Shown: positions 1 through 64,000 of the stretch, one piece after another
Layout: every line of letters starts with the position of its first letter
How positions within the stretch are numbered: the stretch's first letter is position 1
Assembly (NCBI GenBank): GCA_015179125.1
Contig: WHVA01000244.1
Span: 1 to 64,000 of the forward strand
Length of the DNA stretch: 64,000 bases
Direction of reading: 5' to 3'
Origin: Gautieria morchelliformis
Taxonomy: Eukaryota; Basidiomycota; Agaricomycetes; Gomphales; Gomphaceae
The notes under the pieces: generated by a model
Databases searched by the model: none
Seen by the model: only the letters and a program-made list of their open reading frames with translations
What the model was told of the DNA's origin: nothing
Made by a program: the position numbers and the translations under genes

Positions 1-279
1 GGGAAATTGAACACATATTGTGCTGGATAGAGTTCGGTGGGATACAAGCTTTGGCATGCTCAATCTCACGCCCAGAGGTGTTTGCATGCACCATTATTAC
101 CAGTGAAGTAGTGGCATGAACAGAAAGCCAGCCATACATGTTGAGTCAAATGTCATAACGTCTGTTCCATGGACACGTATATCAGCAAGCTACTTGCACA
201 GGATGTTCTGATGGTATATGGATCAACCCATCTCACTTCGGCAATGCGAGAATGACCAGCAATGTAAGAGCTTCAGGAG
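1..279. other. No gene seen
   Basis: Ordinary AT-balanced sequence with no long open frame and no recognised motif. It lies just past the 3' end of the minus-strand MULE gene and may hold that element's 3' flank or terminal repeat, but no inverted terminal repeat could be matched by eye. Confidence 0.4.
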
Positions 280-3271
280 TCAGATTTCTTGCCTTCTAGG
301 GACCACCATGCAACAGGAATGATGGATTGTGGTTCTGAGGAGTAGTGCCTGGTGCAGCACAAGGTCTATCCCCCCAGCTTCAGCAGCAAATCGTGTTGAA
401 AGCCAAGAATAGTAGGCGCATTGTAAGCAGCGGCGTGTGAAAATTCCAGGTAATATCTGTGTAATAAGAAGATAAACAAAGAGATCAAACCGCAGGCGTT
501 TGCCTGCTGCTGCCATTGGTGTATGTATTTGCGTTGAGTACAGCATTGAATGCTTCAGATGATTAGTTGTTGGTATAACACCCTCTATTGGGATCTTCAA
601 GATCGTGAAGCCTCCAGATGGCCTTGTGTGACCATCCCTTCCAGAGGGAATACGGCATCCAAGTGTTTGTCATATAATCAAGGTATGCAAGGCCAGCCAT
701 TGCACCCGCAGCCATCTCAGGCAACTGTGCAAGGTTACTCAATGCAGCCTGTTCTTCAGTTATTAGCTGCTGAGCTGCTTCATGATCAACTGAGAGAATA
801 AGTCTGGGCCACTGGGTTAGAATATTAGTAGTAGATGTAATATATATTAGCTCACAATTTTTCCAAGGCTTGAAGCCGACCTTTAACTTGCTGTTTTGGG
901 AAATTAGATGTTTTTCCCATGTGGAGCATTTTCTTGCGCTGATTCGTCCAGCACTGACAGACATGAAACTTGCACAATATGAGCCAAATGTCTGGCCATG
1001 TGTGTGCAAGAGCACCACACTCCTTCATGTCTGTGTCGGTAATAGCCACACAGGGTGTAAACGGCACACCATTTTGAGAACCAAGGGAATTTTTCCATGC
1101 TGTCAAAACTTCAACAAGAATAGTTGTATCATAGCCAGCATGCGTGGCTTTGTTTCCTGTAGGGCTGAAAACAGAAAAAAGCCAAAGGAACCCCTTTTTC
1201 CTTCATCAATGCCGAGGGCAATAAATAGGAGCACCCGCCGGTCGCAAATACCAAAAGTACCATCCAGAATGAGCTGACCCTGATGTGCATATTTCCATGC
1301 AGCATCTTTCATTTCAGCAGTCTGAATGCATATGCGAAGGCGGCCATCCTTTTCCACCCTGGCTTGATAATCAAACACTGCTCCTGCCAGCTCAGGTTTG
1401 TAGGCAGTAGACTCTGGGTTAAGCCAATTATCAAGATTATACTGTGGATGCTCTGAGACATCAATTCCATGCATTCTTGAGTATTTGCGATAGAGTCGAC
1501 AGCTATCGCTTGGCAGGATCTCGTAACGAACATTCATGGTTCGAGGATCATGGGTGGCCTGGTCGCTATACAATTTTGCATGGCAAAGTTCAACATTGCG
1601 AGCTTGGATTGATGTAATACTAAAAAACAGCCTTGAAATCCCATTCCATATCTAATTCATGATAAGACTCACCTGGACCACCCATCATCTGCTGCAGAGC
1701 AACCTGCCATACATGGTCATGCAATGGAATGGTTGGGAGTCGCATCATCTTTCGGCCAAACAGCTATCATTATGTGACAAGACACCAGTGATTCGTCGCA
1801 CATGATAGTCCGACATACGATATGTGATGTCGAGATGAGCAAGGCATCCAGTATGGTCGTACGGGGTCTTTCGAAGCCAGTTTTTCATTTATAGGAAGGC
1901 CTTTTGCCATTTGTTGCTGGTCATCTTTAGTTTTTCGTGCATCTGTACTTGTGCCACATTGACTTTGGAAGGGAATGGAGTAAGTATTTATTTCAATCTA
2001 TCTATTAAATGTTTCCTACCACTGTAGCAGCATGCGAGTATACACGTTCAGTCCTTTTCCATGGCTTACTCCACCTCTTACTCCAACCATTTCCAAGATC
2101 ATCCATATTCCGAAGGTCCAGTCATTGAGCTTGCAACATACACGAGGCCTCTTGCTGCGAGTGCAGCTCATCAGAGAAAAGTCGATGGAAATTTGTGGCC
2201 GCATCGTAGTGTTGTTGAATCTGTTTGGTCTGTGTCGCATCTAAATGGAGCATTTTAATATGAACCTGTATGTTCATGAATCAAGGATGAGTACGAGTTA
2301 ATATAAATCTTAAGACAGCTCACCGTAACATGGCCTCCACGCTGCATCATTGGTTTATGTGGTGCAGGTGGAATACTGTTGGTCTGTGGAAATTACTGTA
2401 GAAAATGGTAAGCAATCATGGTGGCTCTGCAGATCAAAGAATATAACTTATGCTGGGAGAAGGCGGCTATGTTGGTAGTGCACCTGGGGCCGAAGCTGAG
2501 AGCCGAGTGTCAGGAGCCAGCGAAGGGAGCGGCGGCGGAGGGGGCATAGCAGACGAGGACGGAATCCTGTTGATCTGTGGAAATTACAGAAGAAAATGGT
2601 AAGCAATCGTTGCTGCATGACTGCAGATCAAAGAATATAACTTACACTATGAGAAGGCAGCTGTGGTGGTAGCGCACCTGAGGCCGAAGCTGAGAGCCGA
2701 GTGTCAGGAACCAGGGAAGGAAGCAGCGGCGAAGGGAACAGCGGCGGAGGGGGCATAGCAGATGAGGACAGAATCCTGTTGATCTGTGGAAATTACAGAA
2801 GAAAATGGTAAGCAATAGTTGCTGCATGACTGCAGATCAAAGAATATAACTTACACTATGAGAAGGCGGCTGTGGTGGTAGCGCACCTGAGGCCGAAGCT
2901 GAGAGCCGAGTGTCAGGAGCCAGGGAAGGAAGCAGCGGCGAAGGGAGCAGCGGCGGAGGGGGCATAGCAGACGAGGATGGAATCCTGTTGATCTGTGGAA
3001 ATTACAGAAGAAAATGGTAAGTAATCATTTCTGCATGACTGCAGATCAAAGAATATAACTTACACTGTGAGAAGGCGGCTGTGGTGGTAGCGCACCTGAG
3101 GCTGAAGCTGAGAGTCGAATGTCAGGAGCCAGGGAAGGAAGCAGCGGTGAAGGGAGCAGCGGCGAAGGGAGCAGCAGCGAAGAGAGCAGCGGCGAAGGGA
3201 ACAGCGGCGGAGGGGGCATAGCAGACGAGCCAATGGAGAGCACAGAACGCAGAACAAGGTCTACCACCTAG
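280..3271 (-). mobile_element. Mutator-like (MULE) DNA transposon gene, decayed
   Basis: Minus-strand transposase of the Mutator-like family, which cuts and pastes DNA with a DDE catalytic core. Visible in order: an exon array at 3271-2324, an exon starting at 2265 (reads VHIKMLHLDATQTK), then the core. The core holds LILDGTFGIC (first catalytic Asp, about 1290-1320), the block TDTDMKE followed by CKFHVCQCW (about 960-1050), and a late block IPTTNHLK (about 553-575). In relatives this last block usually reads TTNHLE; here the codon at 553-555 gives Lys, so the catalytic Glu may be lost. The reading frame changes near 1105, near 850-900 and near 600, and a TGA follows LQAQ at about 2130. Conclusion: a long-dead gene with most of its length preserved. 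No terminal inverted repeats were found, so the element ends are unknown. Confidence 0.75.
2324..3271 (-). repeat. Tandem exon-intron array at 5' end of MULE gene
   Basis: Four imperfect tandem units of about 195-210 bp. Read on the minus strand each unit is an exon bounded by TTTCCACAG and a GTAAGTT donor, followed by a short intron. Exon copies: 2855-2992 and 2646-2783 are 138 nt each, 2452-2574 is 123 nt; all are multiples of three and phase 0. The right-hand copy (3064 to about 3271) is longer through a 15-bp internal repeat (AGCAGCGGCGAAGGG-like). Each exon would encode a Pro/Ser/Leu-rich block (SSAMPPPPLFPSPLLPSL, then RLSASASGALPPQ). A 60-nt phase-0 exon (2324-2383) follows before the transposase exons. 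In the 2452-2574 copy the donor GT has become AT. Copies could be added or skipped without breaking the frame. Confidence 0.8.
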
Positions 3272-4103
3272 CTGTACAAATCAATGAGTGATATCCAGAG
3301 AGCTGGTACCAAGAAACAAAATTACCTTTCAACAATGAATAGCCAATTTGAAGAATGCCGTTAAACATCGGACTAGAGGCCATAGGACTCGGTCCTCCTT
3401 TCTACCGGAGGAATGAGCGGACTTGAGCAACGTCAATCCAAGGAATCTATTACTTACTTGAAGAGTTAGTATTGCTATATATAAAGTAGTGCCAGGCTGG
3501 CACCTGACAAGGGAGAGGGCCACCGACGGGACGAGGCGACGCTCAATGGAATGATGAGGGGTTTTGTATTTCCACCGAATAACTGGGGCAGCCGATGGTC
3601 TGGACTGGTCAGCTGCTGAGTCAGCTGGGTGTTCGGGCTTCGCACTCGATGGCGTGCGCATCACGTGAGCATCTGTTTTGCGCAATGCGCACCAACCCCA
3701 AACCCCACCCAACGCGTCCCGTGTGCATCACGTGCCCATGTCGGGCGCCGCTGTGGAGCACGAGTGACGACGTGCGGATGTCTTGCACATCTTGTGCCCA
3801 TCGCCGACATTGGCTGCAGATTTCGATCGCGAGCATCTGACACGCATCTCAGAAGACTCCTTATGAGAATGTGTATACTCCTGTAAGTCTGAATGTCGCA
3901 GCACCCACCGTGGCACGGACACACTCTGCATAAATCGCCTTCACTAGTCCTCGGTCCCAACGCTAAATGCATACTCTCTGCTCCACTCGTCCTTCCGGAA
4001 ACGCTGCTCCTCTGCGCGACCCTGCCGCTGCGAATCAGCTTTAACGAGTCCATAGTCAACTGTTACGACGATACTTACTCGCGCTGGAGACCGCCAAGTC
4101 GGT
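3272..4103. other. No gene recognised
   Basis: Unique-looking sequence becoming GC-rich toward the right. Several short open frames on both strands overlap each other and none shows a known motif. No repeat or terminal structure seen. Confidence 0.4.
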
Positions 4104-5472
4104 TTGCACAACCCTAGCGCTCGACATTGTACTTTCTACCACGCTGTTCCACCTCGAGGCGACGCCGGCGGCGTGCCCCACGGCGATGGGGCCCACTTCT
4201 CCTCGTCGCCATCCCTATCGCGTGCGCGCAAGCCGTGGCCCCCACGCCGGAGACGAGGGAGCAGACGCACACGGAGCGTCCGGATGCACGGGCGGGGCGG
4301 CTCCCCCATCCTGCACCACGACGACCCCGAGTCACTCTTCTCCTCGCCCTTGCTGCCGACACCGTCTTCGAGCAGGCCAAAGCGTGTTCAACCATTGCCC
4401 ACGCTGGCAAACCCCGCGCCCACGACGCTACATGAGGGGGCGCCCTTCCTCCTCACCCTCATGACGCTCGCAAATGCGCTGTGCACGCACGCGTGCGTCC
4501 CCCCGCTCGTGCGCTTCCCCATGTGCGTGGTGGCGGCGCGCTGTAGGATGGGCGAAGGCGAGCGGGTGATTGAACTTGTGCGGAACGAGCTGCAAATTGC
4601 GGCGATTCTCGTCGTGCAGAAGGACACCATCAGCATCCCACATGCACATGCCCCCGGTGTCGGCCCTGGAGGCATGAAGCGCGGTCCGGCGGCAGGGGCA
4701 TAACACACGTGGACAAACCTAGACCTCCCGTGCCAGAGCCGCGCGCGCGCAGCGCACGCACTGCACCTCCACATGCTCAAGCTGCTCGCCACGCCCTCCC
4801 ACGGCCCGGAGGACGAGGCCACGAACATGTAAGCCACGTCCACAAGCTGCATCGGATGCGTGTTGCGTGTCCGACGTCCCACATCACGCATTCAAATTCC
4901 TCATTTTTAACCTCGGTTCTTTACGCACTCGTGCTTACGCGGCCCGTTTTCATTTGTTGTAGTTCCTCGGCGCAAAAACATACGTGCATGCGGGCACCCT
5001 CCTGGAATTCGATGGGCCTGTCCCTGCCCGCGCACCCGCGCCCGTCCTCCCCCCCACTCCGGCCGCCTTTTCCCTCTGCGCCCGCCCCCACACCACCGAC
5101 TCTCGCCTCTGCCCGCGCCCCACCCCCTCCAGCTCTTCCTTCGACCTCTCCACCGCCATTCATACGCACTCCACGCCCCGCTGTCCGCGATCAAGGTCAG
5201 CACTCACGTCATCCCCCCTGTCCACCTCCCGCTCTGTCTCCGCATCCGCCGGCGTGCTGGGCACGGTGCGCTTCGTGCGGCGATGCACAGGGTCGTTCTC
5301 CCTTGTGATCGCGGCGCTCTGGCAGATCATGAAGCCGTCCATGCATCATGCGCTCACTGAGCATATGAAGAAGCGCTGCAGCCGCAGGCGGAGCGGGGCG
5401 GCTGTGGTGCGTAGTCTGAGTACAGGGAGCACGAGCGGGGGTGCACCGTTGATGCATAGATGTTCCCCTTAG
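4104..5472 (+). pseudogene. GC-rich coding-like stretch, unrecognised
   Basis: High GC with strong codon-like periodicity on the plus strand and open frames in all three phases, as expected of GC-rich coding DNA or its decayed form. A possible intron runs from a GTAAGC at about 4835 to TTTGTTGTAG at 4963; downstream the frame reads FLGAKTYVHAGTLLEFDG. Upstream a frame reads LHMLKLLATPSHGPEDEA. These pieces look like real protein but match no family that I can name, and the pieces do not stay in one frame. Most likely a decayed host gene; chance open frames in GC-rich DNA are the alternative. Confidence 0.25.
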
Positions 5473-8049
5473 CATAGAGTATTGCAATCTCACCAGAGTC
5501 TCACTTCCAAATCACCATCAGCATGCGACTGATAGCTGAAGACCGGTCGACAGCCATGCAAACATGCCAACCGGCCTCGGCACCAGGTCGGGTTACCTTA
5601 TTGGGCAGTTGAGCGTACACAGGGGACCCACCTTTTGTCTGTGAGCAAGGTGGTCACCACGCTTGAGGCGGCTTGCAGCCCCGCTCCCATCCCTCCATCC
5701 ACAAGGTCCTCATACGCATTCTCCTCTATCTGAGCTGCGGCTTAAGGTATGGCAGCGCAGTGCTCTCCCTTATCTCATACATGGCTGATGCAGCGCTGGC
5801 ACCCGTCCCAGTGCTGCTCGCACTATCTCCCGAGGCTGTCCGGTGCAGCACACGTTGCGACACGGCCGTGCTCTTGGCCAAACTCCACCTGTACGCGGAG
5901 TCGACGCGGTTCAGAAGGGCTCTTGTCATCCCTGTGAATAGGTTTCAACGACTATCTGGTGTGCGTGGAGAGGAGCAAGAATTAAGACTAAAAATCGAAA
6001 AGAATGGTAGATGGCGAAAATAATAGAACATAAACGTCTCCGTACTACTCCACGGAATGGGCACGCGAAGGAGGTTGTGCCGTACAGCAAGTGGGGACCG
6101 GAGTATAACCGGCGCACGGAACGATGGAAGCAGCAGAACAGGCAATCAATGGAAGCATCCAGCAAACTCCGATTGGCAACAGAAGCACACAGGGACAGCT
6201 GCAAGTGGCCAAGATCAGGAGGAAGAAGCGCAAGAAGAGTATATAGTCAGCAACCCGAAGTGAGGAACCCGAAGCCAGGAACCCGTTCGGGACACGTGGC
6301 GCCATGCGCACAATTCATCTCTCAAGCGCCGGATGAGTCACGTGGGAGAAACCGTCGTCACCCGTATGCTTGGGGGACGAAGCAGAGCTTCAGATATGCA
6401 GAGCAGACGGAACAAGGGCCAGGACAACGCGATATGAGTCCTCCGCATAGCGCCTCCGTCCACCTCACTGACACAACACTGCCCACACCCTTCCACTACA
6501 CGCTGCTGCGCGGCATGTAGACAGACAGGGTGCGGGCGCGCCTGCGCGGGGGGTAGAGGGATGACGCAAACGCAAGAGGACGCAAAGGTAAGAGGACCAG
6601 AAGAACGGCCTCAATGGAATGCAAAGGTGTGTAGGTTAGCACATGTCGCGCATGGTTAAGATGACAACAGAAAAAAAGAGCGCAGACTCGGAGTAGGCCA
6701 CGTAGACAACGGCCTTTCAAGAAGCGCGTCACCCAGCGCCCTGACCTGAATGGCATGCAGGCATAAGCAACAAACAGCGACCCCAATGAAACGACACGCA
6801 CGACAAAGAACGAAGCCGCACTATCTTCCTCCAACCCCAACCCATCCTCGCCCGAATCGCCATGCCATCGGCGTCACCAGCAGCCCCCTCGCCATCATCA
6901 ATCTCCCACACGGCGGGCGCGCCGATCCCAGACCCGGTGCGGGCATGATCACTCCCTTCTCCCCCGCACCCGCCTCCAGGCGCGCCGTTGGGTACACGGA
7001 GTCGGTAGCACAGGCATGCAACGGGGCCGTTTTAAGCTGGGGATGGTGGCTGGTTTGGGTATGGCCCGGCCGAAGTGACGGAGGCGGACCCAGGGGGTGC
7101 GGTGGTGATGGAACGGTGGGACAAGGGGAGATGGGGACGGGGCTTTAAAAAGTGGGTTCGGTGCCGTTTGTAGAAGCAGCAGCGCTGCGGCAGTTTTTTC
7201 TTTTTTCTTTCTTGTTTTTTTTTTTGCGCTGATCCCGGGCTCGGCCGAGGGCATCGCTACCGTCGTGACCCCATCGCGGAACGCGTTTATACCCCAACAG
7301 AGGAGCACGTGCCGCCGTCTGACCTTGTCTCACTCGCAACCGAATCCCAGGTATCGACGGGTAACGACGATTTACCGCGACAGCTCGAGGAGGCAAGGAC
7401 ACCACCGATAGCCTCTCTCGAGCGGAAAACGGATGGCTTGGCGGGTATGCAGGTTGGGGTGCGGGGAAAGCGGGCGAGGAGGTGCGGAGGTTGATAAAGG
7501 CAATCTGCTCAGCTAGGGTGGCGGGGGACGGGGAATATGGAAGCGGCGGTAGGGGCGTGGGCGTCGGCGGCGGAAGGATGAGCTCGACGCATGATAGAGG
7601 AGGGAATGAGGCGCGGTGGAAGAGGTAGGACTGCCGGGGATGTGTGGTGGGGGTTCGGGAGCGACGAGACCAGCCGACGGAGAGCGGGCTGGTCGGTTAG
7701 CTTCGGTAACTCCACGGTAGGTCGCATTGTCCGGCCTTTCAAGAATGATTCTGTCTTGGACGTAGGCGTCGAGGGACTTTCTGGTTTTTCCCCATCTTTC
7801 CTTCGGTGAATGCTATGCTTCCGTTGACCAGAACGGATCGTGGACAAGGGTCAACTCAAGCATATGCGGGAGGGTGGAACACTTCAAATTTAAGGCATCC
7901 GCCTCACTGAAGGCCTCTGTCCGAGCATGTGTCGAATGCAAGCTGTTCACGCTCAACACTAACCACGCCACGGCCACATACCTCAGACTCATGCCGGGTG
8001 GGGTAGGATGAGTGTGGGCTGAATTGGCTCAGGGTCAACTCATTGACTC
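5473..8049. other. No gene recognised (2.6 kb)
   Basis: Mixed GC-rich DNA with many short overlapping frames on both strands and no known motif. A stretch at 7306-7440 (plus; reads VPPSDLVSLATESQ) and one at 7509-7809 (minus; reads EKPESPSTPTSKTESF) look mildly protein-like but are short and isolated. A pyrimidine-rich run with T tracts lies at 7193-7225. Nothing supports a confident gene call. Confidence 0.35.
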
Positions 8050-10490
8050 CTTTTTTTTTTTTTTTTTTTTTTTTTTTGTATCCAATTTTACGTCTAATGG
8101 GGCATGGCCCTATGTTAGACGGTCAATACAATGGTTCGTATAATCGTTGGCCCCTTCTCCCCTCTCGTCCTCTATCTCTGCTTCTGCTCTTTGGGCTAGG
8201 CCCCGAGCGTGTCCATGCCTATGTGGGCGAGGAGGTTCGTCTGCTATGTGTCGCGCGTTTTACTGCCGTTCCCCAATCACTTCTTCTTATCCCTCTGTCT
8301 CTCCGGGAGGATCATGTTACCGTAGGAAGCCTCGAATCGTTTTGTGTCGTGGATGAATTTGAATAGGTGTTTCATCGCTCTGGGCTTTCCGAGTACCGTT
8401 CTCATTGATGCCGCTCCTCTTCGCAACCCCCTCTCCATCTCGTTTCTCTGTGTGCTGTACGCCGGGCACCTGAACAGGTAATGGTGTACCGTCTCGTTCG
8501 CTCTCCTGCAGGCTGGGCATGTCGGCGAGGTAGCTTTACCGATCTTATACAGGTGTTTGTTGAGCCCGATGTGCCCCGTTCTCAGCTGGACTAGTAGGCT
8601 GGCGTGCCGTCGAGGCATATCCTCAGTGAGTTTGGCGAATGCTGTGGATGGCATGGAGGGGTCAATCTCGTGCGAGGTTCGAGCGCGTGGGGACTTAGCA
8701 AATATCATCCTGGCTCTCTGCTTGACCTCTTTCTGGTGTCGCTGGATCTCAGCTGCTTTGCTGATGGGCAGCTCTCCTCTACATTCGATCGGAATGAATC
8801 TTTCTTCGCTAGATTCCCCCCTTGCGGCCTTCTTCGCTTCCTCGTCTGCACGCTCATTGCCTGCCACTCCCTCGTGTCCTGGCACCCATCTCATCATTAT
8901 TGTGGTTCTCGGCTGTTGCTGCGCTACTCCTTCGATCTGTCTGTGGAGGGCGTTGACTAGATATTGCCCGGACACTGACTTCTCTTTTCTTGTGGTGAGA
9001 ATCGCTGCTTGGGTATCAGTAGCAATGACGTATCTCTGTCCCCTTTCCGTGTTGAGTAGCTTGGCCCCCATAGCGGCTCCTGCAAGCTCGGCCTCGAAGA
9101 CTGGATGTTCCTGGTCTGTACCCATGTACAGTCGGACGGCTAGGATCTCCCTCCCTCCTCGGTATAGCACTGCCGCCGCTCCTACCCCGCCCTCGATACT
9201 TGATCCGTCCGAGTAGACTACCACGTCTGCTGAATCTGTCTCAATTTCCTCGATAGCTTGATCTTTGTTGCTAGCTATCCGAGTTCTGAAAGCTGGGGAC
9301 CATTTGGGACCGTGAACAACGGTGTGTATCTTTTCCATTCTTCGTGGTTGGATCCCAGAGGCGTGTAGGGCTTCATGCAGGGGCGTTCGGTGTCTTCTGA
9401 CGTATCGCTCGGCCGCTCTTCGGACTCTTGTTGCGAGTGGGTGGGTATCGGGTAGGCAGGCTAGTCGCGCCGCCGCTCTGTGTATTACCTTTGTTACCAG
9501 GAGTGGGAACGGCAGCAGGTTGGCATGCGCGTCGAGTGTATCCGTGGCTGTCGTTCTCATGGCTCCTGTTATGGTGAGTGCCGCCTGTCGTTGGACTCTC
9601 GCTAGCTTATTGATGTGTCCCTTGGTTCCCTTGGTGTGCTCAGACTCTGGAATGAGGAAGATGTCAGCGGCATAGAGCATGCGAGGGACTGCTACAGCTA
9701 GGTAATATTTGCGCATGTGCTTAGCTGTAGTCCCTTTCGTCTGTTTCGTCAATCTCCTGTATTGGTTGATATACGCATCGCCTTTCTTGAGGGCATGATG
9801 TACCTGTTGTCTGAACCGCAGCTCTTGGTCTAGGACGACGCCGAGGAACTTGTGTGTTTCTGTGGGTTTGATGACGTGTCGGCCTATCCTGATAGAGGCT
9901 CGCGCTGCTGGTCTGTTCTTTCTGGGTTTAGCAGGGTCTTTTTCCCTTCGTCTGGTAAGTCCCATCAGGCTGAACTTCTCCACAGCGAACATGCAGTCGT
10001 GGTCGCGCGCCCAGTCCAACGCACCCGCCGGTCTTGCCATGATGTCCGCCAGTTTATCGAAAGCTTGTGCCAGGTCGGATCCTGTTGCGGTGATGGTGGT
10101 GTCGTCGACGAATCCGACGCAGTCTTCGCCATTCTCGCGCTTCACGACCTCTATGAGGTCGCTGTTGTAGAACTGGTAAGCTATAGCTGATAAAGGGCAT
10201 CCTTGGTCCATCCCTCGGACTATCTGCCTCGGTTCCGTGGTGTAGTCATCGAAGCATAGGGTGGTGACTCATCCCTCTACTTTTCTGCGTATCCAGTCGG
10301 TATACTCAGCTGGCACTCCTCTCCGGCGCATGTTGTGGATCAGGCGGTCGAGTACTATACTGGGGAAAGCTCCCTTGATGTCTAAGCATAGCACCCCCAG
10401 CACTTTACCTCGTCGCCACGCTTCCTTGGCGGCTCCTACTACGTAGTGGATGGCGTCGGAGCATATCAGCGAAATGCTGTTTCATCTCGG
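8050..10490 (-). mobile_element. 5'-truncated LINE (Tad1/I-like) with poly(A) tail
   Basis: Non-LTR retrotransposon on the minus strand. The 3' end is marked by a run of about 28 T on the plus strand (8050-8077), i.e. a poly(A) tail, after a 200-bp 3' UTR. The coding part begins inside the reverse transcriptase near 10480, so only the RT C-terminal half, RNase H and the terminal zinc knuckle remain, as usual for 5'-truncated LINE insertions. No target site duplication could be matched around 8045 and 10490. The 5' junction lies in the unassigned stretch before the LTR at 10649. Confidence 0.9.
8277..10483 (-). pseudogene. LINE ORF2 fragment: RT end, RNase H, zinc knuckle
   Basis: Encodes the back half of a LINE ORF2, which copies element RNA into DNA at the target. 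Upstream of 10271 the frame reads VLGVLCLDIKGAFPSIVL (RT block with catalytic Asp). A TGA at 10269-10271 interrupts it, and it then stays open from 10268 to 8277. Counting from the Met at 10211 (644 residues): RT box FVDDTTI at 34-40; RNase H with Asp335 (YSDGSS), Glu374, Asp399 (ATDTQAA), His446 and Asp456 (GNERADE), all catalytic residues present; a Cys/His knuckle C565-x2-C568 with H576/H577 and C582 (CPACRRANETVHHYLF). The RT-RNase H order and knuckle fit the Tad1/I group of fungal LINEs. One nonsense codon plus 5' truncation; otherwise well preserved, so probably recent. Confidence 0.9.
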
Positions 10491-10648
10491 TGCTGGACAT
10501 TTTAGAGAAGTCTACTGGAGCACTCATGATGGAATGGAAAGAAGACGTGTTTGTTCCTCAGCCTATTTTTTGAACTCCGACGCGTTTGTTCACAGGTCAG
10601 GTGATCCAACCTGTGGTCTCGTGGGGCTCGACCTTAGAAGGGAGATAC
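10491..10648. other. Short unassigned stretch between LINE and LTR
   Basis: About 160 bp. Read on the minus strand one frame gives MSAPVDFSKMSSTEMKQH, with no known family. The last bases before the LTR (AGAAGGGAGATAC, 10636-10648) are purine-rich and look like a polypurine tract, which would make the adjacent LTR a former 3' LTR. Confidence 0.35.
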
Positions 10649-11340
10649 TGTTACGACCGTTCATTTCCGAGTTCCGACCCTCAGTTCCGCCACACCTTCC
10701 GCCCCTCTGATATTTCCGCAACACATTCCGCCCCTCCGATATTTCCGACATTCCGCCCCTTGTACATTTCCCTTGTTCTTTCGACTCTATTACTCGGACC
10801 CACCGGACCCGTTTCATTGTTCATCAAAACCACATATCCGGTCACCCTTGTAGTTCATTGTCAGATATGTTTTCCCGACCCCTTGTTCTTTGCCATTGTT
10901 CTACCTTACCCTGAACCCCCCTCGTAGTCCCATTGTTCCCAATAGTTAGTTCCCACGCATTGTCTACTCGACTTGCGCTTCCCCCGGAATGTGCTTAGTA
11001 CCATATCATTACCTGTTGTCTCAGCTCTTTGTATAAAAACCCCCTCATGTATGTCTGTTATTCTGCAATCAGATAATCACCTTTGATACTTGATTTCCTT
11101 CGCTCCATCTCCTGTTCTTAGCACAGCGAGTCTAGCAAGATCTCAGTCTCTCCGCCTTCCGTCTTCCGCCTTCCACCTCAGTTCCGGCTCAAGTTTCCGA
11201 CCAAACCTTTGGTTCAGTACTTTCCGACTTCCGACTCAGTTCCGAAATACTTAGGACGATAGTTCATCGGGGGCGCAACCTATAAGTTGAAGCCGCTGTC
11301 CTTTCCAGTTCCGACTTAGTGGAAATCTCGATACGTAACA
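10649..11340 (+). mobile_element. LTR, gypsy-type, family B, plus orientation
   Basis: 692 bp starting TGTTACGACC and ending ATACGTAACA (TG...CA). A TATA box (TGTATAAAAACCCC, near 11031) fixes plus orientation. Related copies: 16180-16562 (+, partial), 22790-23438 (-), 61021-61751 (-), 61925-62125 (-, partial); all share the block GGCGCAAC followed by AAGTTGAAGC near the 3' end. The right edge cuts the Helitron Rep frame at 11341. The 5 bp on either side (GATAC / CATGG) do not match, so this is not a clean solo LTR. A fossil LTR without internal coding DNA. Confidence 0.75.
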
Positions 11341-13871
11341 CATGGCCCTTGTAGAGATACTTGTGGATATACTTGATACACCTCACATTGATGGTGAGTT
11401 CAGGGTTGATGTGACACCACAATTTGAGCAAGAGCAGAGCAGAGTATGGCACAACCCATCTGTTGTCCAGCATGTCACCTCTGACATTGTGCAGCCTTCC
11501 ATCATTGCGACAACGATATTTTGGATATCCATCCTCATTCAGACTGGTTTCCTCACAGAATGGCTTTGGGAAGTTTTTCTTGCACTTGCCATTTTCCATG
11601 CAGGGTGCGTTTCGATTCATTTCTCCACAGGGACCATGTGTCATCAGCTCACAGACCAACCGGTAGAGGATAGGATGAGTCTCTGGATCAGGGAACTCTG
11701 CTGAAATCATTGAATCCGCCTCATGTGGATGTCTGATCTTGGAATCTCTTTCAAACCAGATAAGAATATGCATGTGTGGGAGTCCCCTTTTATGGAATTC
11801 ATTGTCCAGGCAACAATGCATCCAATATCTCCTGCCAGTTGGGATTGGCAGTCATGGTAATAAAGAGATCTGCCACACCATACTTCCTTGAAATGGCCAG
11901 AGAGTTCTGCAGGTTTTCCTGCATGTCCCATGTCCCCCCCTGAAATGTGGCAGGCAGAATGGATCTTGTGCCCAAGTTGTTTGGATCTCTGTCATTGTCA
12001 TTGCGATGAAAGGCATCCATCATCTGGTTATACATCTCAGCACGGAGAGTGTGTTGATTTGTCCTGATCCACCACAGCCTGATTTGCTCTGCAGCGGCCC
12101 AAGAGTCTACAATGTACTGCTGGAATAATTTGCCAGCACGCAGGAGTGTTGTAGGTTCTTCTGTTCTCTGGAAGAGACGATAGGAATGGAACTGAATTTG
12201 GGTGACATGCCCAGGTCGCTCACGCCCGCCTGGTAATTGGCGATAGCGAATACCAGGTTGCCACCCCAACTCTCCCCTGGGAAAGAGCAAGACATAGTGA
12301 AGAGAGGCATAGTTTGGATTCATATTGGATACCCTTCGAAAGCGTCCACCTTTGAGCTGGACAATAACATCCCTAGGTTCAGGGTTGATGCCATCTCCAG
12401 GAAGAACCCCCGCAATCTCATCCGCAGTAGGGATATTATACCTCCTAGGATCCCTGTGTTCCCTGTATGTGAGCCTAGCCCGGATCTCACCATTCTGTCC
12501 CTGAGCTCTGAGCCTCTCAGCCGCTTGTCTATATATGGGAACATGAGGATTGCATAGGAGGAGCATTTCCTGCAAGTCTCCCATGATAGTTGGAGACAGA
12601 CCTGGGTTACGCACGTTCCTCTGTGCCAAAGCCAATGCTGGATCATATATATAAAGTTGGGCATACTGTATCTGCCTCCCAGGGTTAGGGATGAGAGAGC
12701 CATGAATATGATACAGTTTGCCCTGCAGCTTGAGGACATATGGACCACGACCCTCCCGAAGCAAATCTAGATCAAAGTCGGCTCCCAAGGAAGTGAATGC
12801 AAATGCAGCATTGTACTGCCTGATGTTCTTGCGAAACTGGTTGGCCTCAGGGTCCTGGCCCTCTAAGAGCCGTCTCAATGGCTGAGGGAGCACTGGCAAC
12901 TCTGGAAGCTGCACCTTTCCTTTTATACAGCAATCACCAAACCTGGGCCGCACATTTGAGGATTTCTGCAGGCGTTCTGCCATCCAGTGCAATGCTTTAC
13001 AGTCAGGGCAGGAAACAACCATGGGACCCAGATCATGACGCTGCACATCTGCCTCGATTATTCTAGAGCGACCAAGTGGAATAGGAGGAGGAGGTTCCTG
13101 AGGACGCTGCCGAGGTACAGGGACTGGCTGAGGAGGCTGAGGAGGTGCAGGGAGTTCCAGAAGAGGCTGAGGAGGTGCAGGGAGTGGCAGAAGAGGCTGT
13201 GGAGGTGTAGGGAGTGGCTCAGGAGGCTGAGGAGGTGCAGGGAGTCGCTGAAGAGGCCGCAGAAGTGCAGGGAGTAGCCGAGGCATTGGTCTTATTGCAT
13301 TGGCCTGAGCCGGCAATGCTGCCACTCCTGCAGAACCTACTATAGGAGGATTAGCTGCCTGTCTACCTCTTCCCAATTGCTGCAATATAGCAGACTGCTC
13401 AGCAGCCTGAGCACGCAACTGTGCAATTCCTGCAGAACCAACCACAGGAAGATTGGCAGGTGGCTGTATAGGCTCCTGCCTGTATCTTCTCATGGGCTGT
13501 GCTGCTGGGATTGCTGCTAACTGAGCACGAAGGGCTGCCACCTGCTGTCCGGGACTGGGATTGGGAGGACGTGACTGCCCTGCAGGCATAGGAGGATGTG
13601 GTGGCCCCGCAAGGATAGGAGGACGTGATGGCCCTGCAGCAGGTTGTTGAAAAGGATCAGCGACATTGCTTCTAGGAGGAGGGTGAGGGATGGCAAAAGG
13701 CTGTGGTGGAGGGGGAGGCTGGTCCTGAGCTCTGACAGCAGCAGCAGCAAGTGCACGCGCTCTCCGATCAGTGGGCGACGTCATATGACCCTCTTGCTCC
13801 TCCCTTGCCCTTTCACGCTCCTGCTGACGATTTCTCTCTGGAGTAGAAGGATCCCTGAGAAATGCAGGCAT
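11264..13871 (-). pseudogene. Helitron Rep (RepHel N-terminal half), interrupted
   Basis: Helitron initiator: a HUH endonuclease that nicks and joins single-stranded DNA. From Met at 13871: a Pro/Gln-rich N-terminus of about 270 residues with repeated APPQPLLPLP-type blocks; a Cys motif CPDCKALHW near residue 290; the Helitron-like domain (NPNYASLHYVLLFPRGELGW; LPATFQGGTWDM; DLFITMTANPNWQEIL) ending at 11799. One frameshift near 11810 leads into GLPHMHILIWF, the HUH motif, then VCELMTHGPCG, and the catalytic Tyr pair YIHKYLYKG at about 11345-11371. Codons below 11341 belong to the inserted LTR. Full RepHel proteins exceed 1,300 residues and continue into a Pif1-like helicase, which is missing here. 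Confidence 0.9.
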
Positions 13872-13950
13872 AAGCTTAGAGGAACAATCAAGCTACCCCA
13901 CTTCAACTTACATTTGCAAGCAGATGCTGTTGTTGTTAATTTTCCTTGGG

Positions 13951-14174
13951 CAAAGCCAGGGGAATTTATTAATTTCTAATTAAATAAAAGTCAGACAGCT
14001 CACACCAGACCACAGAGAAATACATACATACCAAGGAAGGGACAGGGAGTTTGTTTGTTAGGCAAAGTCAAGGGAATTTATTAATTTCTATTTAAAAAAA
14101 AAAAAAAAAAAAAAAAAGTCAGATGGCTCACACCAGACCACAGACAAATATATGTACCAAGGAAGGGATGGGGC
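13951..14174. repeat. Tandem duplication with poly(A) run in Helitron leader
   Basis: A block of about 95 bp at 13951-14046 (GGGAATTTATTAATTTCTA ... GCTCACACCAGACCACAGA) recurs at 14063-14174 with a run of about 24 A inserted at 14094-14117. It lies just upstream of the Rep start on the minus strand. Confidence 0.85.
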
Positions 14175-14236
14175 ATTTTTTTGATGAAAATATCCAAGTC
14201 TTCTTCGGCTATCCAACTGGAATAATTCCAGTAAAA

Positions 14237-14262
14237 GGTCCTGGTCCTGGTCCTGGTCCTGG
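14237..14262. repeat. Hexanucleotide repeat GGTCCT x4
   Basis: Four direct copies of GGTCCT within the Helitron leader; simple-sequence repeat. Confidence 0.9.
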
Positions 14263-14842
14263 GGAGATGTCTTCTTCAGCCACCAGTAGTGCAAGTCAAC
14301 ACTAAGAGAACTGCAATGCAATTGTGGCTCCCTCTAAGGCAGCCTGGGATGATTACCTGGCTCCTTAGCAGAGAAAAAGCTGCCCCACTGAAGGGGTCAA
14401 CCCCAATAGTTCACAGCAGAGATCTCCCTGGGAAGAGATCTTTTGTAGTCTACACTATATAGGCTATCTATTGTTTCACTCTCACACAATTTTATTCTAT
14501 CTAGTAGGCAGAGAGGAGAGGAGGGTGGTGGAGTGCGCAGATGCGGCTGCGCAGCGTTCTGCCAGCGCAGCGCTGCTTTGAGCGCCTGAGCCGGCAGACA
14601 GGCATAAACCGCAGCCGCGAGCGCGCTCCAGAACGCTGCGCAGCCGCATTGAGCGCTGGAGCCAGAAGACTGGCGCAAACCGGCAGCCCGGCATGATCCG
14701 GTTTGGGCCAGCTGCGCCACTCGCGTCCTTGGCTCGCGGCTGCGTCGCTCGCGTCCGATTGGCCAGCTGACTAAGGCTGACATAAAACCTGACATAAGCT
14801 CGACGCCCACAACCCACCGAGACACTTTCATATAGTGTAATA

Positions 14843-14872
14843 CTAGGTGGGTACCTGCGCTTCGCGCGGGGG
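14843..14872 (-). other. Helitron 3' terminal hairpin and CTAG end
   Basis: On the minus strand: CCCCGCGCGAAGCGCAGG, a stem of about 7-8 bp with a GAA loop, then TACCCACCTAG and a T. A GC hairpin 10-12 nt before CTRR is the classic Helitron termination signal, with insertion between A and T. Confidence 0.85.
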
Positions 14873-15026
14873 TGTAGGTCAAGCGCCTCGGTAGGGTCAA
14901 ATGCATCAGTAAGTCTAACATATCAGTAAGGTCAAGTACATTGGGGAAAATCAAAGTAATCAATTTGCATCAAGTACAATGAAGTAAAACACATAAATCA
15001 TATCAAGAGAAGTGGATATAAAAAAA

Positions 15027-16160
15027 TCAAGGAGCTCTAAGTAATACATCTTTATATACAATGTTGGTTGTGTCCAAACCCTCCTCAAGCAAGACCTTGA
15101 CTCTGTTCCAGTTGGTCCCTCTTGATACACCAACATACAACTGACCATGTCCAAACACTGGATATCTCAGGTCCAGCCCAACCGTACCCAAAGACTGTCC
15201 CTGAGACTTGTTGATAGTCATTGCAAATGCCAAACGCACTGGAAACTGCCTCCTTTGCAGCACAAATGGCAACTCTCCCTCTGATGGCTTAATGATGATC
15301 CTGGGGATGAAAGCAATATTGCCTGCACGTGGACATGAGATGATCCTGACCTCCAACACTCTAATGCTTATCCTCACCAACCGCAACCTTGTCCCATTGC
15401 ATAGTCCTTGCTTCTGATCCAAATTGCGCAACAGCATCAGAGGCACTCCAGGCTTGACTTCCAAGCGAGCAGGAGGAAGACAGCCCATCTCTATGGAATT
15501 CAGATACTCCACAGGATACCGATCTGCATTGTCGGATTCTTCAATGGAATTTGCACAGTGCAAGACCTGAGCATCACCTGGAAACTCCCTAAACACCATG
15601 GAATTGATCTCATTGACCTCAGTGTTTCTGGCACAGAGGATGGCCCGCTCCAAAAAGTAATTATCCTGGGCAGGGACTTGATTGCCAATGCCAGGGTATA
15701 TTTCCTGGATCAGATCTTCAATTCCAGGGCCACACACCATGTGAGGAGGCAGTGAGAATGTATGATCTAGTGGGAGATCCTTTCCCTGGCCCACATTCTG
15801 CAGCCATTCTGCAAACCTGGCTCTGTCAGGGTCATTTCTCACCCGCATGTTCTCTGTCAGATGGATGACCTTGATCTTTGGCCACAGATATGACTTCTGA
15901 AGGGTAGCTCCCACGATATCCTCCTTGGAGCCTTTAGGGACAATTGGGAGAGTCTGCTGAAAGTCACCTCCAAAGGGGACTGTGATGCCACCAAAGGGTC
16001 TGTCAGGCTGGTCAAGGAAATCCCTCAGTGTCCTGTCAATGGCCTCTATGGCATGGCGATGCTGCATTGCAGCCTCATACCAGATGAGAAGACTGGCCTG
16101 TCTCAGCATGTCAGCCTTGTCAGAGTTCTTTTTGATGGAGGAGAAAGAGCGGTTCCACAT
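15027..16160 (-). pseudogene. Helitron Pif1-like helicase, C-terminal fragment
   Basis: An open frame of 377 codons for the later motifs of a superfamily 1B (Pif1-like) helicase, which unwinds DNA during rolling-circle transposition. Seen: RPFGGITVPFGGDFQQTLPI (motif III region, GGDFQQ), VIHLTENMRV, CARNTEVNEIN, KPGVPLMLLRNLDQKQGLCN (motif V-like block), and LAFAMTINKSQGQSLGTVGL with YVGVSRGTNW (motif VI region). The Walker A and B motifs lie upstream in relatives and are missing, so the piece cannot work alone. Stop at 15027 is the natural C-terminus (LLEEGLDTTNIVYKDVL). The frame is free of stops, suggesting a fairly young insertion. Confidence 0.9.
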
Positions 16161-16179
16161 TAGTTACTTATTCCATGTA

Positions 16180-16562
16180 TCCTAGTGACTTTCGCTTGCA
16201 CTGGAATTGCTTACCTCTCTACCTTCTGACATGTTGTCTCAGCTCTTTGTATGAAACCCAGTCACGTATGCCTCTGTTCTACAATTAGATAATCAACTTT
16301 AATACGTGACTCCGTTTGCACTGTTCCCTATTCTTAGCACAGCAAGTACTTGCAAGGCCTCTGTCTCTCTGACCTCCGTCTTCCAACTCGATTTCTGATA
16401 TCCAACTTCACTTAATTCTTGAACCCTTACTTCTTCAGTTATAATACTTGACCTATTCCAACTTCCGATCTCCAATCTCCAAAATACTTAGGATGGTAGT
16501 TGGGGGCGCAACAGATAAGTTGAAGCTGCAGTCCTTTTAGAGCCAAACCCGATACATAACAG
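16180..16562 (+). mobile_element. Partial family B LTR, plus orientation
   Basis: The 3' portion of the LTR seen at 10649-11340: TTTGTATGAAACCCAG (TATA region), CTTAGCACAGCAAGT, GGGGGCGCAACAGATAAG and the end GATACATAACA at about 16562. The 5' part is absent. Its left edge coincides with the broken end of Helitron A. Fossil. Confidence 0.7.
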
Positions 16563-17040
16563 GTAATGACTCTACACATTTCTCCCATGTCTGTGTGTCC
16601 CCTACCTCACATGTAGCATGTCCTCACGTGTAGTTGTCATCACACTTCATCTGTCCTCACACATATCGCATCCTCACACGTAGCGTGTTCTCACAGATGG
16701 CATGTCCCCACATGTACTGTGTCCCCAAGTATAGTGTGCATAGTGTGTCCCTCAAGTATAGTGTGTGTAGTGTGTCCCTTGTTTGTAACGTGTCCCTAAG
16801 TATAGTGTGCATAGTGTGTCCCCACATGCAGCATGTCCCCAAGTACAGTGTGCATGGCATGTCCCTCAAGTATTTTGTGTGTAGCATGTCCCTGGTTTGT
16901 AGCATGTCCCTGGTTTGTAGCATGTCCCTGGTTTGTAGCATGTCCCTGGTTTGTAGCATGTCCCCAAATGTAGCATGTCCCTAAATTATAGCATGTGTGT
17001 CCCCCATGCATAGCATGTCCACATGTGTAGCATGTCCCTA
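16563..17040 (-). repeat. 17-18 bp minisatellite, block 1
   Basis: About 25 degenerate tandem units; on the plus strand TAGCATGTCCCTGGTTTG is a typical 18-bp unit, and CATGTCCCCACATGTAGC-like units occur. Read on the minus strand the units become GGGACATGCTAC / GAGGACACGCTACGTGTG, the same family as the block at 28811-29733. Open frames across it are by-products of the repeat. Confidence 0.85.
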
Positions 17041-17749
17041 CATTCTACCCATTCTACACCGCGGCCTGGAGCGCTATTCGCTATTTGCGGTTCTTGCTGC
17101 ATGGCCTCGTCCATCTCTTCCTTAGACGGTCTCACTTTCCATTGGGGGTTTGAATCGCTTTCTGGGTTGGCGTTTTCACTCGTGCAGCATTGTGCCGGAG
17201 TTTTGTGTAGCAGGTCGTTTTCTGCGAGGTATATACAAGTCAAGGGGTGCACTTGCACTTGCCTCGAGGACCTCGACATGTGAGTGCGAGCTGTGAGAGA
17301 TGTATATTCCGTGTGAAGACAAATTGTCCAGTATAGCGTCGAATTACTTTGGGCAACATGCAGGATTTTCTCATATATACCATGCATAGCTAAGGCGCGA
17401 CGGGGCATGTCCGTATGTAAATCCTCGCTCTTCACGACTCAGACAGTATGTCCTGAGTTCCTTTGTGAATGCTCATACATACTCTAGTGTGCAAATTTTA
17501 GGCTTATTGGCGTGTGTCGGTGAGCAGGAACATCTTTTGGGGGAGCACGTTCCCTAGCTCTGATGTCGATTCCTGTAGCACATGGTATCTCACTTTGTAA
17601 TACCGGGGGAATCGGATTGATCGTGTCACGTGAGGTTCGAGTCGGGATGGTAGCTCGGCGATTGGTGAAGGTGGATGTATGCATGGTAAAGAGGTAGTGT
17701 TTGGCTTCGATGTGTGTTAGATACCATTGTAGAGTAGGATATTATGTGC
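17041..17749. other. No gene recognised
   Basis: A minus-strand frame (to about 17435) contains SDSNPQWKVRPSKEEMDEAM but no known domain. At 17048-17063 the string CTACACCGCGGCCTGG equals the bases spanning the gypsy/hAT junction at 57051-57066; whether this is homology or chance is open. Confidence 0.3.
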
Positions 17750-20010
17750 TCAATCATTTTATAACACTGCAATGGCTGAAGTCTCCATGGATGCCCCATT
17801 TGGCTTTGGGGATGGGATCTGCATGCCATGCAGATACACAGGTGCATTTACATGTCCTGAGCTTGACCCTTGGGCCTGGGAGATATCATGGCTGTACACT
17901 GATGGCTTTAACAGTCTGTGTCTGTGTCCCTGCTGTGGTTCAACTACAGGCTCAGGTGGCTCAAAACCTTCGAGTGGGTTTGTAAGGATCCACGACAGTG
18001 ACATCATTGTTGAATGTGACATTGCATTCATCGGTCACTCGTTGTTTACCAGGCCATTAAATCAAGTGAGCTTGGCTCTGTCTTCTGTATCTGACACAGC
18101 ATCCTTCATCTGCTTTTGCATCTAGCTTCCTGTGATCCTCTTGAGTACCCAGACTCTGGTGCCCCATTCCTGTAAGTTGGTCAGGTCGGGTTTCTTTTTG
18201 AGTTCATAAGGGGTTTTCCCATCCAGCATGTAAGGACATGTGCAGTTCTTAAGGCAAACCACATGTTGGACAGATTCTGGTCATAGGAATTTGAGTAGTT
18301 CAGCTGCATAATGCATAGCACATGCATGCTCTACCAGGGTGCCATTCAAGTGTTCAGCTACACCATTCTGCTCTGGTGTGTCATGAACAGTAAGGCTTCA
18401 GACTGTGCCTTTTGACTTTAGATGTTGATCAAAATCCTGGGATAAATATTCTCCCCATTGATCACTTTTAAGTCACTTGATATCAGCTCCATGTTGTGTC
18501 TCGGCCCATTCTTCATACTGACTGTAGCAAGTAAGTACTTCACTCTTTTACTTCATTGGTTCAATGCATGACCAATGTGTGAAATCGTCAGTTAAACTGA
18601 CAAAGTACTCCTTCCCATCATAGCTCTGGGGTGTGGTGGGTCCCCAGACATTGCTATGGACTTTGCCACCTAGCTTTGTACCTCATGGTCCTACCCTCTC
18701 CCTCCGGATAGGTTTCCACATCATCTACCCTTGCATGCATGAGGTACAGAATGTAGGTATGCTCTTCTTATCCACCTCAATGCCAGTGGTAATACCTTTG
18801 ATTACAAGGTCTTTGATCATGCATGAGGAATGTGCCCCATTCAACAATGTAGTTCATCGATGGAGTGTATCTTCTGCACAGTGTTGACTGACTGTGTAGT
18901 GTAGGTGTTTCACGTTCCACCTTATATAGCCCTTCCTTGAGTGGTGTCCTGCCTACAGTTGTGCCCTTTGCATCTCAGATTGTACAGTGCTGATCGCATA
19001 GTCATATGATGAATCCAGCCTTATCACATACCACCAGTGATATTAGTGTGAATTCCAAGTCTTGGCAATACAGTACGTGCTTCAGTATTATGTGGTTCAT
19101 TGTCTTCCTATTCGGGATGGCAATACGCATATCACCAACACCTTTAGCAGTTAAAATCATCTGTTTGGCTGTAGCAATGCATCGGGGTGGCTGCTTGAAG
19201 GAAATGAAACAGTTGTGATCCAGGGACATGTGAGTCAAAGCTCCAGAGTCATACACATCCATATTGGATCCATGTACTTGCTATTCTCCCAAGAGAGTAC
19301 ATGACCAGCTAATGTGGTGGTAAAGGCCCTGTCTGCCTTTTCCATGGCCCTTTGTGGCTGTTAGTGTGCTCTTGGTAGCCTTAAGCTGATGTTCCTCAAT
19401 CTTGAGCCCTCAAACTCCTTGAGTAGGCTCTGGACAACTGTGTCCAGTATGAGTGTAATTTGCATGTGAGTCACTGACAGTGAGATGGCATTGATTAGTG
19501 GCCGGTATCCTTTTGGTAGTGAACCTAGGATCACTGTGATGAGATCATCATCAGTAAGACCTGCATCCCTCCCTGCCAACTGCTCCTGCATCTTCATGAG
19601 AGCCTTGAGGTGAGTACAGACATTTGACTCATCCTCACACTTCATTTCATACATCCTATGGCATATGTGAACCTTGACTGTAAGTGCTCTACTCTTGTGT
19701 TTGGCACATATTGCATCCCAGACAATGCTTCTCTGCTTTTTCAAGGTTCTCTTCCTGGTCCTTGTCCAGGACATGATCACTAGGGATCAGGGCTGGCAAT
19801 TGAGCCGTGTGATCAAGGTGTCGTAGCATGCCCTTGTTGGCTGCATGGGTGGCCTTCCTCTGTATCTTCCACATTACCCAGTTCAACCCATGCCTGGTGA
19901 GCTTGGGGACTGCAAAAGACTTCATTCCACTGGTAGGTACTATACTAGCATGGTGGCCAATAACCTGAAACCACTCAGCACAGTTAGTGGACAAGTTACT
20001 CGGTGAATGG
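17750..20010 (-). mobile_element. Ty1/copia retrotransposon relic
   Basis: Minus-strand copia fossil. In element order: a gag region (about 19994-19361; reads AVPKLTRHGLNWVMWK, SLPKGYRPLINAIS), a protease / pre-integrase region (about 19262-19002; DSGALTHMSLDHNC), and an integrase core (about 18900-18130, with the copia signature around VHDTPEQNGVAEHLN). A proline-rich hinge may follow down to 17760. No reverse transcriptase and no LTR pair were recognised, so it is truncated at its 3' end. Broken in many places; old. Confidence 0.8.
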
Positions 20011-20414
20011 GTGAATGGAGATCAATTCTTACGATCTGTTCCTGAGTCTGGTCCTGAAGCCTCAGCTTTGGTACTCACTCGGGAACCCTCTGGAGAATGA
20101 AAACAAGTGTATAATAGGAACACTAGCTGCACAAGACGAGGATCTTACCAAGCTCAAGGCGCGATTTTATGCCATTGAAGAGTGACTCTCACACAGGTCA
20201 AAAGGGTGTCAAGAATCTGACGGAGGTACAATAGCTGAGGAAGATGACACCAAGGGTCACGATAACCCCAAGCAGTGTAATAACACATTAAATGTGAGTG
20301 TTATTGTTATATTACAGAATGAATTCACTTACTATGAGTAATAGGATTTGTATGCGCAGCTTTCTATGGCCTCATGGGTATCGGGGGGTGCTTGGAAAAG
20401 CTTAAGGATCCGAT
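20011..20414. other. No gene recognised
   Basis: Short plus-strand frames (for example LAAQDEDLTKLKARFYAIEE near 20130-20190) look like helical protein and might be a gag remnant, but are too short to assign. Confidence 0.3.
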
Positions 20415-21340
20415 ATTGCATGGCTAATGGGTAGAGGCACAGAGTAGTAGAAATTGCAATGCTGTGGCATGCAGGGATGACACCAGCTGCTCGGTCAAGA
20501 ATACTGGGCTGACACGGGCATAGTTGCTACTTCCCTCTTTTGGGTAGACGTCCCAACATCTAGTGAGCGCATCAGGTTTTTCTCTGAGCTTTCCAGGGCA
20601 GAAGCAGATCACCATGTTGAATTGCAAGAGATATTCAGACCAACGGACTTGACAGCAAGTCAAAATCTTAGTAGTCACAAAATACTCAAGGTTTTTGTGA
20701 TCTGTGACAACGTCTATGGGATAAGTTGGACCTTCAAGGTAGTGTTGCCATATTTTGAAAGCTTTGAAAATCGTCAGTAGTGCCTTATCATGGATGTTGT
20801 AGTTGAGGTCCATGGCGGAAAAGGTGCGGGGATGAAAAGTGATTGGGTGAATTTCTCTGTCATATGGTGAAATGATTGAAAGTATGGTGGCGAGCACATA
20901 GTCGGAAGTGTCAGTTTCAAGTACAAGTTGGGCGTTGGGAATCCAGCAACCGAGGATTGGAGAAGTCGTGAAGGCCGCCTTGAGGGTTTCGAATGCTGAG
21001 CGGCATTCTGGAGTGAAATTCCACAGAGCACCCTTCCTGGTGAGACACATGAGTGGAACAATAATGTCAGAAAAATTATAAATGAAATGTTGGTAAAAGT
21101 TGGCAAAGCCAAGGAAAGACTGTACATCCTTAACACATTGGGGTTCTGGCCATTCTTGAATTGCCTTGACTTTGCCCTCTGCCATGGTGAGACCTGTTGG
21201 AGAGAGGATATAGCCCAATGGGGTTAGGGGGTTGGGGTTAGGGGTTGGAGGTTCAGAGACGGCACGGGAGGTGAATACATCGGTAGGAAATGGGATCAGC
21301 ACTTCCGACGCTGGGGTATAATTCATGAGCATACTACAAA
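20415..21340 (-). mobile_element. Ty3/gypsy pol relic (RT end and RNase H)
   Basis: Minus-strand gypsy fossil covering the RT thumb and RNase H: TPLGYILSPTGLTMAEGKV, KDVQSFLGFANFYQHFI, SAFETLKAAFTTSPIL, ETDTSDYVLATILS, VVTDHKNLEYF, FCPGKLREKPDALTR. No gag, protease or integrase nearby. Its open frame extends right into the next LTR only by chance. Broken by truncation at both ends; age unknown but not recent. Confidence 0.85.
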
Positions 21341-21404
21341 AGGCACACCGCAACAGAATGGGATTTCCAAGAGAACCAACCACACTATTATTGAAGGAAC
21401 AATA

Positions 21405-22458
21405 TGTCATGGCCCATCTATTTTGTATACCCAGTAACTTCGACACCCCACTTTTACGTTCTCCCCATTCGCTCCTCGCCGAATGCGCCGAACATTTATT
21501 CGCTTTCGCATCATTCGCACGTAGCAGCGCTACCTGGACTCGATCAACGCCTCCTCCCCAACTCAATTGTCCACCGCGGGTCCCCTCACCTCCCTGACTT
21601 GCACCCTGTCGGATGCTCCTCTGATCGGATGGCTCAACTGATTTATTTCCTATACCCAGTTATCCCTATTATCCATTTTCCCAGTCCTCCTCTATGTTCG
21701 CATGGCTTCGCCCTCCCCTTGGGCCACGGCTTTTCGATGATCATTCTATTTCGCCCTTCGCCGCATTTCGCCAAACAGCCATTTGCTGCTCGTATCATTC
21801 ACCAGCAGGCACACCATCAAAACACGATCAACATCCCCTACCCGGCATGATGGCTCGTCACTGGCTCCATCAGCTTCTCGGTCCAACCCCTTTATGTGTT
21901 CATATGAGCAGGATGCGTTTGCGGGACGTCCTACCCATAGGCCGTGTGGGCTCAACCCAGTAGACGAAGAGTCCATGCAGGGTGGTGTATATGCGGGTCC
22001 CAAGACATGGTTTCGTACAAAGGTGCCTTTGCCACCTTTACTCTCCGTCGTTTCATGTTCACCCTCTTCTCTCACTCTATTGTATGTTTATTCCATCCAC
22101 GTTGTATCATGACTGCGCCCCCCTATCCAACCCTCACTCGTGACGGCCTCTTTCCTATTCGCTGATACCTTACGAGCATTCAATATAAGTAGTTTACATT
22201 TGCATGTATATTCCTCAGTTCAATTATCATACGTCCATCTTGTGCAAACTTGACCTCGCTGTGATCATCGTCTTGAGCCCTCTCCTGTAGATTTCTATCT
22301 TCGACCAGAAGAAGACTTAGGCATCACTGGTGAGTTCTCATACTTCATCTTCGCTACCTTAGCCTTCGAACTATTTTCTGTGCTGTCGGCAAAGGGCTCT
22401 GAAGGAGCACCTTCGCCGGCGAAGGGATTGTCGCTACTTAGACAACCCTTCCGTGACA
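21405..22458 (+). mobile_element. LTR, gypsy-type, family A, plus orientation
   Basis: About 1,054 bp from TGTCATGGCC to TCCGTGACA. A second, 798-bp copy lies at 60209-61006 (TGTCATGACC...TCGTGACA); the two share long blocks such as GTGTTCATATG, GCGGGTCCCAAGACATGG and ATATAAGTAGTTTACATT. The TATA-like ATATAAGTAG near 22185 gives plus orientation, opposite to the gypsy coding relic on its left, so it is probably a separate element. Flanking 5-mers (CAATA / CCTTG) do not match. Fossil LTR without coding DNA. Confidence 0.7.
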
Positions 22459-22789
22459 CCTTGCACATTACATTGTCAAGTGGCACGGGCGATTTTGCTA
22501 CGACTGTAGATAGGGCGAGCCCCATTTGGGCAGTCCTCTTACCATGTGAACATTTATTGGTTCACCCTATTCGCCGAACGGCATGCTTATTTGCACAAGT
22601 CATTCGGGCATTCACTGTGTTCACTAATACACGATATCTAAAAACCAATCTTGACAGTTCTGTGCATCTTGGGGATGCTGTGGACCTAAGAGTTCCAAAT
22701 AAGAGAGCTTCAACAGCTCCTGCGCGAGCTGAGGTAGCTGTAGTATGAGGAGGCATACTGATTGTTATCAGGTGGGAATCAGATAATAC
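22459..22789. other. No gene recognised
   Basis: 331 bp between two LTRs. It begins CCTTG, as does the base after the other family A LTR, so CCTTG may belong to that LTR or its internal region. No motif seen. Confidence 0.4.
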
Positions 22790-23438
22790 TGTTACGTATC
22801 AAGATTTCCACAAGTCGGAACTAGAAAGGACAACCGCTTCAACTTATGTGTTGCACCCCCAATGATCTATCATCCTAGGTATTTTGGATTGCAGGTCGGA
22901 AGTCGGAAAGTATTGAACTAGGGAGAGGTCAGAAGTTGGGTTGGAAGGCAGAAGGCAGGGAGACAGAGGTCTTGCAACACTCGCTGTGCTAAGAACAGGA
23001 GATAGAGCGAAGGAAATCCAGTATCAAAGGCAATTATCTGATTCCAGAATAATGAGCATACATGAGGGCTTCTATACAAAGAGCTGAGACAACAGGTAAT
23101 GGGGTAGTACTAAGCAAATTACGGAGGAAGCGGAAGTTAGATAGACATACGGGGTAAGTAACTAATTGGGAACAAAAGACTACAAGGGGGTCCAGGGTAG
23201 AGTAAACACAATGGCAAAAGAACAAGGGGTCGGAAAGCATATCTGACATAATGGAACAACAGGACTCCAAAGGGGATGCACATATGGTCTTACTGTGCTG
23301 CGAGTCGAGTCCGGTGAGTCCCAGTAATAGAGTCGAAAGAACAAAGGATATAACAAGGGGTGGGATTGTCAAAATTATCGCAGGGTCGGAATGTGAGCAG
23401 AACTGAGTGTCAGAAGTCAGAAATGCATGGTCATAACA
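22790..23438 (-). mobile_element. LTR, gypsy-type, family B, minus orientation
   Basis: 649 bp, TGTTACGTAT at the left and GGTCATAACA at the right, the reverse complement of the LTR at 10649-11340. A TATA region reads TTTGTATAGAAGCCC on the minus strand (about 23075). Left flank is AATAC, right flank TGGTG; no target duplication. Fossil. Confidence 0.75.
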
Positions 23439-23640
23439 TGGTGCCTGGGCACTGTATGGATGGAGAGGCAAATGGTGGCACTGTACCATACATGGAAGGG
23501 ACTGATGGTGTCAGTGCACTGGATGGGTGCCATTATTGGAAGCTAAAGGAACGGTGCATGAGCACCATAAGCTAATCCCAACAAGGGGTGGATATTGTAT
23601 TTACAACATGGAGTGGATGTATATACCGCCGGCTGTACAC
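23439..23640. other. Short unassigned stretch
   Basis: No recognised feature between the LTR and the LINE tail. Confidence 0.4.
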
Positions 23641-23900
23641 ACTTAATACAGCATGCCTCCACCAGTTGCCCCAGCGTGCGAGAAGGCAGACGAAACTGTC
23701 CACCACTTCTTGTTTGACTGCAGGGCCCACGAGCATGCCTGCCAGACACGGGCTGAGGGGGAAGCTAGGTAGCAAGGCCAAGTACACGAAGGTGCTCTTA
23801 CGAAGCAAGTGAGGGATTACAGCGCTGTTATACTATGTAGGTGCCACAAAACAGCTGGACGGCATCTTTGGTGATGTCTCCCATCAAATTCCTACATAAT
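23641..23900 (+). pseudogene. LINE ORF2 C-terminal tail, decayed
   Basis: A plus-strand frame reads PACEKADETVHHFLFDC, the LINE ORF2 zinc knuckle, closely paralleling PACRRANETVHHYLFRC in the LINE at 8277-10483. It then shifts frame near 23750 into GKLGSKAKYTKVLLRSK and, past a stop, GITALLYYVGATKQLDGIFGDV. So at least one frameshift and one stop. No RNase H was seen upstream, so this is a heavily 5'-truncated copy of a different, older LINE. Confidence 0.6.
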
Positions 23901-24399
23901 GATGGAGCTATCCACCAGCCAGATACCTATACTTCAGGACGTGGCGCCAGAACCGCCACCATCACATAACCACAAACAGCTTGCGTGATGACATACACGG
24001 ACTCGAATCGGCGGGAACGAGGGGACAAGCCCACCATGACGGTCAAGGCGGCAGAGCAACATGTCATGGACTTCACCTATTATTCTTTCAGCTGCAGCGC
24101 TTCATATGTCGTGCAGGCACACCTAGGCGGCCAGGCACTTATGATGTTAGACATACCACATGACTCCAACAACCAGAGTGAGAGGCTACCTTATCTCGTA
24201 CGAAAGTGGGGCGGTAAACAGTCTCAAGCCGGGCAAGCAGGGGAGTAGGACCGTCACCGATACATCCACCCGCTTGAGGATGCAACGGAATGGAGTGAGG
24301 AGGAAGGCACACCCAATATTAGGTACATTGAGTGTAGCGACCACCATAGGTTACCCAGGTGGTATAAAATGATGAAAAAAATAAACAAAAAATTTTTAA
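23901..24399. other. No gene recognised
   Basis: Plus-strand frames around 23985-24248 (reads MDFTYYSFSCSASYVVQ, ALMMLDIPHD) look weakly protein-like without a firm family. An A-rich patch at 24366-24400 could be a LINE tail remnant. Confidence 0.3.
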
Positions 24400-25870
24400 C
24401 CACACTCTACATTGATGTCACACAACAAGCAGTGGAGTCCAGAGCAGGCCTCACCCTCACTGCTTTTCTTGTGTCTTCTCCCACTGCACAGACCGTGTGC
24501 CCTTGCTCGCCACCGAGACACTCGTCCCGGCACTCACCCCACGCTCGATGTCTGACAGTCATGCCTCCGCCGGGCTGAGCACCCAGCCAATGCCGAGCGG
24601 CACCACAGACACAAGCGCGGACGCGATCCCGTGCGAGCGCGCGTCGAGCAGCGGCTGCGTGGACGACAGGAGCGCTCTCAGCGCGACGACGGCGCCCATG
24701 GAGTTCTGGCCGGAGCGAAGGGTGCGGAGGGTGTGCTGGGACGCTGTGAGTACGACGAGCCCACAGGCATCCGTGTCTGAGTTTGGGGTGCTGGTGGAGG
24801 CGGGGGGTCAGGGTCTGTGGTGGGGGAGCACGCACTGCAGCACAGTGTGGGGCTCTTTGTGCAGGCTCTTGGGGCGGATGAACTTGGGCTGTAGAAGATT
24901 TTCGATGAAAAAGAGACGGTGGGCGATGAGCGGGCGGCCGTCAATGATAGTCAGTCGGTCTGTCAAGCCTCCGCGCGCAACAAGCGGATCTGCGCCGAGT
25001 CAGCGCTGAGACGGCAGGAGGGAGGCACATACTGGCCTTGAAGTTGCTGGGTGGCGCCCAGGCCGTCCATGCAGGCCGAAGGAGGTACTTGTCCCCAGAG
25101 CGCAAAGGCGGGAGCTCAAAGAACGGACTTGTGGTATGCCATTCAAAGTGGAGATGTGGGGGCGCGCGCAGAGAAACCCAGACTCCGGGCTCATGCTCCC
25201 CGCTGTTAGATCTGCTCCTCGCAAGTCCATCCGCACCGTGTCGGTATTCCAGAGTGCTGGCGGGGGTGAACAAGCAAGAGTTACATCAGATGTAGCACGA
25301 GCGGAATCAGGAAAGCTGAGCTGACCGTCTTTGGCGAAGGGGCTCAGGAAGGGCGGCATGGCGCGCTCAATACCGGCAGGCTCGACGAGGCCAAGCTGAA
25401 AATATAAAATAAATTATATTAAAAATAAAAAATTTTAAAACATTTACTCACTTAAAAACCATTACCACTTTATAAGCGGCGCTGTGAAGAGAGTGCGATG
25501 TAAGCGGATTCGACAACGGCCTCGATGGTGTGCGCGCCGCACCAAGCACGTCTGAGAGAGGATCGTGTATAACTGCGTCTGTCTGGTCGAATATGAATCC
25601 ACGCTGCTCAAGCCGAAGTTGACGCTGATGGCGCGTGACAGTGAGCTTGTCCCCTGCAAAGTCGAGCACCGCGTTCTCCCACGCATCACATCTGTATGTC
25701 ACCTTCGGAGCCTGTGGCTTTGGGCGCTTCAGAGGGAAGATTCTGCGGCTTCCATAATGAGACATACAGTGGAGACGCCGCCAAGGATGTCGCTGTATGT
25801 GCGGATGAGGGATACGCGCAATGCCGTGCGGATGCATGTGTCAAGTCCGGGACGTTGCAAAAGGTAGGTG
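24400..25870 (-). pseudogene. Unrecognised spliced host-like gene, decayed
   Basis: GC-rich minus-strand coding pieces separated by intron-like gaps. From the 5' side: WENAVLDFAGDKLTVTRH and GFIFDQTDAVIHDPLSDV (about 25690-25540); an AT-rich gap of about 55 nt with a good GTGAGT donor and TTTTCAG acceptor (25449-25395); LGLVEPAGIERAMPPFLSPF (about 25394-25335); TSPFFELPPLRSGDKYLL (about 25140-25085); TIIDGRPLIAHRLFFIENLL (about 24950-24890); ASQHTLRTLRSGQNSMG and PLGIGWVLSP (about 24755-24570). The pieces read like one real protein but need several frame changes and pass stop codons, so the gene looks dead. I do not recognise the family. Confidence 0.4.
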
Positions 25871-26460
25871 GTGCACCTCAAATCGTCTCAGATTTGAACT
25901 CCTGTCTAGGGCCATAAACGTCCTACATAGAACCTCACGCAAGAGACGAGGTTTGCATACCATGAGCGCATCTTATTGCCTGGTGATACTATGATGCATT
26001 CCACCTTGTTGGTGCATGTCGTGCGTATGCATGTGAAACATGAGGCAGAGCCTCGTGGGACCTAAAAACGAGTGTGACGTGGATCGGAGCAGGGTGAACA
26101 ATGGGTCCATGAGATGCAATGGACGTGAAAACATTCCATATATGATAGTCACTTGTTTCTCCCCGTGCAAAGAGCCATTGTCATGCCCAGGCCTCTGATA
26201 TGTGTGCGAAGGGCCTAATGATCGACTGAGTGTAGGTGTGTACTAATCAGCGTATGCGTGTCTTCAATAAGATGTGGTTGAGCTGTGGCGATATGAACCG
26301 ACATCAACAAAAAGCCCAGCGTAGTGTACACAACCAGTCAATTCGCAAACATTATGAGGAAGCGGAGTTTCGGGTGTTTAGAAACCCACGGGGAAGATGA
26401 AAAAACAGCCAGGGAGGTTGTGGAGTCACCGGACATGCGGGAGCCTCTAAATTGCCATAC
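25871..26460. other. No gene recognised
   Basis: Mixed-composition sequence without a long frame. Its last 5 bases (CATAC, 26456-26460) are the left target duplication of the next LTR. Confidence 0.4.
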
Positions 26461-27021
26461 TGTAAGGACCCGGCCTTTGGCCGGCTACTTACCGGTAGAA
26501 CCTTCTTCCGAGCCCGAGCCTTGTGATATTCATGCCCGAGTACATATGATACTTATCCGTGCCCGAGCCCGATCTCGAGCTTGAACTCATATCCGACCTT
26601 GATCCTATGCCCGTATCCCCTTAGTTACTGATTCCGCTCCATCACGCATCATTCGTATATTACCTCGCCCTGACCTCGGTCTCCTGACCTCGCCCTGACC
26701 TCCACTAATCTGTTCGCCCCTGACTTGCACCTCGTCCGTATATAACCCCCTTGTATGCATTCCTACTCCTCAGTCTGAAAATCAACTATCGTGTCCCTTC
26801 GATCCCTAGCTAGTTTCTACGCCTCGCCTCTTAAGCCAGAACCTCGCCTCTTATTCGTTTACCTCCGAAATTGGGACTCGTGCGTAGGGTCGGCGCAGCA
26901 CATAAGCTGAAGCCTAGTCCCTCTCCGACTTCCCCATCCAAACCTCGCCCCGTAACCTCGGACCTTGCCTCGGGTTTCGTCCCCGACCTCGGTCAACCTT
27001 ACGACGGATCGTACCGTAACA
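26461..27021 (+). mobile_element. Solo LTR, gypsy-type, family C, with 5-bp TSD
   Basis: 561 bp from TGTAAGGACC to CCGTAACA, flanked on both sides by CATAC (26456-26460 and 27022-27026), a perfect 5-bp target duplication. It is rich in CTCG/CCTCG blocks and carries GGCGCAGCACATAAGCTGAAG, which parallels the GGCGCAAC...AAGTTGAAGC block of family B. A solo LTR left by LTR-LTR recombination. Only the LTR remains; fairly recent by its intact ends. Confidence 0.85.
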
Positions 27022-27959
27022 CATACATTAGAACCACAACCCAGTCGACCAATGGATGCTTGAGCCTCAGGATGACCATTGTCATAATTGGGCACAAAAC
27101 CATGGACATGCAGGAAGATAATGAGCACACGACAAGATGAAGGTTGATTAGATCCTCGCCAAAGGGTATGAACGCAGGTCGAGGAGATTTGGCATCCCGG
27201 GAGTGGAGAGCGACCACGTGCAGCAGGCCTCAGGAGGCAGTGACGAACAACTCCACTTCGAGTCTCAGCCAGGAGGTAGCAGCATAGGTTAAGTAGGTCT
27301 AGCAAGTAAGGGAGAAAGCTAGGATTGATGTATTATAGTGTTACACAAGGTACAGCCTGCACGCAGGCAAGAAGTGCACAAGATGTCGATGAACTTGAAC
27401 CGAGCTGAAGAATTGTTGAAGAAGATTGTTTACAGTAACGCGGTTGATCAGTACACACACGTGTACAACTAGCGATGTAACACAAGGTACGTTGCTATGT
27501 AGAAGGCTAGAGCAGGCAGGTTCAAGGTCACTTTCTCACGGGTGCTGTTTACGTCTACCTTATGTAAGACATGACCCACGATATACACCATCGACGTTTC
27601 AACTCCGCCAGTGCGCCGACGGTCCCTCCCCAACAAGAGACGCAAGCAGGGACGCAAGCATGGAATATTCCCCAAGAGGACTCGGCGTCCGCCTCGGCCG
27701 TACTGTAAGCCCTCTGCGTGTGCTTACTGTGTGGTCCGGTCTCGCAAACAAATATGGACGCTCTCTCGACGAGGATGTTGACACTGGATCTGCGCACCAG
27801 TGGGCTTATAGTAGACTTGTAGCGCACTTGCTGTACCAGGTTTGGAGAAAGCGCATACCATGGTCCATGTACGTAGTACTGCGTACTGCAAACTCACTCA
27901 TTTTAATCGTTCAGTTACTTATTCTCAAAAGCTTGTCCATTCCGAATAAAGGGGAGATA
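27022..27959. other. No gene recognised
   Basis: About 940 bp of mixed sequence. The string ACACAAGGTAC occurs twice (27344 and 27480 regions), about 136 bp apart. A plus-strand frame at 27426-28001 has no known motif and runs into the Helitron end, so it is probably spurious. Confidence 0.35.
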
Positions 27960-28325
27960 TCTAAGAGTGAAACGGGGGCAGTGGGTTGTGGGCGCCACTG
28001 ACTAATAATGTTATGTAAAAATTAGGTCAGCGGAGCGAGCAGCGCAGCCGCGAGCCCTAGGCCCCTGGCCCAGGCCAGACCATTGACGCTGCGCAGCAGT
28101 GTCCCAGGTCACGTGACCGGTTCACGTTCGTCGCGACCATACGTGAGGGTGGTCCGTGCACGACCCTTCGCTCGGTATAAAGAGAGCGATGCTGCAGAAC
28201 CGCACTCCCCACCGGTGTCTTCCTGTGTTCTGGCTGTGCTGGTGGGCTTACAATTGCTTTGGCTGGGCTCTGGGTGTCTTTGTGTGTGTCTCTGGGTGTC
28301 TCTGGGCTTCTCTGGCTGTGAATTG
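27960..28325 (+). mobile_element. Helitron 5' end, plus orientation
   Basis: A^TC junction at 27959/27960 followed by TCTAAGAGTGAAACGGGG and GTGGGTTGTGGGCG. The next 100 bp, ending GCAGCCGCGAGCC, match the order of blocks seen downstream of the Helitron 5' edge at 14842 (minus). A promoter-like CGGTATAAAGAG lies near 28172. No Rep or helicase coding follows; the element is cut short or non-autonomous. Confidence 0.55.
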
Positions 28326-28800
28326 ACACCAGCTTCTGCTTCAATGTCCTGTATATTTTTTTGATATTTTTTCGCAAATACATATCAATAAACCTAACTT
28401 ATTAATAGCCAACTTAATTATCCTGTACATTTTTTTGACATTTTTTCGCAAATAGACAACCTTAATCACTGCCAACTTAAATATCCTGTACATTTTTTTG
28501 ATATTTTTTTGCAAGTAGATATCAATAACTTATTCTGACTTGGCTAAAGTTAATAACAACTTCTGTTTTAATGTAGTGTGTTTTCTTTTTATCTTTTTTT
28601 GAAAAATAAATATAGATATCAATGAATTATCCTGACTTTGGTAAACTTTGTACCAGCTTCAGCTTAAATGTAGTGTACATTTTTTTGACATTTTTTCAAA
28701 AGGTAGATATCAATAAATTATCCTGACTTTGCTAAAATTAATGACAACAGCTGCTTAAATGTGGTTTCTTTTGCTATTGTATATATGTCACAAAATAGAT
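28325..28800. repeat. AT-rich tandem repeat, about 75-95 bp unit
   Basis: Five to six diverged copies of a unit containing CTTAAATATCCTGTACATTT, then TTTTTGATATTTTTTCGCAA and TAGATATCAATAA. It sits inside the region downstream of the Helitron 5' end. Confidence 0.8.
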
Positions 28801-28810
28801 ACTGATACAT

Positions 28811-29733
28811 GTCCCTGATATGTGTGAGGACACGTTACGTTTGGGGACATGCTACCTGTGAGGACACGTTACGTGTTAGGACACGCTACCTGTGAGGACA
28901 TGTTATGTGTGGGGACACGCTACCTGTGGGGACACGTTACGTGTGGGGACATGCTACCTGTGAGGACACGTTACATGTGAGGACACGCTACCTGTGGGGA
29001 CACGCTACCTGTGGGGACACGCTACCGGTGGGGACACATTACGTGTGGGGACACATTACGTGTGGGGACATGCTACCTGTGAGGACATACTACCTGTGGG
29101 GACACGCTACCTGTGGGGACACATTACGTGTGGGGACATGCTACCTGTGAGGACACGTTGCGTGTGGGGACACGCTGCCTGTGAGGACATGTTACGTGTG
29201 GGACATGTTATGAGTGGGGACACGTTACATGTGAGGACACACTACCAGTGGGGACATGTTACGTGTGGGGACACGCTACCGGTGGGGACACATTACATGT
29301 GGGGACACGCTACCGGTGGGGACACACTACCTGTGGGGACACGTTACGTGTGGGGACATGCTGGCTGTGAGGACACGCTACCTGTGGGGACACGTTACGT
29401 GTGGGGACATGCTACCTGTGGGGACACGCTACCTGTGAGGACACGCTACCTGTGAGGACACGCTACCTGTGAGGACACGCTACCTGTGAGGACACGTTAT
29501 GTGTGGGGACATGCTACCTGTGAGGACACATTACGTGTGGGGACACACTACCTGTGAGGACACGTTACGTGTGAGGACACACTACCTGTGGGGACACGTT
29601 ACATGTGAGGACACGTTACGTGTGGGGCATGTTATGTGTGGGACATGTTTTGTGTGGGGACACGTTATGTGTGAGGACACCCTACCTGTGGGGACACGTT
29701 ACGTGTGAGGACATACTACCTGTGAGGACACGT
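28811..29733 (+). repeat. 17-bp minisatellite, block 2 (about 54 units)
   Basis: Long array of a 17-bp unit alternating GTGGGGACACGTTACGT and CTGTGGGGACACGCTAC forms. Since 17 is not a multiple of three and the unit has no stop in any frame, the array yields open frames with a 17-residue period (GDTLPVGTRYVWGHATC); these are not genes. It is the inverted relative of the block at 16563-17040. Confidence 0.95.
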
Positions 29734-30231
29734 TGTAGAGGACAGGAATTATAGGCAGTAGGTATGGACTTGTTATTCAAAAGAATAGACTAGAAATCAA
29801 TTCACTCTCTCAGTGAATTTAGTGGTCACTGTAAATATATTATACACTACCTAGAAATCAATTCACTACAGAGGATTTCTAGGTCAATAAATGCAAAGAC
29901 TACTAGACTAATTTACTTGCCTCTCTCAGTGAATTTAGTGGTCACTGAGAGAGGGGGAAATGTGTTCCACTGCGCATGTACTACTACCCGGCCCTTTAGC
30001 GCCCAAGAGCTCGCGCGTCGAAGTCATTTCAGACTCCGCTGGGTGCAGCCGCTTGTGAAAGTAGGAATAACAAGATGAAATAGAGAGATAAGGAATGAGT
30101 GGAAAATTTCGAAAATAACCAGAGAAATGGATGCATAATACAAGAACAATGTGAGAAGAAATTGGAAGGCCACACAACAAATTGGATATATTATGCTTGA
30201 TTTTGGTGCAGGAGCATAAATGCACCCAACA
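29734..30231 (-). repeat. Copia 3' LTR
   Basis: 498 bp, left end TGTAGAGG and right end CACCCAACA on the plus strand. Contains a repeated TCTCAGTGAATTTAGTGGTC motif (about 29810 and 29925). Confidence 0.95.
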
Positions 30232-30244
30232 CGCCCCCTCAAGC

Positions 30245-32007
30245 TTAATATATTCCGATTTGCTCGTTGAGAATCTTCACTCTAGGACTAGGAAGTCCTT
30301 TAGTGAGGATATCTGCCAACATTTGTTCGGTTGGCAAATAAACGAGCTTGGCTTGTTGATTTTTGATTATATCTCGAAGGAAATATAATCGGATGTCGAA
30401 ATGCTTGGTTCTCGTGTGTTGTTGGGTGCCATACGTGATGGCAATGGCTGATTGATTGTCTGAATAAACTTGGATGGGTCTGTTCAGTGGTTGGAATATT
30501 TCAGAAATAAAATGGCGCATCCAAAGAGCCTCTTTGCCCGCATGGGTCAGGGCGACGAATTCGGCTTCAGTTGATGAGAGGGCTACTATCGACTGTTTCT
30601 GGCAACTCCATGAAACAGTGCCTCCATCAATCTGAAATAAGTATGCCGAATACGAACGCCTATGACTCTGTGAACCCCAATCCGCATCTGAATACCCCAT
30701 CAAGCCGTCTTGATTTCTTCCAAGTGTGAGCTTGTAATGCTTCGTGCCTTTCAAATATTTGAAGACACGTTTGACTGCATTCCAGTGTGTGCCACCTGGA
30801 TTTTCAAGGAATTGCGAGAGTAATGACACCGCAAATGCAATGTCAGGTCGAGTGGCTACAGCCGCCCACATCAGTGATCCTATAGCTTGCCTGTATGGAA
30901 ACTTCGACATGGCTTTCTTGCCTCTCTCTGTAGAAGGACATTGGTCTTTAGATAATTTTACGGCTGGATCAAGAGGCGTAGCATAAGTCTTTGCATCTTC
31001 GAGATTAAATTTTTTGATGATCTTCTCGATGTATGCAGGTTGTGAAATTGCAATGGTCTTCTTCTGCCAGTCTCTTTCGATTTTGAGATTCAATAGCCAA
31101 TGAATCTCGCCTAGATCTTTCATACTGAAGACCTGAGCAAGATCTCGTTTGACTTCGTCCAGGACTGATTGATTCTCAGCTGTGATGGTAAGGTCGTCCA
31201 CAGCTGTTGCAATGATCACATGCCCCTTTCCGCCACGTCTATAAAATACAGCCCCGTCTGTGGCTGACGTAGTGAATCCTAACTTGTGGAATTCACCACT
31301 TAGACGTTTGTACCATTCTCTTCCAGATTGCTTGAGGCCGTAGAGTGCTTTCTTCAAAAGTAGCACTTCGCCTTTGTCTCCTGACTCATATCCATACGGC
31401 TGCTTCATGTAAATAGGTTCGGGCAACGTAGCATTGAGGTATGCATAGTCCACGTCCATTTGATGAATAGGCCAGTCATTCCTAGCAGCAATGGCGCATA
31501 TGATCCGTAGGGAGGATAACCGAGCAACAGGTGAGTATGTCTCATCATAGTCGATTCCAAACTTCTGCGTGAAGCCTTGGGCGACCATTCTCGATTTAGG
31601 TACTATTGGTTTCCCTTCTGGATTACGCTTCCAAAGGTAGACCCATTTGTTGCCGACAATGTTGGCTCCAGGAGGTGGTTTGGTTCTTTCCCACACTCCC
31701 TTGTCGATTAGGGCCTCATATCTTTGTCCATTGATTTCTTCCACATAGGATTATTCAGAGCTTCGTCTGCATTGCTAGGTTCAATTTGACTCAAATCCGG
31801 CGCCTTGTTATTGTTTTGACCGTCGGTTAGAAACGCACTGATGGCACACTCATAGCTACTGATGCCATCAATCTCGGAGGATAATTCTTGGTCGAATAAA
31901 ACTTCTTTATGGTCCTCAACGTCCTCGTAAGCTAGCGTAGTCATATGTGCGCCAGTTTGTCTCTGAGTTTGAGATCTATTCACGGGACCTGATGGGGCCG
32001 GCTGCAC
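30245..32007 (-). pseudogene. Copia reverse transcriptase and RNase H region
   Basis: RVT_2-type reverse transcriptase: WVYLWKRNPEGKPIVPKSR, SPVARLSSLRIICAIA, HQMDVDYAYLNATL, KALYGLKQSGREWYKRL, TAVDDLTI (catalytic box), RPDIAFAVSLLSQFLENP. RNase H follows with YSDADWGSQSHRRSYSAYLF, SSTEAEFVALTHAGKEALWM and VYSDNQSAIAI. The hinge upstream of 31744 reads EDVEDHKEVLFDQELSSEID. Broken element part. Confidence 0.9.
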
Positions 32008-32408
32008 TTGTTGTTGACGGATCCTTGCGCTTCTCCTTATCGGTTCAGCTTCTCTAGGTCTGTCATCAACTCCCTGAATAGGTTGCAGCTTTTCAAGATA
32101 TTCTTCGGTGCACTTTCATCAATTTCTTCGATCTTTGCCTCTTCGCTGACTAAGCGACCGGGACAGGCACTGATGCCGGAATGGCCTTCTTCTCCTCTCT
32201 AGACGTAGGTAGCTTGGATTCCTCAATAGAAATGATTGGGACCTTTCCCTTCTTCATTCTGAATCAAACACAACGTTCCGCTCGACAGAAACTTTGTGCG
32301 AGTCAGGCCAATAAACATAATGACCATGGCTCTGCGCAGAAATTCCTATCCACCGAGCTCTCTTGGCACGAGCTTCCAATTTATCTCCCTGAGTGATTTA
32401 ACGTAACT

Positions 32409-33526
32409 TCAGTTCCCCACGCGTGAATGTCTTTGAGATTGGTTTTCATGGTGGATCATCTCGTAGGGCGTTTTATCTGGTAGAGCTCTTGTATGCGTCC
32501 TGTTCCTAAGATAATTGGCATGCTGTATCGCATAGCCCCATAATATCTTAGGAAGGCCTGATTCTAGCAGCATGGCATGAGTTCTCTCAGTGAGAGTTCG
32601 GTTCAGACGTTCCGCAACACCATTGGACTCTGGTGTGTCGTGTACCGTCAACTGATGCTTCGTGCCTTGTTTGGCTAGATGCTGTTCGAATTCAGAGCTC
32701 GTATACTCGCCCCCTCGATCAGAAACAAGTGCCTTGATGTGCACATTTCTCTGTCGAAGCATTAAAGCCTCATAGAGCTTGTACTTTGAGAATGCTTCTG
32801 ATTTGTTCGCCATGAGATAGATCACCGATTCTCTTGAGTAGTCATCGATAAAGGAGACATAATATGACTTTTATGATCGTGAGGTGTCTTGCAGGTCCCC
32901 AGACATCAGAATAAATTCTGTCACCGAATTTTGATGTTCGGTCTCTGGGTTCTCGAGGAAGAGGTTTGCGGCAATCTTGGCCTGAATACACGCATCACAG
33001 ACAATTCTATCGCCTGTGGAGCTCAGTTCAATGCCCAATATCATGCCATGATTTAATAGATGTTGTAGGGACTTCTGCGAGATGTGCCCCATTTTTGATG
33101 AATTTCCATGGCAGACAAACACATATGGGCTTGAGCACTTGGTAACTGGAGGTCTAGTCGATATAAACCATTGACCTTCGGTGCTTGCATCAATACCTTT
33201 CCAGTAGCGTTAGATATTGTGCATTTCTGGCCACCGAGTCGAATGTCGTAGCCAGCATCATCGCACCGACCGATCGAGACGAGGGTAGCAGCAATTTTTG
33301 GAGCATAATATGTATCTTGCAACGTGACTTCTACTGTTCTATCTCCAACCTTATTGGATAATACGAGCAGTCCTGAGCCGAAGGCATCAAAGGTACCTTT
33401 GTTGGCTGCTCGGATAGTCCTCGGCTGTGAGAATTGACAGTAGTTCCTCAATAAATTTTTGTGAGGAGTCATATGCGATGTCGTTCCGGTGTCGAGTATG
33501 ACTATAACTCCTGAGGATGTGCTCAA
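32409..33526 (-). pseudogene. Copia protease and integrase region
   Basis: Protease motif ILDTGTTSHMTPHKNLL near 33500, pre-integrase block MGHISQKSLQHLLNHGMI with VCDACIQAKI (zinc-binding HHCC type, about 33090-32970), and integrase core with VSDRGGEYTSSEFEQHL and VHDTPESNGVAERLNRTL (about 32730-32610). Broken; part of the copia at 29734-34978. Confidence 0.9.
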
Positions 33527-33584
33527 ATTGAAATTAGAGCACTCGTCGAAATTGGTGAAGGCAAGATGCCCATCACCACTTTCC

Positions 33585-34480
33585 TCAGAAGAGACTCTTC
33601 TTCGGCAACATTCGCTTTTGCTTTACCCTTCTTCTTCTTCTTGCCTTTGGCTTTTTCTTCTGACGTGGTCCTTGACCTTCTTTACCACCTCCTTTAGCCC
33701 AGCAATTTTCGATGGAATGTCCAGGCTTTTTGCAGTTGGTGCATACATGCGCCTTCTGCGCCTTCTGGTCCTTCTTAGTAGATGAACCAATAAACACCTG
33801 CTCTTCTTGCGGGAGTGTTTTCTTCCTGTCATACTGAGCCTTTAGTACCCTAATAATATTATCAGGGACCAATGGCATCCCGCATTCTTCAAGCGAAGTG
33901 GTAAGGGCATTCATGACTGCCTCATAGGATGGTGGAAGTGACGCAAGGATTATGTCCATGAATTCTTCTTCGGAAACTCTGGCTCCCATCTCATTAAGAC
34001 GAGCATATAGGTCTTGGGCCTTATCCAAGTGATCTCTCAAGTCTCCATCCTCAGGACATCTCATACTGCGGAGTTGTCTCTGCAGGCTGGTGAGGACCAT
34101 CTTGGGCTTTTTGGTCATCTCATTGACCAGTGCATCCCAAGTCTCTTTTGCTGTCTTCTGCTTCTGTAGCATCAGGGCTAATGACTCTGACACTGAGACG
34201 ATGATTTGGGTCTTGGCTTGTCCTTCTCTAGCAAGGTATCTTTCCAGCTTCTCCTCAGCCTTATCCATCTGAGTTTCCTCAGCTTCTGTAAGAATATGGC
34301 CTGGGGGCATAACTGGAGGATCAGGAGGTCGAGTGACTCTCCCTTCTACATGCTTGAGTAGATTTTTGGACTCGAAATAGCTGATGAGAGTGGCTCGCCA
34401 CAATGGCCAATTACTACCATCAGTAGCAAGCTTCTCAACACCCAATAGCTTCTCAGAAGTGTCTCCGGGGCCCATAACCC
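33585..34480 (-). pseudogene. Copia gag region
   Basis: Capsid-like polyprotein part of the copia fossil: LGVEKLATDGSNWPLWRATL and the UBN2-type block KETWDALVNEMTKKPKM, LRSMRCPEDGDLRDHLDKAQ, ILASLPPSYEAVMNAL, then a zinc knuckle CTNCKKPGHSIENCW near its end. Order and motifs are normal for the family. Confidence 0.9.
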
Positions 34481-34978
34481 TGTGGAGGACAGGAATTATA
34501 GGCAGTAGGTATGGACTTGTTATCCAAAAGAATAGACTAGAAATCAATTCACTCTCTCAGTGAATTTAGTGGTCACTGTAAATATATTATACACTACCTA
34601 GAAATCAATTCACTACAGAGGATTTCTAGGTCAATTAATGCAAAGACTACTAGACTAATTTACTTGCCTCTCTCAGTGAATTTAGTGGTCACTGAGAGAG
34701 GGGGAAATGTGTTCCACTGCGCATGTACTACTACCCGGCCCTTTAGCGCCCAAGAGCTCGCGCGTCGAAGTCATTTCAGACTCCGCTGGGTGCAGCCGCT
34801 TGTGAAAGTAGAAATAACAAGATGAAATAGAGAGATAAGGAATGAGTGGAAAATTTCGAAAATAACCAGAGAAATGGATGCATAATACAAGAACAATGTG
34901 AGAAGAAATTGGAAGGCCACACAACAAATTGGATATATTATGCTTGATTTTGGTGCAGGAGCATAAATGCACCCAACA
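34481..34978 (-). repeat. Copia 5' LTR
   Basis: 498 bp, nearly identical to 29734-30231 (about four mismatches). In element orientation it precedes gag. Confidence 0.95.
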
Positions 34979-35663
34979 TTCTACCCCCTACACGAGGCCA
35001 CCGATGCAATGAACCAACTGGAATCGCGCCAGTACCACCAGGGCAAGCATTCAGTTGATGAATACATTGATGGGTTTGAAGAGCTGGTTGAGAAAGCCGA
35101 ATACACAGATGGGCGATCAATTGTGATGAACTTCCGCCGAGGTCTCGAACCTGCAATCCAGAGTCGCATCGCATTGATGTTGGATGGGAGGCCAAAGGAC
35201 GATGACCCTTCTGCATGGTATGGGGCGGCAAGAACAGTCGCACTCACACGTGCAGCCAACGAAGCGTTCCAGGGACCTAGGGTGACAAACAGTGGCCCTC
35301 CCCCACCGCCAGTGTTTCGCAAGGCAGGTGAATCACACACCAGGTTCACCAGTCAGCTCTCTTCAAGGCCAGCGATAATGCCAGTGCCCACGCCCCTTCC
35401 AAATGCCTCTAGGCCTGCTCCAATGGATGTGGATGCTGCGAAGAAGTGATTCCCACAGCCACTCACTTGTCGGCGCTGCGGAAAGGTCGGACACTTTGCA
35501 GGAGAATGCCCGCAGGCCTTCGACATCCGCTACATGACAGCTGATGAACGCGAGGAGCTGCTGGAGCACTGGTTGGTCACTGCAGATGTGCGAGATGTCG
35601 CTGAGGGAGAGGTCGAGAAGGATGATGCTGAGGATTTTGTGTTGCGCAGTGAGTGAGATATGT
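34979..35663 (+). mobile_element. Ty3/gypsy gag fragment, plus orientation
   Basis: Plus-strand gag piece: LESRQYHQGKHSVDEYIDGF, EYTDGRSIVMNFRRGLEPAI and a zinc knuckle CRRCGKVGHFAGECPQAF near 35465-35520, ending EDFVLRSE. The left edge is cut by the copia LTR; the right edge meets a pol fragment in the opposite orientation. Fossil fragment with at least one break. Confidence 0.85.
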
Positions 35664-37150
35664 GCCCTCGCTGCCCCTGTCCAATCACTTTGCTGCTCTG
35701 TCAATAGCCCCAGATACTGAAGATACAATATCTTTGTTCGCTCAAATTCACATTTCTCAGGGCGAAGATAGAGCTTGTGCTGCTGTAGGCGCTCAAGGGC
35801 TATTCGCAGAAGTCAGCGATGCTCCTCAAGGGTGTCGGTGAAGATCAGGATGTCATCCAGGTACACACACACATGCCCTTCCATGATGAGGTCTTGGAAG
35901 ATGTCATTCATCATGGTCTGGAATGTCGCAGGGCTGTTTGTGAGTCCAAAGATCATGACGAGGGGTTCAAAGAGGCCGCGATTAGTGCAGAATGCAGCCT
36001 TCCACTCATCGCCATCCTTTATTCGCACATTATTAAAGCCCCATCGCACATCTAGCTTGGTGAAGTATTTCACTCCATGAAGCTGCGCGAGCTCAGAAAT
36101 GATGGGAAGGGGGTAGCGGTTCTTCACTGTCATGGCATTGAGCACGCGATAATCCTGGACCAGGTGCAGCGATCCATCCTTCTTCTTGATGAAGAACACT
36201 GGGCTGGCCATAGGTGATTTTGAGGGGTGAATGCGGCCAGTGCGCAGGTTCTCCTGCAGGAATTCATCCAGCTGCGACTGTTCACTGGGGGCAAGTGGGT
36301 AAACCTTGCATGCAGATGGCTTGGCTCCTGGCTCAAGCTCAATTGCGTGGTCCCATGTCCTGCGTTCAGGGAGTGAATCAAAGGACTCTTTAGCAAAGAC
36401 ATCCTCGAAGTCATGGAGGTAAGGAGGGATGAGTTCCTTTTCCACTGGGGGTACACTGCGAAGGGCCTTCTCAGCTAGCTGCTGTGAAGTGGTTGTGGTG
36501 GCTGCAATAATGGGTACAGGTACATTGGGCATGGACACAGTCGCAAAGAGGCGGTCGCCTGGCTCCAGAAGGGGCTCAACATCACCTGGCTCATCTCCTT
36601 CTGTGTCCCCCTCTTCCTCTTCCACCATCTGAGGCAGGAGGCCCATGCGGCACGCACATATGCTCACCTCCTCTCTCCACTCTTCCCGCAATGTCACTCT
36701 GCAGGTGTGGCACTGCGCAGGGCATCTATTCAGTGTCACCTCCTGCGTTCGCCAGTTAACCTCCGGGTTGTGCTCTCGGAGCCATGGATAGCCAAGGATC
36801 ATCTTGTGCTTCCCAAGATTCATAACGGCAAAGACAGCACGTTCAGAGTGGTCACAGAATCGCAGGATGACATCAACAACATTGCGAATTGCTCCACCCT
36901 CATTGGGAGTGCCATCAACATTGTACACAGGGGCAGGGCGTGTGAGTGATCGCATGGTTAACTTCTCAGCGGCGACAAATTCACTGTCGATGAACAACCC
37001 AGTCACACCACTGTCAAGGAGTGCAGTCACCCCTTTGACTTCAGCAGTGTCTGTTGTCTGGATCTCTACCTTGAGGTTCAGCGAATTTGTAGAGGGGACG
37101 GATGCGACCACGAAGTGCTTGGGAAGGGCTCGCTCCCAACGTTTCAATCA
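35664..37150 (-). mobile_element. Ty3/gypsy protease-RT fragment, minus orientation
   Basis: Long minus-strand frame (37147-35813) with aspartic protease (VTALLDSGVTGLFIDSEF; HKMILGYPWLREHNPEV), a linker of acidic residues, and reverse transcriptase: RTWDHAIELEPGAKPSACKV, SPVFFIKKKDGSLHLVQDYR, TKLDVRWGFNNVRIKDGDEW, FGLTNSPATFQTMMNDIFQD, VCVYLDDILIFTDT. RNase H and integrase are missing, as are LTRs. Well preserved but a fragment; the inverted junction with the gag piece lies near 35660-35710. Its right edge is where the host-like gene at 37228 is cut. Confidence 0.9.
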
Positions 37151-37227
37151 TGGTGAAGGACGTTTCGGAATGTCGGCGGTTGATGTGTCTTTATCGCTTG
37201 CTGTGTGCAACCCAGTCTCTGACACAG

Positions 37228-38687
37228 GAATTCGGAAAAGAGGAAGAGGCTAATAGAGGATCAGGCACAGGATGAGGCGATCTCTGGCTTCAAACGTGCT
37301 AAAGACAGTGATAGTGAGCCGACTGGTAACAAGAAGGTAAGTTACTTACTTTTGAGTTGACCACTGAGATAATTATAAGGCAATGGTAATAGGTCACACG
37401 TAAAGGAAAGAAGCCACAGAAGCAACTGACCGACTCTCTACGACTGGTCACGCTCATTCAAGAAGGCTTGGATGTAAGTCAATATTCTGTTGTAAATATA
37501 GATGGCTGACCTGTAAAAATGGCAGGCAGATGGCAATCTTAATGATGACAGTGAACCGAGCCTTCAGCGAGTTGAACAGCTCGTTAAGCTTGGCTTTACA
37601 TGATATGGAGCCCAGGCTGGAGACCTGGAATTTGGAAGCAATTGGTCTACCCGGAAACTAGATGAATGGCTTAGAATGATATTACCAATTGCTTTTGACC
37701 ATTTAGATATGCAGATGGATGCCGATGATCCTGAGGCATACACCTGGCGTTTATGCAAGGCAAACCGATCCCGCCTTGAGCTACATCGCGAGCTGCCTGA
37801 TGGCATCGACTTCAAGGATGCTAAAGGTGGCAAAAGTAAGGGGTGGCAAGATAGCAAACTCTATATTGGTATGTTTCTTTATCTGATACTGATTAGACAT
37901 CTACTTACTGTTTTTTTTTTCTTTTAGTGTCTCAGGTCCCGCTAGAGGAAACACTCCAGCTCCTGGGTAACGATGGCAGGCGTAAAGGTAGCACTTCGAA
38001 GGGGAAAGGAAAGAGGAAACAACAAGCATCGGGTGGGTTTCTTTTATCTATATATAACTCCATATGATGCCATAAACTAATCTATATACAGACTCTGATT
38101 CTGACCCTGAGACCAGGTATTACACTCGGTCTAAAAAGCGGCAGAAGCTGTCCGTACCTGAATCTAGTATCTCATCAAAGGCAACTGCCTCAGCAGATGA
38201 CAAGTATGACATTGAATGGCCAGAGACATTCAATGCTGATGCCGTATTCCCATCCTTGGCTGCACCAATGTCAGGTGAGTCCAAATCTTTTTACTGTGCT
38301 TTATGTTCTCACAAACCAGCAGCAGCAGGTGCTGATACAAATATATACATTATCAGTTCAGATAGTGAGCCCGGCTCTCCAGCCAAACTTCCTACACCAT
38401 CCGAGCCTCGACTCTCCCTTGCGAACTTAGAAGAGAGTTGTGATGCGTCCATGAAAAAAATGGACGAACTTTACAGTGGTTTCGGTGCTCTGCATCACCT
38501 ATCACAGACCCCATGGTCTTTTATAACTCCACGGGCTGTCCCACTTGAGTTCCTCCCTCCCGCAGCACCACCCACCCCACTTGCACCACCCGCACTTCCT
38601 GTACCACCCGGTCTGCCCATACTTCCCGTCCCCCTTGCGCCACCCACACTGGCTACAGATGCTGTGCTGCCCGCACTACCTGCATAA
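37228..38687 (+). pseudogene. Multi-exon host-like gene, 5' end lost, one stop
   Basis: Unrecognised protein, about 396 codons visible. Exons that keep one consistent frame: 37228-37336, 37393-37473, 37526-37868, 37928-38032, 38092-38274, 38320-38687; introns 45-59 nt with GT-AG ends. It ends in TAA at 38685-38687. Exon 1 follows a CACAG acceptor, so earlier exons existed; the gypsy fragment ends at about 37150 in their place. The protein starts basic (NSEKRKRLIEDQAQ), has a folded-looking centre (GAQAGDLEFGSNWSTRKLDE, AYTWRLCKANRSRLELHREL), an NLS-like RSKKRQKL, an acidic SDSD patch, and a Pro-rich tail of APPTPLAPPALPVPP repeats. A TGA at 37601-37603 (probably from CGA, after KLGFT) breaks exon 3. 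Likely nuclear; function unknown. Confidence 0.7.
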
Positions 38688-40347
38688 ACAAATGACATTG
38701 ACAAACTCAAATACTTCCTGGCTCCCATCTTCACTTTGATATGCATCAACCAATACAACATACTCTCTTTGCCTCGTCTCTTCCACACTCCACTTCATTC
38801 TTATATCGCTCAGCTTTACTTACATAGCGCACACATTCTTCTATCTCATCTCTCCATGGCTCTCTGATTTTATTATACCCATCAACTAAAACAATAATAA
38901 CACCTACTCTCTTTTATCTCATCTCTCTGGCTTTTTTCTCCCCATTTTCTATTACTACTGTAGGCCTTTTAAATAATCAGTAATAATATTTTTCTTCTTT
39001 GTAGCAAGTAGTCTGTGGCAGTCGCCCCAGCCATGTACCAAGACCAGTACGGGTGAGGTTTCCCCGACTCCAACTAAAAGGAGACACAACCTGGTTCAGA
39101 TTTCAACGATTATGATATTTATTAATCTGATTCTACTTATTTTCTTTACCCTGCATGATCTCATCATATCTTCATTGTCAACATGAGCCCGAGATATCGC
39201 CTTTGAATTCTCATTGTTGTCTCGGGGTCGTTAAGCCACGTTTTATTTATTTATTTTTGGCTCTCCTCCTTTTCACCATTTTCCGCTGTGTACATCTCAT
39301 CTCTTCCACCATCTATCACACATCCATGACCATAAGGTATGTCTTCCCTGGCTGTTCTCATCCTCCTGCACATTCACCGACGTTCTCCTCCTTTTGTATA
39401 TGTCGCCCTATTCTCCTTTTTCCACTGGGTACATCTCGTCTCTTTGACCATGTATGACAAGAGTAGTCATAAAAACCCTACCAACACTCGCTACCCTCTT
39501 GACCCTGGAAATATATAGCTTCTGTCGCCTCTAGCTGCTCCCTCCTTTACCGATCTCACATGTGCAGCTCACGTATCCTTTGAGCTGTTTCACGTATGAC
39601 ATATCCACAGCCTGTACATCAACATTTCAGCATATTAGCATTTCAGTATACCCGTATTCACCTTGGATGCCATTTCTGTCCCAGTCTTGCCCTTAGTAAG
39701 TTAGCTTCTCGATATTTTATGGAATTATTGACAATCTTGATAGCTACTTAGCAAGCGTTCAATGATCGCTGAGCTTGACACCATGTCCAGGGAGAGCTAC
39801 ATGGAGTCCTGTCTACTCCGCAACACATACCCTCCCCAGCGACAACCAATTTTCACCCTAATTTGGCTGAATTTGTGACAGGTGATAAATTCAGAGACGG
39901 TAACCATTTTGCCCTTAACTTCTCAGTATTTTACTATGAAATACTGATGTAACGATCCCAATAGGCCTTCCACCTTGTTCTATGCTGTTTGACCGCTTAT
40001 CTGAGGAGAGCTAAATACACAGGCTACGTGGATTCAATTGTTACTCATCATACTCAGATAAGCATGTCAGTATCCAATTCTGCACCGGCCGCATGTAGGT
40101 ACCTCAGTACTCTCATATCCACTTGCGTACTGATCTCAAGCATAATGCACCTCAGGTATTCCTGTGTCCCTTCCTTACCTGCACACTCCCCTGACCATTT
40201 CCATACTCATCCCCATATACACTTCTGTACCCTATCAAGAGATAGGATTTCATCTTGCACTATGAGCACATCTTGAAGCAAAGCGATTGTAGACAACAGA
40301 ATTGAAAGTAATGTGAGCCTGTTCCATGACAGATGCTCGGCGGGTCG
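38688..40347. other. No gene recognised (1.7 kb)
   Basis: AT-rich DNA downstream of the truncated gene, with T/C-rich stretches. One exon-like piece near 39004-39050 (reads QSPQPCTKTSTGEVSPTPTK) sits between a TTTGTAG acceptor-like and a GGGTGAGG donor-like site but has no clear partner. No motif supports a gene. Confidence 0.35.
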
Positions 40348-40404
40348 GCATGACGCACGACCTAGCCAAAAGCTCGCAAGCTTTGGCTAACTCGTGCGTC
40401 ATGC
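40348..40404. repeat. Near-perfect hairpin, 26-27 bp arms, 4-nt loop
   Basis: Arm 40348-40374 starts GCATGACGCACGA and ends CCAAAAGCT; loop CGCA; arm 40379-40404 is its reverse complement with two mismatches and a one-base gap. The pairing continues outward for several bases (GTCG / TGAC). This is a strong cruciform or foldback structure, perhaps a small foldback element end or a strong RNA hairpin. Confidence 0.9.
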
Positions 40405-40868
40405 TGACATGGCAAGCGCACGGCCTGACGTATTTGTCACCCGGGGCCTATGACCACCCATCGACGCCCATGTCAGCACATACCCAGGGGCGCGCGCGGT
40501 CCCATTTTCGTCGCGCGCGCGCAAAATAATATTTGTGCAATTTGACCGCCATAGGGCCGACCTTCAAGCTTCACTTCCGCCAGAAACACCCCCTCCACTG
40601 TCCTCAGGGTCACCTATGGGCGCTTTATGGTGGTGTCCTGGCTCGCGGCATTGAAACATCGATGACGACGCGTGGACTGGCGTTCGTGCGGCTGCCCTCG
40701 GCGGCACATGGTGTTAGACGCAGTAGATAGATAGTTAGGATTACCGAGCGATGTCTCGGAAATTCCTATATACATGATTTTGAGTCGGAGAAAAGAAAAT
40801 AGTAAGCTACCTTGAGTCATCGTGGTACACTATGGATACATGACTAAACTATACATGTGTCATCGAGA
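40405..40868. other. No gene; contains a GC palindrome
   Basis: Between 40491 and 40524 two GCGCGCG runs flank GTCCCATTTTCGTC, a second short inverted repeat close to the hairpin. No coding features recognised. Confidence 0.5.
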
Positions 40869-41117
40869 CTTGAGCCCCAGTGGAAATCGGCTCGAATTAG
40901 GGCTGCGCGTAGCTGTAAATATCTGTAAAATAAGCGCTACATGTGAGAACCGCCACAAACCGAGAAATGGAACTATAACCGATATTTTGTTCGGCTGAGA
41001 GATGCGCAGAGTCGCTGTGAGATGTGTAGCGATGTTCTCACCGGTAGATAGCAGAATAAAACCGATTTTTTCTGTATTGCCATATGTGTACCACCGCTGG
41101 TACATGTACACAACTGA

Positions 41118-41280
41118 TCCGTCCATGCTCTGCGTCCACCTGCACCGCGTGCCCCAGAACCGATTCCCGGCCCTCGACCTGTACCGCGCGCCCCAGCACC
41201 GATCCCTCCGCTCTGCATCCGCCTGCACCGCGCGTCCCGGAACCGATCCCTCCGCTCTGCGTCCACCCGTACCACGTCCA
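41118..41280. repeat. About 50-bp minisatellite, 3 units
   Basis: Three diverged copies of a unit like CACCGCGCGCCCCAGAACCG followed by ATCCCTCCGCTCTGCGTCC, inside the TIR element. Confidence 0.8.
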
Positions 41281-42927
41281 ATGGCTAGAAAGAAAAGACT
41301 GAAACAAATGAGAAAGAAACACAATAAAATGAGAGATATACACACCAATGTAATGCGAAGTGAGTGTTTGATGGGCATATCTTGCGTGACTTGTTCGTTT
41401 TGCTGAGTTCACTGTAGAACTGTACCTAGATGAGACACTGGCATAACAGAATAAGGCTTTTAACTCACCTCCTTCTCTGCTTCTGAGAGCTTCGTGAATG
41501 CTTCTTTGACACCACCCCTCGTTGACCTGCCCTTCGCTTCCTGATTGGCAAGGCAATAGTTAATAGAGAACAAGTGCCTGAGCAGCCGAAAATGTCAAAT
41601 AATAGTTATGCTTAGTAGATGAATGAATACTCCTTACTGCAGTGAATTGGATGTTTTGCTGGGGTAATACGTTGCATCATCGTTTTCATTGCTGTATAGT
41701 TCGTTTCGGCTTGTAGTGGCGGTTAGCTGGCCTTCGTTATCCAGCGAAGCGGCGTGGGAGATGGTGCTGGCATGGGAGGGGATTCGAGCCAAGAGTAGGG
41801 CATAAGATTTGCTGTGTATATGTGTGTGAGTTGACAGATTCTGGACAAGTCATATATATCACCACTTACCCCAATGTTTGGAGTTGATATTCGACTGCAA
41901 GGAAAGCAGTGTTGCGTGATTCCAACAAGAGTTGTTGTGTAGCCATACCGACGATCTGCAGCAAACCGTTAGATGCATCTTCGGCCTGTGATAACAAGTT
42001 TCCTGTTTGTCATTAGTCCCAGTATACCTGACAATGGCACACTGTATTAGAGTCCAGGTTGAACAAATAGAATTATCCGGCGGAGACATGTTACCTACAT
42101 CTCCAATCATGCCATACCGAGCCGAGTCTTGGTAATTTTCGTTGACCCTTTCCATCGCGTTGTCCCCTTCCATCGCGTTGACCCGTTCCATCGCATCGAC
42201 CCGATCCATTGCGCTGTGTCCCTCCCTCGTGTCGTCCCCTTCCTTTGCTTCATCGCCGCTATGACTTCATCCTCTTGGAATACTTCGTCCTCGTTTCTAC
42301 GCTCGTCTGGCCCATCCTCTCCCGAGTCGCCTCCATTGTCGTTTTTTGCGCTGGGAAGTGAGGCGCCACGTGGCTCTGAGTTGGAGCTCCCAACAGCAGG
42401 AACACCCGGCATGAACTCAGGCGTATGATGCAGAACTTAGCGTGTCGAAAGTATGTCGTTTTACCGACGCTTTTGCCACCACGGCAGTACTCCTCACAGT
42501 GGCAATGGTAAGTTTCTCGCTTCGATGAAATTTGCGCTCCAACCATCTTAAGAATAGCGTGGTAAGTCCAATAAATCGTTAGTTGAGCCGTAGGTCGACT
42601 TACGAATAAAACACGCTCGGGTGTGCGTGGAAGGTGAAGAGAGCGAATGTCGAAAAACCTGAAGAAAAAATAGCGCCGGCCACACATCGCGTGTCTGTGC
42701 GTAGAAAAATAAAAAGATTATGTGCGTTTGCAGAAAACGAAAATGAAAAACTCGCACCCGAAAACATGGAAATGGAAAATCGTGCGTTGACGTGAACGCG
42801 CAGCAACTGGAAATCGTGTTAAAATGGCAGAATGCAGATGTGATTGCGCGCGCAGATATGGGAAATGGAGTAACAACGAGATGCGAGTAGATCCAGAAAA
42901 AGTTGAGCAAAGCTGTCAAGCAGATGT

Positions 42928-43072
42928 ACCGGTATCGGTTGGTGGCGGATCTGAACCGGAAGCAGCTAGGTTTTGTAAACTAGATTAGAGCTATCTCTTC
43001 ATGCAAAATAGGGCGAAAGCATTCCGGTATCGGTTGGTGGCGGTGCTGAACCGGAAGCAACTGAGTTTTGTA
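42928..43072. repeat. Direct repeat, two 50-bp copies
   Basis: CCGGTATCGGTTGGTGGCGG followed by CTGAACCGGAAGCA and AGTTTTGTAAA occurs at about 42929-42979 and 43021-43071, near the right TIR; subterminal repeats of this kind often bind transposase. Confidence 0.85.
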
Positions 43073-43239
43073 AAAAGTATTTTCATGCATCGGTGCGTCA
43101 CAGGTACCTGCAGATTTAACCCCGACTTTCTATTTCAATACCGGTATTTACAGCTACGTGCAGCCCTAATTCGAGCCGATTTCCACTGGGCTTGAGCGAC
43201 GGTTACATGTTACACATGGATCTCCTGTGCACACCTGGG

Positions 43240-44115
43240 AACATGTGAATATGGGGCAACCATACGGGATTTCGCAATGGACCCTGCACAGTGACCTCGT
43301 AGTCCTGACCGCCGAAAGTGAGACTCTCGCAGTGTGCGTATCATTGATCTCTTAGGCCTATTTCTTATGCAGGCCTGCTGGACGGTTGCGCGAGTATCCG
43401 ATCCATTTGCGTACCATGAGTAGTGGTGGAAACCATCCTAATGCCTCTGATCCCATTCTATCTTGTATCACCGTCACCACTCCCTCAATGCTCACCATCC
43501 AGGTTATGGGCGACTTCTTCGCCTTCCTTTTTCGCTCTTTCCTAGGCGATTCCAGTGGCGAGCCTTTTATTTGGAATTGGAAGACTGGCAGACATCTCAA
43601 GCCTCCCGTTTTTCGCTGACAGTGCTTACTATGTCATAGTCCTTAGAATCCAGAGACAACGCCAGTACGAGTTTTTCATTTCTCTCACCGAGACATTTTG
43701 TGGGGAGGTGCACCCTGGAGCAGCAACCTCAACTTGATGTGTACGACTTTCTCGCCGTTAGTCTCGAAGGATCCTCAAAACCGCTAATCGTCAGAAGATA
43801 TCAACTGCCACATGGAGCTCAAGACGCAGAATTGTTATCTCAGGATCCTGACCCGATCCGATCCGACTCCAGAAACCTCCTCACTTCTCTCAACCACACT
43901 TGGCATTTCTTTTCGCTCTGCACCATCTTCCCGTCTATTGGCCTGTCAGCGTGGATTTTCGTATCCGGGAGGTGCCCCGTCAAAGTTATGTGCTCCTCGT
44001 ACATCACTTCTCACTTCTCGAAGAAGTGGAGCGCACCTCGATGCTGAACGACATGTTTACGACATGTTTGTCCCCTGGGAAAACTGAGGCCCATAAAAGA
44101 CCAGAATGATGCTTA
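43240..44115 (+). pseudogene. F-box-family-like host gene relic
   Basis: Plus-strand pieces match the C-terminal half of the large mushroom F-box protein family (adaptors of SCF ubiquitin ligases): LHSDLVVLTAESETLAVCVS, REYPIHLRTMSSGGNHPN, EPFIWNWKTGRHL (the hallmark WNWKTG block), QLDVYDFLAVSLEGSSKP, RRYQLPHGAQDAELLSQDP and VYDMFVPWEN near the end. The pieces lie in different frames (changes near 43610, 43730 and 43990) with stops between; one short intron (about 43342-43375) may be real. The N-terminal F-box itself is missing; the TIR element ends just upstream. A dead host gene. Family by remembered pattern only. Confidence 0.6.
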
Positions 44116-45329
44116 AACATAGGGGAATGTGCTACAGCGCATGTCCAAATGGGACCCGGTCCAACGCAAATCGCAGACTGATAGGAATGGATATCGCGCG
44201 GCCAGTCCCATTGAGACCCCCAACTGCTTGCGGGTCCTCAAACGTCGAACGGCTGATGGGATAGGTTCTGTGAAAGGCTGGGAAAGCAGTGGAAGACGTA
44301 GGTACCTGAGAAATTAACGTTTGAAAGCGACATGGTCTGTAACCAACGCACCGCGCCGCTTGTTCATTGACAGGGCGTGCCGCAATGCGATCAACGACCG
44401 GGAGCTGATAATAATGAGATACCATTCACTGCCGGGGCCGACTTGCAAATCAAGCAGAAGCGTCATACACGAGGAGTTTCTACCGTGTGAGATAGTTTTC
44501 ATCAGCTGCCCGTGCTGAACGAAGAGAGAAAGGTAATGGAAGAAATTCTTGGTAGATGTCTCTCTCCTACAATGGTTCCAAGCAAATTGGAATGCTTGGA
44601 CAGCCGCCAGGTATACGTGTGTCGGCATTTAGCAGGGATGCACAGAAGGGTCGGCTGGGGAACGACTGCGCTGTTGTACTTCCTTCGGTAATTGTGCGAT
44701 ATCTACCATCGTACTCAGGTATCTACTGCGCAAATTCTGCGTGGATTCAGGCACGGAAGTCAAGTGTGCCTTTCGGGTCGAGTCGTCAATGAGAACCGTA
44801 GTATAAGTAGACATCCGGAAGAAAGTCGAGTACGCACACTAATTAAGGTCGCACAGGAATTGACCATGCTTCCGCAACGCGGGGATTACAGTAAGACGGA
44901 TAAGAAGTGTCCCTTCAGGACAAATATAAGCAGTTTTATATGGGAATAAAGGTATGCTGTACGGAGCAAGACGGAGTAAGCAACGGTAAGGTACCATGGA
45001 TAGCCGAATTGGCAGAGATGCTGCCATAGCCTCTGTATACGAGCGGTCCTCTGCGGCAAACCGATTTCGAGCACGCAAAATATGGGTGTGGGTGGAACAT
45101 CGTTCAGAGGGGAACCCGCATGGGTCACACGTGACCCGCCCATGTGACGGCCAGCCGCGGCCAATGCGGCTCAAGTGCGGTATCTTCTGACTTCAATCGT
45201 TCATCATACGATCCAGCGAGGCAATTTACATCAGGCTCTCAAATTTCAATGAATTTGTCGGTATGGGATGCATGCCTTCTACGAGCACCTGATTCTCAAA
45301 TCTCATATGGGCCAACTCGTTGAAAACCC
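44116..45329. other. No gene recognised (1.2 kb)
   Basis: Short overlapping frames on both strands, none with a known motif; probably the eroded tail of host sequence and the 3' UTR of the zinc-finger gene that ends at 45330. Confidence 0.35.
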
Positions 45330-47238
45330 TCATGTTCTCCGCGACGTCTTGCCTTTGCGTGAAAAGGCTTTTGTGGCCACGTCATCTATCTCCTTGTCGC
45401 TGAGCGGCTTCCAGCACGTCTGCTCCAGATGTCGCCGAAGATTAGCCTTCCGGGCGTACGTCGTCCGCACACCATATATTGTGCACCCGTAGGGGCACGG
45501 CACCTCCAGCTCCTCCGCACGGCTAAAGTCAGCCTCGGATTTGATTATCTTCGCACCAGATAGGTCCATCGACCCATTCTTAATGCGCCTAAGCTCACGC
45601 CTGAGGTGGGACTTGAAGGGCCGTTTGCGGTTTATGGAAACATCTGCGCCGCATGTCTTGCCGCATCCACTGTCCAAATGGCACTGGTGTGAGTGCTGTG
45701 CCATCTGCTCTCCATCGCCGTCGACGCTATTTGATGGCTCGGGGTGCGGGCTTGGAGAGGAAGGTACTGGATCTGGCTGCATTGTCAGGGATCCCACCAT
45801 CTCCAAACTGGCAACATTTGCTGCCGGTGGGGTGGCCATGGTGGTCCACGCCACCCCCTGGTTGTAATAAAATTGTTTACTTTGGATGGTGGGCCTGTAG
45901 AATCCGTCAGGGTTATGTCTCTGTCTTTCGAACACACGCGAAGCCACGCACATGTTCGGCCCACCACCTGTGTAGTTTCTCCCTCCGCTATCATAGGGCG
46001 TTCCCTGATAGGGTAATGTACCATTTTCACTGTATGGCACATTTCCCGACGGGAGGTAAAAACCCCTAGTATCTTGATCGCTTGAGAACTAGATCAGATA
46101 TGTACTATTACATCCATAAAAAATATTTGCCTACCTGAGATCTTCCATCAAGCCTGGATATGAGCTGAAGGTCCGGCCTGTCTGACCACTGGGACCCGCG
46201 TGGCATGAGATTGGCCCAAGCTCTTCCACGCCATGCTCAGAAGCATTGGCGGCATGGGCTGCTTGCGGTAGAAAACTTGGTCCTGTGTCTGGACCCCTTA
46301 TAAATATGTCAGATATGCGTTATTATACAAAAAGGTTTGCGCCTACCCGAAGTATTCCGTTGAATCCTCATCAAATGTCCCGTCTGTATGTCCACTGGGG
46401 GGAATTCTTCCCTCACAAATTGCTGATATTCTGAGCCAGAGCCACTTCCAGAGAGTGGTGCGCCATTCAGAGGTTGGCATGAATCACAGTGATCCATCGG
46501 GTGATAATCTCCTTCCGGCTGCCGGCTTAAGAACAAGATAATGAATTTTCTATTGTCACGTATAACGGCAACGAGCTTACCCGAAAGCATATTCGTCCAC
46601 ACGATAGCCGACAGGTGAGCTTGTCGAGCCAGTGTGATGAGCCGCGCCGGTGTAGGGTATGTCCTGCCGGACGGAAAGGTACTCTGAGCGAGCACTGCTG
46701 ACCGCTGCGCTGTTCTGGAGTATCCTGTCGCCGTAAACCTGGTCGAAGTTGCCTATCGGCGGTGCGCAATGCTGCCGTTCCTGTTGGCCGCTTGAGAGAA
46801 GGTCAGTACTGGTCTAACATGCCATGGGATGCTTGTCCCTACCCATAACCTGAACATATCTGACCAGACAAGTCGTATGGGACATGTTGCGTCCCTGGTT
46901 GATCGGCCACTGGTCCACCGGCAACACATGGTGGGCACTGCGGAACAAACCCGTTTGCCGTCAGAAGCGGCGCATTTCTGTGTGTGGGCCAGTGAGCTTT
47001 TCTTCACTCTGACAGAACCTGGCGAAACATACTGAGAGGGCTGACCGGCGTTATCAGTCCAATCTGGGGTGACCGAGGTGCCCCCAACAAGCTGCTCTAG
47101 GTGATACTCTAACAGCCATGCTTGTGGGTCGGCAGGTGCTTCCTGCTGAGAGCTATCTGCAGGAGCATAATACCGGGGGGCGTATGCGGCCGAGACCTCG
47201 TCACTGCTATAGTGCGTGTAGGTGGTGTGCGACGCCAT
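45330..47238 (-). CDS. Intact six-exon gene, C2HC zinc-finger-like protein
   Basis: Minus-strand gene with start ATG at 47238 and stop at 45330. Exons 47238-47008, 46937-46843, 46790-46581, 46525-46347, 46282-46135, 46080-45330 join in one frame to 537 codons with stop excluded; introns are 70, 52, 55, 64 and 54 nt with GT-AG ends (donors GTGAAG, GTAGGG, GTAAGC, GTAGGC, GTAGGC). Residues 1-410 are low-complexity, Tyr/Pro/Ser/Gly-rich, with short Cys pairs (CPPC, CDSC). The C-terminus has a Cys cluster C421/C427/C431 (HLDSGCGKTC) with H446, and C483-x3-C487-x17-H505-x4-C510 (CPYGCTIYG ... RRHLEQTC), a C2HC-type finger within basic helices. Likely a nuclear, possibly DNA-binding protein; no known orthologue named. 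No stops or frame errors, unlike all neighbours, so probably under selection. Confidence 0.8.
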
Positions 47239-47800
47239 CTGGGATCAGAGTATGTTGCGGTAAGGAAACGAACGCAAGCCCTCTATATATCTACTTCGAG
47301 CATTCCACAAATAGTCAGCCTAGTCCACGATTGCGTTGAGTCCGATACGCCGAGAACGGCGTTATAGAGTTTACAACGTGTCAAAAACGTTGAAGCACGC
47401 ATCAACGCCACGCAGATCACAGGACAAGCGTCATGGGTTAAGCATTTCAAATACGATGGCTATGCTCTCAATGATACAAATTTGAATAGAGACGATAGAA
47501 ACAGGGAAAAGGAAGGGAAGTGACGCACTTGATCCAGTATCCTGGGGAATCACCCATCTTCACATGGAATAGATTGTGGTATGGCTCGGTTCATTGTGAC
47601 CTCATTAGGCTCGGTTTAAGTCACGTCCTGGAAAATTAAATATTTGTGTACCAATATCCGGTGCTCAAGGCCGCCTAGTCGGGGAGCAAGTTCGGATCGA
47701 TCCTGTCGAGTCGCAATAATAAGGCGTGCCTGACACCCTACCCACGAGGGGTAAACGCTAGCTTCTATCCAAGAATATCTAACCATGTTTTGAGCAATCA
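47239..47800. other. Upstream region of the zinc-finger gene
   Basis: About 560 bp between the start codon and the inverted repeat. No open gene; presumably holds the promoter of the minus-strand gene, but no clear TATA box can be assigned. Confidence 0.4.
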
Positions 47801-49204
47801 CAGAAGCACGAGAAAATATTCCGGGTGTACATGAGTGCCAAAGTGCCATCGGGGTTTACAAACGTTTCCTGGCAGTGCCTCTATTTATGGACGTGGAAGG
47901 ATGACACTGCTGAGGACAGCTTCGACCTGTGAAGGTTTGTAAGTAGCACGTGTCTGTTGCATTCCAACGCACCTATTTCGAAATGCCAGCGATGTTAGTA
48001 ATCGGGACGATGACACCGCCGAGGCAGAGCCGGCACGCATTTAGCCGGAGGTTCGAGATCGCTCTCGACCCCGGGTTGCTGGTGCACCGGCATCGCATCG
48101 GCACAGCAGCTCGAAGAGATTGGTAATACAATGGACATCATATTTTGTATATAAGGCAGAACGATCTTGTACAGATCATAGAATATCAAATCATTATATC
48201 TCCTTCGTCCCACAAGCGAGCCGGAGCGTGACCCTCTCGGAACCCAATACTTTATCATCACTAATCGCCCTTCTCCAGGCTCACGTCCAGTGATTATCAG
48301 TGAGCTCTGCCGTGAAATTCAGCCATACTCACATTCCCTCGATCCTCCGGCTGCCCCGCCCACGGTCGTGACACCGGGATGCTGCTTGCTACTCGGAAAC
48401 ATTTTTACAATTACAGGCCATGGAATGTGTACGTGGAACGATCAGACACAACCAAACTCACCTTCTGCTTGGTAATTGTCGTTTCGACGATGTTTGCTCC
48501 GCATCAGAAGCTTCAAGTTAATTCGGATTGTGGACGTTCCGCTCACTGTACACTTCAGTTTTACGAACCCCACCGTTTTGAGGCAGAGCAATCGACTTGA
48601 ACACTCGCTAACCGATGCAGAGTCAAGGAATGATAATTTGCAGATCGGGGAATGATTCATAATGGCTAAATCAACGCTCATTACATATACAGAGAATACA
48701 CGACATCACACTCGCAATCAGAGCCGGGGGTGGGTATAATCACTGGTACCTAGTAGGCTATCAGATGAAGCACAAAAAAGTCCCTCAAGTGGTCATCCGA
48801 ATGCACGGAGCCTCAAACACGTCCTTCGTAGTCGCCTGGAACGCAGCCATCCCCGTCATTTTCAGCGCGAGGCAATTCACCCTATGCGCTTACTGCACCG
48901 CGCGGCCTTCCACGCTCCCGCGCCCATCCTCGTCGGCACCAGGGCTGCGCTCGCGCTCATCGCACCCCACCCTGCTGTCCAGCATCATAGACTCCACGCC
49001 GACACTGCGGCACTCCCTTCCCCGAATACAACAGACACGTGTTACTTGCAAGCCTTGACAGGTCGAAGCTGTCCTCGGCAGCGCGATCCTTCCACGACTC
49101 CGTAAATAGAGGCATGCCAGGAAACGTTTTATAATTTACATAAACCCCGATGCCATGGCACTTTGGCGCGGCCCTCACACTGGGAATATTTTCTCAGGCT
49201 TCTG
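47801..49204. repeat. Large inverted repeat, arms 165-181 bp
   Basis: Left arm 47801-47965 and right arm 49024-49204 are reverse complements with roughly 75-80% identity by eye and a small insertion in the right arm. Shared blocks: GAGAAAATATTCC, GCCAAAGTGCCATCGGGGTT, AAACGTTTCCTGGCA, CCTCTATTTA, GAGGACAGCTTCGACCTGT, CACGTGTCTGTTG. The arms look like old coding DNA: the right arm on the minus strand reads SWKDRAAEDSFDLSRLASNT, the left arm on the plus strand TAEDSFDL then a stop. The 1.06-kb spacer has no recognised gene. Confidence 0.85.
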
Positions 49205-49441
49205 TGCAATGGTCAACATTTGACTGCTCCCTGAGTGCCTGACGCCTTCAAGTTGGGCACCGGAAATTGACTTGCATCAAAATACTGAGTTTGCATAATG
49301 ACACCAGGATCGGCCCGTGCAATCAATGGAATGGAAAGATGGTGTGATTCTACCTAAGAGGGGTGGATCAAGTGAGTCACTTCCCTTCCTCTCCTCCGAT
49401 TCTAACGTATCTTTTTGGATTGTTGAGAGCACAGCCGTTGT
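49205..49441. other. Short unassigned host flank of the hAT insertion
   Basis: No motif; continues across the hAT element into 57096 onward (pre-insertion site reads GTTGT-ATTTGAAA-TCCAACC). Confidence 0.5.
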
Positions 49442-49614
49442 ATTTGAAATAGTGATGGGCAGGGCCCGGCTCGCCCCGAGCCGGGCTTGGGCCCGGCCAG
49501 CTCGGGCTCGGGCTTCCCAAATCCTGAGCCAGGCCCTTACCAGCAGGCCCGGCTCGGCTCGGGCTAAGCCTGGCTTGGGCCGCGGCCTGTTGGTGGGGAA
49601 CAAGACACAAGACA

Positions 49615-49840
49615 TGTATGTTGCACCTCCAACAACAGCACCACCCGCCGCCGCCGCCGCCGCTGGCGCGGCCACACCAGCACGCCCATCCCCCCACGCA
49701 CCTGCAGCCCCATACGCATGCGCACATGCAGCCGCATGTGCACGCCCACCCCCCCGCAGACGCCCACACGCACCCGCACATGCACGCGGAGGAGCAAGGC
49801 CCCTACTGCGCTGCTCTCGCTGCAGGATGCAGGTGAAGGA
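49615..49840. repeat. GC-rich CAC/CCG simple-sequence tract in hAT body
   Basis: Imperfect trinucleotide runs give His/Pro-rich frames (QQQHHPPPPPPLARPHQ) in one phase, Ala-rich in another. It lies in a non-autonomous element and is not a supported gene. Confidence 0.7.
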
Positions 49841-50071
49841 AGAAGACGGCGGGGGTGGGGGCGGGATTTTCAAGGCGCTGGCGGGATGGTGGGGCGGAAG
49901 GAGAAGGAGAAGCGCCGGGCGGCGGCGGTGGCAGCGGGCGCCTATGAGGCCGCGGCTTCAGGGCTCGGCTCGGGCTTGTCAAAACTCGAGCCAGGCCCGG
50001 AAGCCCGGCGCACCAACGGCTTGGGCCTGGCCCGGCTCGGGCTTTTGGGGGCTCGGCTCGGGCTAAGCCGC

Positions 50072-50360
50072 TGTAAGACAGCGTAGCTGTCTAGTTGCGG
50101 ATGATGCGCACACAAGCACCCACACACAGCCGCGGGTGGACAAGTCCACATATCCTATCCTGTCCACATATCTTGTCCACCGGCTTACTCACGTCATGTC
50201 CACAATACCTTGCTATTTTTAGTTTTCTCATTGTTCCTCCCAGATATAAGTAGTACATTTTACGACGGAATAGATCATCTTTCGAGCCCCCTCTCACTCG
50301 CGCAGCTTTCCTCTAAGTCATACCCATCGAAGCATCACCAGGCCTGAACGACGCCCAACA
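50072..50360 (+). repeat. Gypsy 5' LTR
   Basis: 289 bp, TGTAAGACAG to CGCCCAACA. A TATA-like GATATAAGTAGTAC at 50243-50256 and the CT-rich stretch after it fix the orientation; the same box occurs in LTR family A. Confidence 0.95.
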
Positions 50361-50365
50361 TACTG

Positions 50366-51352
50366 GTGTGCTCCACCGCGAGGAACAGCGCCTCCGACAA
50401 CGAAGACCTTGCGACTATATCAGCTTATCGACACCTCTCAAGGCTCTCTAACGCAACGAGCCACTCACCTAATCCTTGGACAACACCATCTACCTCTCAC
50501 ACCATTCCGCGCAGATCACAAATTCCTGTTCCTTCGACGACGCCTGCACGTGCCACTCGATCAGTACAGGTAACTACCCGAGCTCAGAGTAGGCAACTGA
50601 CAACGATGGCGGCTACTAACACCGGACGAGCTGCAATGCCAGCACCAGGGACATCGAAAGCCCCTAAAACTTTTGACGGAAAAGATTCTGAATTGGAGGA
50701 TTTCTTAGATCACTTCGAAACCTTAGCTGACGCGGCAAAACTTACTGATTTGGAACGCATTGCCCAGATTGGGAAGTATGCAACCAGGAAACAGCGTAAC
50801 CTCTTCGAGGTACTTGACGGGTATGATCCAGCCGACTGGAACGAGTTCAAGAAATCGTTGGCCGACCTATACCCCAACGCCTTCAAAGCCCGTCGCTATA
50901 CTCGCCAGTCCCTCGAAACTTTTACTGCTAAGGCGGCACGAACTGAGATAGCAGACGAAGATGAGTTGAATGACTACTACCGTGCATTTTTACCTATTGC
51001 CCAGTGGCTTGTTGCTCAAAAGAAGATCTCCATCGAAGACCGTGACCGCCAGTTCTGGTTCGGCTTTCATCCCCGAACTAGGACTACATTGAAGCATCAG
51101 CTCAGGATCTCGAAGCCGAATCACGACATTTCCATACCTTACGACTATAAGGACGTTCTCAAAGCCGCCAAATATATCTTCGATAATCAGGCTTTCGACC
51201 TGGATCCGCAGCCGCAAGTTGGACGAGGACGCCGGTCCTGGGCAGACGAGATGGAGGATGAGGAGAAGGAGGAGGACAAGGGGGGGAGACAGAGGAGGAG
51301 GAGGAGCGGAGGGTCAGGAAGGTGCGGTTTGGAAAAGGAGGAACGGACGTGA
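50366..51352 (+). CDS. Gypsy gag polyprotein
   Basis: 328-codon frame just after the 5' LTR. Capsid-like region: FDGKDSELEDFLDHFETLAD, KQRNLFEVLDGYDPADWNEF, DELNDYYRAFLPIAQWLVAQ, DRQFWFGFHPRTRTTLKHQL, ending in a very acidic and basic tail (DEMEDEEKEEDKGG). Overlaps the start of the pol frame. Fossil element part; no claim about activity. Confidence 0.9.
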   Translation: MCSTARNSASDNEDLATISAYRHLSRLSNATSHSPNPWTTPSTSHTIPRRSQIPVPSTTPARATRSVQVTTRAQSRQLTTMAATNTGRAAMPAPGTSKAPKTFDGKDSELEDFLDHFETLADAAKLTDLERIAQIGKYATRKQRNLFEVLDGYDPADWNEFKKSLADLYPNAFKARRYTRQSLETFTAKAARTEIADEDELNDYYRAFLPIAQWLVAQKKISIEDRDRQFWFGFHPRTRTTLKHQLRISKPNHDISIPYDYKDVLKAAKYIFDNQAFDLDPQPQVGRGRRSWADEMEDEEKEEDKGGRQRRRRSGGSGRCGLEKEERT

Positions 51353-54300
51353 AGGAAAAGGGAAAGGAGTCAGCAGAGTCACTGGACGACCTCATCAAGA
51401 AACTTACCTCGCTGCAAGTTCACGACACCCACTATGCGGTCAATTACGCAAAGTTGGTACTCTACTACCCAACAGTAGCCGATCGTCTTGCGGCACCTGC
51501 GACGTTCCAAGCAGGAAAAGCAGCGCCTTACGCACCTCCGGGGCCGGCAAGGCCATCATACAACTTACAAGCTAATGATCCTTGGCCGTGTGCCTTTTGT
51601 AAACGACTCGGCTGCGCTACGAGGAGGTGTGACGTGGCCGCACAGTATATCAGAGAGGGGAAGATCGTTCAAAGGGGGGACTGCTACCGTTGGCCAGACA
51701 ACTCACGAATCCTGACGCATGAGAAGGGCATCAAGTTCGTAGTGGACACGGAGTTGGAGCGCCGTCGAGTCCCAGCGGCATCCATTCAGGAAGTCCCAAC
51801 CCAGCCAGCCATGTTTGTCGGTGCAGATGCCACATCGTTGGAGGAGAACGGGACGGAGAGTTTCGTGGTGGAGGTAGAGGAGGGAGGAAGTGGGGCGAGG
51901 GAAGAGAGAGTGAGAGAAGAGCGACCAGTACTGTTGGCACCAGCCAGTGCACAGGGAGCAGGAGGTTACCGGGCTCCGGATTCTGCAACACAATACAAAT
52001 TCCGTTCCAAGATTGAGGAATCCTGCTCACCAGAAGACATCTTTAACGCAGTACTTGACACTCCAGTCACGCTACCCCTTCGACACATTGCTGCGAGCTG
52101 CCCAGACGTGAGGCGGCGGATGGTGGACAACTTTAAGACGAGTAAGATTTCGACCCCTACTTTGTTCACGGCGCCCGCAGATGTCCTGCAGGTGGGAGAC
52201 GACATCGCCATACCATACCATTGTCCACCGAGGGAGCTGGACATTCTGCTACAGGGGGTTCACCAGGTCATAGGGGTGTTTGATACGGCTTCGTCGCTGG
52301 TCAACATACGGCATGGACTGGTAAAGAAACTGGGACTCGCCGTCAATCCAGATGTGCGAGTCAGCATGACGATGGCGAACGGCGGGGGGGACTCAACAAC
52401 AGGGGTGGTGGAAAATCTGCAAATTACGATAAGTTCGATCACGATCCCTGTCCACGCACATGTAGTCGATGACAATGCACCATATGATGTGCTGCTGGGC
52501 CGGCCGTTCCAGGTTATTGGAAAGATCGACACTACAAGAGCAGGCGAGACACTCATTATTCATGACCCTCGACACACTCACCACAGGATCCACGTCCCTA
52601 CTCGACCCCACGTAACACCGTGCCGCCACAGCAGTCACTACCTAGGTCTCGCAAGCTTGTCAAAGCTCACCACGATCAGCAGGCTGACACCGCCGGTTCC
52701 TGCCCTTCAAGCTAATGTGTCCGCAGGAACGTGCTCCTGGCTGCAGGAGGTATATGGCATACGAGGGCCTGCGGATGTTTTTGTCGCGCGCAGGTACAAG
52801 CCTGTCGAACGACGAGTCCGACCTGTTGCAACAACCCTACCAGAGGAGTGTCATGTCAAACGAAGGTTTCCAGAAGACCCGTTGAGATCACTTACGCTTT
52901 TGCCAACGAAGCCAGCGGGGAGGTTGGAGTTTGGAACAAGGTTGACGAAGGAGAGATGGGAGGAGTTGAAGGTAGGGGAGGATGGTTTCCTGTGGGAAGA
53001 GGAAGTGAGGTTAGCTTTTGCGGCGTTAAAGAACAACGAGGAGGGGTTGGCATGGACAGAAGCCGAGAAGGGACGGTTCAGGGATGACTACTTCGAGCCG
53101 GTAGTGATCCCGACGATTGAACACGAACCTTGGGCCGAGCGTAACTATCCTATTCCACCCGGTCTTTTTGAGCAGGTTGTGTCCATCGTCAAGGACAAGA
53201 TTGCCTCGGGAGTGTTTGAGCCTTCATCGTCTTCCTACCGGTCGAAGTGGTTCTGTGTCGCGAAAAAGAATGGCGCCCTGCGGATTGTTCATGACCTCCA
53301 GCCGTTGAATGCTGTAACAATCAAAGATGCCAGCCTGCCGCCTGCAGTAGAACAGTATGCAGAACGTTGTGGAGGGCGTAGTATTTACTCACTAGGTGAC
53401 ATCTTTGTGGGGTATGATCACAGGCCTTTGGACAAGCACTCGCGAGACCTGACGACATTCCAAACACCTCTTGGGCCTCACCGTCTCACAGCTCTACCCA
53501 TGGGTTGGACTAACTCAGTACCTATCTTCCATGGTGATATCTGCTTTATACTTCAGGATGAAACGGATTGCGCACCACCTTTCATCGATGATGTCCCCAT
53601 ACTAGGGCCCCGAACTCGCTATGAGAAAACAGATGGCACGTACGAAACTATTCCGGACAATCCTGGCATTCGGAGATTTGTGTGGGAGCATTTTGAAGAT
53701 GTAAATCGAGCGTTGCATCGCTTTAAACACGCTGGCGCAACCATATCAGGGAAAAAGTTGTTTCTAGGGGTTCCAGAGCTTACCGTGGTGGGACATCGCT
53801 GTACCTTCCAGGGCCGAATCCCAGACACGGAAAAAATCGATAAGATTGTCAACTGGCCAGCGTGTCAGAACGCCTCCGAAGTTCGTGGTTTTCTGGGAAC
53901 CTGTGGGGTCGTCAGGATATTTATCCCTGGCTTCGCAGAGCTGGCTTTACCTTTGGTTAGGCTAACAATGAAGCAGGTGGAATTTGTGTGGGGGGAGAGG
54001 GAGGAGGGTGCGATGGCAAAGCTAAAGGAGGGGGTGGTGTCGGCGGAGGCTTTATCAGCAATCAACTACACAGCGGCAGGACAAGATATTACCCAGCGTC
54101 GTGTTATTCTCGCAGTAGACTCATCCGTCCTCGCGGTCGGATGGATCCTATTGCAATTGGACGGGGAGGGACAGCGCCGCCCTTCGAGGTACGGTTCAAT
54201 AGCATGGAATGCGCGAGAATCGAGGTACTCACAGGCAAAGCTGGAGTTGTACGGGCTTTTCCGGGCCCTACGGGCAAATCGGCTCCATCTTGTTGGTTTA

Positions 54301-55287
54301 CCGACCTTCGATGTTGAGGTGGACGCTAAGTACATTCGGGGAATGCTAAATAATCCTGACATTCAGCCAAATGCTGCCATGAACCGTTGGATCCTCGGAA
54401 TTTTGCTCTTCGATTTTAAGCTAGTACACGTACCGGCGAAGAACCACAAAGGACCTGACGGGCTGTCCAGACGAAGGAAGGCGAAGGGGGATATGGAGGA
54501 GAGGGAGGGCGAGGCGGAGGAGTGGATCGACGACATGTTGGACATGGGGGTTTGGGTAAATTCCTGGTGGAGACGGGGTATTCAGAATTGTGAATGGGAC
54601 GACATGGAAGAGAGAAGGGAGGGCACGACAGGGGAGAACGGGGGAATAAAGGGAGTGGTTGAACAGGTTGGGGAAAGGCAGGGTGAGAACGGCAAGGGAA
54701 GGCAGGTTGAGGGAAAGGAGCGGGGCTGGATGGGCAGGATAGGGGAGGAAGGGACGGGAAAGGATAAGGACGGAAAAATGGGGGACTGGCAGGATGAAGA
54801 CGGCAAGGGTAGGCTGGTTGAGGGAGAGGAAAGAGATTCTGAGATGACGATGAGGATTGACGAAAGCGAACGGGGAAGGGAGGGCACAAAGGGAGAGGAT
54901 GGGAGAGAAAAGGGAAAACATGGGGATGAAACTAAAGACAACGGGAAGGAGCGAAGAGGGGAGAACGTGACAAGGGAAGTTGGGAGAGGCAAAAGGGAGG
55001 ACAGGATGAGCGGAGAAGGAATATATATGGGAGAAGAGAGTGAGGAAGCGAGGGACAGGACCAGAGGGGCAGGGAGAAGGCAGGAAGAGAACGGAGGGAG
55101 AGAAGGGGGGACGGGGCAAGAGGAGAAGGAAGTGGGGCTAGGAAGGCGGGAGAGGTGGACGGACATGAGGGGGGAGCGAAAAGCAAAAAGGAGAGAGTGG
55201 AGAGGGAGGAAGACAAGGGAGGGAACGGGGAGGGGGCTAAGAAAGGAGAAGAGAGAGATGACGCACGAGCAAAAAAAAAGGGAGTAG
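51322..55287 (+). CDS. Gypsy pol: protease, RT, RNase H, charged linker
   Basis: 1,321-codon frame. In order: a short Cys motif CAFCKRLGCATRRC (about 51590-51630), protease-like VIGVFDTASSLVNIRHGLV and YDVLLGRPFQVIGKID (about 52270-52525), reverse transcriptase with SKWFCVAKKNGALRIVHDLQ, YDHRPLDKHSRDLTTFQTPL, LPMGWTNSVPIFHGDI and box FIDDVPILGP (about 53240-53610), RNase H with AVDSSVLAVGWILLQLDG, KLELYGLFRALRANRLHLVG and EVDAKYIRGML (about 54110-54345), then about 270 residues almost wholly of Glu, Gly, Lys, Arg and Asp (54480-55287). The linker is unusual in length and composition. Confidence 0.9.
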   Translation: MRFGKGGTDVKEKGKESAESLDDLIKKLTSLQVHDTHYAVNYAKLVLYYPTVADRLAAPATFQAGKAAPYAPPGPARPSYNLQANDPWPCAFCKRLGCATRRCDVAAQYIREGKIVQRGDCYRWPDNSRILTHEKGIKFVVDTELERRRVPAASIQEVPTQPAMFVGADATSLEENGTESFVVEVEEGGSGAREERVREERPVLLAPASAQGAGGYRAPDSATQYKFRSKIEESCSPEDIFNAVLDTPVTLPLRHIAASCPDVRRRMVDNFKTSKISTPTLFTAPADVLQVGDDIAIPYHCPPRELDILLQGVHQVIGVFDTASSLVNIRHGLVKKLGLAVNPDVRVSMTMANGGGDSTTGVVENLQITISSITIPVHAHVVDDNAPYDVLLGRPFQVIGKIDTTRAGETLIIHDPRHTHHRIHVPTRPHVTPCRHSSHYLGLASLSKLTTISRLTPPVPALQANVSAGTCSWLQEVYGIRGPADVFVARRYKPVERRVRPVATTLPEECHVKRRFPEDPLRSLTLLPTKPAGRLEFGTRLTKERWEELKVGEDGFLWEEEVRLAFAALKNNEEGLAWTEAEKGRFRDDYFEPVVIPTIEHEPWAERNYPIPPGLFEQVVSIVKDKIASGVFEPSSSSYRSKWFCVAKKNGALRIVHDLQPLNAVTIKDASLPPAVEQYAERCGGRSIYSLGDIFVGYDHRPLDKHSRDLTTFQTPLGPHRLTALPMGWTNSVPIFHGDICFILQDETDCAPPFIDDVPILGPRTRYEKTDGTYETIPDNPGIRRFVWEHFEDVNRALHRFKHAGATISGKKLFLGVPELTVVGHRCTFQGRIPDTEKIDKIVNWPACQNASEVRGFLGTCGVVRIFIPGFAELALPLVRLTMKQVEFVWGEREEGAMAKLKEGVVSAEALSAINYTAAGQDITQRRVILAVDSSVLAVGWILLQLDGEGQRRPSRYGSIAWNARESRYSQAKLELYGLFRALRANRLHLVGLPTFDVEVDAKYIRGMLNNPDIQPNAAMNRWILGILLFDFKLVHVPAKNHKGPDGLSRRRKAKGDMEEREGEAEEWIDDMLDMGVWVNSWWRRGIQNCEWDDMEERREGTTGENGGIKGVVEQVGERQGENGKGRQVEGKERGWMGRIGEEGTGKDKDGKMGDWQDEDGKGRLVEGEERDSEMTMRIDESERGREGTKGEDGREKGKHGDETKDNGKERRGENVTREVGRGKREDRMSGEGIYMGEESEEARDRTRGAGRRQEENGGREGGTGQEEKEVGLGRRERWTDMRGERKAKRREWRGRKTREGTGRGLRKEKREMTHEQKKRE

Positions 55288-56732
55288 GACGATACTCTGA
55301 GCAAGGTACTCTGCGGTTTCCGGTCTTTTCCCTGACAGATCAGGCCACCGCAGGCCTGCAGATTCCGTGGGGGGTGAAGGACGAGGAGGTGGATGGGGTG
55401 TTGAGACAGGTACGGGAGTTCTTGGACACGGCGCAAAAGCCGGCAGGAATGGAGGAGAAGCCGTTGCGACGTTTTCTCAGCTATGCACGGCAGTTCTTCT
55501 TGAAGGGTAGTCGACTGTGGAGGCGGCGGGAGACAGGTTATCATCAGCTGGTTATCGATCCGGAGAAGCGACTCGCCATTATCATGCAGGCACACGACGA
55601 ACTGGGGCACAAGGGGCTGTATTCGACACGGCGCATGCTTATGGACAGATTTTGGTGGCCCGGACTGGAACACGATGTCTCCTGGTTTATCAAAACTTGT
55701 CACGAATGTCAAATCAGGAATACGGCACACCTTTTTATTCCACCAACGCCGTCAATTCCTGCGCCCTTATTCCGCAAAGCATACTTCGATACGGCTCTTT
55801 TCCCAGCTGCGCAGGGATTTCGCTATCTGGTCCAGGCGCGCTGCAGCCTCACGAACTACCCGGAGTGGACGAAGTTGAAGAGAGAGACGGGGGTGGCTGT
55901 GGGGAGGTTCATTTTCGAGAATTTGTTGTGCAGGTGGGGAGGGGTGGAGACGATCGTCACGGACAACGGGGCTCCTATAGTCGCTGGACTCGATTGGCTT
56001 AGCAAGACATACCATATCAACCACATCCGGATCTCACCTTATAACAAGCAGGCCAACGGCATCGTCGAACGCAGCCATCGAACGATCCGGGAGTCCATCA
56101 TCAAGGCGTGCGAGGGGGACCCAACGCGCTGGCCAACAGTTGCGCCATTTGCGTTCTGGGCAGACCGCGTCACTGTAAGGAAATCGACAGGTTATTCACC
56201 GTTCTACATGGTCCATGGGGTAGAGGCAGTCTTACCTTTCGATCTGGCGGAGGCAACGTTCCTTGTGCCCAAACTTGAGAAGCCGCTTACGGACGCGGAG
56301 TTGATTGCAGTTCGCGCACGACAGCTCGAGAAACGCGATGACGACCTGGCGGCCATTCATGACCGTGTTCTAAAAGCACGTTACTCATCGATTGGGCAAT
56401 TCGAGAGGGACCACGCACATACCATACGCAACTACAACTTCGCTCCCGGTACCCTCGTGCTCGTCCGCAACACGCGTATTGAAAACGACCTGTCCCGCAA
56501 GTCAAAACCGCGCTATCTGGGACCGATGATCGTAGTCAGAAGGACTCGCAACGGGGCCTACATCCTTGCGGAACTCACCGGGGCCGCCGCAAAACTCCCG
56601 TATGCGGCGTTTCGTCTCATACCCTATTATCCGCGCTCGCGCACCTGCATCGATGTGACGGCAATTGTTGATCCCACGGAGGTTCCTGTTGATGAGGATG
56701 TGAAGGCGGTGGCGGATGGGGAGGAGGAGTAG
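55155..56732 (+). CDS. Gypsy integrase
   Basis: 525-codon frame overlapping the pol end. Zinc-binding domain HDELGHKGLYSTRRMLMDRF ... TCHECQIRN (HHCC, about 55590-55720), catalytic core with VTDNGAPIVAGLDWLSKTYH and SPYNKQANGIVERSHRTIRE (about 55950-56090), and a C-terminal region YNFAPGTLVLVRNTRIENDL plus SKPRYLGPMIVVRRTRNGAY. Ends PVDEDVKAVADGEEE shortly before the polypurine tract. Confidence 0.9.
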   Translation: MDGHEGGAKSKKERVEREEDKGGNGEGAKKGEERDDARAKKKGVGRYSEQGTLRFPVFSLTDQATAGLQIPWGVKDEEVDGVLRQVREFLDTAQKPAGMEEKPLRRFLSYARQFFLKGSRLWRRRETGYHQLVIDPEKRLAIIMQAHDELGHKGLYSTRRMLMDRFWWPGLEHDVSWFIKTCHECQIRNTAHLFIPPTPSIPAPLFRKAYFDTALFPAAQGFRYLVQARCSLTNYPEWTKLKRETGVAVGRFIFENLLCRWGGVETIVTDNGAPIVAGLDWLSKTYHINHIRISPYNKQANGIVERSHRTIRESIIKACEGDPTRWPTVAPFAFWADRVTVRKSTGYSPFYMVHGVEAVLPFDLAEATFLVPKLEKPLTDAELIAVRARQLEKRDDDLAAIHDRVLKARYSSIGQFERDHAHTIRNYNFAPGTLVLVRNTRIENDLSRKSKPRYLGPMIVVRRTRNGAYILAELTGAAAKLPYAAFRLIPYYPRSRTCIDVTAIVDPTEVPVDEDVKAVADGEEE

Positions 56733-56766
56733 AGAGTAAGCGGTTCTTTCGAGGGGTGGGAGGAGA

Positions 56767-57055
56767 TGTAAGACAGCGTAGCTGTCTAGTTGCGGATGAT
56801 GCGCACACAAGCACCCACACACAGCCGCGGGTGGACAAGTCCACATATCCTATCCTGTCCACATATCTTGTCCACCGGCTTACTCACGTCATGTCCACAA
56901 TACCTTGCTATTTTTAGTTTTCTCATTGTTCCTCCCAGATATAAGTAGTACATTTTACGACGGAATAGATCATCTTTCGAGCCCCCTCTCACTCGCGCAG
57001 CTTTCCTCTAAGTCATACCCATCGAAGCATCACCAGGCCTGAACGACGCCCTACA
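56767..57055 (+). repeat. Gypsy 3' LTR
   Basis: 289 bp, one mismatch to the 5' LTR. Follows the polypurine tract and ends against the hAT right terminal repeat. Confidence 0.95.
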
Positions 57056-57095
57056 CCGCGGCCTGGGCCGGGCCGTGCCCATCACTAATTTGAAA

Positions 57096-57899
57096 TCCAA
57101 CCGCTTAACCCAGGCTTCTTTTCCTGTGATCTGCGAGGTGTTGGTCCGTGTTTCTCAGACGCATTTGCTGAACAGCTGTGCTTTGGATGCCATCTGGTAT
57201 CAATGTTTTGACACGTGGTAGACTCCTGCAGTGTTATAGAAGACCGGGGACTTAACTTAAGTACCTTATGCACCGATAAATCAGTGCAGAAGGTACTAAT
57301 TTTAAGTGCTCGCATACCTGAATTTAAGTACACCGGTTGATCGGCGCAACCCCGAAATCTAGTAGAGAGAATGGTTCTTTCAGAAACAATTCACAATGAT
57401 TTTCAGCCTTATTTGTACTTAAAACTGCAGTTGTAAAACACAGAAAAACAGTGCATTATAGTACTGAAATGCAGTTCTGAAATACATGTAAAAAGAATGG
57501 GATCGGAAAACGGCGCAGGCAGACAAGGCGCGATACGATGCAGGCAGACATGAAAACGACGAGTGGGAGAGGACCAAGCACTGTGAATATGACGATGACT
57601 CACGAGATGACAGCTGCAGGTGTCCCCAAGTGTATAAATCGAGATAAATTCCTGCAGGCTGTTGCGGTTTCATTACCCGCTTGAAGCCTTTCATTGGAAA
57701 CCGATGGAGAACTGACGTTGATGGTTTCTAAATATGTGATTATAAGCTTATTACATGTACGCACCCCATGAAAAATCCACGAAGAATCTGCAGGATATAT
57801 GTAAGGTGTGGTCACGTTCATTGTTCAAAACCTACAGTAGCATAGTCCGTCTTAGTGGTCTGCAGTCGAGTCAGGAGCGGCCATACGACAAATGGCCAT
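57096..57899. other. No gene recognised
   Basis: About 800 bp of host flank to the right of the hAT insertion; short frames only, no motif. Confidence 0.4.
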
Positions 57900-60190
57900 G
57901 ATCTAATCTTTCCCCTGCCCTTGGCTGGTCGGAAGGAACTTAATCGACAGATTATATCGGCTGAGCCAATTGTGTCCTAGTACAATGGAACAGCTAGCAT
58001 CTAGCGAAGTAAAACATAACTTCATGGGCATCCCCAGTAGCGAAACAGATGGACAGGTCCACAACTTGCAAGATTGCCATGTTGGATGACCCATCAAAAA
58101 GGCAGAGCGGAATAGTCAGAATGTTGTGGGTAGGAAGCTTGTGCTTGAGAACAAAGTTGGAATCAAGGAAAAAATGAGTTGAACCAGAGTCGGTCAATGC
58201 AGTAAGGAGGATGTTTATAAATGTCATATATATGTATATATAGCTTAGCTCATCTATATTGCATAAAATATATCACAATTGAGGCAGTTGCCAGCATCTG
58301 TAAGGCATGCTTAATCCTACCCATAAAGTTCTTTCTCACAGTCTGCTGCTCCCCCAGGAAAAGGTGTGTACCTTATTGTCTAAACATCAATAGTTACATA
58401 TCTTTGTACTATACATGCATATTATTTTAAACATACCTTCTTATCAGAGCTCTCAACCATATATAATAATACAGTACAGGTATGGTCCATACTTGCCTCT
58501 ACATTCTATCATCATACATGTAACAAGCTTCATACATACTTTTAATATATAGTCATCCATGTCCTCTCTGAAATTGCTCTGTTATCTCAATACACACCAT
58601 GCTTTAGCACATACAACCATATTTTTAAAATATCAGAACATTCAAAAAAATTTAGAATATCCACAATATACAAGTTGCTCAAAATGATGAACTATGAATT
58701 CGGTTAGGGTTGATATTTTAAAAGATATCTAATATATCCTAGAAGAATGTACATTGTTGTCAATGTGAACATCCTCCTAAATGGAGGTGCGGAAATTGTG
58801 TCGGAGGTGAGAGGAATCGAGAGGGAGTCAGAGGACAAAAGAGTGGATGCGTTGGGTTGAACCTTGTTAATGGGGTCAACACAGCCCTCAGCTCATGCGG
58901 AGGCCGGAGGACTGCTGACTATTTTTTTGCATCCGTAGCAGGAGTCACTTCAGATTTTTCTTCCGTCTTTGCTGCATGGCCCTTGGCTTTTGTAGTGGAA
59001 GAGGTTGCTCAGGTGCATTCATGGGCAATGACCTCCTTCGCCACAGAAGAGACAAAGGTTGTTGTCCATGTGACGCTGGCGTTCTGCATGGGTTAGTTTT
59101 CCATCCTTCCCAAGTTTGTCGGAAAGGTGGGGAGTGGTCTTCTAGGTGTTGGTGTTGGAACCGGAGGCCTGGTTGTTGTTTCAAGGTGCCAGAGTGGAGT
59201 TCCAGTTGCTGGAGCTGGAGCCAGAATTGTTGTTGTTATCATTTCTGGGGTTGTTGTTTCTGGAATTAGTCTTCTTTTTGTCTTTATCAGACTTCTTGTC
59301 GGAAGACTTGTCGTGCTTGCTTTGGGTGGAAGTTTCGCGAGCAATCTCGGAATGTCATTCCCAATAGCATGCATTGATAGATTGGGCTAAGTTGCGAAGG
59401 TCAGTAAATGTGGTGGGTTTTCCTATGTGGGCGATTTCATCCTTGATGCAGGATGGTAGGCCCATATAAAACTGTCGGCAGAGTGTGGCTTCTCCCCATT
59501 GTACTCGAGGAGTGAGCTGCTGCAAAGTGACAATATAGTTAGCTATCTTATGATTGTCTTTCATATGAAGCTTATCGAGTTCATTTTCTGCATTGGCTTC
59601 GATATCAAAAGGTCCAAAGTTGTTGTGAAGGTTGGAAACGAAGTTGGGAAAATCATCTGCCCAGTCAACAACAGCATAGGGGTCCATAAGGGTAGGCTCA
59701 AAATAGTCAAGAGCCATGCCTCAGAGATAGGAAAGGGAATAATTGACCTTTTTCTTGTCATCAGAAAAGGCGTTGGGGCGGTCACAGAAGTTGAGCTGAA
59801 GCTGAACCAGAAAAGGCTGAAGCTTCTTGGGATTGGAACCGTCAAATTGGTTGGCTTCCCTAACTTTTGTCTTGGGGTGTGGTGCTTGAGCCAGGTGCTG
59901 AAGGTGGCGGGCTAGCATAGCGATAGCCTGTGCGAGGTCCAGAGCTGGAGCCTGCGGAACTGGGTTGGCTGGAGTTGGAGGTGGAGGTGCACCTGGGGGA
60001 CTGCTGGGAGGACCGCCTGCCTGGGGGTCCTGGGGGTGATGTGATGGTGGAGGTGGTGCTGGGTGTTGAGATGATCTGTGTGTTTGCTGCTGCTACCCGA
60101 GGAGTTTCCATCATAGATGGGATTGCCGGGGTTGGGATTCGTAACATCTTCAATGTGGCTTGGCAGAAGATCATCAGTAAACAGGTCATT
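57900..60190 (-). mobile_element. Ty3/gypsy gag-protease relic, minus orientation
   Basis: Gag from about 60189 leftward: Ser/Pro/Thr-rich N-terminus (STITSPPGPPGRRSSQQSPR), KVREANQFDGSNPKKLQPFL, SYLRGMALDYFEPTL, GPFDIEANAENELDKLHMKD, VQWGEATLCRQFYMGLPSCI, FTDLRNLAQSINACYWE, then a His/Arg-rich segment (about 59370-58945). Protease remnant at 58230-57910: ALTDSGSTHFFLDSNFVLKH and CSIVLGHNWLSRYNLSI. RT, RNase H and integrase absent. An AT-rich block (58230-58860) separates gag from protease. Broken in several places; old. Confidence 0.85.
58230..58860. other. AT-rich insertion within the gypsy relic
   Basis: About 630 bp of strongly AT-rich DNA (TATATATGTATATATAGC, ATAATAATACAG and similar) without frames. 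Probably a later insertion or decayed spacer; no terminal repeats found. Confidence 0.5.
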
Positions 60191-60208
60191 GACTCAGGAG
60201 CTGGAGGG

Positions 60209-61006
60209 TGTCATGACCTGTCTATTTCTCTTACCCCACTGTCTCTATGTTCCCTCTCGTCACTCCCTAGCATCTTCGCCAGAGTTCTCCGCACCCACCA
60301 ACCACTCCCCCTCTACGTCCACTCTACTTGCTGTTCGCCCCATTCTCTGAACCGCTATTCGCTGCTCGCGCATTTCGCCAGCAGGCACGCCATCAAATAT
60401 GATCGATACCATTCACCCAGCATAATGGTTCATCATTAACCCCATCATCTTCTTACTCCAACCCCTTTGGGTGTTCATATGGCCAAAGTGTGTTCACAGG
60501 ACGTCCCTTCCATAGGTCATGCGGGATCAACCCAGTAGACGAAGAGTCTGTGCAGGGTAGCATGTATGCGGGTCCCAAGACATGGTTTTGTCCACAAGTG
60601 CCTTCGCCACCTATATTCTCCGTCATTTCATGTTCGCATTCTTCCCGCACTCTATTGTATGTTTATTCCATCTACTTAGTATCATGACTGCGCACCCCGA
60701 TCCGACCCTGACTCACGATGGCCTCTTTCCTATTCGCTAATACCTTGCGAGCATTCGATATAAGTAGTTTACATTCGCATGTATATTCTCCAGTTCAATT
60801 ATCATACGTCGTCCATCTTGTGCAAACTTGACCTCGCTGTGATCATCATCTTAAGCCCTCTCTTGGAGATTTCTATCTTCAACCAGCAGAGGACTTAGGC
60901 ATCACCGGTGAGTTCTCATACCTCATCTTTGTTACCTTAGCCTTTGAACTATTTTCTGTGCTGTCGGCGAAGGGATTGTCACTACTTAGACAGCCCTTTC
61001 GTGACA
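60209..61006 (+). mobile_element. LTR, gypsy-type, family A, plus orientation
   Basis: 798 bp from TGTCATGACC to TCGTGACA, related to 21405-22458. TATA-like CGATATAAGTAGTTTACA near 60757. It lies directly right of a minus-strand gag relic but reads the other way, so it is treated as separate. Flanks GAGGG / CCTTG do not match. Fossil. Confidence 0.7.
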
Positions 61007-61020
61007 CCTTGAGATGATAC

Positions 61021-61751
61021 TGTTACATACTGGAAATCCTGGAGAACGGATATAGAAAGGACAGCGGCTTCAACTTATGTGTTGCACCCCTGATGAACTA
61101 TCATCCTAGGTATTTTGGACTTGAGTTTCAGAGATTGGATGAGGCAGAGGTAGGGAAGACTCAGAAGTTGATCTTGGCTGGAGTGTCAACAGTTGGATGT
61201 CAGAGAACAGAGGTCAGAAGAGGAGGAGGATAGTATTGTAAGACAGAGAGAGAGAGACAGAGCACTTGCAAGACTCGCTGTACTAAGAACAGGAGATAAT
61301 GTGAGGGGATTCACGTATCGACGATTATCTGATTGCAGAATGGAGGGCATACATGAGTGGGTTTTTATACAAAACCTGGAATCAACAAGTAATGTGATAG
61401 GACTAAGCAAGTCCAGGGAGAGTGGATGTAACTATGATAAATGGAGTAAGTATCTAATGCAGAACAAGGGGACTACAAGGGGGTGCAGGGTAGAGTCAAG
61501 AACAATGGGAAAAAAGAACAAGGGGTGCATAAGTCTAATGGACAGCAGAACAAACAGAATACCTGATGGACTGGGAATGGTATCTTGCTGTGCTAAGGGT
61601 CGAGCAAGGAGGGCCAATGAATAGAGTCAATCAGGTGTGTTGAAGAACAAGGGGCTGAGGTCGTGGGCTGCTGAGGTTGCAGAATAGGGTCAGAGGTGGT
61701 GCAGAAGTGTTCTGGAGATGGTGGAGATGGTTAGGCGGCATGGTCGTAACA
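61021..61751 (-). mobile_element. LTR, gypsy-type, family B, minus orientation
   Basis: 731 bp, TGTTACATAC at the left and GGTCGTAACA at the right; TATA box on the minus strand (TTTGTATAAAAACCC, near 61365). Only 14 bp separate it from the family A LTR. Flanks GATAC / CTGAC do not match. Fossil. Confidence 0.75.
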
Positions 61752-61924
61752 CTGACTCAGACTGCTCAGTCAGCCCCCTACCTACTCCATCGCATTGTCT
61801 CGCATCATTATGGCATCGTTGTAGCTTGGGGTTGCATACATAAAGGCTCCGTCTGTCTGTACAATAATCAAGTCAAGTTCAGTTTCAGTCTACACTTGTG
61901 ATACCAGGTTCTAAGAGCATATCT
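61752..61924. other. Possible LTR end and primer-binding-like site
   Basis: The sequence ends CTACACTTGTGATACCAGGT followed by TCTAAGAGC, reminiscent of a copia LTR end plus the tRNA-Met type primer site (TGGTATCAGAGC). No paired LTR found. Confidence 0.3.
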
Positions 61925-62125
61925 CTTACAAGAATCCTGGAGTTTGGATCTAAAAGGACAGCGGCTTCAACTTGTGTGTTGTGCGCCCAATGAACTATCA
62001 TCCTAAATATAGAATGGAAGTCAGAAGTCAGAAGAGACGGAGGAGAGAAGGGTTCAAGAATCAAGCTAAGTCAAAGGTTGGAGGTCAGAAGTCAGAAGTC
62101 AGAAGTTTGGAAGGTGGAGAGACCC
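61925..62125 (-). mobile_element. Partial family B LTR, minus orientation
   Basis: Shares AAAGGACAGCGGCTTCAACT, then GTGTGTTGTGCGCCCAATGA and CTATCATCCTAAATAT with the LTR at 61021-61751, which is one LTR further left. A second, shorter fragment of the same family in the same orientation. Confidence 0.7.
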
Positions 62126-62129
62126 GTCT

Positions 62130-62902
62130 CGGTTCCCATGTCCCTTACATCAGTAATAGCAATACGATCTAGGTAAATTGTGAGTGCACAAGAATGAAAT
62201 GAAGCAAAGGCAATCTTACAGTCGATTTCTTCAATAACATCAAGTTTAACATGTGCAATTGCACGAGCGAGCCGAACATTTGGCATGACAACAAGCTTAA
62301 TGAGGTAACTTGACCACTCATCCTTTCCACCCATAGATAGGGAGTCCAATTGGTCCCATTCCAAGTGCCTGTCCACCAAGCTTTTCGTGCCCATCCCAAT
62401 GGAACTTATGGAACGGTTCAACTGCCAAAAGTGGCTTTCACTTGATTTTCCAGCTTTCCGCAAACCTGCACTCAAATTCTTCATTAAAATGGTCATGGAG
62501 AATCTTCCTACACTTGTGGCTGGGACAGCTTCTTAATATCATAACATGAGGATCATAAAGGAGATCATACCGCGATATATGTATGCCTTGTTCCGCTAGC
62601 CTTTGTTTTACTTGCCCAACACCCCACAAGCCCATAATATCATTTTCCTTCACGTTAATCACTGCTTGTGACATATCCAGTCATCGAGTTCATTCTTGCA
62701 GACAGTCGAGTTGCTAAGCTGCTTGCGCAATTGATACAGAACACTTCGCCTGCACATTGTCAGAATAACAATTTTGAGTAAAACCAAATGCCACATACTT
62801 TATCTTAAGACCAAACTTTGCCTCAAGTCGTGTGAGCTGGTCAGGTGCAGGCAAACTTTCATGGGTGTATTGGTCAAATTCAGCTCGAAGCTCGTCCGTC
62901 AT
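62130..62902 (-). pseudogene. Integrase-core domain gene, broken
   Basis: Minus-strand pieces of a basidiomycete gene family with a DDE integrase-like core, often annotated simply as integrase core domain protein: LRAEFDQYTHESLPAPDQLT (about 62890-62830), IMGLWGVGQVKQRLAEQGIH (about 62640-62580), a WDGHEKLGGQALGMGPIGLP-like block (about 62400-62340; first catalytic Asp region), and DEWSSYLIKLVVMPNVRLAR with HVKLDVIEEIDCKIAF (about 62325-62220). The remainder with the other catalytic residues is replaced by the family B LTR fragment. Broken in a few places. Might be a Ginger-like DNA transposon or a domesticated integrase; I cannot decide. Confidence 0.55.
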
Positions 62903-63073
62903 CTGGAGGGTCTGTTGGTGTTGAATATTAGACTAGGCTAAAGCTACCATTCTGCATTACTCACAGAGCTTGTCCCCGTACTGGTTTTTACCTGCGATGT
63001 TGGGCATTGGCGGGCGCACTGGATCACGGATGCACGAGCGCTTTCTGAGCTTGAACGCGGTAAAGGTTGTTGA
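62903..63073. other. Short flank before hAT element
   Basis: No feature; the 8 bp before the hAT end read GTTGTTGA, the expected left target duplication, whose partner lies outside the window. Confidence 0.4.
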
Positions 63074-64000
63074 TAGTGATGCTCTGGGCTCGGGCTCAAG
63101 CCCGAGCCGAGCCCGACCAAGCCCTGTTTGAGCCTGACCCGAGCCCGACCCAGCCCGGTTTGAGCCCACCAAATGGGCCGGGCTTCTAAGTTGCGGAAGG
63201 GAAGCCCAGGCCCTGGGCTTAAGCCCGGGCTTTGCGGCACTTATATGGTACACCTTTGCCTCGATTTGGACCGCAACTGTATATACATTAAACAGAGTTC
63301 TTTCTCACAATTTTCCCTCCTGCCTGAATACATATGTCGGGGATCACCAACAGCAGTCGACCGAAGCGCAGAATTACTGGAACAGAGAAGGTCACCGACC
63401 CCGGCAATGCATCTGTTCCTGCACTTGCTTCACATACTGCTGCCAAACGGCTCGCCGCAGCTAGACTGCCCTCCGCTCCATCGCCAGAGAGCATCGGTGA
63501 ACCGGCTGCAGAGGAGGGATCTGCTCAAACAACTGAAGACAACAGCTCTTCCCGCGTGAATAAGAGGAAGACACTCGACAATCTTGAACTCACCGACTCA
63601 GAAATTGCAGCGGACGAGAGAGAAAATTCCAGTGATTCGACTGGCGGCACCAAAACCCAGCATAAGAAGAAACAAAGGCATAGTAAGCGGCATTTTCTCA
63701 GTTCAGATGATTTAGTAGGCTTACCTTGCATTGTTGCCCAGCTATGAAGCGCCACAAGTCGGCTGTAGATCCCATTGAGGTTGATGCCAACAATGGGCTC
63801 GCTGACATAAATATCGTCGATCTCTCTGCTGCACCATCGATGAAGACGATTCGAAAGGATGCAAATCGCGACCTGAGCGAATTCTTTGAAGAACCAGCGG
63901 CTCTGACTGGCAAGGATGGAAAAGTTCGGAAATGTCGTTCTTGTAAAATCTGTGGGTAAGTGCGTCGGATTGATATCTGGGTTGTGAAACGCGAACCCGG
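63074..64000 (+). mobile_element. hAT DNA transposon, 5' part, runs off window
   Basis: Starts TAGTGATGCTCTGGGCTCGG, sharing TAGTGATG and the GGGCTCGGGC repeats with the non-autonomous hAT at 49450. Subterminal region to 63240 is packed with GAGCCCGA / CGGGCTT repeats in both orientations, likely transposase binding sites. A transposase gene follows at 63334. Confidence 0.8.
63334..63955 (+). CDS. hAT transposase, N-terminal exons with BED-like finger
   Basis: hAT transposase, which cuts and pastes elements with matching ends. Exon 1 63334-63682, intron 63683-63741 (59 nt, GTAAGC...CCCAG), exon 2 63742-63955 followed by a GTAAG donor; the frame is kept (RH-T-MKRHKSAVDP). Residues 1-115 are low-complexity with basic patches (RPKRRITG; HKKKQRH). 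Exon 2 ends in SEFFEEPAALTGKDGKVRKC and RSCKICG, the start of a BED-type zinc finger as in other basidiomycete hAT proteins. No stops or frame errors within view. Start chosen as the first Met after an upstream pyrimidine-rich stretch. The catalytic domain lies beyond the window, so activity is unknown. Confidence 0.75.

Follow-up and report, generated by a model that had tools for sequence, protein, structure and literature searches.

A tandem repeat across a predicted intron beside a decayed MULE transposase gene in Gautieria morchelliformis

Near the start of a 64,000-nucleotide stretch of Gautieria morchelliformis DNA (contig WHVA01000244.1, positions 1 to 64,000; hereafter the window), the minus strand carries a 209-base tandem array that we interpret, with fair confidence, as an intragenic minisatellite: an intron, with predicted splicing, that was multiplied near the 5′ end of a now decayed MULE gene and that persists as a neutral relic. 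The array is certainly a tandem repeat beyond chance. TRF called it at 2370–3158 (period 209, 3.9 copies, 83% matches, score 1035) and a second time at 2520–3173 (3.1 copies, 95% matches, score 1182), and it contains about four units, followed at the gene-sense 3′ end by 14 bases of a further, partial copy (Table 1). When the window was compared with itself by blastn (E-value limit 1e-5, with low-complexity filtering, matches sorted by position with those of the array first), the array matched only itself among the matches listed. An earlier note on this DNA had described four tandem exon–intron units on the minus strand, and its exon lengths, donors, acceptors and coordinates all agree with our direct check. 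The donor is GTAAGTT in introns 1–3 and ATAAGTT in intron 4, CTTAC is present in all four intron copies, and all four acceptors end TTTCCACAG. The internal exons, at 138, 138 and 123 nt, are all multiples of three, and exon lengths differ by 15-base steps because a 15-base repeat inside the units varies in number (by TRF, 2.4 copies at 2716–2751, 2.7 at 2925–2964 and 5.7 at 3134–3218).

Table 1. Features of the array and of the neighbouring relic, in window coordinates and in gene-sense order.
Feature	Position	Strand	Remarks	Basis
Candidate intron upstream of the array	3272–3325	−	54 nt, GTAATT...TACAG	sequence only
Tandem array	2370–3229	−	period 209 bases	TRF and direct unit comparison
Candidate exon 1	3064–3271	−	first in-frame ATG 3219; TAG 3270–3268	
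Candidate intron 1	2993–3063	−	71 nt, GTAAGTT...TTTCCACAG	
Candidate exon 2	2855–2992	−	138 nt, open in the array's frame	
Candidate intron 2	2784–2854	−	71 nt	
Candidate exon 3	2646–2783	−	138 nt, open in the array's frame	
Candidate intron 3	2575–2645	−	71 nt	
Degenerate exon copy 4	2452–2574	−	123 nt, in-frame TAG 2469–2467	
Intron copy 4	2384–2451	−	68 nt, ATAAGTT replacing the GT donor	
Candidate post-array exon	2324–2383	−	60 nt; first ~14 nt like internal-exon starts	
Candidate intron 5	2266–2323	−	58 nt, GTGAGC...TACAG; by eye no copy of the array introns	
Candidate next exon	2122–2265	−	47 codons, then TGA 2124–2122; no Pfam family above cut-off	
MULE transposase relic	852–1603	−	two pieces (1603–1103, 1139–852) in different frames	Pfam PF10551

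The event behind the array can be read from the limits of the repeat. Unit 1 diverges from the other units upstream of about 3229, and the likeness of the exon after the array to the internal-exon starts is limited to about 14 bases (2383–2370). Since both of these limits, about 3229 and about 2370, fall inside exons, the copied segment took in a whole intron together with the tail of the exon before it and the head of the exon after it; the internal exons are therefore chimeras of those two exons. The array thus combines tandem copies, homology limits within exons and one predicted intron per unit. Amplification of one exact exon was considered and rejected, as the homology limits lie within exons, and the "exon amplification" of the earlier note accordingly names the wrong event, the duplicated piece being an intron with parts of two exons. 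The same note had called it rare for a minisatellite unit to equal one exon plus one intron. That equality is automatic for any duplication across one intron; what remains as a coincidence is that 209 minus 71 is divisible by three and that the frame is open.

The intron reading of the units is probably correct, since shuffled units reproduce the layout in only 9 of 4000 cases. For this comparison, one unit was subjected to 4000 dinucleotide shuffles, and an intron of the form GTRAGT...CTNAY...YAG, 45–100 nt long, was required together with an open exon whose length is a multiple of three. The nine fits refer to the given strand; six shuffles fitted when the intron was limited to 50–80 nt, and 17 of 4000 fitted on either strand. 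The units of the array are copies of one another, and the result counts as one test, not as four independent confirmations. With the strict donor, the real unit contains exactly one candidate intron, the one first named, which leaves two exon frames open. Openness is accordingly weak evidence in this unit, the second open frame of the spliced unit also lying on the minus strand. Allowing any GT donor adds a minus-strand intron of 65 nt and one plus-strand intron of 74 nt (exon of 135 nt), each leaving an open exon divisible by three; for a plus-strand gene, a scan of the unit with the GTRAGT donor finds no candidate. The exon–intron structure first proposed is supported to this extent: in each of units 1–3 an intron-like segment can be removed to leave an open exon of a multiple of three, and a MULE relic lies on the same strand.

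That relic is broken. Pfam recognizes the MULE family (PF10551) at 29 bits, above the cut-off of 27.6 (E 1.5e-6, profile positions 2–98 of 99), and this only when the two pieces are joined across the frame break; taken apart they stay below the cut-offs, at 23.5 bits for PF10551 and 17.5 bits for ZSWIM1-3 RNaseH-like (cut-off 27.2). In the frames followed, stops stand between the array and the MULE domain at 2124–2122, 1891–1889 and 1747–1745, some of which could sit in introns. With a frame break within the domain and these stops, the locus holds no intact transposase of an autonomous member. The post-array exon is nevertheless followed by an intron-like stretch of 58 nt and by 47 codons without a stop, which continue in frame, on the same strand, toward the relic. 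From position, strand and frame, we consider that the array was probably once part of the now broken MULE gene. The array had been placed directly upstream of MULE exons, and of that placement the shared strand and the open chain toward the relic hold, whereas stops and a frame break intervene. MULEs are marked by terminal inverted repeats (TIRs) and a short target-site duplication. Our inverted-repeat scan of positions 1–6500 yielded, among the 25 of 34 pairs listed, a longest pair of 27 nt at 74% complementarity, and none was convincing as a TIR; the element may extend beyond the window start.

It is against this background that a working coding VNTR has to be weighed, in which live MULE relatives would splice the units in frame into a variable Pro/Ser/Leu-rich N-terminus and the present copy would be a damaged one. 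Units 1–3, which have full splice motifs and open exons divisible by three, are mutually in frame, as this explanation would have it, but unit 4 departs from the pattern twice over. Exon 4, translated in the frame of the array, gives ...ALPT*PPSPS, with its TAG at 2469–2467, and its intron lacks the GT donor, a loss that could reflect a CG-to-CA transition at the exon end (AGC|ATAAG). Two joinings were tried. The full series 1-2-3-4-5 hits the stop in unit 4, and joining all four units therefore gives a truncated product; the series 1-2-3-5, which passes over unit 4 and continues after exon 3 with the post-array exon (2383–2324), stays open, a point in favor of the coding explanation. Since unit 4 is without a GT donor, its skipping in splicing is the natural guess, though only a guess. 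A reading with all four units in frame was rejected on account of the TAG, and it is not the case here that all units are open and joined in frame to protein. The idea that unit number is frame-neutral thus stands for the open units 1–3, in exons of a multiple of three, and fails for unit 4 with its TAG and AT donor, while a variable-length N-terminus made of all units joined to the transposase is not supported, in view of that stop, the lost donor, the stops downstream and the frame change inside the MULE domain.

The similar variation of exon and intron copies likewise speaks against a coding VNTR. In units 1–3, the comparable 3′ part of the exon differs at 6 of its 66 sites and the introns at 4 of 71, and exon and intron variation so alike is as expected of neutral copies. 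The four intron differences sit in mid-intron, away from donor and acceptor, which is consistent with use of these sites. Including the comparison of exon 2 with exon 3, ten exon sites vary, all by transitions, five synonymous and five not (hand count); exon 2 allows 138 transitions, of which 49 (about 36%) would be synonymous, and the excess of synonymous changes is not significant (hand arithmetic). Across those 66 sites, unit 4 has six more changes of its own, and the stop is among them. No sign of purifying selection on the exons appeared in this comparison. A codon-usage score over exons 1–3, which depends in part on amino-acid composition and was derived from 3701 codons of six window ORFs (five of them scanned with Pfam), gives −0.13 per codon for the proposed frame against −0.30 and −0.16 for the other minus frames; one plus frame reaches +0.35 per codon there but has four stops, and the values for the MULE pieces are +0.12 and +0.03. 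Scoring synonymous choice alone failed to distinguish the frames, and Pfam matched no family to the array's protein. Site variation and codon scores together gave no positive evidence of coding constraint. With no relative found that uses the units or varies in their number, in collections that do not target fungi, we hold the coding VNTR to be unlikely.

An array that does not code would account for several of these observations. It could form subterminal repeats or the 5′ leader of a MULE, or be an adjoining minisatellite, in which case the splice-like motifs would be accidental or would mark a leader intron only. The codon score does not favor the proposed frame, and if the acceptor is placed at 3272, the array's frame has TAG as its first complete codon (3270–3268), which closes it just before unit 1. 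The earliest in-frame start codon is therefore the ATG at 3219, inside unit 1, a motif that recurs in each of the other three units. Subterminal tandem repeats are moreover known in MULEs elsewhere: in Aedes aegypti, repeats of 9–15 bp are described in 10 of 12 long-TIR families, and MULE target-site duplications as 8–9 bp (PMC5225508). The likeness lies in tandem repeats near a MULE end; the Aedes repeats, however, are short and belong to long-TIR families, whereas our units measure 209 bases and carry an intron-like segment, although the 15-base repeat does lie inside them, and no TIR was detected in 1–6500. No long inverted arm in that range, among the 25 of 34 pairs listed, would place the array within a TIR, and shuffled units seldom show all the intron motifs together with an open exon of a multiple of three, as described above. 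A non-coding array is, on this evidence, improbable.

Very unlikely, finally, is an array in an unrelated gene for a Pro/Ser/Leu-rich protein with the MULE relic merely downstream (the upstream interval 3272–4000 was examined for genes by ORF listing): the lack of a Pfam match for the array's protein and the stops before the MULE domain would suit it, but the open, splice-compatible chain leads from the array toward the relic on the same strand.

The intragenic minisatellite in a decayed MULE gene would have arisen in a few steps, whose order we infer from the present arrangement. The origin would be a MULE transposase gene in a transposon-rich genome, near the 5′ end of which a segment of ~209 bases, made up of the end of an exon A, one phase-0 intron and the first ~14 bases of an exon B, was presumably duplicated in tandem. 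Unequal exchange or replication slippage could then have extended the array to about four units, and the 15-base repeat inside the units would change in number separately. Each added unit would contribute one intron copy and one chimeric 138-nt exon, the start of which would come from exon B and the rest from exon A. As the period exceeds the intron length by a multiple of three, in-frame splicing of the copies would have been possible in the living gene. Later, the donor of the gene-sense last unit would have been lost, a stop would have arisen in that unit and the transposase would have decayed, which most likely makes the copy seen today a neutral relic. The codon score, the second open frame of the spliced unit and the further introns that fit with any GT donor weigh against this reading.

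In its present state the locus illustrates, on a modest scale, how a minisatellite can grow across an intron of a decaying element. If the units were spliced in live copies, it would become a clear small case of one intron-spanning duplication giving rise to a frame-neutral repeat, and such a repeat would add introns and protein repeats together, in a transposon of which many copies could be compared. A bolder possibility, to which we give little credence, is that a self-expanding exon–intron minisatellite makes up the transposase N-terminus of a MULE family, units without a donor being skipped by the spliceosome, as in the 1-2-3-5 series here. Recombination would then alter the unit number with the frame intact, the array could absorb mutations, and a disordered Pro/Ser/Leu-rich tail would lengthen or shorten with the number of units.

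We know of no case of an intron-carrying internal tandem duplication inside a MULE gene, and in the literature on MULEs or transposases with repeated exon–intron units, judged by titles and abstract openings, there was no evident match. The title of Gao and Lynch 2009, a reference of PMC3443670, calls internal gene duplications "ubiquitous". Where such a duplication carries an intron, the whole intron is multiplied and repeated exon–intron units result, as in our array; the difference is that here the gene is broken and the introns are predicted from sequence. That citing study treats intron gain by tandem genomic duplication as proven and as shown in vivo; it lists 188 events from several eukaryotes, Cryptococcus among them (PMC3443670). 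There too, intron number changes through tandem duplication, but the new intron arises from exonic AGGT sites, whereas a ready intron was copied here. The spider flagelliform silk genes, which are large live structural genes with known transcripts, also consist of repeated exon–intron units. Concerted evolution of ensemble repeats is described for spider Flag, and several Flag introns are listed (PMC3522626). Both cases involve intragenic ensembles of exon plus intron, kept similar in silk by concerted evolution; the silk genes are large and live, whereas our array has about four units beside a transposon relic. The main text of a survey of 1631 MULEs (PMC6446971) does not contain the words "intron", "exon" or "tandem".

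Relatives were sought in three sequence collections that are not aimed at fungi, and their absence therefore means little. In viral_contigs, which is not a fungal collection, protein searches returned 5, 2 and 108 stretches that fit a pattern, none confirmed as a relative, and a 25-base intron pattern had 0 matches; in plasmids, likewise not directed at fungi, blastn gave no match; and in genome_contigs, with the same restriction, a protein search returned 44 stretches, none of them confirmed.

The wider window is rich in domains of mobile elements. Among its other ORFs, Pfam identified Helitron_like_N, PIF1, RVT_2, RT_RNaseH and RNase_H, with RVT_1 just under the cut-off; two of the eight window proteins given to Pfam had no match, and Rfam had none in the window. 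From these domains we read the surroundings as being of Helitron, copia, gypsy and non-LTR type. Together with the short introns, these element types point to a fungal and probably basidiomycete host. The ORF at 13892–11799 (−), which carries Helitron_like_N, contains in its Pro-rich part a 30-base (10-codon) repeat of 5.9 copies (13098–13275), another proline-rich repeat in a transposon protein of this window. A second tandem array, with a 17-base period and 53.7 copies, occupies 28823–29732, and parts of it reappear in inverted orientation at 16605–16727, with about 70–77% identity. Two longer segments recur: 21742–22396 and 60320–60974 form a direct pair that agrees at 83% of about 658 aligned positions, and 10722–11340 and 22790–23395 are inverted copies, 77.6% identical over 634 aligned positions. 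The inverted pair has weaker matches at 16152–16537 and around 61047–62036 and perhaps represents a dispersed element family. At 51262–56732 (+), long overlapping ORFs encode 1341 and 562 aa; because the first contains aspartyl protease and RT-RNaseH domains, this region is perhaps a fairly complete retroelement.
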